This document shows positions 1 through 39,587 of a stretch of 39,587 nt of DNA, one piece after another; positions within the stretch are counted from its first letter, which is position 1, and each line of letters opens with the position of its first letter. The stretch covers positions 1 to 39,587 of the IMG/VR virus record IMGVR_UViG_3300032134_000210; one strand, written 5' to 3'. The stretch comes from a virus. Under the pieces are notes generated by a model. That model saw only the letters and a list, made by a program, of their open reading frames with translations, was not told where the DNA came from and did not search any database. The position numbers and the translations under genes are program-made.

Positions 1-291
1 TCAGCGGCACGACTTCACCGCCGCTTCCAGCTGCCGCTCGTATCCAATTCGCTGACGCCGCTCTGCCAGCAGCGCCCTTACCTTCACCTCCAGGCTGTCT
101 GACTTCCGCAGATCGGCGGCGGCCCATGGCGGCACGGCAACATCCGGCGTGCGTCGAGGAACCTGTACTGGCACCTCGACGCGCACGGTGCGCACCTCTG
201 GTTCGACGCGGGCTGCGCAGCCGGCCAGCAGCAGGACTACGACTGCCAAGGCAGAGCCAGTTTGCAATTTTGCGCAAGTTGGCAAGTTCAT
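1..291 (-). CDS. Rz1-like o-spanin outer-membrane lipoprotein
   Basis: This 96-residue protein is the likely outer-membrane subunit of the spanin complex, which disrupts the outer membrane in the last step of lysis. The N-terminus is a lipoprotein signal: a hydrophobic run at residues 12-23, then a lipobox L-A-G-C with the lipidated Cys at residue 25. After it comes a proline-rich, valine-rich stretch (residues 30-55) typical of Rz1-type proteins. Its ATG overlaps the stop of the upstream i-spanin gene as ATGA, so translation is probably coupled. The stop codon is at the very edge of the window. Unlike lambda Rz1 it is not embedded in Rz but follows it. The assignment rests on lipobox, size and context, not on detailed sequence recognition. 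Confidence 0.8.
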   Translation of the reverse strand: MNLPTCAKLQTGSALAVVVLLLAGCAARVEPEVRTVRVEVPVQVPRRTPDVAVPPWAAADLRKSDSLEVKVRALLAERRQRIGYERQLEAAVKSCR

Positions 292-671
292 AGACCAAGC
301 TCCTTGTCGATGATCGAGGTGGCAGCTACGCATTGGTCGCCACCGGCGCGCTCCTGCTGTAGGCGATTCGCTGCCGCATAGTCGTTTTGGGCGCTGGCTT
401 GGGCAGCCTTCACCGCCTGCTCCGCCCTGGCTTGACGCTCGTTTGCGGCCAGGGTCAGGTCGCCCAAAGCCTTGCCCTGTTCCTGCGTCAAGCCTGCAAG
501 ATTGTCGCGAGCAGCTTTGCAGGTGGCAGCTTCCCCGGCCGAGGCGTCCAGCAGCGGGCGGTAATGCCGGGCCGCCTGCCACACGCCGGCGGCAGCGCCC
601 AGGCCGATTAGCAGTGCGCAGCCGGCCAGCACCGGCAACAACCGGCCGACACCGGCCGACACCGCAATCAT
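288..671 (-). CDS. Rz-like i-spanin (inner-membrane spanin)
   Basis: This 127-residue protein has one N-terminal membrane segment (about residues 10-33) and then a charged, alanine-rich, predicted coiled-coil periplasmic domain (residues 45-110). That is the build of an Rz-type i-spanin, which bridges the inner membrane to the Rz1 lipoprotein across the periplasm. Two Cys residues (about 51 and 113) flank the coiled coil. The gene overlaps the endolysin candidate upstream by 4 bases and the o-spanin downstream by ATGA, giving the order endolysin, Rz, Rz1. The family could be DUF2514 or a relative. The function call comes mainly from architecture and position. Confidence 0.8.
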   Translation of the reverse strand: MIAVSAGVGRLLPVLAGCALLIGLGAAAGVWQAARHYRPLLDASAGEAATCKAARDNLAGLTQEQGKALGDLTLAANERQARAEQAVKAAQASAQNDYAAANRLQQERAGGDQCVAATSIIDKELGL

Positions 672-1120
672 GCCAGCGCCCTCCGCACACCCTCGTCGAT
701 TATCGCCGCCGGGTAAGGGTTTCCGCCGTTCTCATGGATGATGATGCTGACCACCATCCCGCGCAGCGTGGCCGGGTCTTTGATGTTGATCGGGTCCGTT
801 GCGCGCACGCCAAGGCGCTTGGCCACGGCAGCGGCGTAGGCCTGGGTGTCGTTCTCGTTGCTGGGGGCCCAGCGGTTGATGGTCTCCAGCACCGTGTCGA
901 TACCCTTCCCGCCCACGCCGGGCATGCCGTCCTTGCCGCGGTAGTTGATCAGCAGCTTGCCGAGGGCACGAATGCCGTTTTCGGGATGGTCGAAGCGGGC
1001 GAAGCGCGGGCTGGTCACGCCAACCTCCAGGCCGAGCTGGCCCTGCCAGGCGTTGCGGGGATTGAAATCGATGTTTCCGGGGTTGCGGTTGCGAACGCCT
1101 CGGGGCGCGGATTCAGTCAT
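668..1120 (-). CDS. Probable endolysin / peptidoglycan hydrolase
   Basis: This 150-residue soluble protein lies directly upstream of the spanin pair, where lambdoid phages place the endolysin. It opens with an R-N-R-N-P-G-N-I motif at residues 10-17, then an F-A-R-F-D-H-P-E-N-G-I-R-A motif and a long central part ending in a helical domain. Proteins of this type in Pseudomonas phages are often annotated as structural protein or lytic enzyme. I see no signal peptide or signal anchor, so export would depend on the holin. The start at 1120 follows a GGAG Shine-Dalgarno placed just after a terminator hairpin. The catalytic residues cannot be named with certainty, so a virion-associated lysin remains an alternative. 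Confidence 0.6.
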   Translation of the reverse strand: MTESAPRGVRNRNPGNIDFNPRNAWQGQLGLEVGVTSPRFARFDHPENGIRALGKLLINYRGKDGMPGVGGKGIDTVLETINRWAPSNENDTQAYAAAVAKRLGVRATDPINIKDPATLRGMVVSIIIHENGGNPYPAAIIDEGVRRALA

Positions 1121-1140
1121 GGGTTTTCTCCAGGCATAAA

Positions 1141-1163
1141 AAAACCCGCAAGAAGCGGGTTTT
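1141..1163 (-). terminator. Intrinsic terminator after the acetyltransferase gene
   Basis: A perfect 9-bp inverted repeat (1141-1149 with 1155-1163) has a 5-base loop and is flanked by an A-run on one side and a T-run on the other, so it could work in both directions. On the minus strand it ends the acetyltransferase transcript. It lies just upstream of the Shine-Dalgarno of the endolysin gene, so late transcripts must read through it. Confidence 0.85.
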
Positions 1164-1193
1164 TTTGATTTTTCAGTGAAGTATTGAAAACTT

Positions 1194-1976
1194 TTATTGA
1201 GGCGTTGCTGATTTTAGCTCAATCCTTTTCTGCCGGGCCACCTGCAAAATTTCTTTCTGGGTGATAATTCCTGGCGAATATTTCTCAAGCCCAACATCAA
1301 CAATCTCCTCGAGCCGACTCACAAAGGACTCCGGATTACTTGCATCTAGGCCTTTGAACTTATGAAAATGATAATCCCACCATGAGAGAGCTTGTATCCT
1401 AGACACCAACTCATCGGGAAACCTCATTTTTATAACTTTGGCAGGAACTCCTCCAACGATCTGGAATGGAAGAACGTCTTTGGTCACGACTGACCCGGTT
1501 GCAATTATGGCACCATCACCGATTTTCAAATTCCTTTTGAGAGTGACACCTGACCCTATCCAAACGTCATTGCCAATTTCAATGTTCCTAGAGCTTCTTA
1601 ACAGATCTGTGTGCTCAAAGTCATCCGAATGATATTCAGGCGTGTAAAACTTAGGCGAGGTTGAAATCCAATCTGGATAATGATCTGCGCCCATAATAGT
1701 CAGGCCAGAACCAATACTACAATAACGCCCGACTTTGACGCCATGCCCCAATTCACTGTGTGCGTAACTGAACGCCCCCATAGAGCATACCCTGTTTGTC
1801 TTGGAGAACCTGACATCAGTTTCAAGCGCGGTATTTAGATTGAAATGTATATTTCTATACTTCCCACCCTCAGCCTCCTTGATATGAATTTTTTTCTTTA
1901 AAAAAAAATCCCTGACAAGGGCATAGTCCAAGGTAAATACATCATCCGGATAAAAACTATCGTCCTTTCGTGCCAT
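1194..1976 (-). CDS. CatB/XAT-type hexapeptide-repeat O-acetyltransferase (moron)
   Basis: This 260-residue left-handed beta-helix acyltransferase resembles the xenobiotic (CatB-type) branch. Hexapeptide repeats run from about residue 78 to 175 (for example V-K-V-G-R-Y-C-S-I-G and I-G-N-D-V-W-I-G), and the probable catalytic His is H99 in G-A-D-H-Y-P. The conserved V-G-G-V-P-A-K ending is at 174-180, followed by a helical tail. The family transfers acetyl groups from acetyl-CoA to hydroxyls of sugars or small molecules. The gene is clearly AT-richer than its phage neighbours, has its own strong promoter (2028-2056) and ends at a strong terminator, which is the classic moron layout. Lying next to the tailspike, it may O-acetylate the surface polysaccharide of the lysogen. 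That role is inferred, not shown. Confidence 0.85.
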   Translation of the reverse strand: MARKDDSFYPDDVFTLDYALVRDFFLKKKIHIKEAEGGKYRNIHFNLNTALETDVRFSKTNRVCSMGAFSYAHSELGHGVKVGRYCSIGSGLTIMGADHYPDWISTSPKFYTPEYHSDDFEHTDLLRSSRNIEIGNDVWIGSGVTLKRNLKIGDGAIIATGSVVTKDVLPFQIVGGVPAKVIKMRFPDELVSRIQALSWWDYHFHKFKGLDASNPESFVSRLEEIVDVGLEKYSPGIITQKEILQVARQKRIELKSATPQ

Positions 1977-2027
1977 TGCTTACTCAACCTCTATCTTTGT
2001 TATTTTGCCAAAAAACAAAATTAACAA

Positions 2028-2056
2028 ATAATACCACACCCATCCGATCTTGTCAG
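2028..2056 (-). promoter_or_regulatory. Strong sigma70-like promoter of the acetyltransferase gene
   Basis: On the minus strand a -35 box CTGACA (2051-2056) is separated by exactly 17 bases from a -10 box TATTAT (2028-2033). The -10 is preceded by TG at the extended -10 position. The predicted start is near 2021, about 45 bases upstream of the ATG at 1976. The region is AT-rich, unlike the surrounding late genes. Confidence 0.75.
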
Positions 2057-2090
2057 CAATGCCAATCGCGCATCACAAACATTGTTGCTG

Positions 2091-5042
2091 TTACTCCCCA
2101 GAAATAGAATCAACCTTCTTACAAAGGTCTGCAATCATAGCAATGATATTAGCCCGATCAGCTACAAGGGCAGCAATGATGAACGCTTTTAGTTCGTTCA
2201 TCCTAAAGCTGTACAAGTCCCCGGCTTTCTTGATCAAAACTTTTTGAGCTGGGCTAACCTCGACCTGCTCGCCGTGAGCATCATCGATAACGACTGCAGG
2301 CCTATCTTCCCATTCATCACCCCATGAATCGTAACAAATAAAGCTGTATTTCATAGGATCAAGATCATAATAGCGCATGATCTCGATCGCACGCTGCACA
2401 GTCATGCCGCTGTGTAATCTTGCATTGTCGCCTTCGGATTCAACACGCTCTAACCATTGCCATATTCCAAACTCATTAGCCAAGTCAATTCCTGCAGAGA
2501 CTTCGGCGCGAGATAGTTTTCTGACCGGCGTTTTAAGGCGTCCATCCGAGCTAGAAATAGCTGTATTAGCAGCATAAAATGTTGTAAACCTACGATCCGG
2601 TTTGCCTACCGATCGAATATTGTCTTCATCAGGCCTTATATTTCCGGCAAAGTCAATTAGCGACGTTTCGCTATCAAATCTCCCCATTACAACTGTTGAG
2701 TCATCGTTATACAGTCTTACTACTTGACCGCTAACTGACGCATCATTTGAACCGGACCTGAATCGAGACTTACCTGACCTTGCAGAAACAACATAGTTAT
2801 CTGACTGATGCGTCCATGTGTCAGTTGATGGGTTGAACCTTGAAACGGTAGCGCCCGAGGTATCAAGAAGCCGATATTCACCTGAAGGTGTCCGATAGAG
2901 CACAGGAACTCCTGCTGCATCGGTGAATCCAACCCTTTGTCCGGCTCCAGGGCGAATGTCTACGTGACCGCTAACGCCATACGACCAGCCGTCCCATATG
3001 ACTTGATTTGGGCTGAACATGCCAGGGTCCCCTGGCGTAGTGAATCGGCCGTCTGTAGTAGGGTACGCTGGACGGTTGTCGAGCCCTGAAGTGCCACGAA
3101 CTTTCTGTCCAAGTCTAAGCTGGTAGGTGTTAGTGCCGGCAACGTTGCGTATGCCAGTACCGCGACCTTCGACGTCTTTGCTCTCGAATGAACCGTTGTA
3201 CTCCAATTGCAGGACGTTACCCAAATATAGGGCGATGTCATCACAGCTCATGATCTTGCAAGAATCGTTAAACTTCAGGCCACGGATATTTGCCCCGCTG
3301 ATCTCAATGCAGCGCGACGGCGTGGAATAGCGATGCGCACCGAATGCAGCCGAGGTCGCACGGTACTTCCGGTGGTTCATGCCATAGAAGTAGCAGTTAT
3401 CCCAGTTTGCATCCGCCACGCCATTTGTGCGTTCACCCAAGATTACCTTGTTGGCGGTATTGGTTGGATCGATCGAGGCAGGTGATGGGGTGACACCGGT
3501 GATGCGCAGATTAGCGCCAACTTTCTGCGTGCCCGTGTAAGTACAGAACAGACCACCGTACTCTTGAGTGCGGAAAGTGTTGTCAAATGACGGGTCGAAC
3601 GGGTGTGAGTCGAACCATTCAATTTCGATCCAGTCTGCGCCGACCGCCTTAATGTCGTAGAGGTCCGAGCCGCGCACCAAGAACGATGCGAACCCTTGGA
3701 AGTTACAGTGCGAGAACTTGTTGCGCTCCCAGTCCGGTGACCGCATGTCCCCACCTGTTAGAGCAGTGCGACCGAAACACCCAGCCATGCGCCAGAAGCC
3801 AACCACGGAAACGTTGACTGCCGTGAAATCGTGGTGGTTGTCGACCCACAGACCGATATCCCAGTCATCAGCCCAAGTCGCCGCATCTGTGTTGTAACCG
3901 TCAATACCGTCGTAGTAGGGCAACAAGCCGACATCGCGCAGCTGAGCGAAACCGCCTTGCTCTACTTTCCAGCCGCACGAGAATAGCTTCTGCGTGGCAG
4001 GTGCACCGGTCACAGGGTTCGCATCGTTGTTCCAGAACGAAGTTTTGCGGTACGTGCTGTCATACCCTGGCTCAAACGTCGACACGTTGGTGCGTTGGTC
4101 ACCATCGGTCGCACCCGCGCAGGCGGCTAGATTGGCAACATGAACGCGAGGCCCAGTGCCCTTGAATAGATAGTTGGTGCCTATAAGGCGGAACTCGCGA
4201 ATGGGGTCCTGCGGAGTTGAAGGGTTCTTCAGCGGCCCCTCGCCCACGTACTTCACGCCCTGCGGCTGCACTACGGTAGTGGTCGAGATATAGGTACCTG
4301 CAGGCCCAAACACATACCGGCCTCCCGCCCTAGCATGCTCGAAAGCGCATTGCGTGGCTGCCCAGTCCACCTCCTCGGTTAGCGACGTGATGGTGATATT
4401 TGAGTAGTGCAACTGTGCTGCGGCGAGCGTTGAGTAATAATCACCGAGCTGGTGGCTGTTACCATCCCCGATAGCACCATAGTTTTTGATGTTGAGCACT
4501 TCAAGCGACATTACTGCAACATTACGGGCGACGGCACCCGCCAGCGCGGACTTGGCGAAGACCAGTGAAGCCCCCAAAGCGGGGTCAATCGTGCTACCAA
4601 GGTCAGAGCGCAGAATGTCGTCACCCAACGGAGTGAACTTCGCAGAATCTGTCGCCCACACGCCGGTAGTCGTGAATGGCCTAGCAACGCCAGGAGCCGG
4701 GCGCCAGTACACCCCGGACTCAAGAGTGAACTGGTTCGGCTCGGTGAAGGTCAGTCCGGCCGCGAATGGCCCCATATACTGGTAGCCGGTGGATAGCATG
4801 AGCGCATTGAAGCGTTCAGTGCGGTCGCCCTGAGCAGCAAGAAAGCGAATATTGCGCTCAATCTGAGCGGCATCAAATGCCTGCTCCATGCCTGCGATCG
4901 ACTTACGGGTTCGACCTTTCCGGTCAATCCAAATCGGGGCGTCACCGTTTGCAGCCAAGTCGATGTTGCCGGAGTTATCGAACAGGTCGAAAGGACTGCT
5001 GGAGCCATCGGGCTCAACTGGGTTTCCGGTGTTGTAGCGCAT
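2091..5042 (-). CDS. Tailspike / tail fibre with C-terminal S74 autochaperone
   Basis: This 983-residue receptor-binding protein starts with a virion-anchor region (about residues 1-200), followed by the I-K-N-Y-G-A-I-G-D-G motif that opens pectate-lyase-like beta-helix domains. A long beta-rich body follows. Residues about 832-983 form an intramolecular chaperone of the peptidase S74 type: the S-D-G-R-L-K motif supplies the Ser/Lys pair for self-cleavage after trimerisation, and a helical, coiled-coil tail follows. The C-terminal coding part is visibly AT-richer than the N-terminal part, suggesting exchange of the receptor-binding end. I chose ATG 5042 because it follows a GGAG Shine-Dalgarno right after a terminator; an open frame extends further upstream to 5468 but overlaps the preceding gene. 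Whether it degrades a polysaccharide cannot be told from sequence alone. Confidence 0.85.
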   Translation of the reverse strand: MRYNTGNPVEPDGSSSPFDLFDNSGNIDLAANGDAPIWIDRKGRTRKSIAGMEQAFDAAQIERNIRFLAAQGDRTERFNALMLSTGYQYMGPFAAGLTFTEPNQFTLESGVYWRPAPGVARPFTTTGVWATDSAKFTPLGDDILRSDLGSTIDPALGASLVFAKSALAGAVARNVAVMSLEVLNIKNYGAIGDGNSHQLGDYYSTLAAAQLHYSNITITSLTEEVDWAATQCAFEHARAGGRYVFGPAGTYISTTTVVQPQGVKYVGEGPLKNPSTPQDPIREFRLIGTNYLFKGTGPRVHVANLAACAGATDGDQRTNVSTFEPGYDSTYRKTSFWNNDANPVTGAPATQKLFSCGWKVEQGGFAQLRDVGLLPYYDGIDGYNTDAATWADDWDIGLWVDNHHDFTAVNVSVVGFWRMAGCFGRTALTGGDMRSPDWERNKFSHCNFQGFASFLVRGSDLYDIKAVGADWIEIEWFDSHPFDPSFDNTFRTQEYGGLFCTYTGTQKVGANLRITGVTPSPASIDPTNTANKVILGERTNGVADANWDNCYFYGMNHRKYRATSAAFGAHRYSTPSRCIEISGANIRGLKFNDSCKIMSCDDIALYLGNVLQLEYNGSFESKDVEGRGTGIRNVAGTNTYQLRLGQKVRGTSGLDNRPAYPTTDGRFTTPGDPGMFSPNQVIWDGWSYGVSGHVDIRPGAGQRVGFTDAAGVPVLYRTPSGEYRLLDTSGATVSRFNPSTDTWTHQSDNYVVSARSGKSRFRSGSNDASVSGQVVRLYNDDSTVVMGRFDSETSLIDFAGNIRPDEDNIRSVGKPDRRFTTFYAANTAISSSDGRLKTPVRKLSRAEVSAGIDLANEFGIWQWLERVESEGDNARLHSGMTVQRAIEIMRYYDLDPMKYSFICYDSWGDEWEDRPAVVIDDAHGEQVEVSPAQKVLIKKAGDLYSFRMNELKAFIIAALVADRANIIAMIADLCKKVDSISGE

Positions 5043-5063
5043 AATTTCTCCGGGCACAAAAAA

Positions 5064-5080
5064 GCCCGCACTAGGCGGGC
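5064..5080 (-). terminator. Intrinsic terminator between tail-tip and tailspike genes
   Basis: A GCCCGC/GCGGGC stem (5064-5069 with 5075-5080) is followed on the minus strand by six T residues and then by GTGCCCGGAG, which contains the Shine-Dalgarno of the tailspike gene. The same terminator-plus-SD cassette recurs in front of the tape-measure gene. Confidence 0.8.
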
Positions 5081-5098
5081 ATGCTCGATAAGGTCCGG

Positions 5099-8000
5099 TC
5101 AGGCCGGTGGAAATTGGTCGTCGTAGGTGTAAACGCGGGCGTCGTAGGGCATGCCCTTCATTGCCGTGTTGCCGTTGACTGGGTCGGAACTGGTGATCAG
5201 AACCGGATAGGCCCAGCGCGAGGCCGGGCCGAACAGGATGTGCGGCGGCTCCAGCGGGCCGTCCACTTCTGGCGTGAAGTCGAGCACGTCGACCTGCACC
5301 GTGTACTGATCCACCTGCGTTGCCGTCCAAGGCCCAGACAGCGTGCCGTCCAGCTTGCGAACGCCGATCAGGTGCTCGCCGCCGGCGCTGAAGTCCAGCG
5401 GCTCCGATGAGCTCAGCAACGTGCCCGAACCGGTCACCTCGAAGTCCAGCAGGATCGCGCTCTGGCAACGCTTTGGCGCGTCATCCGCAACGGCTGCGAA
5501 GCTCAAGTAGCCGCTGTTGCTGCCGTCCATTTCGGTTTCCCAGGTGTAGATGTCGGTCCTGAACTTCTGGTGGCCACGCCGGCGCATGCCGATACGGTAG
5601 GCCCTGGTCCTGTCGCTGATGCCAGGCATCTTGATCTTCTCGACCTTGGTGCCGAGGTCACCCGGCCACCGGCACTCGACCGTCTCCCACGCCCAGGTGG
5701 TGCGCGAGAAGAACTCCACATCCACGCCGTCGAAGTCGTTGATCGACGGCATGGCGCCGCTGATCTTCAGCATCTTGGTCATGTTCTGCGGCGAGTAGGT
5801 CTGGGTCTTCGGGCCGTAGGTCACATCGAACGCGGCCCGGGCGCTATCCCGAACCGGGCGCAGCAGGCCCCGGAAGGTCACCAGTTCGCCGAAGCTGCAC
5901 GCCAAGGCATTGTTGATCATGTCCTTGACCGTTATCGTCGATTCCAGCGTTTCGTCGTAGGTGTCTCCGCGGGCAACGCAGATGTTGTGGAAGGCCTGCC
6001 ACTCGGGCAGATCCAGGTCATCATCAGCGTACCCGCGCTGCTTCAGCTGGTAGATGCACCAAGGAACGATGTCGCGGCTTGGCCCGGTACCACCCTCCAT
6101 CAGCGGGAGAATGCGAGTCGCCTCAACGCTGACCTGGCTCTCAGACTGCGCAGACAGACGGTCACCGCCGCGGATGTTGCAGGTGATGACCGTCAAGCCT
6201 GGATAGCTGGTGGGCGAGTTCTGCATCCGCCCGCGCAGGTCCGTCCATGTTGCGTCATCACGCGCTTCATCGTTGATACGGCCGGGACGATCCACGTACT
6301 GCTTGCGGATACGGGCCTCGGCGCGCATTGCGTATGGCAGCGATACGCGCTCAGTGAAGCCCTGGGCATCAAGCGACCCACCCACGTTCATGTACTGGAG
6401 CTGGGTCCAGGCTCCGGACACGTCCATGTCGCGATACTCGAACACGTAGTAGGTCGGAATCTCGTAGATCTGCCCCTCGCGTCCTATGCCGCACAGGCCA
6501 TTGGCGTAGGTTACGGTCCACTCCAGTTCGATGACCTTCTCGTTGTCCGGGCAGCAGGAGAACGGCCCTCGGTAACCGCCTTGCAGATTCGAGGCGTCCA
6601 GCGTTATGAGGCCGTTCACCGTCTGCATGGAATTGAAGCCAGGCCAGTCCTCATCGGCCGATCCAGACGAGGTCAGTCGCTCCACCTCAATCAGGCTCGT
6701 GCTGAAGGCCGTGATCCGGTAGCGGAGGCCGCGCGGGCCGATAGTTGCCAGACCTTGGCCCAACGCAAGGCCGACCACCGGCTCGCCACCGTCGTAGTTC
6801 AGCGTCATCTCAGCCGGATGCGCAGGCGTGCCGCCGGTAGTGGCTGTGCCTGTGACACCTACTGGCGCAGAGCCCAACACTACCGAAGCGCCGGACGCCG
6901 TGATGGGCATGCCGAAGAACGGAGTCAGTTCTACGAAGCGAATCACGCCTGAGGACTGCTCGGCCTTGATCGGCACGCCAGTCAGTTGCACATTCAGAGC
7001 CGAGACCAGACCGGCAATGTCTGTTGTCGCGGAGTTCAGGGCTACTGGGTATGCCGTTCCTGCGTGCGAAATTGTGAAGCCGAGCGGCGTCACGTCAAAA
7101 TCGTACCGGCTTGGCGCTGCGGACCCTGTCAGCGTAGAAGCTGACCCTGGATCAGCCGGAACTGCTGGCACTGCTGGCGTGAAGCTGTGCACCACGTACA
7201 TCCCGGCATTTGCTCCAGCCACTTCGATCAGCATACCCGAGCTTGGATTCAGCATTTCCAGCGGACCGCGGATGATGTCACGGTCAGCGCCTCCGTCGAC
7301 TACCTCATAGCTGTACGGAGCCAAAGCCCGAATAATGATCCCGCTGGACCAGTCCTCCGGGAATTGGCCGGCACCGGCAGGAGCGCTGATCGTATCGCCG
7401 ACGAACTGATACGCGGAAGCCGTGGCCGACCTGGTGAGGTCGGTGGCCATGGTCAGTTCCAGGCCGGCCGAGCCGCTGGAGCTTGCCCCTACCTCAGGAA
7501 CGTTGAACCAGTTGATGTGGGCCGGGTCGCCCGACAGATCAGCGCCTGGCGGGTAAATCGTGAACGTTGCATCGGATCCGAGGGAGATCAGCGGGGTTTC
7601 GCCAACCTTGACCTTGGCCAGCGGTACGTCGTACTCGCCTTCGCCGATGTACAGCAGCATTTCCACGCGCTGGTCACGCGGGGCGACATGCGCCCGGCGG
7701 GGCTGGGTCAGATACGACGGATAAACCCGCTGATGGCCGGCGATCTGGCGCACTGGCTCTCCCAGCTTGACCTTGTTGCCCTTGGCGCTGGCCTCGGTCA
7801 GAGGGTCACCCTGCTGGGTGCCGGCGCTGGATGGCATGCCGGGCATCTTGGGCATAATCGACTTCAGCACCGCCTTGGCGCCTTTGAACAGCGCGAAGGT
7901 GATGGAAAATGGGTCGGTGCCTTTCGGCTCGCGGTAGATCTGCAGAAGGTCGGCAGGCTTGAACTTCACCTTGTGCCACAGGTGCTGCTCGATCAGCTCA

Positions 8001-8155
8001 TCATTGAGGGCAATGCTGATTGGCGGACTTTCCCGGCGCTCATAGGACGGGGCCAGGGACTTCAGCCACTCCTCGATCGACATGCGGCGGTCGGTCTTCC
8101 AGGTGCCGAGAGGCGCCGTATCAGACAGCTTGTTCGGATAGAACTCGACGGTCAC
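5099..8155 (-). CDS. Tail tip / central fibre protein (lambda J-like)
   Basis: This 1018-residue protein occupies the slot of lambda gpJ, downstream of the NlpC/P60 tail-assembly gene and upstream of the tailspike. It is predicted to form the tail-tip hub that contacts the host or carries the spike. The first 100 residues are compact and charged, the middle is rich in Gly/Ser/Thr beta repeats, and the last third (from about residue 640) resembles the phage-tail baseplate-hub fold of J proteins. The start is a GTG at 8155 with AAGGTGG about 10 bases upstream, and it overlaps the preceding gene by 35 bases. At 1018 residues it is close to lambda gpJ (1132). The assignment rests mainly on position and size. 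Confidence 0.75.
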   Translation of the reverse strand: MTVEFYPNKLSDTAPLGTWKTDRRMSIEEWLKSLAPSYERRESPPISIALNDELIEQHLWHKVKFKPADLLQIYREPKGTDPFSITFALFKGAKAVLKSIMPKMPGMPSSAGTQQGDPLTEASAKGNKVKLGEPVRQIAGHQRVYPSYLTQPRRAHVAPRDQRVEMLLYIGEGEYDVPLAKVKVGETPLISLGSDATFTIYPPGADLSGDPAHINWFNVPEVGASSSGSAGLELTMATDLTRSATASAYQFVGDTISAPAGAGQFPEDWSSGIIIRALAPYSYEVVDGGADRDIIRGPLEMLNPSSGMLIEVAGANAGMYVVHSFTPAVPAVPADPGSASTLTGSAAPSRYDFDVTPLGFTISHAGTAYPVALNSATTDIAGLVSALNVQLTGVPIKAEQSSGVIRFVELTPFFGMPITASGASVVLGSAPVGVTGTATTGGTPAHPAEMTLNYDGGEPVVGLALGQGLATIGPRGLRYRITAFSTSLIEVERLTSSGSADEDWPGFNSMQTVNGLITLDASNLQGGYRGPFSCCPDNEKVIELEWTVTYANGLCGIGREGQIYEIPTYYVFEYRDMDVSGAWTQLQYMNVGGSLDAQGFTERVSLPYAMRAEARIRKQYVDRPGRINDEARDDATWTDLRGRMQNSPTSYPGLTVITCNIRGGDRLSAQSESQVSVEATRILPLMEGGTGPSRDIVPWCIYQLKQRGYADDDLDLPEWQAFHNICVARGDTYDETLESTITVKDMINNALACSFGELVTFRGLLRPVRDSARAAFDVTYGPKTQTYSPQNMTKMLKISGAMPSINDFDGVDVEFFSRTTWAWETVECRWPGDLGTKVEKIKMPGISDRTRAYRIGMRRRGHQKFRTDIYTWETEMDGSNSGYLSFAAVADDAPKRCQSAILLDFEVTGSGTLLSSSEPLDFSAGGEHLIGVRKLDGTLSGPWTATQVDQYTVQVDVLDFTPEVDGPLEPPHILFGPASRWAYPVLITSSDPVNGNTAMKGMPYDARVYTYDDQFPPA

Positions 8156-8528
8156 GGTAGTACACCACCTTAGGATGAGCGGCTTCGAATTCGCCAGTTG
8201 TCCGGAGGCAGGCGCCGCCGGGGTTTGTGTCCAGCACCTTCAGCCGACCCTCGCTCAGGAGGACCGTGCCGACGTGAAGTAGCGCTTCTCCGCGCAGAAC
8301 CGCCGCAATTGCGCCTGGCTCTGGTCTGCACTCTTCCATGGCCTTGCGCAGCGCTCGGTAGGCCTTCGTGTTCGCGCGGATCTTGTCCTTGCCCACGCCC
8401 CCAAGGGATGGCAGCAGATCCAGCCCGAAGAACTCGTGACGGATCGCCCGACACAAACCCCAGCAATCGAAGGCAATAGGCCCCCGTGCACCCTCGCGAT
8501 ACGGGGCGCGCATGAATTTCTCGATCAT
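8121..8528 (-). CDS. NlpC/P60-type tail assembly peptidase (lambda K-like)
   Basis: This 135-residue protein has the NlpC/P60 cysteine-peptidase signature F-D-C-W-G-L-C with the catalytic Cys at residue 22, and a H-V-G motif supplying the catalytic His near residue 85. Phage members of this family (TIGR02219-like) act at the tail tip and can cut cell-wall peptide crosslinks during DNA entry. It is short because it lacks the Mov34-like N-terminal domain of lambda gpK. It lies between a DUF1833-like gene and the J-like gene and overlaps the latter by 35 bases. Confidence 0.8.
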   Translation of the reverse strand: MIEKFMRAPYREGARGPIAFDCWGLCRAIRHEFFGLDLLPSLGGVGKDKIRANTKAYRALRKAMEECRPEPGAIAAVLRGEALLHVGTVLLSEGRLKVLDTNPGGACLRTTGEFEAAHPKVVYYRDRRVLSEQAV

Positions 8529-8530
8529 GG

Positions 8531-9010
8531 TCAGATGTACTTCAGGCCAGGTGCCAAGGTGGTGGTCAGCACGGTGCGCAGACCGTTGGTGTTGAGCAGG
8601 TCGAAGAAGCCGGCGGTGAGTTTGGCCACGTCGTCTTCATATTCACGACTGAGCAGCGTCATGCGGTACCGCTCCTGCGGGAACGACAGGTCTTCGGCCA
8701 GGTAGCGGCGGAAAGTGATGATGAAGCGCTTGTCGGCAGCCTTCGCTGTCTCAACCACCTCCTGCACCTCACCCGTGACGTTGTCCAGGCCAAGCACCAA
8801 GTTCTGGAACGCGCTGTTGTCGTTCTTCGGCAGGGCCAGGTCCATGGCCATCGCGATGAAGGTGAGCGTGCGGCCGTCCTCGGTGGTGCACACCCGGTCT
8901 TCCCAGCCAGAGCAGTAGAGATAAGAGACGGAGCCGCCCTCCTCCCGCGCCTCAATGGTGTCGACCAACTCGCCTCTGCCCGAGGCGTAACACTCCTCGA
9001 TCAGGCTCAT
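8531..9010 (-). CDS. DUF1833-like minor tail protein
   Basis: This 159-residue protein fits the DUF1833 family of phage tail-tip proteins (the N-terminus has E-E-C-Y-A-S-G, followed by alternating strands with conserved aromatic residues). It sits where lambda has gpL, between the M-like gene and the NlpC/P60 gene, and probably forms part of the tail-tip complex. Its ATG overlaps the stop of the upstream gene by 4 bases. The exact role is not known. Confidence 0.65.
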   Translation of the reverse strand: MSLIEECYASGRGELVDTIEAREEGGSVSYLYCSGWEDRVCTTEDGRTLTFIAMAMDLALPKNDNSAFQNLVLGLDNVTGEVQEVVETAKAADKRFIITFRRYLAEDLSFPQERYRMTLLSREYEDDVAKLTAGFFDLLNTNGLRTVLTTTLAPGLKYI

Positions 9011-9459
9011 GCTTCAGGCCACTCCCTGTTCATAGCGAGGTCGATCACGTTCTTGTTCAGCCAGTACTGAGGGAACTGCTCCCATCCTTCGGGAATGAGC
9101 TGCCGCTGCTTGAGCTCCGCACTGATGGAGTATCTCCAGCGCGAGACCTGAGTGAGCTCTGTTCGCCCATACATCCCTACGAAATGAACCTGGTACTTGG
9201 CGAATCCAGCAGGAAGCTGGAGAGGCATTTCGAACCACTCCAGACCGTCATTCAGCGTCCTTGCATACCAGGCTTCAAAGAAGCCCGCCTCATCCTCATC
9301 GAAGACAAAGTTGAATGTCAGGGTCGAAGGAACGTAACTGTGCACCTTTCGGTATCGGCGCCGCCCGGTGACCATTCGCGTTGAGCGCATTGGGTCAACC
9401 GTGTCGTAGCCATACCCATCCTGCAGCGGAAGTGGCAATTCTGCCGGGTATTGAATCAT
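9007..9459 (-). CDS. Minor tail protein (lambda M-like position)
   Basis: This 150-residue protein is rich in aromatic residues and beta structure and has no membrane segment. It follows the tape measure and a small ORF, in the position of lambda gpM, which helps cap the tail tip before tube polymerisation. An R-R-Y-R-K-V-H-S-Y motif lies near residue 34. I do not recognise a named family with certainty. Its role as a tail-tip protein is inferred from gene order only. Confidence 0.6.
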   Translation of the reverse strand: MIQYPAELPLPLQDGYGYDTVDPMRSTRMVTGRRRYRKVHSYVPSTLTFNFVFDEDEAGFFEAWYARTLNDGLEWFEMPLQLPAGFAKYQVHFVGMYGRTELTQVSRWRYSISAELKQRQLIPEGWEQFPQYWLNKNVIDLAMNREWPEA

Positions 9460-9486
9460 TGCCGTTCCTCAGCTGAGGTTTGCGTT

Positions 9487-9630
9487 TTAGGTGAGAGGGC
9501 TGAGGCCCAGCGCGTCCTCTAGACGGGCTAGCCGCCGCTGCAGCAGAAGCTCTTTCTCGTCCGGCGGGACAACAGGATCGGGCACAGGCGCGCCCGGCCC
9601 GTCATCAGCCTCTTCGGTTTCGGTGGTCAT
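9487..9630 (-). CDS. Small acidic/proline-rich protein after the tape measure
   Basis: This 47-residue ORF lies between the tape-measure and M-like genes. The ATG at 9630 has an AAGGGA Shine-Dalgarno 8 bases upstream and the TAA is at 9487. The first half is acidic and proline-rich; the second half is a basic amphipathic helix (residues about 26-42, with L-Q-R-R-L-A-R-L-E). It fills the space between its neighbours exactly and has the codon use of the flanking genes. The function is unknown; a small assembly partner of the tape measure is possible. Confidence 0.65.
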   Translation of the reverse strand: MTTETEEADDGPGAPVPDPVVPPDEKELLLQRRLARLEDALGLSPLT

Positions 9631-9641
9631 GAGATTTCCCT

Positions 9642-12374
9642 TTAGGATCCCTGTCGGCGCAGGCCGTAGGCATCTTCCAGCGCTTGAGACATAGGGCCGT
9701 TACCCCAGATATCGGCCACATACACGGTTGCCATCTGATCGCCGTTGTCGTCGCGACTTTGCTCGACCTCTCCAGCGCGAGATCTGTCCTGCACCAGATT
9801 TACCACCAGGTTGGTCTGAGCTGCTGCCGGAGCCTGGGCGCTGCCAGACGACTGAGTCGAAACAACAGAGCTTCCCCCTCCAGCCACCGATACCCGCTCG
9901 TTCGAGTTGATCGCCTCCAGCAGAGCTCGGTTGCGCTTGGTGGCCGCGGCATTCACCACGAACTCGCCGTCACTCAGCCGGGCCATGATGCTGTCGGAGG
10001 TGCCGGTGCCGGCGCCAGACACATAGCCGCCGGTGGCGAAGCCTGGAAGGCTGACCGAACGGATCGATGCAACCTGGGCCATCTGCGCAGTGAGCGCAGC
10101 GCCTGCGGCCGCAATGCCGAGCGCAGGACCGACAATTGGGATGCCGGCCATTGCTGAGTAGGCATCACTCGCTGTTTTCGGGGCATTGATCAAGGCCTGA
10201 GCGATTGCCACGGCCTTCGAGACAGCAAACATCGCCTTGTAGGCAGAAGACTGCTCGCCTGCAAACGTTCCAACAACACTGGTCAGGTCGCTGAACATGT
10301 CCTGAGCGATGGCGATTCTAGCCATGCTCATTGCCTGCTCGTTCCTCATGGTATCGGCGGCACGCTGTTGCTCGAGCTGACGAATTGTCTCGTCATATTG
10401 AGCAGCATTCTCCACCTCAAGCTCGCGGTACTGCTGGTACATCGCTATCCGCTGGTCGTACCACGCCTGAAGCTGAGCATTCTCCTCGGCCATGCGTGTC
10501 AGTTCTGAGCTAGGCCCGCCGACCTCTGCCGAAATCACAGAGGTATTCGGCTTGCCGCTAAAGATCTGACCCTTGATCGATGAGTCGATACCTGCCCTGG
10601 CGATGTTGCCAGCCGGCCCCTGGATTCCTGTTGCTGCCGCTTTTTGCGCGTAGAGCTCTGCCAGGCTTTGACCTTTGACGTACTCTTCGTTGATCTGCTT
10701 CAGCCTGGCCAGGTGCTGATCCTGCCCCTGAACAATGGACGCATAGTTAATGGATGCCTGCGCCAATGCTTTGCTGTACTCACTCTGGCTGATTGCGCCA
10801 CGGTCCAGTGCAAATTGGAGCTGTTGCTGCTCTCTGGTGAGGGAGCGCACCGCTTGAGCGGCAGGGTCGTATTGCCCATACAGTTTGGCGAACAACCCCA
10901 GCGCCTCGGAGAGTCCTTTCTTTGCCTCGGCGGTAGCTTTTGCGTTTGCCGAACCGAGATCCTTAGCCGCCTTTTCTGCAGCAGCTTTCCGGTCTTTTTC
11001 CTCGGCGTACTGCAGCAGCAGCTTTTCCTGCTCTGGCAGAAGCTTGCCAAGCTCTCCAGTTTCAATGGCATACCTGACCTTGGCTGCCTCTGAGTTTTCC
11101 CCTTGTAGGGCGGCCTGCTTTTTCAGGCTGGCCAGCATTTTTTCGTATTCAGCGTTAACGACCGCGGCAGGCTCTTCGCCTTTTGGCTTCTGCGCACCAG
11201 TCCCGGCTGCTGCTGACTCCATCTTGCTTACGATCGCTCTGATCGCAGTGGACTTCCCCTCAAGCTCTTTGATCTCGGCATCAATCTCTGCGCGGTCGTA
11301 GAACTTGAACTTGAAAAAGACCGTATCAGCCGGGTTATCCTTTGCCAGCTTTGACCTTGCGTTCTGCAGGTCACGAATATCGGCCATGGTGACGCTGAGC
11401 TCGTTGTTCAGCCCGGCTACGGTTTGCTTGTCCTTGCGGAAAAAGTCCAGAAACTCGCCGGAGTTGAACCCATCCATGGCGCGTGCCAGCGCTGCAATCC
11501 CGCCAGCTAGCCTACTGCTTGCCCCGGTAGCCTCGTCCAGCCTGCCAACAGTGGTGATCAAGGCGTTATTGAAAGAGGTGATCGCTTGGCTGACGGTAAG
11601 GGTCATGGCCGAACTTAGTTCGTCGACCTTGTCTTTCTGATTTTGGAGGGCCTTAACCACTGCTTCGGATGTCAGCTTACCTTCTGCGCCCATTGCCCTT
11701 AGTTGGCCGATCGTTACTCCAAGGCCGCGAGCGATTGCCTGGGCCAGGGCCGGCGTCTGCTCCATGATCGAGTTCAATTCGTCGCCGCGTAGCGTTCCGG
11801 ATGCCAGCGCCTGGCCAAATTGAACCATAGCCGCATCGGCGGCCTGAGCACTGGCGCCGCTGAGTGCGACCGTTTTCGCCACCGTCTCGGTGACGCTGGC
11901 CACATCAGAGAAGTCGAGCCCGAGCTGTCGTGCGTTTTGTGCAACCCGCTGATAGACCTGGGCAGTAACCTCGAGCGACTGCCGTGAGTTCTGGGCGACC
12001 AGGTAAACCGATTCCTGGGCGAACGCCAGCTGCTCTGCGCTTTCAGTTACCAATCGCAGCCGGTTTGTCAGGTTTACGTACTGCTCAGCGGCTGCTGCAA
12101 TTTTCGCAACACTGAACGCCGCCGCAATTGGTCCGGCCAGTCCAGTGACTGCCGAAGCAAGTCGGTCTGTCTGGCCTTCCAGAGTTCTGACTTTAGAGGC
12201 GCTTGTTGACGCCTGATTGCCCATCTCACGGATACCGGCCTCGACCCTATCCATCGCCGGGTCAACACGGTTGCCGGCTGACTCCAAGGCACTCAAGTCC
12301 TTGGTCATCGCTCGGGTGTCACGCTGAGCACCTCTGGAGTCGATCGTAACCGCCAGGCGAGACTCTTGGTTCAT
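9642..12374 (-). CDS. Tail tape measure protein
   Basis: This 910-residue protein sets tail length and is threaded through the tube. The N-terminal 280 residues match the conserved tape-measure start domain (for example a G-D-E-L-N-S-I-M-E-Q-T-P-A-L-A-Q segment). Long alanine- and glutamine-rich helical stretches follow, and a small hydrophobic segment lies near residues 735-790 (A-A-A-G-A-A-L type). The start at 12374 is preceded by GGAG directly behind a terminator; a GTG 15 bases further upstream is in frame but badly placed. It follows the GT chaperone module, as in lambda. Confidence 0.9.
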   Translation of the reverse strand: MNQESRLAVTIDSRGAQRDTRAMTKDLSALESAGNRVDPAMDRVEAGIREMGNQASTSASKVRTLEGQTDRLASAVTGLAGPIAAAFSVAKIAAAAEQYVNLTNRLRLVTESAEQLAFAQESVYLVAQNSRQSLEVTAQVYQRVAQNARQLGLDFSDVASVTETVAKTVALSGASAQAADAAMVQFGQALASGTLRGDELNSIMEQTPALAQAIARGLGVTIGQLRAMGAEGKLTSEAVVKALQNQKDKVDELSSAMTLTVSQAITSFNNALITTVGRLDEATGASSRLAGGIAALARAMDGFNSGEFLDFFRKDKQTVAGLNNELSVTMADIRDLQNARSKLAKDNPADTVFFKFKFYDRAEIDAEIKELEGKSTAIRAIVSKMESAAAGTGAQKPKGEEPAAVVNAEYEKMLASLKKQAALQGENSEAAKVRYAIETGELGKLLPEQEKLLLQYAEEKDRKAAAEKAAKDLGSANAKATAEAKKGLSEALGLFAKLYGQYDPAAQAVRSLTREQQQLQFALDRGAISQSEYSKALAQASINYASIVQGQDQHLARLKQINEEYVKGQSLAELYAQKAAATGIQGPAGNIARAGIDSSIKGQIFSGKPNTSVISAEVGGPSSELTRMAEENAQLQAWYDQRIAMYQQYRELEVENAAQYDETIRQLEQQRAADTMRNEQAMSMARIAIAQDMFSDLTSVVGTFAGEQSSAYKAMFAVSKAVAIAQALINAPKTASDAYSAMAGIPIVGPALGIAAAGAALTAQMAQVASIRSVSLPGFATGGYVSGAGTGTSDSIMARLSDGEFVVNAAATKRNRALLEAINSNERVSVAGGGSSVVSTQSSGSAQAPAAAQTNLVVNLVQDRSRAGEVEQSRDDNGDQMATVYVADIWGNGPMSQALEDAYGLRRQGS

Positions 12375-12393
12375 ACAAACTCCGGGCACAAAA

Positions 12394-12414
12394 AAGCCCG
12401 CACTTGGCGGGCTT
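12394..12414 (-). terminator. Intrinsic terminator upstream of the tape-measure gene
   Basis: An 8-bp stem (12394-12401 with 12407-12414) is followed on the minus strand by a T-run and then GTGCCCGGAG, the Shine-Dalgarno for the tape measure. Stem, loop and SD context are nearly identical to the element at 5064-5080. Confidence 0.8.
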
Positions 12415-12429
12415 CGGTTGAATGTCTGC

Positions 12430-12726
12430 TCAGTCTGCGACCGGCTCTAGGTCTGAGGAACAGTGCTTGCACTTGATGGCTTCTCGCTGAACCACCTCGG
12501 CGCAGTAAGGGCACTTCCTATAGCTGGCGGATGACCCAAACTTTTTGGCAATTTCTATGCTTTTTGCGTCATCAACGCCGACTGGATTTACCAGCCAGAT
12601 GGCAATCAGGGCAAAGATTGAGAACAGGAATCCAAGCACGAACCATGCGCCGGTGCTGCGTCCTTTCTGCTTGGCGAAGTACGCTGTCACAGCGGCGACC
12701 GCCAGCCAAACAATCAAAATCTCCAT
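12430..12726 (-). CDS. Membrane protein with C-terminal zinc ribbon
   Basis: This 98-residue protein has two hydrophobic segments (about residues 3-16 and 28-48) followed by a cytoplasmic zinc ribbon with paired C-P-Y-C and C-K-H-C motifs near residues 73 and 86. Nothing in tail assembly calls for such a protein. It sits between the GT chaperones and the tape measure, is preceded by a strong GGAGGGG Shine-Dalgarno and ends just before a terminator. Small two-helix membrane proteins in this location can be morons, for example superinfection-exclusion proteins. The function is unknown. Confidence 0.75.
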   Translation of the reverse strand: MEILIVWLAVAAVTAYFAKQKGRSTGAWFVLGFLFSIFALIAIWLVNPVGVDDAKSIEIAKKFGSSASYRKCPYCAEVVQREAIKCKHCSSDLEPVAD

Positions 12727-12780
12727 GAGCCCCTCCTGAGTCGATGGCTAAATTTACCACCCACTCGTGACCTGGCGCTA

Positions 12781-13143
12781 TCAGCGCGGCTTTTGAGTTC
12801 TTGATTTTTCAGTCTGGCTTTCCTGCTCCTGGCTCCAACGCCTCCTGAACTCCTCGTCGAGAGCAAATATTGCGCCGTCAAACTCTTCGCGGCATATCAC
12901 CGATGGGTAGCGGTCGAGGTATTCAGCAATCGCGGCTGGCGCAATTGGGGCTGGAGCACCGACCATGCCGACGTACTGGCGTGATTTTCCAATGTGCCCA
13001 TAGGCCTCAAGTATCTCAGCAACCACGCCGTCGATCAGCGGTGCCTCCTGGGCACTCAGCCCGAGGCGCTCATGCTTCCAGCGCTTCTTCTCGTTCTCCG
13101 GCCCGGCCCAGTCCCTACCCCAGCGATATGCCGCTACTGCTTT
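12781..13143 (-). CDS. T-like extension of the tail chaperone, read by -1 frameshift (GT)
   Basis: This frame is open from before 13143 to the stop at 12781 and lies -1 relative to the G-like gene that ends at 13134. Fused at the K codon near 13141 it would give a GT protein of about 264 residues with a 119-residue T domain containing motifs such as A-Y-R-W-G-R-D-W and E-E-F-D-G-A-I-F-A-L. A candidate slippery heptamer G-GTA-AAG (GGTAAAG) sits at 13139-13145, just before the G stop. In lambda the same arrangement (GGGAAAG) makes gpG and gpGT in a fixed ratio for tail assembly. An internal GTG at 13026 without a good Shine-Dalgarno is a poor alternative start. Confidence 0.75.
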   Translation of the reverse strand, partial: KAVAAYRWGRDWAGPENEKKRWKHERLGLSAQEAPLIDGVVAEILEAYGHIGKSRQYVGMVGAPAPIAPAAIAEYLDRYPSVICREEFDGAIFALDEEFRRRWSQEQESQTEKSRTQKPR

Positions 13144-13574
13144 ACCGCTGTTTCTGCTGCCCGCTCCTTGGCCCTGGTCATGATGTCCAGTGCAGCCCGG
13201 ACAACAATCCAGTAAACGTCAGGCATCATCTTGAGCAGTTCGACGCCGAGCTTTGGACAGTACTGGGCCGGGACGCCAGGGTTATCAGCAACGTCCACAC
13301 CCTGCCAATCCTTGATCAAGTGGCGCGCTGCCAATTCAAAGTACAGGTCATCGCCCGATTCGATCTCGACCTCCGCCACCGCATCCAGGCTGAAGTCTTT
13401 GGTTCCCGCTTTGGTCTGAAGGTCGATGGAATCCAGATGACGCTGAATGATGGCCTTGTGCGACTTGAACATCGGATTACCGAAGGATGCTACAAGCAGT
13501 TTTGCACCTGGCGCAAAGTCGACCCAGCGCTGACCCTCGATATCCAGTTCAGGCTTCTTGATGGTGATACCCAT
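13134..13574 (-). CDS. Tail assembly chaperone (lambda G-like)
   Basis: This 146-residue soluble acidic protein lies between the tail-tube gene and the tape measure, where siphophages encode the frameshifted assembly chaperones. It should keep the tape measure soluble and recruit tube subunits and is absent from the finished virion. Its last codons (V-K-Q-stop) overlap an open -1 frame that extends another 119 codons. The start at 13574 has AGAGGA upstream. Confidence 0.8.
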   Translation of the reverse strand: MGITIKKPELDIEGQRWVDFAPGAKLLVASFGNPMFKSHKAIIQRHLDSIDLQTKAGTKDFSLDAVAEVEIESGDDLYFELAARHLIKDWQGVDVADNPGVPAQYCPKLGVELLKMMPDVYWIVVRAALDIMTRAKERAAETAVKQ

Positions 13575-13631
13575 GGTATTCCTCTGCGGTAAAAGGCCCG
13601 ACGCACACCGCAGGGCGCGCCGGGCAAAGGC

Positions 13632-14801
13632 TTAAGCGGTGACGGTGACAGCGCAGGTGTCGGTCTTGGTGCCGTCTGCAGCGCTGGTTGCCGTGATGGT
13701 AGCGGTGCCGACGGTCAGCCCCTTGACCAGACCGGTCTCGCTCACGCTCGCGATGGCCGGGGCGGAACTGGTCCAGGTGACTTGCTGGCTGGCACCGGCA
13801 GGGGTGACCACGACCTCCAGGTCGCGAGTTGCGCCAACGGCCAGGCTCACGGTGGCCGGGGTGACATCCACGGCGGCCACAACGATCGGCGCCGGCAGGC
13901 GGGTGATGGTCGGGGCCACGCGGCGGGCGGTGTAGTTCAGCTCCACCTGGATGATGTCGGTCGAGCCGCCATCAGGCCAGTCAGCGGTCACTTCCATCTC
14001 GGGGATCAGGAAGTTGTACCCGCCGTCGGCGTTGCCGATGGTGAATTCCAGGCTGATCGCGTCGTTACCCTTCTGGGCCTTCCACAGTTCGTAGGCCATC
14101 TTCGACCAGCTGATGGTGATCGAGCCGGACGGGGTGAACGTGGTGGCGATGATGTTGCCCGGGTACGGGTTGCCGTTGCCGATACAGCGCTGGGTCTGCA
14201 CGTTGTTGTCGAACTGCAGGTTGAAGCTGTCGACGCAGGCGTTGTCCTCGCCCACCTGGACGCCGTTGATCTTCAGGCCGCTGATGTCCTTGAAGCTGAA
14301 GCGGCGCTGGCTAGCCTCGGGTTGGGCGTTGATGATGAACGACGTGTTGTCGCCCTTGTCGTCCCAGGAGCGCGCCGCCATGGTCATGGTGACCGTGACC
14401 TCGTTGTCGCCCGGGAAATCGAAGTTCATGTTGGCGACTTGAACGCCGCGGGCGATGGCCGACACGCCGATGTCGGTAGCGTAGGAGGCAATCGAGAAGG
14501 TGATACGGTCGTCACCCATGGTCAGGGTATTGCCCGCCCAGGCCTTGCCGAAGCAGGAGGCCATGAACTCGTCCAGCGCGCCGAAGCGCCACTTGGTCTC
14601 GATGTCGCCGCCCACGTCCACGGTGGTCTGGGCAGTGCCCTGCGACATGCGGGTGAAGCCGATTTCGTTGTTCTCTTCCGAGTTGAAGGTCGGCATCAGG
14701 CCGTTGCTGATTCGCGTCAGTACGTTCCAGTCGCCGGCCGGGGTCACGCCCGGGGTTACTTCTTTGATCCAGGCCAGCTGGACCTTGGCTCCGCTCGACA
14801 T
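13632..14801 (-). CDS. Major tail tube protein with C-terminal Ig-like (BIG2) domain
   Basis: This 389-residue tail-tube subunit is formed by residues about 1-300 (G-A-K-V-Q-L-A-W start, beta-rich) and a C-terminal immunoglobulin-like domain of the BIG2 type at about 308-389 (V-T-P-A-T-V-S-L-A-V-G, later T-W-T-S-S-A-P-A-I-A-S-V and G-T-A-T-I-T-A-T). In lambda gpV the C-terminal Ig-like domain decorates the tube and aids adsorption. The start at 14801 is preceded by AGGAGAAACC. It lies between the tail-terminator gene and the G-like chaperone. Confidence 0.85.
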   Translation of the reverse strand: MSSGAKVQLAWIKEVTPGVTPAGDWNVLTRISNGLMPTFNSEENNEIGFTRMSQGTAQTTVDVGGDIETKWRFGALDEFMASCFGKAWAGNTLTMGDDRITFSIASYATDIGVSAIARGVQVANMNFDFPGDNEVTVTMTMAARSWDDKGDNTSFIINAQPEASQRRFSFKDISGLKINGVQVGEDNACVDSFNLQFDNNVQTQRCIGNGNPYPGNIIATTFTPSGSITISWSKMAYELWKAQKGNDAISLEFTIGNADGGYNFLIPEMEVTADWPDGGSTDIIQVELNYTARRVAPTITRLPAPIVVAAVDVTPATVSLAVGATRDLEVVVTPAGASQQVTWTSSAPAIASVSETGLVKGLTVGTATITATSAADGTKTDTCAVTVTA

Positions 14802-14831
14802 GCGGTTTCTCCTATCGATAGGCGTAAAAAA

Positions 14832-14847
14832 ACCGCCATGTGGCGGT
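14832..14847 (-). terminator. Hairpin upstream of the tail-tube gene
   Basis: A 6-bp stem (14832-14837 with 14842-14847) has a 4-base loop and is followed on the minus strand by seven T residues. It is placed just before the Shine-Dalgarno of the tail-tube gene, like the other terminator-SD elements in the late operon. Confidence 0.65.
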
Positions 14848-14860
14848 GCAAGTGGCGGGC

Positions 14861-15268
14861 TCAGTAGGCCCGGTATGGGATCGACACGTTCACCTGATAC
14901 CAGCCATGGCCGTCATCACCGATCGTGCTGGCCGAAGCCGCGTAGCACTCAAACGGCCCGGTCGGGTCGCTGTAGAACTCGAAATGCTGCACCAGCGTGT
15001 CGGCGGCCTTGGTAATAGCCAGGGTGCCCTTATAGCTGGGCACGAACAGCTGGATCATGATGATGCCGGTGCGGCGCACGCACGGGCCGATGCCGACCTC
15101 GGGCGCACTGGACAGCCCTGGCACATCCGCCAGCCTGGCCCAGATCGGCTTGCCGGCCGGGTTGAAAGGCCCTTGCGGTGGGTTTGGGTAGTCCACAGCA
15201 TCAGCGGGAATGCCCGCCCACTGCGCCATGCGGCCGGTGACGATGGCCCGGATTTGTTCGAAGGTCAT
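14861..15268 (-). CDS. Tail terminator protein (lambda U-like, DUF4128)
   Basis: This 135-residue protein is predicted to cap the completed tail tube and join it to the head. It has the alternating fold and the I-M-I-Q-L-F-V-P strand seen in DUF4128 tail-terminator proteins, and a G-P-C-V-R-R-T motif before it. It follows the gp10/Z-like gene with an ATGA overlap and is followed by the tube gene, the usual order in siphophages. Confidence 0.7.
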   Translation of the reverse strand: MTFEQIRAIVTGRMAQWAGIPADAVDYPNPPQGPFNPAGKPIWARLADVPGLSSAPEVGIGPCVRRTGIIMIQLFVPSYKGTLAITKAADTLVQHFEFYSDPTGPFECYAASASTIGDDGHGWYQVNVSIPYRAY

Positions 15269-15651
15269 GAGTAGGCCTGCGATACGCTGTTGAACGACAC
15301 CGCGTAGATGCCGGCGGGGGCCTGCTGGGAGTGCCCATCCTCAAGCGGTACCGCATATGGGAGGTTGTTCTGGATGAACACCTGCGTGTAAGGCTCAAGC
15401 CCGGTCATCACCCTGACGCCCTGCTGGATGGTATCCGAGCCGGTCGGGTCGACATTCACGCTGCTGGTGTACACGGGCGCGCCCACGCTGACGATGTTGT
15501 TACCCAGGAACCGCCCAGTGTCGACTGGCGACCGCAGGACGATCTCGTTGAGCATCGCCAGGGCAATGACGCGCACGCGCTGCGTCAGGGCCTCTTCGAC
15601 CAGGCCGGCGAACAGGCTTGGTGGTGTGCTCCATCCCCTGCTCTTGGCCAT
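15265..15651 (-). CDS. Tail completion / HK97 gp10-like protein
   Basis: This 128-residue protein has the L-R-S-P-V-D-T-G-R-F motif near residues 39-48 that marks the HK97 gp10 / lambda Z group of tail-completion proteins, and a P-Y-A-V-P-L-E-D-G-H motif near residues 98-107 that matches the conserved second half. It acts at the head-tail interface. It lies between a head-closure candidate and the tail terminator and overlaps the latter as ATGA. Confidence 0.75.
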   Translation of the reverse strand: MAKSRGWSTPPSLFAGLVEEALTQRVRVIALAMLNEIVLRSPVDTGRFLGNNIVSVGAPVYTSSVNVDPTGSDTIQQGVRVMTGLEPYTQVFIQNNLPYAVPLEDGHSQQAPAGIYAVSFNSVSQAYS

Positions 15652-15653
15652 GG

Positions 15654-16037
15654 CTACTTCCTCAGCTGCAATCTGTAGGTGGCCGAAGCCGGGTCTGCGC
15701 GCACTGACTTGACCAGGTAGACCACCTGCTTGGACCGTTCCATCAGATCGGGAGCGGTGATCTTGTGCCCAACATCCGGGGTATCGGTGACCTCGTTGGC
15801 AAGCGCGGTGAGGCGCAGGTCACCGACCAGGATGTTGATGTTGTCGATCCGGCTGTCTTCGTACCGCGAAAGCACGCCCCGCCCCGAATACGTCACGGGC
15901 TGGGCCGTGGTTTCCTCGGTGACAGGATCAACCACGCCGGGACCCATGTACTCGCCCGTGAAGGCCAGCACCGCGTCGGCCAGGTCCGTATTGAAAGCAT
16001 CGGCCAGGTCGGCCTGCAGTTCATCGCGAAGTCCCAT
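15654..16037 (-). CDS. Head closure / neck protein candidate
   Basis: This 127-residue protein is mostly beta-strand, with an acidic N-terminal helix. Its place between the adaptor and the gp10/Z-like gene is that of head-closure proteins (lambda FII, SPP1 gp16). Motifs such as T-A-P-D-L-M-E-R near residue 94 fit such proteins only loosely. The function is inferred from gene order. Confidence 0.55.
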   Translation of the reverse strand: MGLRDELQADLADAFNTDLADAVLAFTGEYMGPGVVDPVTEETTAQPVTYSGRGVLSRYEDSRIDNINILVGDLRLTALANEVTDTPDVGHKITAPDLMERSKQVVYLVKSVRADPASATYRLQLRK

Positions 16038-16038
16038 A

Positions 16039-16410
16039 TCAGCACCTTACGATCTTGGTCTGGCCGCTGCTGTTCAGGTAATGCGCCAGCAGCGCCAGGG
16101 CGAACGACTCGCCAGCGCTGATGGTGCGGGAGGATTCGGAGTAGGTTTTGCTGCTCGAAACCCCGTCAGCGTTGACCGACTTGCTCAGCACGCCGGTCTC
16201 CTTGCTGCCGTAGATGTTCCCTGCCGCAGCCTCCCGGGCAATCTCAGCGCCGGCCTGGATGACGTCGTCCGGTACCGGATCGAACTCAGGCAGGCCGAGA
16301 TTGGTGAGCCAGGTGTTGGCCATCAGCACCGCCCGGGCCTTCTGGTCGGCGGGCGCCCAGCCTGGCCCAAGCAGGGCGTCTACCTGCTCGACGGTGATGT
16401 AGATGGTCAT
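16039..16410 (-). CDS. Head-tail adaptor (DnaT-like/gp6-type)
   Basis: This 123-residue helical protein begins with I-T-V-E-Q-V-D-A-L-L-G-P-G-W and is of the type often annotated as DnaT-like or head-tail adaptor protein in Proteobacterial phages. These form a dodecameric ring below the portal. Its ATG shares one base with the upstream stop codon (TAATG), so translation is probably coupled. It lies directly after the small lysine-rich gene behind the capsid. Confidence 0.6.
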   Translation of the reverse strand: MTIYITVEQVDALLGPGWAPADQKARAVLMANTWLTNLGLPEFDPVPDDVIQAGAEIAREAAAGNIYGSKETGVLSKSVNADGVSSSKTYSESSRTISAGESFALALLAHYLNSSGQTKIVRC

Positions 16411-16706
16411 TACGCGGCCTCGTCCAGCAGCTTCTGGAGGTCTTCAAGGCTGGCGTCAGGGCTGAACTGCACGCCCTTTTCGTTCAAGTCGGCCTGCAGC
16501 TTTGCCTTCAGCTCGGCTTCTTCAGCGGCCTTCTTCTCGGCAGCGGACTTTCCAGCCTTCGAGCCTTTGGCCTCCTTCAGCGGATCTGGGTGCTCGTAGC
16601 CATCCGGCGCAAAGCGCGCATCGATGATCTTGTAGCCCTTCTGACGCAGTTCAGCCTTTCGCTCAGGGCTGACCGGGTGTTTCTCGTAAATCACTTTCTC
16701 GCTCAT
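16410..16706 (-). CDS. Small lysine/alanine-rich protein with HeH/LEM-like end
   Basis: This 98-residue protein has a basic N-terminus, a K-A-A-E-E-A-E-L coiled central part (residues 45-70) and a C-terminal segment (about 68-96) resembling the HeH/LEM helical motif (F-S-P-D-A-S-L-E-D-L). Such proteins often sit between capsid and connector genes. A capsid accessory or nucleic-acid contact role is possible; nothing firmer can be said. Confidence 0.6.
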   Translation of the reverse strand: MSEKVIYEKHPVSPERKAELRQKGYKIIDARFAPDGYEHPDPLKEAKGSKAGKSAAEKKAAEEAELKAKLQADLNEKGVQFSPDASLEDLQKLLDEAA

Positions 16707-16747
16707 GGCGATCTCCTGGGAAGGCGCCCCGGAGGGCGCGGTACCGG

Positions 16748-17716
16748 TTACTTGGTGGCGTCACCGATGGTCAGCACGCCGGCCGAGGCCTTGATGCTGT
16801 TCGCCACCAGGTCCCAGTTGGAGCCGGTCGCCAGTTCAGCGTCGGTCGGAGACTTGCCACCATTGGCGGTATCCCAGGTGTAGCCCTTGAGACCCATGCC
16901 GAAGGTATAGTCGGCCTGCATGGTGGTCTCGATGCGCTGGTTGCCGTTGGTGGTCTCGATGTTGGTGATCAGGTCGGAGCCATCCATCACCATCGCCGCA
17001 CCATCGGCCAGGCTCAGCACCTTCTGCTTGTCCGGGGTGCCGGACTCGAACAGCGCGGCGGCGTCGGTGATGATCACCGCCTTGCCCAGGATGTCGACCA
17101 CCTGCACGCCGCTGAACTGGAACAGGCGCTCGGCGTTGGCGAGGTTCTGGCCCATCAGCTTGTGGTACATGGCACCGGTCATGACCTGGGCAACCAGGCG
17201 CTGGGAGGCGTCACCGAACAGCGCGTGAGCGTTGTTGATGGCGACGTAGGTGATGCCGGCGGTGGCCGAGACATCGTTCACAGCGGTCGGCTGGTTGCCG
17301 ATGGCGGCCACCAGGGCGGCGATCGCAGTGTTCAGCTGGTCAGCCATGATCGATTCGGACAGGTTGCGGCTGATGACCTCCAGCGCTTCCTCCGGGTTCT
17401 TCTGCACCCAGGACAGCTGGGAAGGTTCCCAGATGATCGGGCCGAAGCCGCCGGCGATCTTCACCGAGTCGTACTGCTTCTGCGACAGCGGGGTAGAAGC
17501 CTGCGAGCTGTTGGCGGCATAGCGGTCGACGCGGCGTTGAGCGCCGTGCAGGCCAGCCCAGAAGGATTCCTGCAGGAAGTCTCCGTCGATGCCCTGGGTG
17601 GTGAGGCGGATGGCCCCGGCCGAGGCAGCGTTGAACTTCTCGACGTCCTGCTGCAGGGTCTCGATGGTGGTTTGCTTGAGGTATTCGTTGAACACCTTCA
17701 TGTTCGAGAGAGACAT
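16748..17716 (-). CDS. Major capsid protein (coat)
   Basis: This 322-residue protein is the coat candidate. It is of the type found with DUF6651 scaffolds and DUF4055 portals (N-terminus F-N-E-Y-L-K-Q-T-T-I-E-T, a F-N-A-A-S-A-G-A-I-R-L segment, then G-F-G-P-I-I-W-E-P). It lies directly after the scaffold gene. There is no maturation protease in the head cluster, so assembly probably uses scaffold release without cleavage. The start at 17716 is clear. Confidence 0.85.
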   Translation of the reverse strand: MSLSNMKVFNEYLKQTTIETLQQDVEKFNAASAGAIRLTTQGIDGDFLQESFWAGLHGAQRRVDRYAANSSQASTPLSQKQYDSVKIAGGFGPIIWEPSQLSWVQKNPEEALEVISRNLSESIMADQLNTAIAALVAAIGNQPTAVNDVSATAGITYVAINNAHALFGDASQRLVAQVMTGAMYHKLMGQNLANAERLFQFSGVQVVDILGKAVIITDAAALFESGTPDKQKVLSLADGAAMVMDGSDLITNIETTNGNQRIETTMQADYTFGMGLKGYTWDTANGGKSPTDAELATGSNWDLVANSIKASAGVLTIGDATK

Positions 17717-17725
17717 ATCGTTTCC

Positions 17726-18472
17726 TTATGCGTCTGCGGTCATGGCCTTGATGGCTTCCAGGCGCGCAGCCTTGTCGCCGCCAAGGTTTCCCTTGGTCTG
17801 GGGCTTTTGACCATTGGTCGTGTGGGCGCCAGTGCCTTGAGCGCCGGAGCCCTTGAGGATGTGATCGCGGTGCGGGTACTGCGAGACGAGGGTTTCGAGC
17901 GCTTCGTTGAAGTCGGCCAGTTCACCCGGGCGGGAGCGGCTGAAGATCTTCTGGCCCTGGGCGTCGTAGGCGACGACCTTGCCTTCCTCGATCTTGAAGT
18001 TGCTGCCGAAGGTGGCCTGGACCATGTCAGCAGGAACAGCCATCTTCTCGGCGATGTACTGCGAGCGGGCGAAGCTGCCGCCGATCTTCTCGGCATACAG
18101 CTGCTGCTCGAGGCCCTGCGCCTTGTTGTTGGCTTCATCCAGCTGGGTTTGGAAGGCTTTGCTGATTTCGCCCTTCACCTTCTCGATCTCGCCGGCATCC
18201 ACCAGCTTCTTGGCGTCGAGGTTGGCGACGATCTCCAGGGCTTTCTTGGCGGCCGCAGCATCTTCGATGCCTTCGAACGCCTTCGCAGTCTTCTCGAAGC
18301 CGTCCGCGCGCTCACGGTGCGACTTCGCCTCGGCATTCAGCCGGGTGATGGTGTTGCGGGTGCCGACCGCATCGAATGCGACGTCCTTGCCGTCGTCATC
18401 GGTGTAGACGGGCTTGCCATCTTCGATCACTGCGTACTGCTTGCCATCCACTTCAACGGTCTTGAGTTTCAT
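17726..18472 (-). CDS. Capsid scaffolding protein (DUF6651-like)
   Basis: This 248-residue protein has a short beta-rich N-terminus (K-T-V-E-V-D-G-K-Q-Y), a long coiled-coil centre (residues about 45-140) and a Gly/Gln-rich C-terminus (G-A-H-T-T-N-G-Q-K-P). This is the usual build of a scaffold encoded just before the coat protein. I chose ATG 18472; an in-frame ATG at 18490 is possible, and the frame stays open to 18592 through a hairpin, which is not likely to be coding. Confidence 0.75.
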   Translation of the reverse strand: MKLKTVEVDGKQYAVIEDGKPVYTDDDGKDVAFDAVGTRNTITRLNAEAKSHRERADGFEKTAKAFEGIEDAAAAKKALEIVANLDAKKLVDAGEIEKVKGEISKAFQTQLDEANNKAQGLEQQLYAEKIGGSFARSQYIAEKMAVPADMVQATFGSNFKIEEGKVVAYDAQGQKIFSRSRPGELADFNEALETLVSQYPHRDHILKGSGAQGTGAHTTNGQKPQTKGNLGGDKAARLEAIKAMTADA

Positions 18473-18555
18473 CTCGTCTCTCTGGGCCATCCGGCCTGTT
18501 GTTGAGCCATCCGGCCCCATTGCGCCCCGTCCATCCGAACCGCAGGCAGAAAAAA

Positions 18556-18574
18556 GCCCCGCGCTTGGCGAGGC
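18556..18574 (-). terminator. Terminator-like hairpin before the scaffold gene
   Basis: A 7-bp stem with one G-T pair (18556-18562 with 18568-18574) is followed on the minus strand by six T residues. It lies between the head-morphogenesis gene and the scaffold gene. Confidence 0.65.
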
Positions 18575-18581
18575 CTGCATT

Positions 18582-18620
18582 GCGCGCCACAAAATGCTGG
18601 TGTTGCGTTTCGTGGCGCGG
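18582..18620 (-). repeat. Dispersed dyad repeat, copy A
   Basis: Inverted arms GCGCGCCACAAAATGC (18582-18597) and its near complement (18605-18620) face each other over a 7-base gap. The element begins 3 bases after the stop codon of the head-morphogenesis gene. Similar dyads occur at 24471-24506 and 32431-32466. On the minus strand all three can encode F-V-A-R in one frame. Confidence 0.7.
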
Positions 18621-18622
18621 AA

Positions 18623-19699
18623 TTACTGGAGCCGCTCACGCAGCTCGTCGAGGGTGAGGAATTTCCCACGCTCGTTGTAGAAGTCTTCGAGCTTCAGCTT
18701 GTCCTGCCGCAGCAGCTTCCCGCGCTCCGGGCCGAGGATCTCGTCCTGGCGGGCGGCTGACTGCCTACCAAGCCATTGCGCGTAGGTTGTCTGCTGCGGC
18801 ACCTGGCCATCCATGCTTGCCCGTGTTGCCGTATCGCTGATTCCCAGTGCCAAGGCACTCTTGAGGATTGGGATCTTGGTCGATCGGCAGCAAAAGTGGA
18901 TGCGGCCTGGCCCGGCAAGCCACGGGATCTTGTGCCCGATGGGCTGATACGTGCCCAGCGTGTACGGCAGCCTGTCCCTGATACGGCAAGTGGTTGAGGT
19001 CCGGCTGTCCAGGGTGCTCAACCACTCAACGTGGCTGATGATGTCGCTGTTGGCTTCGAAAGCCCGGTCACTGGCTGTCTCGGCGGTGTGCGACACGGCA
19101 GAACGGACAACCGACTCGACCTCGCGCCGTGAACGCTGTATCAGCCCATCGGCGTACTTCTCGGCCCGGGTACCCATGATCGTTCGCACGATCTCGGGAG
19201 TTGTCTGGCCATTCACCACGCCAGCGCGCACAGCGTTGCGAATCAGCGCCTTTCGGTCTGCCTCGATGCCATCCATCCATTCGGAGAGCAGTCGCCCCTG
19301 GAATGGCCTGGCTGCGGCCTGTGCCCTCACCTGGCTGAACTGCGCCACCTGAATCGGGAACTTGGCCTGCACCAGGGCGGGCACGATCGATTCGAACAGA
19401 CTCTGCTGGAACGCGATCTCGTAGGTGGCCACGCCATCGGCCAGCGCGGTCATGGCCTGGCGAACCTGGGCGAAGGTTTCGCTGTTCAGCTGGTTGACCC
19501 GGAACAGCGCGGCATCCACGGCCGAAGCGCTAAGGTCTGTACCCAGCGCCTCGACGGCAGACACCAAAGCCGCACGCAGCTCAGCGTCGTTACCGTTCAG
19601 GATCTTGATGATCGCGACTACTTGGGCATTGCTCAACCTGGACAGGTCGACCTCATGCCCAATCAGCTCGTCAATCAGCTTCTCGTTTGCCGTCTTCAT
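18623..19699 (-). CDS. Phage head morphogenesis protein (SPP1 gp7-like)
   Basis: This 358-residue minor head protein probably binds the portal and is packaged inside the capsid. The C-terminal half shows the conserved pattern of the family: H-T-A-E-T-A-S-D-R-A near residue 205, then D-S-R-T-S-T-T-C-R-I-R-D and I-H-F-C-C-R-S-T near residue 272. It lies directly after the portal gene, with the portal stop and this ATG sharing one base. Confidence 0.85.
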   Translation of the reverse strand: MKTANEKLIDELIGHEVDLSRLSNAQVVAIIKILNGNDAELRAALVSAVEALGTDLSASAVDAALFRVNQLNSETFAQVRQAMTALADGVATYEIAFQQSLFESIVPALVQAKFPIQVAQFSQVRAQAAARPFQGRLLSEWMDGIEADRKALIRNAVRAGVVNGQTTPEIVRTIMGTRAEKYADGLIQRSRREVESVVRSAVSHTAETASDRAFEANSDIISHVEWLSTLDSRTSTTCRIRDRLPYTLGTYQPIGHKIPWLAGPGRIHFCCRSTKIPILKSALALGISDTATRASMDGQVPQQTTYAQWLGRQSAARQDEILGPERGKLLRQDKLKLEDFYNERGKFLTLDELRERLQ

Positions 19700-21078
19700 C
19701 AGATCGCCCCAAGCGCTGGGCCTTGGGAGTCAATCTTGGCCAGCTCTTCCGCCCAGTCGTATTCGTCGCTGATCACTCCGCGGCGCTGCATCTCGGCGAA
19801 CAGGGTCTCTTTCGAGATCATCCCGGCGTTGGCCATGGACACCAGGGTCGGCAGCGATAATTCTGGCATGTAGTCGACGTCGAAGTTGCCGCGCATCTCG
19901 ACGCTGCCGCCATCACTCAGGCCGCGATACTCGGCCATGTACTGGAGCAGTTGACCAAGGCAGTCGGCGAACTGGTGCGCCATGCGCGCCAGCGGGGAAA
20001 GCTCCTGAGCGGCCTCTTCTTCGGCCTGGGTGGCGGTCTTCGTCGTGGACTTGTCCGGGGTGAGCAGCTTGGCGCCGGCCATGCGCATCTCATCCAGCAA
20101 GTCCTGAAGCGCAGTGCGCCCGGACTCGACGGCCTTGCCGGTGTGCTCGACGTACTTGAGGTCGCCGTCCTTGGGCAGGTCGGTCAGCGAGCCGGTGCCC
20201 ACCTTGAACTCAGGCGGTACCGGCTTTCCTTGGTTGTCGTACAGCGGCTGCACGCCGATGCGCGCCAGGATCGGAACCCGAATGACGTGCAGGATGTTGT
20301 CCTGGTCGCTCTGGCTCTGCCAGTGCTTGACGTTCAAGTGGGCCAGCTCGAGCAGTGGCGGCTTGGCCGTCATAAAGCCTGTGCGGCCGGTGTAGAAGGT
20401 GACCAGGGGAATGTGGTCCAGGCTGGTGACGCCTTCCTCATGGATTGCCCAGGCGCCACCCTTTTTAGGTGCGCGATACGTCCACCAAAGCCCAGGCTCA
20501 AGAACCCGAATCTGTAGCACGCTCTTAACCCCGAACTCTCCGTGCTCCTCTTCGATCATTTCGAGGTAGCGGAAGTGGGTTAGGACTCCCCCGCTGGACT
20601 TCCAGCCAATGACTTGCTCAGGCTTCACCAACACGACATAGGGGCGAACGCCAGAGGCCTTCTCTTCTGCCCGCGTGCGCCCAGCCTGCACAGCCGGGTG
20701 ATCAACCAGCGCATGGCACAGACCATGGCTCAGGCCGCTGCGGAAGAACTCTACGGCCCAGTTGTTCAGGTCATTGCCAGCCAGGTCGATGTCGACGGCC
20801 ATTTCGGCAATCTCTGGCGGCACGTCATCGCCAACCTGCAGCGGCTCGGCGAATACGCGAGAGGTCATGTTGCCGACCGTCTCGGAATAGGCCGGGAGCA
20901 GCGTGGACTGGGCCAGTCGGTCCTTGTAGACGTCTTCGTCCTCAGCTGGATACCGGGGCAGCAGCTTTTGTCCAGCAGCCCGCATCGCCAGCGTTCCGCC
21001 CATGAGCGGCGAAATCACCGCCCAGTATCGGCGCATCTCGTCGACAGCTGGCAGGGTGAAGCTCGGGTTATCGCTCAT
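19699..21078 (-). CDS. Portal protein (DUF4055)
   Basis: This 459-residue protein forms the dodecameric portal through which DNA is packaged and ejected. It matches the DUF4055 portal type (N-terminus with Y-W-A-V-I-S-P-L-M-G-G, then Y-K-D-R-L-A-Q-S, and W-K-S-S-G-G-V-L-T-H-F-R-Y). It sits directly downstream of the large terminase and upstream of the minor head protein, the usual order. Confidence 0.85.
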   Translation of the reverse strand: MSDNPSFTLPAVDEMRRYWAVISPLMGGTLAMRAAGQKLLPRYPAEDEDVYKDRLAQSTLLPAYSETVGNMTSRVFAEPLQVGDDVPPEIAEMAVDIDLAGNDLNNWAVEFFRSGLSHGLCHALVDHPAVQAGRTRAEEKASGVRPYVVLVKPEQVIGWKSSGGVLTHFRYLEMIEEEHGEFGVKSVLQIRVLEPGLWWTYRAPKKGGAWAIHEEGVTSLDHIPLVTFYTGRTGFMTAKPPLLELAHLNVKHWQSQSDQDNILHVIRVPILARIGVQPLYDNQGKPVPPEFKVGTGSLTDLPKDGDLKYVEHTGKAVESGRTALQDLLDEMRMAGAKLLTPDKSTTKTATQAEEEAAQELSPLARMAHQFADCLGQLLQYMAEYRGLSDGGSVEMRGNFDVDYMPELSLPTLVSMANAGMISKETLFAEMQRRGVISDEYDWAEELAKIDSQGPALGAI

Positions 21079-21080
21079 GC

Positions 21081-22400
21081 TTACATTCTCAGGGATTGGG
21101 TCGTGGTCATGTCCACGTTGATCGGGTAGCGCTTGGCAATGAAGTAGCCGGCGGCGTCGTTCATGTGGTCATGACCCTTCTTCGGGTCTTTGTCCGGATC
21201 GCCGTGCTTGTCGTAGGTCTGACGCTCAAGGCACAGCGTCAGCTGTGGGCACTGGTCCATGTTGACCTTAAGTCGGCGCTCTCCGTAGCTGTTCAGCAGC
21301 ATGGCGTTGACCGAGTTCACCCGGTCTTTGACGCTCGGGTTCTGCGTGTCCACGATCACCGTGAATCCAGCTTTGCGCAGCAGGGACAGGTCAGACTCGC
21401 TGGCGTTCTTGCTGCTGGTGTTCTGGCCGCTGGCATCGGGGTAGACCGCGATACCGTGCCCAGGGAAGCGCGCCTTGATCTTCTCGATCATCTCCGGCGT
21501 GTCGCGCACCGAGTGGAACTCATCCAGGGCCAGGGGCAGGCCATCGCGAACGACATAGACCACTGCGGCCATCTTCATGACGTTGAAGTCCATGCCGATG
21601 TGCAGGGCCTCGCCAGGCTTGATGCGCTCGCTGGTGCGGCTCTCGCTGCGGCTGAAGGTGTAGTAGACGACACCGGCATAGTTCTCGAAGCTGGCCTCGT
21701 ACTCCTGCCGGAAGGTGCGCGGGTCCATCTTGCGGCGCGCCGCATCCAGCTCCTCAGCCGGGACGTTGCCGCCCTGCAGCGAGGTGTAGAGCCAGCTCTT
21801 GTGGTCAGGCTCGCCGTCTGGCTGACCATCACGGTAGGTGTCGAAGCAGTGGTTGAAGCCCTTGGGGGTGCCGATACGTAACGCATGGCCGCCCTTGCAC
21901 TTGCCGACACCAGGTATCACGTACTCGCAGGTCGACAGCATCGGACGCAGGACTTCTTCCCAGGCCGCCCACTTGCAGTCCGCCCATTCGTCCACCAGAA
22001 CGAAGAAGAGGCCGGAGCCGCGCAGGTCGTCGTAGTTCTCCAGGCCCACGCAGCGGATCAGGTGTCCGCTCTTAAGCGTGATCAGCATGTCTGACTCGTT
22101 CGGCTTGCAGTCCCGCCACTCTCGGGGGATAGCCTGCTTCAGTCGGCGCCAGAACACCCGGCGGGCCTGCTTTTGCGTCGGGGCCGCGTACCAGATCTCA
22201 TCCTCTACGCTCACGCCCCACTCTGCAGCCAGGCGGGCCGCACGGCGCATCTCAGCCTTGCCGAGGAAGGTCTTGCCGAACCGGCGACCGCACACCGCGT
22301 CACGGAAGCGCGCGTTACGCTGGAAGCCCCACACGTAGATGTTCGCCTGCTTTGGCGTCAGCTTGACCGGCGCCTCATAGGTACGGGGTAGCGGGGACAT
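21081..22400 (-). CDS. Terminase large subunit
   Basis: This 439-residue packaging motor has an N-terminal ATPase and a C-terminal nuclease. Walker A is C-G-R-R-F-G-K-T at residues 37-44 and Walker B is L-F-F-V-L-V-D-E at 131-138. The RNase-H-like nuclease is marked by G-M-D-F-N near residue 275, Y-P-D-A-S-G near 325 and D-H-M-N-D-A near 418. The start could be ATG 22400 or ATG 22406, both close to a GGAG; the gene overlaps the small-subunit gene by about 25 bases. The sequence alone does not tell cos from headful packaging. Confidence 0.9.
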   Translation of the reverse strand: MSPLPRTYEAPVKLTPKQANIYVWGFQRNARFRDAVCGRRFGKTFLGKAEMRRAARLAAEWGVSVEDEIWYAAPTQKQARRVFWRRLKQAIPREWRDCKPNESDMLITLKSGHLIRCVGLENYDDLRGSGLFFVLVDEWADCKWAAWEEVLRPMLSTCEYVIPGVGKCKGGHALRIGTPKGFNHCFDTYRDGQPDGEPDHKSWLYTSLQGGNVPAEELDAARRKMDPRTFRQEYEASFENYAGVVYYTFSRSESRTSERIKPGEALHIGMDFNVMKMAAVVYVVRDGLPLALDEFHSVRDTPEMIEKIKARFPGHGIAVYPDASGQNTSSKNASESDLSLLRKAGFTVIVDTQNPSVKDRVNSVNAMLLNSYGERRLKVNMDQCPQLTLCLERQTYDKHGDPDKDPKKGHDHMNDAAGYFIAKRYPINVDMTTTQSLRM

Positions 22401-22851
22401 TCTCATCAGGCTCCAGCTTGTACTCAGCAACGGCGTGCTGCTGGTCCGCCTGGGAGCCCAGGGGTTTTTCGGGTTCGAGTTTGCGGTTCACATATACATC
22501 ACCGACCTCTTTGGCCGCCTGCTCCAGCAACTGGGCGGTCAGGGCCATGTTCTTCATGTTCTCGGCCCTCTCGGCCATTCGCCCCAGCACACGAAGCCGA
22601 AACGCTCGGTTGGCGATCGGTATCTCAGCCGTCTCCTCGCGGAAGCGCTTGCGGGTGTCTTCGAACAGGGTTACCCAGCGCTTGGCCAGGTCACGCCCAG
22701 CACGCTTGGTCGGGTCGTGCGCCTCACACTTCTGCCGGGTAACCTCAAGGCCGAATTCTTCTCGGACGGCTGCCGCGACTTGCGAGGGGGTATCGAAACA
22801 GGCCAGGGCCTGAACGATGAAGGCTTTCACCTCGTTGCTCAGGGCCGCCAT
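22375..22851 (-). CDS. Terminase small subunit (DUF2280)
   Basis: This 158-residue protein belongs to the DUF2280 type. It has an N-terminal helix-turn-helix region (residues 1-45, with F-D-T-P-S-Q-V-A-A-A-V), a central coiled helical part (R-F-R-E-E-T...R-M-A-E-R-A-E-N) for oligomerisation and a disordered acidic tail. It should recognise the packaging site and feed DNA to the large subunit, whose gene it overlaps. Confidence 0.8.
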   Translation of the reverse strand: MAALSNEVKAFIVQALACFDTPSQVAAAVREEFGLEVTRQKCEAHDPTKRAGRDLAKRWVTLFEDTRKRFREETAEIPIANRAFRLRVLGRMAERAENMKNMALTAQLLEQAAKEVGDVYVNRKLEPEKPLGSQADQQHAVAEYKLEPDENVPATPYL

Positions 22852-22882
22852 AGGTTTTCATCCGTCGTGGGTCTGTCAGGGG

Positions 22883-23506
22883 TCAGGCAGACTTGAGCAG
22901 ACAGGTTCCGCAGGCCCTCGAAATGTTGATCTTGGCCACCTCAGGCGGCCGGCTTGCAGCGTCGATCAGCTGCTGTACGTCGTGGCTGGCACCGTAGCGG
23001 CGAACCACACCGACGAACTCCTCCACATCGTGGCCACGCAGCGTCAGGCTGGGCAGCCCGTCCTGGGTGAACTTCGGCGCGCCGTACTGATCGAGCTTCT
23101 GGGCAATGTGGTACAGCTCATGTTCGATGAGGGCGCAGAACTCGGTGTCGGAGCACTGGGAGCAGTAATCCGCAGCGAGGGTGATGACGAAGCCCGGCAC
23201 CTCGCCGAACCAGTCGATCATCTGCTGCTCTTGCCTGGCCTTCTGCCACCCGCCAGTTCGAAACATCACAGCCTCGGCCTGGCCTACCACGGTTCGACCT
23301 TGCTTCTCGAAGCAGGCAGACGCCCACAGGAAGCGTAGCGGCGCGTCGATCAGGTGCGCGTGGTCAGGGTTGTGCAGCTCGCCACTCTCGCTGAGGATCG
23401 CTGCCTGTACCCATTCGCCCACCTCGGGCGCTGGCTGAAGCCTGGTTCCGAGCATCGATAGCTCGGTCAGCTCAAGGAGATCAGCCGGAGGAACTGGCCT
23501 TTCCAT
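22883..23506 (-). CDS. Putative phage metallopeptidase (HExxH)
   Basis: This 207-residue protein carries the zinc-binding motif H-E-L-Y-H at residues 129-133, preceded by a Cys-rich stretch (C-S-Q-C-S-D near 115-120) and followed by G-H-D-V-E-E-F near 158-164, which may give the third ligand. This is the layout of the putative phage metallopeptidase family (PF18894-like). I chose ATG 23506 with GAGGA 9 bases upstream over a TTG at 23515. The gene overlaps the HslV-like gene upstream. Substrate and role are unknown; a maturation, lysis or counter-defence role can be imagined. Confidence 0.75.
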   Translation of the reverse strand: MERPVPPADLLELTELSMLGTRLQPAPEVGEWVQAAILSESGELHNPDHAHLIDAPLRFLWASACFEKQGRTVVGQAEAVMFRTGGWQKARQEQQMIDWFGEVPGFVITLAADYCSQCSDTEFCALIEHELYHIAQKLDQYGAPKFTQDGLPSLTLRGHDVEEFVGVVRRYGASHDVQQLIDAASRPPEVAKINISRACGTCLLKSA

Positions 23507-23933
23507 GCTGGTCAATCCTCATAGTCCGAACCTTGCCGCCGGTGTAAATATCCCGCTTCATCGCGGCGCGCACAGCCTCTTCGGCACTTGCGCCCATGTC
23601 CATTGCTGCCAGGGCATAGGCCGAGCCGCTGCCGATCGCGTCAGGGTTGGCCGGGTCGAGGTCCTGCCGCCATACGCCGGTCTTGTCGTCATGGCCTACC
23701 ATCTGCAGCCTGCCGCCATCCACCACGTAGCCCGAGCACTCGACAGGCACCGGCGATGGCGTGCCGAAGTAGGCCGCAATCAGGGCCTTCTCGTCACACA
23801 CGGCACCGGATAGGAAGAAGCTGACGCCATCCACGACGGTGAGCTTTTGGCAATCATCGGAAACGATGGAGCCACTGCGGGTCTGGCGGGAGTCGTAGGC
23901 AATCACGCCATCCTTGTAGGCGATGGTGGTCAT
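23481..23933 (-). CDS. HslV/proteasome-like Ntn-hydrolase
   Basis: This 150-residue protein resembles bacterial HslV, the proteolytic core of the HslUV protease. After removal of Met the chain starts T-T-I, as in HslV, so Thr1 can be the N-terminal nucleophile. Asp13 (A-Y-D-S) and Lys29 (C-Q-K-L) align with catalytic Asp17 and Lys33 of HslV, and G-S-G-S-A-Y-A-L-A-A-M near residues 100-110 matches the conserved G-S-G region. It is slightly shorter than HslV (about 175). No phage-encoded unfoldase partner is seen. Its ATG overlaps the stop of a 54-residue gene as ATGA. It may be a phage-specific peptidase or a host-protease decoy. Confidence 0.8.
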   Translation of the reverse strand: MTTIAYKDGVIAYDSRQTRSGSIVSDDCQKLTVVDGVSFFLSGAVCDEKALIAAYFGTPSPVPVECSGYVVDGGRLQMVGHDDKTGVWRQDLDPANPDAIGSGSAYALAAMDMGASAEEAVRAAMKRDIYTGGKVRTMRIDQHGKASSSG

Positions 23934-24094
23934 TCAGGATGAACCTCGATCTTGATGCCGCGCCCTACCCAGTAGCTGATACGCTCCGGGCATGGTTCGC
24001 GACCGGTAATCTGTGCAACGGCGAGGATGCCGGCCAGGTAGCATTTGAGCCACCAGCGATGGCGGAAAACGATGCGTGCGGATACCGATGCCAT
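23930..24094 (-). CDS. Small basic phage protein coupled to the HslV-like gene
   Basis: This 54-residue ORF runs from ATG 24094 to TGA 23930, the stop overlapping the HslV-like start as ATGA. The sequence R-I-V-F-R-H-R-W-W-L-K followed by a hydrophobic stretch (Y-L-A-G-I-L-A-V-A) and R-I-S-Y-W-V-G-R-G looks like a conserved small protein of Pseudomonas phages. AGGG lies 8 bases upstream of the start. It has a basic amphipathic and a short hydrophobic segment, so it may associate with membrane or protein partners. The function is unknown. Confidence 0.7.
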   Translation of the reverse strand: MASVSARIVFRHRWWLKCYLAGILAVAQITGREPCPERISYWVGRGIKIEVHPE

Positions 24095-24143
24095 ATCACT
24101 GCCCTGGCGCCTCTGAACGGCGCATAACGACCTTTGAGATTGG

Positions 24144-24434
24144 CTAGACGCCCTTACGACTCATCCCATAGCCATCGACCATGGGGGTGCTGAGGCGCTG
24201 ACCAGAGATAACCTCGCCCAGGCTCAGCCCATGGCGCGAACGGCTGGACTCGATTCCATCGGCCTGATCCTTGGCGACCAGAGCATCAGCCACCAGATCT
24301 GCCTGTTGGCCGTTATCGAACTCCCCCACCGCTACGGATGAGGCACCTTGGGCGCCGCCCTCGCTTGCGCCGTCAAGGGCATAGCGGGTAACGATGTAGC
24401 GGGTAACCGGGCGAACTTGGCATTCGGTCTTCAT
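24144..24434 (-). CDS. Hypothetical phage protein of the holin region
   Basis: This 96-residue protein starts at ATG 24434, with a GGAGA Shine-Dalgarno. It begins M-K-T-E-C-Q-V-R-P-V-T-R-Y-I-V-T-R-Y and contains an acidic middle (F-D-N-G-Q-Q-A-D). Proteins with this N-terminus are common beside phage lysis genes, but I know of no function. The frame stays open upstream across the dyad repeat at 24471-24506, so a longer product is conceivable but lacks a good start. Confidence 0.7.
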   Translation of the reverse strand: MKTECQVRPVTRYIVTRYALDGASEGGAQGASSVAVGEFDNGQQADLVADALVAKDQADGIESSRSRHGLSLGEVISGQRLSTPMVDGYGMSRKGV

Positions 24435-24470
24435 GGGGATTCTCCGGCCTGCGCACAGGCTGAGTTGATG

Positions 24471-24506
24471 GCGCGCCACGAAACGGCGCATCTCGATTTT
24501 GTGGCG
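24471..24506 (-). repeat. Dispersed dyad repeat, copy B
   Basis: Arms GCGCGCCACGAAACG (from 24471) and GATTTTGTGGCGC (ending near 24506) are inverted complements with small mismatches. The copy lies in the 76-base gap between holin stop and the next start. It is closely related to copies at 18582 and 32431. Confidence 0.7.
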
Positions 24507-24510
24507 CTGG

Positions 24511-24843
24511 CTATTCAGCCTTGCGGCTGGGCAACTTGAAATCGGTAACGCGGTCGGCAATGTTGCGCACCTTCTCGACACCGAGGAAGCCGACCCATCC
24601 ACCTACGAACGTGGACATGCTCTGCGGCAGGCCGAAGAACTCCAGGCCGCTGATGATCGTCAGGGTCAGGCCGCCGCAGATCGCACCCTCGACCAGCATC
24701 TGGCGACGGGTGCCACCTCCGTAGGTGATTCGCAGAACAGCCATGGCGCAGGAAAGGCCTGCCGCGTACAGGAGGGGCGAATGCTGGCTCAACCACGCAA
24801 GAGCAATCGCCCAGGTGTCTGGTTTGTCTGGCATGTTGGACAT
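24511..24843 (-). CDS. Holin (LydA / holin superfamily III type)
   Basis: This 110-residue membrane protein has about three hydrophobic segments (residues 10-40, 52-68 and 75-88) and a charged C-terminus (R-V-T-D-F-K-L-P-S-R-K-A-E). The central G-G-G-T-R-R-Q-M-L-V-E-G-A-I motif fits holins of the LydA type (PF16083). It times lysis by perforating the inner membrane. The gene is the first or second gene of the late operon, some 23 kb upstream of the endolysin and spanins, so the lysis genes are split. Confidence 0.8.
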   Translation of the reverse strand: MSNMPDKPDTWAIALAWLSQHSPLLYAAGLSCAMAVLRITYGGGTRRQMLVEGAICGGLTLTIISGLEFFGLPQSMSTFVGGWVGFLGVEKVRNIADRVTDFKLPSRKAE

Positions 24844-24878
24844 ACTCGATATCCCCTGAGGGGCGGCAATAAGAAAAG

Positions 24879-24907
24879 GCCCGGTAAGACCCTATTGAGG
24901 GCCGGGC
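24879..24907 (-). terminator. Terminator/structured leader between tRNA and holin
   Basis: A GCCCGG/CCGGGC stem (24879-24884 with 24902-24907) encloses a second small CCCT/AGGG hairpin and is followed on the minus strand by CTTTTCTT. It is the third terminator-like hairpin met by late transcription. Confidence 0.65.
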
Positions 24908-24935
24908 AAACGTGCGGAGCAGCACATAACGAAAT

Positions 24936-25009
24936 TGGAGCGGGCAGAGGGAATCGAACCCTTCTCTGCTCAGCTTGGAAGGCTGGCGGCAAACCTTCTG
25001 CTTGCCCGC
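24936..25009 (-). tRNA. tRNA-Gly(TCC)-like, with encoded CCA
   Basis: The minus strand gives a 74-nucleotide tRNA shape: a perfect 7-bp acceptor stem (25003-25009 with 24940-24946), discriminator U, and a genomic CCA at 24936-24938. The anticodon loop C-T-T-C-C-A-A has anticodon TCC for Gly (GGA), and the T-loop is TTCGATT. The D-arm is short (3 bp), and single mismatches close the anticodon stem and the T stem. The total length equals that of a normal tRNA-Gly. Phage D3 also carries a tRNA for GGA. It may be a working phage tRNA or one that is decaying. Confidence 0.75.
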
Positions 25010-25010
25010 T

Positions 25011-25215
25011 TTGTGTGGGTCTTTCCCCACCTGTCAGCCGAAGACCATCCCAGCGCTGGCACCCAAACTGCACCAGTCTCGCCGATCAAGTCTCGCGCCA
25101 CCCACCAGCACAGTGAGGGAATGGATGCGCGGGCTGCCGGTGTTTTTCCGTACACCACACTACCGGCTAGCAGTGTCCAGGCGTTCCCGTTAGGGCTGCC
25201 CTGGCTGCAGTTGCG
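25011..25215. other. Non-coding gap between tRNA and the 79-residue gene
   Basis: I see no convincing reading frame with a Shine-Dalgarno on either strand. A plus-strand frame runs through it but is antisense to the late operon and has no start context. The segment probably serves as leader sequence for the tRNA/holin transcript. Confidence 0.4.
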
Positions 25216-25455
25216 TCAGGAAGCTGGGGAGATGTCCACGTAGTAGGCCTTGCCAACCTCAAGCTTCTCGGCTACCTCGGTGACGATCCCGGCGCGGAAG
25301 TGGCCATATGGCGTGTACTTCCCGTAGATCGAATCCTCGGTGGCGGGGTCGCTGGAGTAGACGGCGCCGAACTGGACAGTGCAGAGCTGGCCCTGGCTGT
25401 GTTCGTTCGGGGTCACTTCGTGGCAGATCATTTTGCAGCGCATGCGATTGAGCAT
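25216..25455 (-). CDS. Hypothetical 79-residue protein at the start of the late operon
   Basis: The ATG at 25455 has GGAG 8 bases upstream. The protein contains a C-K-M-I-C-H-E motif, a tyrosine-rich centre (Y-G-K-Y-T-P-Y-G-H-F) and a C-terminal segment K-A-Y-Y-V-D-I-S-P. It is soluble and slightly acidic, and of a type seen in Pseudomonas phages without known function. It is the first gene after the tandem terminators, so it depends on late readthrough. Confidence 0.65.
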   Translation of the reverse strand: MLNRMRCKMICHEVTPNEHSQGQLCTVQFGAVYSSDPATEDSIYGKYTPYGHFRAGIVTEVAEKLEVGKAYYVDISPAS

Positions 25456-25515
25456 AATTGGCTCTCCAGGTGAAGCAGGTTGGCCTATCAGTCTTTCGCC
25501 TGCTGGAAACGAAAA

Positions 25516-25534
25516 TCCCGGCGCTCGGCCGGGA
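25516..25534 (-). terminator. Second tandem terminator of the late leader
   Basis: A 7-bp TCCCGGC/GCCGGGA stem (25516-25522 with 25528-25534) is followed on the minus strand by TTTTC. It lies about 30 bases after the stronger terminator at 25566-25582 in the same transcript. Confidence 0.6.
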
Positions 25535-25565
25535 CTCTTGAGGCCCTCATGGGGCCAATAAAAAA

Positions 25566-25582
25566 CCCGGCACTTGGCCGGG
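25566..25582 (-). terminator. First terminator of the late leader (tR'-like)
   Basis: A 6-bp CCCGGC/GCCGGG stem with a 5-base loop is followed on the minus strand by six T residues (25560-25565). It is about 40-55 bases downstream of the predicted late promoter start. Confidence 0.8.
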
Positions 25583-25628
25583 CTTTAGTGGTCACTCCTC
25601 AACTAGCGCAGGAATGACAGGATGGGTG

Positions 25629-25658
25629 AATATTCGGCGAAGCGGCATGTCATGTCAA
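25629..25658 (-). promoter_or_regulatory. Candidate late promoter PR'
   Basis: On the minus strand there is a perfect -35 box TTGACA (25653-25658) and a -10-like AATATT (25629-25634) at 18-base spacing. It begins just beyond the stop codon of the Q-position gene and is followed by tandem terminators, matching the promoter/terminator pair used by lambda-type Q antitermination. Confidence 0.6.
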
Positions 25659-25663
25659 GCGAT

Positions 25664-26335
25664 CTATGCGGCGTCCTGGTCATCGAACAAAACACCCTCC
25701 TTGCTCAGGATCTCGCCTGCCTCCACCAGCGCTTCATCCACCATCTTGTCCAGCCCCTTGAAGATTTTGCGGCGCCAGTCTCGGCGGGTGCGCTCTGGAT
25801 TCCCATCGAGATCCCAGGTGTTCATGTCGTAGTTGTGCGCGGGCAGAATGATCACCCCTTCGCACGGCGCTTCCTGGCGCTGCTTCAGCTTTGTGTTGAT
25901 GACCTGCTGGGCTTTCGCAACGGCGGCCTTTCGCCAAGCAGGGGCATCGTCGTCAACCTCGAGCATCACCTTTTGCGAGGCCGGTCGCTCAGCGCCCCCG
26001 AGCTGCGGGTAGGCCCACGCGGTCACCGCCTTGGTTAGGAACAGCCTCGGCGCCGGCGAGGTCACATGCGCGACGATTCGGCCTATGGCCCCAACCTTGG
26101 AAGCCATGTGCGTCGAGTAGCGCGCATTCAGGGCCAGCCAATGCTTTTGGTCCAGACAGGAATGCAGCCTCCCGAACACCCAGCAGTCGGTGAGGAATGC
26201 CGCATCCTTGCCGACGATCTCGCCCTTCAGCTTGCTGGACTGCACCTTTGGGGTGTAGTCACAGCCGCCAGCGCTGTTGATCGTCTCGGATGCCAGCGCT
26301 CGAATTACTGCGGAAATCACGTCCCGATAGATCAT
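25664..26335 (-). CDS. Candidate late-gene regulator (Q position)
   Basis: This 223-residue protein is the last gene of the early arm, downstream of ninB and ninG and directly before the presumed late promoter. That is where lambda encodes antiterminator Q. A segment W-L-A-L-N-A-R-Y-S-T-H (about residues 66-76), followed by K-V-G-A-I-G-R-I, resembles regions of phage antitermination proteins, and the middle and C-terminal parts are rich in Lys/Arg. I do not see a clear zinc finger or HTH. The start at 26335 overlaps the preceding 48-residue gene by ATGA; an upstream extension in frame runs through that gene and is rejected. Functional assignment is by position. Confidence 0.6.
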   Translation of the reverse strand: MIYRDVISAVIRALASETINSAGGCDYTPKVQSSKLKGEIVGKDAAFLTDCWVFGRLHSCLDQKHWLALNARYSTHMASKVGAIGRIVAHVTSPAPRLFLTKAVTAWAYPQLGGAERPASQKVMLEVDDDAPAWRKAAVAKAQQVINTKLKQRQEAPCEGVIILPAHNYDMNTWDLDGNPERTRRDWRRKIFKGLDKMVDEALVEAGEILSKEGVLFDDQDAA

Positions 26336-26478
26336 TGCCCACCCCCTGCCCGCTTGGCCTTGCTCAAAATGAATTCTTCGTAGTTGCGCTTGCGGCGCAC
26401 TGCCCCAGCCCAGGACAGCGACACACCACCCACCACCATGAGGGTGGCCAAAATCAGGAATCCCCATGCTGGTGTCAT
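26332..26478 (-). CDS. Small single-span membrane protein
   Basis: This 48-residue ORF has one N-terminal membrane segment (W-G-F-L-I-L-A-T-L-M-V-V-G-G-V) and a basic cytoplasmic tail (V-R-R-K-R-N-Y...K-A-K-R). GGAGGG lies 9 bases upstream of ATG 26478. Both ends overlap neighbours as ATGA (ninG stop upstream, the Q-position gene start downstream), which strongly supports that it is translated. The function is unknown. Confidence 0.75.
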   Translation of the reverse strand: MTPAWGFLILATLMVVGGVSLSWAGAVRRKRNYEEFILSKAKRAGGGQ

Positions 26479-27077
26479 GCTGCTGCCCTCCGTAGGTCTT
26501 TGAGTTTTTGCCTGTACAGGGCCTTGATGGCCTGCAGGTCTTCGATGGTCAGGCGCTGGGGCTTATGAGGCCCTTCGAGCCAATCAACCTGGTCGGCTCC
26601 GATGCGCTTCACCAACCGGATGCGGTACTCGACCGCGTTCCCCGACAGGTTCCGGTTGCACTTCACGCACTGGCGGTGGACGTTGAGCGGCTCGAAGCGC
26701 AGCTCCGGGCAGGCGCCCACCGACCGGTAATGGCCGGCATCCCAGCGACTGCCGGTGATGAGGTCGTGGTCGCTCGGCAGTGAGTCGCAGCTGATGCACG
26801 GCAGGCCGGCGTCACGCTCGCGGATGTAGGCATTGAACGCCGTCTGCGCTTCGGCCATGTGCTCGCGGCGGGTCTTCAGCTTCTCTCGGCGCTCCTGCAG
26901 TTCTTGGCGGGCCTGCTTGGTGATCGCCTTGGCCGCAATCTTCTGCACCTTTGAATCCTTCGACATGGCCAGCGCACAGGCAATGCTGCACACCTTCTGC
27001 GTCGTCATAGATGGCTTGAAGCGCTGGCCGCAACCGGGCGCCTTGCACTTCTTCGGCTTGATCTCCTTGGCGAGCAT
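26475..27077 (-). CDS. ninG: NinG/Rap-like recombination protein
   Basis: This 200-residue protein has an N-terminal Cys cluster (C-K-A-P-G-C-G and C-S-I-A-C), a long charged helix, and a C-terminal C-I-S-C...D-A-G-H-Y-R-S-V-G-A-C-P...H-R-Q-C-V-K-C-N-R-N-L-S-G region typical of NinG. Lambda NinG (Rap) is a structure-specific nuclease that resolves branched recombination intermediates. I chose ATG 27077 over the GTG one codon upstream. The stop of the 31-residue gene upstream and this start share one base (TGATG). Confidence 0.85.
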   Translation of the reverse strand: MLAKEIKPKKCKAPGCGQRFKPSMTTQKVCSIACALAMSKDSKVQKIAAKAITKQARQELQERREKLKTRREHMAEAQTAFNAYIRERDAGLPCISCDSLPSDHDLITGSRWDAGHYRSVGACPELRFEPLNVHRQCVKCNRNLSGNAVEYRIRLVKRIGADQVDWLEGPHKPQRLTIEDLQAIKALYRQKLKDLRRAAA

Positions 27078-27172
27078 CACTTTCCCCCCATTAGCAGGCC
27101 GATCATGCAGGCGATGACGGCAGCGAAAGGCTCACCGGTGAGCGCCAATATCAGAGCGATGATCCAGATCAT
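27077..27172 (-). CDS. 31-residue hydrophobic microprotein
   Basis: The frame from ATG 27172 to TGA 27077 encodes a hydrophobic peptide (I-W-I-I-A-L-I-L-A-L, then A-A-V-I-A-C-M-I-G-L-L). The start overlaps the ninB stop as ATGA and the stop overlaps the ninG start as TGATG. Such tight coupling in a polycistronic message suggests real translation. It may be a membrane peptide or mainly a coupling device. Confidence 0.6.
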   Translation of the reverse strand: MIWIIALILALTGEPFAAVIACMIGLLMGGK

Positions 27173-27636
27173 GCCGCTGCCTCCCACTGCTCAAGCATCT
27201 GCCCTTTGGGCTCGCTCCAGCGCACGCCGCGCTCGGCGCCGAACACGTACATGCACTCGATCACATCGCCCAGCTCAGCTACGGACATGCGCCGGGTACT
27301 GACGCCCAGCATGACGACGCCTCCGTTGATGCCAGAGGCCATGCGCACCTCCTGGCGGGCTGCCGCGGTCATCAGCGCCTTCCAGTCCTCGCTGTCGAGC
27401 TTCTGCATGACGCCGTTCACCGGCCATTCAACCTGGCGGGCGATGTCGGCCAACATGGCCCAGAGCTTCGCGTTCTGCTCCAGGGTTCGGCGGGACTTCA
27501 CCGGGCGGACGATGATTTCAATAGCCCCAGACACGGCAAGCTCGGTGGCGAACAGGTAGGCCAGCCGGAACACGTCACGGACGCGGCTCGGGCCGGACGA
27601 CCAGAAGTGCCGAGGTTTTGCGATGACGTCAGTCAT
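27169..27636 (-). CDS. ninB: NinB-like recombination protein
   Basis: This 155-residue protein starts at 27636 with GGAGG upstream. It shows the NinB pattern: V-R-P-V-K-S-R-R-T-L-E-Q-N-A-K-L-W-A-M-L-A-D-I near residues 43-65, then W-P-V-N-G-V and the closing G-D-V-I-E-C-M-Y-V-F-G-A-E-R-G-V-R-W. Lambda NinB (Orf) binds single-stranded DNA and SSB and replaces RecFOR in phage recombination. It forms a block with NinG. Confidence 0.85.
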   Translation of the reverse strand: MTDVIAKPRHFWSSGPSRVRDVFRLAYLFATELAVSGAIEIIVRPVKSRRTLEQNAKLWAMLADIARQVEWPVNGVMQKLDSEDWKALMTAAARQEVRMASGINGGVVMLGVSTRRMSVAELGDVIECMYVFGAERGVRWSEPKGQMLEQWEAAA

Positions 27637-28471
27637 GGTCCGCCTCCTTGGCCATGGCCGCCTCAATGATCTCGTCAATGTTGTCGCAGTAGCCGTAGAT
27701 GTCCTGCACATCTGGCAGGCCATTGACTACGTCACGGACAGCGCACCTGATGTTTCCATCAACTTGCACGCTGATTTTGCCTAGGGCTTTGCGCAGCGCC
27801 TCGTTCTCGGCCTTCAGGTCATCGATGATCTGCTCGTAACGGACCTGGCCAGACCTGTAGTCTTCATTCTCAGCCCTGAGCTGGTCACGCTGCCGCATCT
27901 GCGCATCGCGCTCGGCAAGGAATGCGGTGCGCCAGGCTTCATGCCGCTCGATCTCCGCGAGCAGGGCCAGGACAACTGAGGGGTTGGCGGAGGCCATGAA
28001 TTCAGCATTCGCGATCTGTTCGCCCTGGACCATCCAGTCTGCGCCGGTTGCCATTGCTATCTGCTGGCGACCCGCGCCGTTTGCGAACTGAATCACCGGA
28101 CCCGCCTGAATCATGCCGAAACGCTCGTGACTCCATTCGCCCTGCGTGGCAGCCTCGGCCAGCGACTTGAGTTTCGCTTTGTCGATGGTCATGACGCCAC
28201 CTTCAGGCCCTGCCTCGATGGCATCCACTGCTTCGCCACGCATATCGTTCCAGCCACTCTGGAAGCAGGCGTAAGGTGGCGCTCCGATTTCTGACGGAAG
28301 CTCCACCACCACGGCCTCGCGGGAGGCCTGCCAGATCATGAAATAGATCGGGTAAGGGTGGATAAGCTGGATTTCGCACCACGCTGCGAACTCTGGATAG
28401 CCCGGATGGCCAGTGACTTCCCGCTGAACCAGCGAAGCCAGGTCATTTCCCGTCTTGTTGGTATCGGTCAT
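27629..28471 (-). CDS. Ea22-like early protein with coiled coil
   Basis: This 280-residue protein has two parts. Residues about 1-92 form a small domain with F-A-A-W-C-E-I-Q and W-N-D-M-R-G-E-A-V. Residues about 94-175 resemble the Ea22-like domain (I-D-K-A-K-L-K-S-L-A-E-A-A-T-Q-G-E-W, later N-A-E-F-M-A-S-A-N-P-S-V-V-L-A-L-L-A-E-I). A coiled coil follows at about 178-232. Ea22 of lambda is an early protein that influences lysogenisation. The first domain also occurs separately in other phages, so this may be a fusion of two early genes. The function is uncertain. Confidence 0.65.
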   Translation of the reverse strand: MTDTNKTGNDLASLVQREVTGHPGYPEFAAWCEIQLIHPYPIYFMIWQASREAVVVELPSEIGAPPYACFQSGWNDMRGEAVDAIEAGPEGGVMTIDKAKLKSLAEAATQGEWSHERFGMIQAGPVIQFANGAGRQQIAMATGADWMVQGEQIANAEFMASANPSVVLALLAEIERHEAWRTAFLAERDAQMRQRDQLRAENEDYRSGQVRYEQIIDDLKAENEALRKALGKISVQVDGNIRCAVRDVVNGLPDVQDIYGYCDNIDEIIEAAMAKEADHD

Positions 28472-28773
28472 GGCGCCACCTCATCCCAGCGAACCTCAAG
28501 CCACATATCCACGAACTGACGCTCTACGGCCTGCACGGTGCAGCCATAGCCCAAGGCGCGCAGCTCCTTGAGGATGGCCTTGCACAGCTCCGGGTAATCC
28601 TTCTCGCTGCAATAGCAGCTGGTGCCGAATCCGTAATCGCGGATCGTGTACTCGTACTTGCCAGCCTCGGCAGCCTTGGCAATTCCGGCCAGGATGGTAT
28701 CCACGGCGAACGCTGGGTCTTTGGCGCGGGCGATGTCGCGCGCTTTGGATGCGGTCATCTTGTTGGTGTCCAT
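28468..28773 (-). CDS. Hypothetical 101-residue early protein
   Basis: This soluble protein has a helical N-terminus (T-A-S-K-A-R-D-I-A-R), a middle with Y-T-I-R-D-Y-G-F-G-T-S-C-Y-C and an acidic C-terminus. It overlaps the Ea22-like gene by 4 bases and the preceding gene by 1 base, so it belongs to the same operon. No function can be proposed. Confidence 0.65.
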   Translation of the reverse strand: MDTNKMTASKARDIARAKDPAFAVDTILAGIAKAAEAGKYEYTIRDYGFGTSCYCSEKDYPELCKAILKELRALGYGCTVQAVERQFVDMWLEVRWDEVAP

Positions 28774-28985
28774 CAGTGCTTCTCCTCGCCGCCCAAGTCG
28801 ACTTCCTGAACTTCGAACTTCAAGCGCGGCTCATCATCCGCGTAGAGCTCCCGCCATTGCTCGGCAAGGCTTGCGCAAGGGTTTCCAAGTCGCTTCTTTC
28901 CAGCGGCCTGATAGGCATCGTCCTTGTCGGTGAACCCCACGCATTCGGTGCGGCCCTTGTTCCAGACCAGATAAACTTTGCTCAC
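28773..28985 (-). CDS. Hypothetical 70-residue early protein
   Basis: The start is GTG at 28985, overlapping the stop of the 20-residue ORF as GTGA. The N-terminus S-K-V-Y-L-V-W-N-K-G and the pattern G-F-T-D-K-D-D-A-Y-Q-A-A-G suggest a small alpha/beta protein. No function can be assigned. Confidence 0.6.
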   Translation of the reverse strand: MSKVYLVWNKGRTECVGFTDKDDAYQAAGKKRLGNPCASLAEQWRELYADDEPRLKFEVQEVDLGGEEKH

Positions 28986-29044
28986 ACCCCCTCCCCGGCC
29001 GGCTGCCCGGCGCGCTTGATGTTCAACTTGGCCAGCAGGCTCAT
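28982..29044 (-). CDS. 20-residue coupled micro-ORF
   Basis: ATG 29044 overlaps the stop of the replication-partner gene as ATGA, and its own stop overlaps the next GTG start as GTGA. GGAAG lies 7 bases before the start. The peptide is basic (M-S-L-L-A-K-L-N-I-K-R-A-G-Q). It may be a real microprotein or a relay that passes ribosomes to the next gene. Confidence 0.5.
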   Translation of the reverse strand: MSLLAKLNIKRAGQPAGEGV

Positions 29045-29823
29045 TGGCTCTTCCTCATGAGTTCGGCAATGGCCTCGCGGGCCTTACGCTTGCGCAGGTA
29101 GGTATCGACGCGGATCACTTTCGATTCCTTGAGGCGCTCTTTCTCTTTGCGCTCCTTGGCGGCGTCGATGATTTCGCGGACCTCGGCAAGCTTTTCGCGG
29201 ACCTTGGGACTGACCTTGGCCCGCACTTCACCGGTGAGTAGGCCGGCAATGGCCTGACCGTCGTCGGTGATCGGCGCGATGCGCAGGTCGGCCAAGTACT
29301 TGGCCCCTGTCTCGCGGGTGATGAGCTGGGCGCGGACGGCGGATTCGATTGCCGTTACCCGGCGCCCGGCGTCGTAGCCCAGCGAAACCTCCCACTTGGC
29401 CGGCTGGTCCTCGGCACGGGCAAAGCTCACCAGGCGCTCGTAGGCGCTCATGAACGCCATCCGGGCGCCGACCTTGTCGCCGGCCTCGAGGATGGGCTCG
29501 GAGGCGATCATGGCCTGGCGGATTTCTGTGGTGAGCACCACGGTCTCGTGCTCATCACTGGCCGCCAGGGCGATCGACCACGCTTCATCCTTGCCGGGGC
29601 GGGTGTCGGCAGCGTGGATGTGCTTGAGGACCATGCCGAGCGAAAGGCGCCCGGCAGGCTCCCTGCGGCACGAACGCAGTGCACCGATGATGGCGGCAGG
29701 GTCATACGCCGAAAGATCCTCAGCGATGAGCTGAGCGCCTCCAGCGCTGATGGTCTGACCCATCGCCTCGGCAGTCGCGCAGATTGCGCCGGCCAGTTCG
29801 GCTTGTTGCTCAGAGGAAAGCAT
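29041..29823 (-). CDS. Replication-associated protein downstream of the O-like gene
   Basis: This 260-residue protein begins at ATG 29823 behind AGGAGGAC. It lies where lambda has helicase loader P. The N-terminal half (S-A-Y-D-P-A-A-I-I-G-A-L-R-S-C-R-R-E, then G-R-L-S-L-G-M-V-L-K-H-I, and R-P-G-K-D-E-A-W) is a pattern common near phage replication genes; the C-terminal third is a long basic helix. There is no Walker motif, so it is not a DnaC-type ATPase. A helicase-loading role is possible but unproven. Confidence 0.6.
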   Translation of the reverse strand: MLSSEQQAELAGAICATAEAMGQTISAGGAQLIAEDLSAYDPAAIIGALRSCRREPAGRLSLGMVLKHIHAADTRPGKDEAWSIALAASDEHETVVLTTEIRQAMIASEPILEAGDKVGARMAFMSAYERLVSFARAEDQPAKWEVSLGYDAGRRVTAIESAVRAQLITRETGAKYLADLRIAPITDDGQAIAGLLTGEVRAKVSPKVREKLAEVREIIDAAKERKEKERLKESKVIRVDTYLRKRKAREAIAELMRKSQ

Positions 29824-30754
29824 TGCGCTGTCCTCCTTTGCCGTTGAGGATCGCGTCAGCTGCTTCCTGTGCCGCGTTGATGTTCGCCTGGGTCTGCTCC
29901 TGCTGGCGGGCAGTGGTGGCATTCATCTGGCGGTTGGTGACCCATTGGGTATGGTAGGCCTCGGCCTTGGCCAGCAGGTCGCCCAGGTTGTGGCAGCCGT
30001 TGATCAACCGGGCGTCGTTGATCGTCAGGAAGTACGCGGCCACATGGTGAGCCACGTCGATCCCGAGGCGGCTGATCAGCTGCCCAACCTGCCCGCCTGC
30101 CTTGGCGTTCCATACCGGCCACGCGTGGTAGCGCTTGCGATAGGCCATCGCATAGTTGGCCCAAGCCTTGAAGGTTTTGCAGGACTGGTCTTTCGGGCCA
30201 GGCATATCCTCAGGGATTGCGCAGCGTGGTTGCGGTACCAGTGCGATGACCTTGCCGGCGCTCTCTCCCGCTTCAGCGGGTGGGGCGCAATGCTCAAGAT
30301 CAGTACTTGCTTCTTCTTCAGTGGGTTGCTGAAGATCATTCTTTATTAGTGGGGGATTTTCCGGCGCCGGTTTTGCCGGGGCCGGTTTAGCCGTCGCCGG
30401 GTTTTCCGGCTGTGGTGAACCCATAGACGGATTATCCGTCTGTGGTCGCTCGCACACGGTGTAGGCCATGCCGTTGAACGAACCGCCGTCATTGCGCGCA
30501 CGGTCAACAGCCATGTAACCAGCTGCCTCAAGCTCCTTGATGATCACGCGCACAGCATCACGGCCGCTGGACTTGCCAATAGCCTTGCTGGTCTGCTTGA
30601 TCAGGTGGGCGACGGAAACCTCCCAGTTGTCCGGCTTGCCCAGCAGGAAGATCAGCAGGCCACGAGCACCCCACGAAAGGCGTTCGTCTTCGCTGATGGA
30701 CTTGTCCAGGGTGTAGAACTTCGTTTCAGGCCGAGGGGCACGGATGATGCTCAT
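29810..30754 (-). CDS. Replication initiator (lambda O-like)
   Basis: This 314-residue protein has an N-terminal winged-helix domain of the phage replisome-organiser type (residues about 1-105: T-L-D-K-S-I-S-E-D-E-R-L-S-W-G-A-R-G-L-L). A proline/alanine-rich linker follows at about 110-145 with repeated P-A-P/A-K-P units, then a C-terminal domain that probably binds the helicase machinery. The linker is encoded by repeats that look like initiator-binding iterons, as in lambda O. It overlaps the HNH gene upstream (ATGA) and the next gene downstream by 14 bases. Confidence 0.8.
   Translation of the reverse strand: MSIIRAPRPETKFYTLDKSISEDERLSWGARGLLIFLLGKPDNWEVSVAHLIKQTSKAIGKSSGRDAVRVIIKELEAAGYMAVDRARNDGGSFNGMAYTVCERPQTDNPSMGSPQPENPATAKPAPAKPAPENPPLIKNDLQQPTEEEASTDLEHCAPPAEAGESAGKVIALVPQPRCAIPEDMPGPKDQSCKTFKAWANYAMAYRKRYHAWPVWNAKAGGQVGQLISRLGIDVAHHVAAYFLTINDARLINGCHNLGDLLAKAEAYHTQWVTNRQMNATTARQQEQTQANINAAQEAADAILNGKGGQRNAFL
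30356..30441. repeat. Iteron-like repeats: candidate replication origin
   Basis: Four near-identical units with a 14-15 base period start at about 30357, 30371, 30386 and 30401, each with the core TTTTSCCGG...CCGG or a close variant. They are followed by a 7-bp palindrome AGACGGA/TCCGTCT (30425-30441). An AT-rich stretch (30331-30355) flanks the other side and could be the unwinding element. The block lies inside the O-like gene, exactly as the lambda origin does. Confidence 0.6.
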
Positions 30755-31119
30755 TCCATCACCTCGAAATAGAATTTGTGCTCCTTGTCGAAGCCGAGGA
30801 CAGGGAATGCGCCCGCAGCCTTCAGGTAGAGCAGTTGGGAATGGCCGAAGACAGGCTCGCCAGTAACCGATTTCGCAATCAGGTACATGCGGTAGTCCTC
30901 AACCGTTTTCGCCCCTTTTGCGCCGTTGCAGGGGTTGCAGGCTGGCATCAGGTTCTCGATCCGATTCGAGCCGCCGTGCTTGCGCGCGGTTACGTGGTCG
31001 ACAGCGAATGTCAGCAGTTCGACAGGCGTTCCGCAGTACGAGCAGCGCCCGCCAGTTTTGGCGTACACGCGCTCGCGCTTGGTGTTCTTCATGGCCTTTA
31101 CCATCAATTCCATGCTCAT
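30751..31119 (-). CDS. HNH endonuclease domain protein
   Basis: This 122-residue protein has the HNH core between paired Cys motifs: C-S-Y-C-G (26-30), F-A-V-D-H-V near residues 38-43, N-R-I-E-N-L-M-P-A-C-N-P-C-N-G-A-K-G (52-69). It is a likely metal-dependent nuclease. It sits before the O-like gene, with ATGA overlaps on both sides, so it appears to be part of the early operon and not an inserted homing endonuclease. Confidence 0.8.
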   Translation of the reverse strand: MSMELMVKAMKNTKRERVYAKTGGRCSYCGTPVELLTFAVDHVTARKHGGSNRIENLMPACNPCNGAKGAKTVEDYRMYLIAKSVTGEPVFGHSQLLYLKAAGAFPVLGFDKEHKFYFEVME

Positions 31120-31367
31120 GACGGCTCATTCCCTTCACGCATGGCGCGCAGCTTGTCGCGCTGGATGATTTCGGTGCAATTGGCGTTTCCGTAGAAGCAG
31201 GCGTCTGGCATGCCTTTCGGATCGGAAAGGCAGCAGTCGGAGCAGATCCAGCCACATTCGCCACGGGCGGCTTGGTCGGTCCAGTCACGCATCTGCTTGT
31301 TCATTCCATCCAGGTAGGCGGGGAACTCGCTGGCTGGCATCTCGGTTACTTTCACGAAGTCGCTCAT
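31116..31367 (-). CDS. Cys-rich hypothetical early protein
   Basis: This 83-residue protein starts at ATG 31367 and has a cluster of Cys residues (G-E-C-G-W-I-C-S-D-C-C, later D-A-C-F-Y-G-N-A-N-C) that could bind a metal. It overlaps both neighbours as ATGA or similar. The upstream in-frame extension is rejected because it lies inside the preceding gene. The function is unknown. Confidence 0.65.
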   Translation of the reverse strand: MSDFVKVTEMPASEFPAYLDGMNKQMRDWTDQAARGECGWICSDCCLSDPKGMPDACFYGNANCTEIIQRDKLRAMREGNEPS

Positions 31368-31714
31368 GCTGCACCCCGCACGGCCTTGTCGTGGGTGTGC
31401 AGGCCATCCCCGGCGCATTCACATGCAGCGGCGAGGGACGCTACAGCCCGCTCATGGCGGCGCCTTGCGTTGTACTCGGCCTTCTTCGCCGCCTGGACAC
31501 GTTCGTATTGGGAGTTGGTGAACATCATCACCGGCAGGAAGGCGTCGTTATCTGGATCGAATTTCCCCTCTGGCCGGCCATGGGCCTGGAAGTAGGTGTC
31601 GTACATCGAGCGCAGCTCAGCCTTGAGGGCCTTGGTTGCAGTCGAAGCCTTATGCAGATCAAGGGCCGTCATGGCCGCCCGCTCTACCAGTTGCTGATAG
31701 GTAATGGTGGGCAT
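31364..31714 (-). CDS. Hypothetical 116-residue early protein
   Basis: This is a mostly helical soluble protein with an N-terminal helix (Y-Q-Q-L-V-E-R-A-A-M-T-A-L-D-L-H) and a basic central region (A-K-K-A-E-Y-N-A-R-R-R-H-E-R). It follows the KilA-N gene and overlaps the Cys-rich gene. No family is recognised. Confidence 0.6.
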   Translation of the reverse strand: MPTITYQQLVERAAMTALDLHKASTATKALKAELRSMYDTYFQAHGRPEGKFDPDNDAFLPVMMFTNSQYERVQAAKKAEYNARRRHERAVASLAAACECAGDGLHTHDKAVRGAA

Positions 31715-31716
31715 GG

Positions 31717-32502
31717 TCAGAACTCCAGGCGCTTGATTTCAGAAAGCAGCGCACGGCTGTGACGCTGGATGTAGATCTGGCTCAGCTTCTTCTTGCGCGA
31801 CTCGAAGTCCATGCCCACGTCAATCAGGGAGGCATTCACGCGCTGAAGGTGCTCGATGCAGCGGATTTCGCACGGAGTCAGGTGGTCGCGGATCGAGTCA
31901 GTCGGGCTGATGCAGTGCGCCGCCCGGTATGCCTTTGACGGCATGCCCAGCGCGATGCGGTTGATCAGGTCGAACTCGTTGCTGAAGTGGTAGTGTTTAA
32001 CGTCCTTTCCGACAGACAGGCGACCATGCTTGATAGCCTCGGTCAGGGCCGGAGCCTCAAGGCGCGCTCGCTCACGGGCCTGGCGCCCCTCCACCAACTG
32101 GATGTGCCCGACAACTACGGCATCGAAGGTACGGATTACGTGCAGGTGGAACTTGGCATTCACCCACATTGCGTAGGCGTAGATAAGCTCCTTGACGACA
32201 TAGGTGCCGCCATTGCGACCCTCAATAGTCACCACCGGCAAACTACCCGGATTTTGGGTAGTTAACTCAGCCACCATTTCGGCGAAGGATTCCGTAGCCA
32301 TGAACTTGCCTGGCTCTTTGGTGCGCTTGTTCGCTCCATCGGCCACGGCCGCCTTGTGAAGGTCATTGAGGCAGTAACGGCCCTCAATATCCTGCTTGAT
32401 CTTCACCCCTCCAAGGGTGAGTGACATGCTGCGCGCCACGAAATCGTGGTTCGCATTTTGTGGCGCGAGGGCCACGGTATTGCTTTGGATGGTCTGATGC
32501 AT
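31717..32502 (-). CDS. KilA-N domain protein (possible antirepressor)
   Basis: This 261-residue protein has a KilA-N DNA-binding domain at about residues 26-130 (Y-C-L-N-D-L-H-K-A-A, then Y-V-V-K-E-L-I-Y-A-Y-A-M-W-V) followed by a helical C-terminal domain (160-261). In phages such proteins act as antirepressors or early regulators. ATG 32502 has GAGG about 10 bases upstream. A second in-frame ATG at 32427 (residue 26) lies just after dyad repeat copy C and right before the KilA-N domain, so a shorter product is possible, as for P1 Ant. The first 25 residues are disordered. Confidence 0.8.
   Translation of the reverse strand: MHQTIQSNTVALAPQNANHDFVARSMSLTLGGVKIKQDIEGRYCLNDLHKAAVADGANKRTKEPGKFMATESFAEMVAELTTQNPGSLPVVTIEGRNGGTYVVKELIYAYAMWVNAKFHLHVIRTFDAVVVGHIQLVEGRQARERARLEAPALTEAIKHGRLSVGKDVKHYHFSNEFDLINRIALGMPSKAYRAAHCISPTDSIRDHLTPCEIRCIEHLQRVNASLIDVGMDFESRKKKLSQIYIQRHSRALLSEIKRLEF
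32431..32466 (-). repeat. Dispersed dyad repeat, copy C
   Basis: Arms GCGCGCCACGAAATCG and GCATTTTGTGGCGCG (complementary with small mismatches) lie within the 5' coding part of the KilA-N gene, encoding residues about 12-24. The copy closely matches those at 18582 and 24471. Confidence 0.7.
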
Positions 32503-32543
32503 ATATGATGACCTCACACAAGCGTTACGAATGCAGTTGAATC

Positions 32544-32568
32544 AGCCGACCTAGCCCGTCGGCTTTTT
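32544..32568 (+). terminator. Plus-strand terminator opposite the early operon
   Basis: A 7-bp stem AGCCGAC/GTCGGCT (32544-32550 with 32558-32564) is followed by TTTTT on the plus strand. No plus-strand gene ends here; it lies between two minus-strand genes. It may stop antisense transcription towards the switch, or reflect an old gene border. Confidence 0.55.
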
Positions 32569-32629
32569 CGTATCTGCGGTTTTGGTTTTGCTGCGTTCAA
32601 CGGCAGTTCCTCATGAGTCCCTCAGGGGC

Positions 32630-32818
32630 TTATAAGCCCTTGCGAAACGACCGAACGTTGCTTCGGCCAGGCTCTGTTCTCGTCATCCGGTCGAGAGCCT
32701 CATTGATGATTCGTGCCGCCAGTTGCTCAGGGGTTAAGCCCTTCTGCCTGGCAAGAAACTCCAGATCTGAATTGCCCTTCCCGTCGAGCTGGATTCCCAG
32801 CTCTTTGCTTTCTGGCAC
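32630..32818 (-). CDS. Small hypothetical protein after the RHH gene
   Basis: This 62-residue protein begins with GTG (32818), behind GAGGAGG. It has a helical core G-L-T-P-E-Q-L-A-A-R-I-I-N-E-A-L and a basic C-terminus. The size and helix pattern resemble a ribbon-helix-helix or antitoxin-like protein without a clear N-terminal strand. It lies between the RHH gene and KilA-N. Confidence 0.6.
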   Translation of the reverse strand: MPESKELGIQLDGKGNSDLEFLARQKGLTPEQLAARIINEALDRMTRTEPGRSNVRSFRKGL

Positions 32819-32836
32819 AGGGCCTCCTCGGCCACT

Positions 32837-33028
32837 TCAGGCCGCGTCAGTGTTCGCGTTAAGCTCTTGCATCATCTGGTCGAGACCGCGCTCCAAAATT
32901 TCCCTGGCGAGCACAGCCTTTTGCGTGCGCTTGAAACGAGCCATCGCCGAAAGCAAGTCGTCGGCAGCCTCATCCAAGCGAACCTTGGTGGGCTTGTTGT
33001 GCAGGTGGTCGGGGTCGAAGTACGACAC
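32837..33028 (-). CDS. Ribbon-helix-helix DNA-binding protein
   Basis: This 63-residue protein starts at GTG 33028 with AAGGA upstream. It contains K-P-T-K-V-R-L-D-E-A-A-D-D-L-L (strand then helix) and R-T-Q-K-A-V-L-A-R-E-I-L-E-R-G-L, the pattern of an Arc/MetJ-type fold. Position between cro and replication genes is that of lambda cII, so a regulatory role in the lysis-lysogeny choice is possible. Confidence 0.7.
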   Translation of the reverse strand: MSYFDPDHLHNKPTKVRLDEAADDLLSAMARFKRTQKAVLAREILERGLDQMMQELNANTDAA

Positions 33029-33055
33029 GGTGGGTTCCTTTGTGGTTGAAAGTGG

Positions 33056-33304
33056 TTAAGCGGCGGAAAGCGCGTGGGTCGGATTGCTGTCGATCTGGTT
33101 CCATGGGAACGAAGGACACAGGTCGGCACGATTCACGGCGCCATTCGTAAGCGCCTCAATCTGTAATGCGCGCTTGGCTGGGACCGTGCGCTCTCCTGAA
33201 CACCATTGGTTGACGGTTGGTGCCGCAACACTCAGCCGGCGCGCCAATTCCGCCTGGCTGCCCAGCACGCGGGATGCTTCTTTGGCTGCTTCTGCTGATT
33301 TCAT
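33056..33304 (-). CDS. Cro/YdaS-like repressor
   Basis: This 82-residue protein is a helix-turn-helix protein of the Cro/YdaS group: G-S-Q-A-E-L-A-R-R-L-S-V-A-A-P-T-V-N-Q-W-C-S-G-E-R-T-V-P near residues 15-42. It is the first gene of the leftward operon, transcribed divergently from the repressor gene, with AGGAG before ATG 33304. It should compete for the operators at 33336-33407 and favour lytic growth. Confidence 0.85.
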   Translation of the reverse strand: MKSAEAAKEASRVLGSQAELARRLSVAAPTVNQWCSGERTVPAKRALQIEALTNGAVNRADLCPSFPWNQIDSNPTHALSAA

Positions 33305-33331
33305 GAGTTCTCTCCTGGAGATTTACCGATG

Positions 33332-33360
33332 AATATAAGGCATTACCTTATCTCGCACAA
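33332..33360 (-). promoter_or_regulatory. PR-like promoter for cro
   Basis: On the minus strand, a -35 box TTGTGC (33355-33360) and a -10 box TATATT (33332-33337) stand 17 bases apart. The palindrome TAAGGTAATGCCTTA fills the spacer and touches the -10, so repressor binding would block it. Confidence 0.75.
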
Positions 33361-33407
33361 GCCATTGCCTAATCGCTCTAGCGATAGGCCTAATTAGGCA
33401 ATGCTTA
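33336..33407. promoter_or_regulatory. Operator cluster OR1-3
   Basis: Three related palindromic sites lie between cro and cI: 33336-33350 (TAAGGCATTACCTTA), about 33359-33373 (AAGCCATTGCCTAAT) and about 33393-33407 (ATTAGGCAATGCTTA). The last overlaps the repressor ATG. They share a TTAGGCATTGCCTAA-like core with sites at 37517-37625. Confidence 0.75.
33365..33394 (+). promoter_or_regulatory. PRM-like promoter for the repressor (leaderless mRNA)
   Basis: A weak -35 TTGCCT (33365-33370) and -10 CCTAAT (33389-33394) at 18-base spacing would start RNA at or next to ATG 33401. There is no Shine-Dalgarno before that ATG, which fits a leaderless transcript like that of lambda cI from PRM. Confidence 0.5.
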
Positions 33408-34243
33408 CCGGACCAGAATTAGGCGCAGCCATTGATGCCGCGCGGATCGCCAAGGGCGTATCGAAGAAACAACTCGCAGACGACTTCCAGGTGAAGCCTC
33501 CGTCAGTGCAGGGCTGGGTGAAAAACGGCCGGATTGACAAGTCCAAGCTGATGGATGTGATCGTTTACTTTTCTGACGTGGTGGGCCCCGAGCACTGGGG
33601 GCTTCGGCCTGGCTTCTCTTACGAGAGCCTTCCGGAGGTGACTTCGGAGCCTGTCGCCGAGCCGGCGCCGGCCTCAGCTGCCGAAATGGTTCGAGCAATG
33701 CTCGCCAAGCAAGGCAAGAACTTGTCGGATACAGCGCGCGCGCAGTTGATTGCAGCCGCCGAAGCGACTGATGAGGGAAATGTGATTACCGCAGACTTCT
33801 CTCGGCCTGGCCTGGTCGGTGATGAGGTTAGGATCGCTCACTACGACATCCGCGCAGCAATGGGCGGAGGCCAGATTCCGCACGATTACCCGGAGATGCT
33901 CAAAGACATTCGCGTCAGTCCGAGCCATCTACGCGAGCTGGGGGTCGAGTTTGAGGAGCACTACCACCTGAAGGTGGTCACCGGCTGGGGCCAGTCGATG
34001 GAGCCCACCATCAAGCACCGTGACCCGTTGATCGTGAACATCAACGTGCGCGACTTCGTGGGCGATGGGGTGTACCTATTCGTCTGGGATGACCTGCTCT
34101 ACATCAAGCGGCTGCAGGTGGCTGATGAGGAGCACTACGAGATGATTTCGGACAACCCGCGGCACAAGGATCGACTGATCCGGCGGGACATGACCTACAT
34201 CCAGGCGCGGGTGCTACTGGTCTGGAACACACATCTTGTTTAA
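33401..34243 (+). CDS. CI/LexA-type phage repressor (S24 peptidase)
   Basis: This 280-residue repressor has an N-terminal helix-turn-helix (residues about 8-45: S-K-K-Q-L-A-D-D-F-Q-V-K-P-P-S-V-Q-G-W) and a C-terminal S24 self-cleaving domain. The catalytic Ser199 is in W-G-Q-S-M-E-P-T and the Lys236 in Y-I-K-R-L. The cleavage region is probably A-A-M-G-G-G near 152-157. RecA-stimulated self-cleavage would induce the prophage. The start overlaps an operator and has no Shine-Dalgarno, suggesting leaderless autoregulated expression. It is followed 37 bases later by the ATPase/methyltransferase cassette. Confidence 0.9.
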   Translation: MLTGPELGAAIDAARIAKGVSKKQLADDFQVKPPSVQGWVKNGRIDKSKLMDVIVYFSDVVGPEHWGLRPGFSYESLPEVTSEPVAEPAPASAAEMVRAMLAKQGKNLSDTARAQLIAAAEATDEGNVITADFSRPGLVGDEVRIAHYDIRAAMGGGQIPHDYPEMLKDIRVSPSHLRELGVEFEEHYHLKVVTGWGQSMEPTIKHRDPLIVNINVRDFVGDGVYLFVWDDLLYIKRLQVADEEHYEMISDNPRHKDRLIRRDMTYIQARVLLVWNTHLV

Positions 34244-34279
34244 ACCTTACTGACATTTTTTCATTTATAAAAACCACAC

Positions 34280-36097
34280 ATGAACATAATCGGGCGTGAC
34301 GCTTTAGACCAAAAATTTAGACATAAAACTAAAGATTTTGAACCTTTCATTAGCCACATAAGATTTCCGAAATACCGAAATCTTGAACCTGGCCTAAAGC
34401 TAGACTTTTTATACCCGATAACAGCTCTCGTTGGTGAGAACGGAACCAACAAAAGCTCAATCATCAGAGCACTTTTCGGCGCCCCTGCGGACAACTCTCC
34501 AGGCACATTTTGGTTCTCGACATCGTTAGACCCTATAGAGGAAGAAGGCGGGACCCCCAACTGCCTAATTTACGGCTACCTCAACGAGCATGAGAACCGG
34601 ATTGTTGAAGTTCTTAAAACACGTTCCAGATACGATAAAACAGTGGCGGGTCAAAACCCTGACTACTGGGAACCTTCGCGCCCGATAGTAAAATATGGCA
34701 TGGAAAGAATGCCTCCAATTAAGACTGGCGCCCCCTTACCTAAAGGGCGATCAAAAACCAGATATAACGCAATAGCCAAAAAAGTCACTTTACTAGATTT
34801 CAGAACAGAGCTAAGCGCCTATGATAAATTTTTTTACCACGGCGATTTTCTCAAAACTGAAAAAATAAAAACCAAGCAGGACTTCATTCGACACAAGTCA
34901 ATTCATCTTCATGCCGCAATTGAAGCAAAATCGGCAAGTTACTTATATTATGGTAGAGATAAAATAGAAGACAAGCTCAATCGCGAACTTAGCAAGGATG
35001 AAACCGAACTTGTTTCATACGTTTTGGGGCGATCGTATAAAAAAATTGAAATAGTTGCGCACACGTTTTTTAAGAACCCTGGAAAAACTGTTCGTTTGTC
35101 ACATTCAGACATTCGGTATTCAGAGGCATTCGCAGGAAGCGGAGAGTTCGCGGTCGTCATGTTAGTGCTTGGCGTACTACAAGCCCCTCCAAACTCTCTA
35201 ATCCTACTAGACGAACCTGAAGTTTCGCTACATCCTGGCGCGCAGGAACGACTAATGAAGCTGCTTATTAGCGAGGTCACAAAAAATAATCACCAGGTTA
35301 TTTTATCTACTCACTCACCAGCGATTATTAGGCACCTCCCGCCATCCGCAATCAAAACCCTCAGATTGAACGAAAACACTGGAAAGGTCGCTTTGGTTTC
35401 GCAGAGCCTGTCTCCAGACGATGCATTTTACTACATCGGTGAACCTTCAGCGACTAAGCTTACAATTATTGTGGAGGATAAGCTCGCCAAATCGATAGTG
35501 GAAAGAGCCCTAAAAAGCTTGGGGCCTCACGTTGAAAAATATGAAGTAATGTATATACCAGGTGGTGCGGAAGCCTTGTGGGCGACCTATGTTCCAATAT
35601 TTTGCATTGCCGATCGAAAAGATATTCTTTTTCTTCTCGATGGAGACAAACGAAAACCTCCATTACGTAAATCCTCCTCAATACCAGAAGCGGAAAATGA
35701 AAGTCTCGGAGAAGAGATTAAAAAGCTAACCGGTTGTAAAATCGACTTCAAGATCGATGGGAGCGGAAAAAGCGGCGGAAACAAATCTCAACTTTACTCT
35801 ATGCAACGCCAATTTATAGATTGGACATCGCAGTATGTTGATTTTTTACCAATGAATACTGCAGAGGAATTCATAGTGGCAAATAGCCCTTCTTTTTCAA
35901 CGACGCATAAAAACCGTGACGCGAAAGAGATCATACTGGATTACGCAAAAACCCAACTTGACAGAGGCAGCGCAGACCAAATAAAATCTGAGGAGATTTT
36001 TACAATTCAATGTATTGAGCTAGCATTAATTCCTTTTAGCAATGCCGATTTCGAAAAAATACGCTCTCGAATCGAGAAATTCAATGATGGCAGATAG
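34280..36097 (+). CDS. OLD-like ATPase with C-terminal TOPRIM nuclease domain
   Basis: This 605-residue protein has an ABC-type ATPase domain: Walker A G-E-N-G-T-N-K-S-S at residues 52-60, an A-G-S-G-E-F signature-like motif at 285-290, Walker B L-I-L-L-D-E-P at 307-313 and an S-T-H-S switch at 343-346. A TOPRIM-like domain follows, with I-V-E-D-K at 397-401 and L-L-D-G-D-K at 452-457, plus a L-P-M-N-T-A-E-E segment near 523-530 as in OLD-family nucleases. Such proteins are anti-phage effectors that cut DNA under ATP control. The gene is markedly AT-rich. There is no Shine-Dalgarno; a TATAAA at 34266-34271 may give a leaderless transcript. The next gene starts directly after its stop. Confidence 0.8.
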   Translation: MNIIGRDALDQKFRHKTKDFEPFISHIRFPKYRNLEPGLKLDFLYPITALVGENGTNKSSIIRALFGAPADNSPGTFWFSTSLDPIEEEGGTPNCLIYGYLNEHENRIVEVLKTRSRYDKTVAGQNPDYWEPSRPIVKYGMERMPPIKTGAPLPKGRSKTRYNAIAKKVTLLDFRTELSAYDKFFYHGDFLKTEKIKTKQDFIRHKSIHLHAAIEAKSASYLYYGRDKIEDKLNRELSKDETELVSYVLGRSYKKIEIVAHTFFKNPGKTVRLSHSDIRYSEAFAGSGEFAVVMLVLGVLQAPPNSLILLDEPEVSLHPGAQERLMKLLISEVTKNNHQVILSTHSPAIIRHLPPSAIKTLRLNENTGKVALVSQSLSPDDAFYYIGEPSATKLTIIVEDKLAKSIVERALKSLGPHVEKYEVMYIPGGAEALWATYVPIFCIADRKDILFLLDGDKRKPPLRKSSSIPEAENESLGEEIKKLTGCKIDFKIDGSGKSGGNKSQLYSMQRQFIDWTSQYVDFLPMNTAEEFIVANSPSFSTTHKNRDAKEIILDYAKTQLDRGSADQIKSEEIFTIQCIELALIPFSNADFEKIRSRIEKFNDGR

Positions 36098-37114
36098 ATG
36101 ACCATAAATGTCTTCGATTTTTTTTCGGGCTGCGGAGGCACGAGCTGCGGTTTCCGAAATGCCGGAATGAATGTACGGCTGGGTCTTGATATTGACCCAG
36201 ACGCCGCGAAAACATATAGGTTCAATTTTCCTGAAGCCGAATTTATTGAAGCAGACATCCGAGCGCTTACTCCAGATGTGCTTTCAAAAATAATGCTTGG
36301 CATTGAGGGCAAAGTGCTATTTAGCGGTTGCGCCCCTTGCCAACCGTTCTCCAAACAGAATCGCTTCCAATCGAGCGATGATCCTCGACGCAATCTTCTT
36401 TCCGAATTTGGTAGATTTGTAGAGTTCTGGCTCCCTGACTATGTTTTCGTCGAAAACGTTCCCGGAATGCAGAAAGACTGCCTGAAAAGCGAAACTTTTG
36501 TTAGCTTCACCAAGCTACTGGACAAGCTTGGATACTCATATGATGCAGCAGTCGTGCAGGCCGCATCCTTTGGCGTACCGCAGACTCGGTCTAGACTAGT
36601 ATTAGTAGCAGCCAAGCATGAGACTGTAAGTATACCGAGAGCGACTCATGGCGCGGGACTAGCTCCCTTCTCAACTGTGCGCGATTGGATTGAAGATCTG
36701 CCGCCTCTCGCAGCTGGAGAGGCTAACCAATCGGACCCTGATCATTGTGCTATGAATCTTTCAGAGATTAATTTGCAGAGGATAGCCCACACCCTGGAGG
36801 GTGGCGGAAGAGAAAACTGGCCAGAAGAATTACTTTTAAACTGCCACAGAAATTATTCAGGTCATAGTGATGTATACGGACGTTTAGCCTGGGATAGGCC
36901 TGCTTCAGGCCTGACAACAAAATGCCTCAGCTACTCGAATGGCAGATTCGGCCACCCTAATCAAATGAGGGGATTAAGCTTACGTGAGGCTGCATCACTA
37001 CAGACCTTTCCTAGAAGTTATCGATTCTTCGGCTCCTTGCAATCTCGTGCAAGGCAAGTAGGAAATGCTGTTCCGCCATTGATGGCCGAGAGCATTTCAA
37101 CCGCTTTTAGCTAA
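36098..37114 (+). CDS. C5-cytosine DNA methyltransferase
   Basis: This 338-residue protein is a complete Dcm-type methyltransferase that transfers a methyl group from SAM to cytosine C5. Motif I D-F-F-S-G-C-G-G (7-14), motif IV G-C-A-P-C-Q-P-F-S with catalytic Cys81, motif VI V-E-N-V (118-121), motif VIII Q-T-R-S-R (162-166), motif IX-like L-R-E-A-A-S-L-Q-T-F-P (295-305) and motif X Q-V-G-N-A-V-P-P (320-327) are all present. The target-recognition region is about 172-270. ATG 36098 follows the ATPase TAG directly, so the two are co-translated. No restriction endonuclease gene is next to it. Its role is probably to mark self DNA or act in a two-gene defence unit. Confidence 0.9.
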   Translation: MTINVFDFFSGCGGTSCGFRNAGMNVRLGLDIDPDAAKTYRFNFPEAEFIEADIRALTPDVLSKIMLGIEGKVLFSGCAPCQPFSKQNRFQSSDDPRRNLLSEFGRFVEFWLPDYVFVENVPGMQKDCLKSETFVSFTKLLDKLGYSYDAAVVQAASFGVPQTRSRLVLVAAKHETVSIPRATHGAGLAPFSTVRDWIEDLPPLAAGEANQSDPDHCAMNLSEINLQRIAHTLEGGGRENWPEELLLNCHRNYSGHSDVYGRLAWDRPASGLTTKCLSYSNGRFGHPNQMRGLSLREAASLQTFPRSYRFFGSLQSRARQVGNAVPPLMAESISTAFS

Positions 37115-37126
37115 GATTCAGTTGTT

Positions 37127-37147
37127 GCCCACAATTGCGTGGGCTTT
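37127..37147. terminator. Weak hairpin between convergent genes
   Basis: A 6-bp stem GCCCAC/GTGGGC (37127-37132 with 37139-37144) is followed by TTTC on the plus strand. It lies between the ends of the methyltransferase gene (plus) and the DUF1654 gene (minus) and could serve either, but the T-run is poor. Confidence 0.4.
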
Positions 37148-37156
37148 CAACCTCCC

Positions 37157-37483
37157 TCAGAAAGGCGTCTCTTCCTCCGCTCTCTCCTCCCCCCACCCCC
37201 GCTCCACGACCAGGTCTTCACGATCGTCTGCGCTCACCTCCTCCCACCGCACCGTCACGCTCTCGTCATCATTGAACGTCAGGTCCAATTCCGGCGTTTC
37301 GGCCAGCAGCCCCATCACCTCCTCCCACTCCATGTCTCCATCCGTCTCCAGGCGATGGATTGTCACCCAGCGCTGCGACTGAGCGATCGGGTGATTGATC
37401 ATCGACGATACCCGCAGGCCCAGGCGCTCAAGCGCGGTCATCTCTTGGCGCGCTTGTGGGCTCGACTTCTTCTGCTTGGCCAC
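37157..37483 (-). CDS. DUF1654 protein
   Basis: This 108-residue protein has the DUF1654 pattern: L-E-R-L-G-L-R-V-S-S-M-I-N-H-P-I-A-Q near residues 18-35, then W-V-T-I-H-R-L and an acidic C-terminus. I prefer GTG 37483, with GGAGGA just upstream, over the ATG 27 bases further up, which has no Shine-Dalgarno. The family is common in Pseudomonas and its phages and often sits near regulatory regions. Its promoter probably uses TATATA (37502-37507) and lies in the OL-like operator cluster. The molecular function is unknown. Confidence 0.75.
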   Translation of the reverse strand: MAKQKKSSPQARQEMTALERLGLRVSSMINHPIAQSQRWVTIHRLETDGDMEWEEVMGLLAETPELDLTFNDDESVTVRWEEVSADDREDLVVERGWGEERAEEETPF

Positions 37484-37516
37484 ACCTTCCTCCGTTAACT
37501 GTATATACATCCAGTA

Positions 37517-37625
37517 TTAGGCAGAGCTTACCCGAGCCATCGAACGATGCAAGCCCGGATAGCTGATTAGGCGCACATGAAAAAAGTTAGGCATTACCTA
37601 TTTACAAGAATTAGGCATTGGCTTA
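37517..37625. promoter_or_regulatory. Second operator cluster (OL-like)
   Basis: Sites related to the OR palindromes occur at 37517-37530 (TTAGGCAGAGCTTA), 37586-37600 (GTTAGGCATTACCTA) and 37611-37625 (TTAGGCATTGGCTTA), with a possible half-site near 37566. They flank divergent transcription of DUF1654 (minus) and the rightward operon (plus). Confidence 0.7.
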
Positions 37626-37629
37626 TCGT
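37601..37629 (+). promoter_or_regulatory. PL-like promoter of the rightward operon
   Basis: A -35 box TTTACA (37601-37606) and a -10 box TATCGT (37624-37629) at 17-base spacing enclose the operator at 37611-37625, the same arrangement as in the PR-like promoter. Confidence 0.6.
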
Positions 37630-37678
37630 TCATTCCATCGAGGCGCTACACAGCCCCTCGGGAGGCCCTCAAGCCGAA

Positions 37679-37807
37679 CGCTCTTTAACAGCCAGCGCAA
37701 CAACCAACAGACCGCATTGCCTCTACCGGCGACCGGCAATCAGACAGCCCCGAAAGGCTGCCCACGACAGGGAGAACCCTGTACGGCTGATCGAGAGCGA
37801 AACGCTC
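37679..37807 (+). promoter_or_regulatory. boxA plus tandem hairpins: antitermination leader candidate
   Basis: CGCTCTTTAACA at 37679-37690 matches the boxA consensus of rRNA leaders. It is followed by hairpins at 37716-37740 (ATTGCC/GGCAAT), 37745-37760 (CAGCC/GGCTG), 37767-37782 (ACAGGG/CCCTGT, AGAA loop) and 37795-37807 (GAGCG/CGCTC, AAA loop). This resembles nut sites or HK022 put RNAs. Confidence 0.55.
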
Positions 37808-38225
37808 GAACCGCGCGAATGACCCGGCAAGCAATGCGCCCCGCGAATCCCAGCGGCAGAAGGGAGATTCACCCAGATTCGATAGGTGGCCACTGCCTGC
37901 CCAGTGAGCGAGCAACGGAGGGCATCACCATGTGGAAGTAACTGACCGTCGCCGCGCGACAGCCTACCTGGCCGCTACAGAGCAGGGCGCTTTGACCGAC
38001 GAGAGAATATCGGTCACGGAGTGCGCTGGTGTGCCGCCAGCCCCGTTAGCCAGTAGGCCTTGATGGCAGTCCTGATTCGATCGGCTGTTGGCTTCAGCGC
38101 CGGAAACGTACCCGGCAATCACACCGCTGACGCAATGCCCCGGCCTGTCGCCAGTAGCGAGGCCGGGATTTCACCAGGTGCCATTCAGCGAGTGGCATCC
38201 GGGAAATCAACCGGAGGGATTCACG
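37808..38225 (+). other. Long non-coding leader of the rightward operon
   Basis: No convincing gene longer than a few codons lies here. A Shine-Dalgarno CGGAGGG precedes a three-codon ORF (M-W-K) at 37930-37941. Further dyads such as TGACCGA/TCGGTCA near 37993-38018 suggest structured RNA. A second Shine-Dalgarno of near-identical context precedes the 73-residue gene at 38226. Confidence 0.45.
37930..37941 (+). CDS. Three-codon mini-ORF with strong Shine-Dalgarno
   Basis: ATG-TGG-AAG-TAA follows CGGAGGGCATCACC. The same spacing and nearly the same bases occur before the gene at 38226. It could be the end of a longer frame open from 37618, but the leader hairpins and lack of another start argue against that. 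It may serve as a regulatory uORF. Confidence 0.35.
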   Translation: MWK

Positions 38226-38447
38226 ATGTTCAACATGGCAACCATGGCGGCTGACGAATGCCGCGCTGACGCTGAAGAGCGCACCTACTACCGCTGGATC
38301 GACAAGGCATCCCAACTGCTCGGCCACCAGGTCGCCCTGGGCTCGCAGGAAGAAAGCGACCTGCACGACTTCTACGCTGACGACTGCACTCCAGACGAGG
38401 CTGTGACTGAGCTTCTCGCTCAAATGGAGCTGGGCCGCGCTGCATGA
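38226..38447 (+). CDS. Hypothetical 73-residue early protein
   Basis: The start at 38226 has CGGAGGG 8 bases upstream; nearby in-frame ATGs at 38235 and 38244 are weaker. The protein is acidic and helical (A-A-D-E-C-R-A-D-A-E-E-R-T-Y-Y-R-W-I-D-K, later D-D-C-T-P-D-E-A-V-T-E-L-L). It is the first clear gene of the rightward operon, in the region where lambda has N and early accessory genes. The function is unknown. Confidence 0.65.
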   Translation: MFNMATMAADECRADAEERTYYRWIDKASQLLGHQVALGSQEESDLHDFYADDCTPDEAVTELLAQMELGRAA

Positions 38448-38511
38448 CAGACGATTCCCCGGTGCGCCTCAAGCGGGGCGCATCAGGGGGAATCCACTGG
38501 AGGAACACAGC

Positions 38512-38808
38512 ATGAGCATCACATTCGACGCGGATAGCGTCAGCGTTGAAAGCGTGGGCCGGAACAGCCAGGTGCGCGTTACGGTTGACGGCAAAGGCAG
38601 CGACATCGCTGAGTCGCTGCACATCGACGACCGCCTGTACGACCTGGAACCGCACGAGATCGTGAATCACATCGGCGCCGGCAAGCTACTGGAGACCATG
38701 GACGAGGCCGAGATCTCCGAATGGCTGGCCAGCAGCAGCGCAGACCCGAACGATTTCCTCAGCGCCATCGGCGAGGAAACGGTCTTGAAGTGGCTCAACA
38801 ACGAGTAA
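38512..38808 (+). CDS. Hypothetical 98-residue acidic protein
   Basis: ATG 38512 follows GGAGGAACACAGC. The N-terminal half is beta-rich (I-T-F-D-A-D-S-V-S-V-E-S-V), the C-terminal half helical and acidic (D-E-A-E-I-S-E-W-L...E-E-T-V-L-K-W-L). Small acidic early phage proteins often inhibit host enzymes or mimic DNA; there is no evidence for a specific target here. Confidence 0.7.
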   Translation: MSITFDADSVSVESVGRNSQVRVTVDGKGSDIAESLHIDDRLYDLEPHEIVNHIGAGKLLETMDEAEISEWLASSSADPNDFLSAIGEETVLKWLNNE

Positions 38809-38834
38809 GCGCCACGACAGCCTGTCGTTAACTG

Positions 38835-38870
38835 CCCGATGCCCTGCTCCCCATCGCAGGCTGCATCGGG
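38835..38870 (+). other. Long hairpin after the 98-residue gene
   Basis: Outer arms CCCGATGC (38835-38842) and GCATCGGG (38863-38870) plus inner arms CCTGC/GCAGG form a 13-bp stem with a 2-base bulge. Only ATTTGATC follows, so it is a poor terminator and may protect or process the mRNA. The rest of 38871-39098 shows no gene. Confidence 0.5.
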
Positions 38871-39098
38871 ATTTGATCTGAACCGCCAGCAAACTTGAAG
38901 GCGCTGGCACCTAGCCGAGACACGAGGGTTTGCGACCTCGGGAAGAAAGCAAGACCGCGACCTGGCAGTGAGAAATCACCGGAGCGCGGCTGTTCGGGGC
39001 GCGGACGTCGGCGCCAAGCGGGGCTTGCCTTCCGCACAGATCAAATCACCGATGCATCCCGCATCCCCTTCCCTTCAATTCGAACTCAGGAGATGCCA

Positions 39099-39587
39099 AT
39101 GCTGACGCATGAACGCCTTCGAGAGCTGCTGGCGTATGACCCGGGAAACGGCGTATTCACTTGGCTAAAACAGAAAGGTACACGAGTTGCTGGAAAGCCT
39201 GCCGGCTATGTGTGCGGCGACAAAGGCATCTACATCATGGTCGACAAGAAGGGGTATCGCGCCCACCGCCTCGCTTGGTTTTACATGACTGGAGCGTGGC
39301 CTGCTGATCAGGTTGATCACATCGACAGAAACCCAAACAACAATGCCTGGGCGAATCTGCGCGAGGCCACTGGATCCCAGAACAGCCACAACACCAAGCG
39401 TGCGCACACCAATACCAGCGGTGTAAAGGGTGTTTCATGGGTGTCGAGTCTTGGAAAGTGGCGAGCACAGGTAAAGCTTCGTGGCGTCCTCTACTCCGCT
39501 GGCGACTTTGACGACCTTCAGAAAGCTGCAGAGGCTGTTCGATCTCTGCGAACCAGGCTACACGGCGAGTTCACTTGCCACGGGTAG
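39099..39587 (+). CDS. HNH homing endonuclease with AP2-like domain
   Basis: This 162-residue protein starts at ATG 39099 with AGGAG upstream. It combines an HNH core ([10 protein letters not shown] near 57-66, [10 protein letters not shown] near 73-82, N-L-R-E-A near 86-90) with a C-terminal AP2-type DNA-binding segment (S-G-V-K-G-V-S-W near 107-114, W-R-A-Q-V near 121-125). Such genes are free-standing homing endonucleases that spread between phages. The stop lies at the edge of the window. Confidence 0.85.

Follow-up and report, generated by a model that had tools for sequence, protein, structure and literature searches.

A hexapeptide-type acetyltransferase gene between tailspike and endolysin in a D3/PAJU2-related phage: a probable lysogenic-conversion gene acting on host surface polysaccharide

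The gene studied here encodes a predicted acetyltransferase and, as the original prediction had placed it, lies intact between the genes of a tailspike and an endolysin. Throughout the text, the window is the whole stretch of DNA that was analysed, a virus record of 39,587 bases. The features on which the argument draws are as follows.

668–1120, minus strand: endolysin gene, the downstream bound of the slot (PHROG 873, 1.2e-60).
About 1138–1166, minus strand: intrinsic terminator before the endolysin gene, palindromic and terminator-like on both strands (−16.7 kcal/mol, z = −4.2).
1194–1976, minus strand: gene of a predicted O-acetyltransferase of 260 aa with the left-handed beta-helix (hexapeptide) fold; open reading frame with an ATG start and an intact frame.
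1977–2090, minus strand: AT-rich intergenic leader (GC 0.38) with the promoter and the ribosome-binding-site-like stretch AGAGGTTGAG, both read from the sequence.
2028–2056, minus strand: extended −10 promoter of sigma70 type by sequence match, CTGACA-N17-TATTAT with TGG before the −10.
2091–5027, minus strand: tailspike gene with a C-terminal endosialidase-type (S74) chaperone domain (PHROG 1171, Pfam Peptidase_S74).
5064–5080, minus strand: terminator-like hairpin that separates gpJ from the tailspike gene, the upstream edge of the receptor-binding module.
5099–8155: gpJ, in the region upstream of the tailspike gene.
33401–34243, plus strand: CI-like repressor gene (PHROG 4, 2.1e-30; Pfam Peptidase_S24).

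Two parts of the window, 1–9976 and 36001–39587, were compared with a 51,713-base IMG/VR contig (G004) and are identical to its matching parts, which indicates that both come from one phage, with the contig as the longer copy. A tyrosine integrase is encoded at the far end of this contig, and together with the CI-like repressor gene of the window it indicates that the phage is temperate. In the terminase region, identity to Pseudomonas phages reaches 84%, and the tail-tip protein J is 40–47% identical to J of PAJU2, D14O, PS-1 and D3. A megablast search with the first 25 kb of the window returned no record of a phage that has the greater part of this sequence in common with it. Based on these sequence comparisons, we assign the phage to the D3/PAJU2-related temperate phages of Pseudomonas type.

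The acetyltransferase gene has a GC of 0.433 and a GC3 of 0.437, while the GC3 of Rz, endolysin, gpJ and TerL ranges from 0.73 to 0.84. Over its final 300 codons (about 2091–3000), the tailspike gene also has a GC3 of only 0.36–0.46, so that a block of foreign appearance extends from about 1190 to 3000. The much lower GC that the gene was said to have relative to its neighbours therefore holds against the endolysin gene but not against the tailspike gene, and low GC as a trait of the acetyltransferase gene alone was rejected, the tailspike gene being equally low over its last third. From about 1200 to 3000, the window phage is 99–100% identical to two related phages (L003 and L004). The identity to both drops to 74–94% at 3000–3600 on the tailspike side, and to 56–78% over the endolysin gene on the other side of the block. 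Among IMG/VR contigs, the acetyltransferase gene is carried only by the window's own phage and two relatives; separate scans with the acetyltransferase and with the tailspike recovered the same three contigs at 97–100% identity, one of them from the window's own phage. The co-occurrence fits a joint module, with the linkage resting on three contigs of close relatives, numbers too small for a claim. A gene found in all relatives, with phage-like GC and no separate promoter, is what the original prediction had named as speaking against it; three contigs, low GC and a promoter-like site were found instead. No donor was found among 391 genomes of the order of Oceanobacter kriegii (G001), where homologues reached at most about 45% identity.

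Analyses of the protein point to a predicted enzyme with an intact active site. It matches Pfam Hexapep (PF00132) with 50.9 bits against a cut-off of 27, and the AlphaFold2 monomer model (pLDDT 85, pTM 0.82) finds its best PDB matches in type-B CATs and Vat. Sequence and model together place it in the hexapeptide (left-handed beta-helix) acyltransferase superfamily, whose members form homotrimers with the active sites lying where subunits meet. No match to the membrane domain PF01757 (Acyl_transf_3) was found in it. His99 and Trp139 are invariant in all 47 aligned homologues, and are the predicted catalytic residue and the predicted acetyl-CoA-side residue, respectively, following the roles of the catalytic His, located in a protruding loop, and of the conserved Trp opposite it in hexapeptide enzymes as described with the NeuO structure (PMC3046976).

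The protein had been called CatB-type, a label that stands at the level of the fold and not at that of the family. CatB and Vat enzymes share with it the superfamily, the hexapeptide core and the catalytic His and Trp; the best PDB matches by both sequence and fold are CatB8, type-B CATs and Vat, and Vat-like genes occur on Streptococcus phages, all of which would agree with a phage-borne xenobiotic acetyltransferase of the drug-resistance kind. However, the protein scores 110.2 bits against the CatB family (NCBIfam NF000490), whose cut-off is 350, and 111.2 bits against the Vat family (NF000311), whose cut-off is 300. The loop that joins the conserved Gly67 to the conserved Gly83 counts 15 residues in the phage protein and 14–22 in 37 of the other homologues, compared with 31–33 residues in the five drug enzymes (CatB2, CatB3, CatB8 and two Vat proteins) and in four relatives grouping with them; its length separates capsule-type from drug-type enzymes without overlap. 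In the structures of CatB and Vat, the long loop is presumably part of the drug pocket. In a maximum-likelihood tree, which is unrooted and has a weak deepest split, the phage protein pairs with a protein of Actinobacillus porcinus (support 100/99) in a set that also holds a capsule-locus protein of E. coli, and the drug enzymes group elsewhere. Furthermore, the phage protein has a longer C-terminus in common with these two capsule-locus relatives, and no resistance or integron genes were seen beside its gene. The drug-resistance identity was rejected on score, loop and tree, and we give it hardly any credence; the top rank of CatB and Vat in the fold comparison mostly reflects that they are solved relatives in the superfamily. 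A 'CatB' label on a phage gene need not mean drug resistance.

The genomic surroundings of the homologues are dominated by polysaccharide genes. The closest relative, the A. porcinus protein (L011), is 52% identical and is encoded in a capsule locus among Stealth, TagF-like, capsule-synthesis, KpsC-like and KpsS-like genes. The E. coli relative (UPEC_U013, about 33% identity) lies beside ABC-transporter and capsule genes of a kps-type locus. These two are the closest to the phage protein in sequence and have the same short loop and long C-terminus, but they are chromosomal capsule genes whereas the gene in the window is phage cargo. Around 18 further homologues, 111 flanking proteins were collected, and their commonest families are glycosyltransferases (12–14 proteins in each of the top three), followed by sugar-nucleotide dehydratases/epimerases, polysaccharide flippases, NeuB and ligases. 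Such company points to a glycan as the acceptor of the enzyme.

The position between tailspike and endolysin genes is a recurrent site of cargo in temperate phages of Pseudomonas type, and the acetyltransferase gene occupies the same slot. In D3, the slot extends from the tailspike (orf27) to the endolysin (orf31) and holds iap, the O-antigen acetylase gene oac and wzy(beta). PAJU2 and D14O carry an antisense O-antigen acetylase of AT3+SGNH type, and JBD44 carries an antisense pair of MBOAT and AlgX-like proteins; no annotated cargo of such a kind is present in the slot of PS-1 and DDSR119. The JBD44 pair (L219:12839-15450) is an alginate-acetylation-like system as phage cargo, and its AlgX-like SGNH protein is annotated only as hypothetical.

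For the survey of this slot, the best 80 of 417 endolysin relatives in IMG/VR were used, and twelve loci were picked among them for low-GC or antisense ORFs, as a selected set and not a census. They hold AT3 proteins (L097, L131 and L150, with L105 assigned by its likeness to L097), hexapeptide proteins (L091, which is the window's phage, and L156), glycosyltransferases (L125 and L155), a pyruvyl transferase (L164), a C5-epimerase-like protein (L146) and cargo without a Pfam match (L111 and L153). The cargo of L164 (4501–5622 and 6601–7851, about 3.4 kb in all) comprises a gene for a protein resembling polysaccharide pyruvyl transferases and a second antisense ORF of low GC. The protein of L146 (6945–7862) has a D-glucuronyl C5-epimerase-like domain behind a lipoprotein-like N-terminus, which is unusual for a phage. 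The literature searched, whose coverage is incomplete, mentions neither a CatB-like nor a hexapeptide acetyltransferase in a D3-type slot. The fold is new relative to the annotated D3-type phages examined, with a second hexapeptide slot protein in L156. The D3 conversion slot appears to take soluble hexapeptide acetyltransferases besides AT3, MBOAT/AlgX-like systems and sugar-modifying enzymes. Several unrelated acetylation machineries share this position next to the receptor-binding gene, which speaks for selection acting on the receptor's own O-acetylation.

The same survey bears on the terminator. A GC-rich hairpin with a T-run lies about 30–45 nt before the endolysin start in 66 of the 80 relatives, with or without cargo, and three cargo-free phages (L094–L096) are among those that have it. 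These observations assign the terminator to the slot, and a terminator that is part of the cargo was rejected. The gene had been described as a self-contained cassette with its own terminator: the strong hairpin is indeed present at about 1166–1138 on the minus strand, but it is ancestral to the slot and not the acetyltransferase gene's own, and the gene is not self-contained. The tailspike and acetyltransferase genes lie between two terminators, this hairpin and the one at 5064–5080.

The promoter that the original prediction described as near consensus, with an extended −10, was recovered. No other site in the 39.6 kb, on either strand, scores as high as this promoter-like site (2056–2028, minus strand) when the match to consensus is counted with a bonus for an extended −10; if the 114-bp intergenic region around it is shuffled, its score is reached with P = 0.0037. 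A generic promoter scan of 6 kb gave 4 sites where 3.0 were expected, which is no more than chance. The site is better than anything upstream of the other slot cargo tested, none of which, D3 oac and wzy included, has a good promoter match. Consensus promoters are thus not supported as a general trait of slot cargo, and the absence of a match says little. Based on its sequence, the promoter should express the acetyltransferase from the repressed prophage. The stretch from the tailspike stop (2091) to the acetyltransferase gene yielded no terminator, so late transcription probably passes through this gene as well.

For the mechanism, the nearest precedent by analogy is NeuO of coliphage CUS-3. 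NeuO is a soluble enzyme of the same fold (structure, PMC3046976), and its gene lies directly behind the endosialidase tailspike gene on the same strand. This O-acetyltransferase modifies the K1 capsule, a polysialic acid, and shields K1 cells from phages (PMC13001214; PMC9659370); superinfection exclusion by NeuO has been proposed in the first of these two papers (PMC13001214). Both NeuO and the protein in the window are prophage-encoded hexapeptide left-handed beta-helix enzymes with a His/Trp catalytic pair (predicted in the window) and a same-strand gene directly downstream of a tailspike, and the tailspike in the window carries a chaperone domain of endosialidase type. The two differ in sequence, with weak similarity (PDB 3jqy, E 5.7e-8 over 61 residues), and in the phase-variable heptad (heptanucleotide) repeats at the 5' end of NeuO, which the window gene lacks; no tandem repeat was found in 1100–2200. 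The comparison with D3 that had been drawn holds for the slot position and fails for the mechanism. D3, PAJU2, D14O and JBD44 share with the window phage a related tail-tip protein J, the tailspike–endolysin slot and host surface O-acetylation (predicted for the window), but their enzymes are unrelated membrane proteins (AT3, as is Oac of D3, and MBOAT), whereas that of the window is soluble like NeuO and would act in the cytosol. Once altered by D3 Oac, the O-antigen no longer allows the phage to bind (review, PMC11436027). AT3 enzymes move acetyl across the membrane and NeuO uses no AT3 protein (PMC9558356), and we therefore propose cytosolic acetylation of the nascent glycan.

Collectively, the gene probably encodes a cytosolic O-acetyltransferase of the host surface polysaccharide, a lysogenic-conversion gene that would be expressed from its own promoter in the prophage and would exclude phages using the same receptor. 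We infer the substrate class, the expression in the lysogen and the exclusion from sequence and analogy. The soluble, acetyl-CoA-dependent enzyme would acetylate the O-antigen, capsule or exopolysaccharide of the Pseudomonas host in the cytosol, during synthesis. The repressed prophage would express it from its own promoter, and read-through from the tailspike gene would add late expression during lysis. The altered glycan may be the one read by the adjacent tailspike, such that phages of the same receptor type would be excluded and wasteful re-adsorption reduced. The protection would be analogous to that of CUS-3 NeuO on K1 cells and of D3 Oac on the D3 lysogen. A conversion acetyltransferase altering the surface polysaccharide, encoded near the receptor-binding gene, is what had been expected here, and comparison with the slot cargo and with the homologues in capsule loci supports it well. 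The gene is a further example of the surface-glycan O-acetyltransferases of phages, a known strategy and not a new kind of system. A cytosolic enzyme might, however, find no acceptor in the polysaccharide of the host.

Several other readings start from the close association with the tailspike gene. The enzyme may be produced chiefly late, its gene being the last one on the tailspike transcript, and acetylate new surface glycan, such that released virions are kept from sticking to debris or infected siblings, with expression in the lysogen being secondary. Its gene is on the same strand directly behind the tailspike gene, no terminator was detected in the gap, and one follows immediately downstream, but the promoter-like site before it is the strongest of the window; moreover, slot cargo is antisense to the late genes in many relatives, and such cargo cannot depend on late transcription. 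We consider this role in late lysis rather unlikely. It is conceivable, though not likely, that the C-terminal part of the tailspike and the acetyltransferase form a matched exchangeable module, in which the enzyme acetylates the very glycan position read by the spike and both pass jointly between phages. If this were true, reading the enzyme would predict the receptor of the spike.

The enzyme might instead make the epitope, with a tailspike that needs the acetylated glycan and both genes acquired together from a host lineage with acetylated polysaccharide. Low GC and near-identity do span the tailspike's C-terminal third through the acetyltransferase as one block, and the two genes co-occur in every contig found (three). 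A naive host, however, must already bear the receptor for infection, and in the D3 and K1 cases acetylation blocks or lowers infection by phage (PMC11436027, PMC13001214), which makes this reading improbable. We hold it similarly improbable that the gene is a passenger, recently captured with tailspike DNA and idle in the present host. Its low GC suggests recent capture, and with so few near-identical copies selection cannot be measured. Yet the frame is intact, with all active-site residues, a promoter and a ribosome-binding-site-like stretch; the gene is identical or nearly so in three phages whose flanks differ by 5–25% or more; and its position is equivalent to that of known conversion genes. 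The reading as a conversion gene acting on surface polysaccharide is thus the one we favour.

Other parts of the window carry further genes of interest. A low-GC gene pair at 34280–37114 (plus strand) adjoins the CI-like repressor gene. One member encodes a 605-aa AAA/OLD-like ATPase with several PADLOC defence ATPase matches (best HEC-04, 5.6e-31) and the other a C5 cytosine methyltransferase; the pair is possible defence or anti-restriction cargo. A KilA-N domain protein encoded at 31717–32517 (minus strand) resembles phage regulators and antirepressors.
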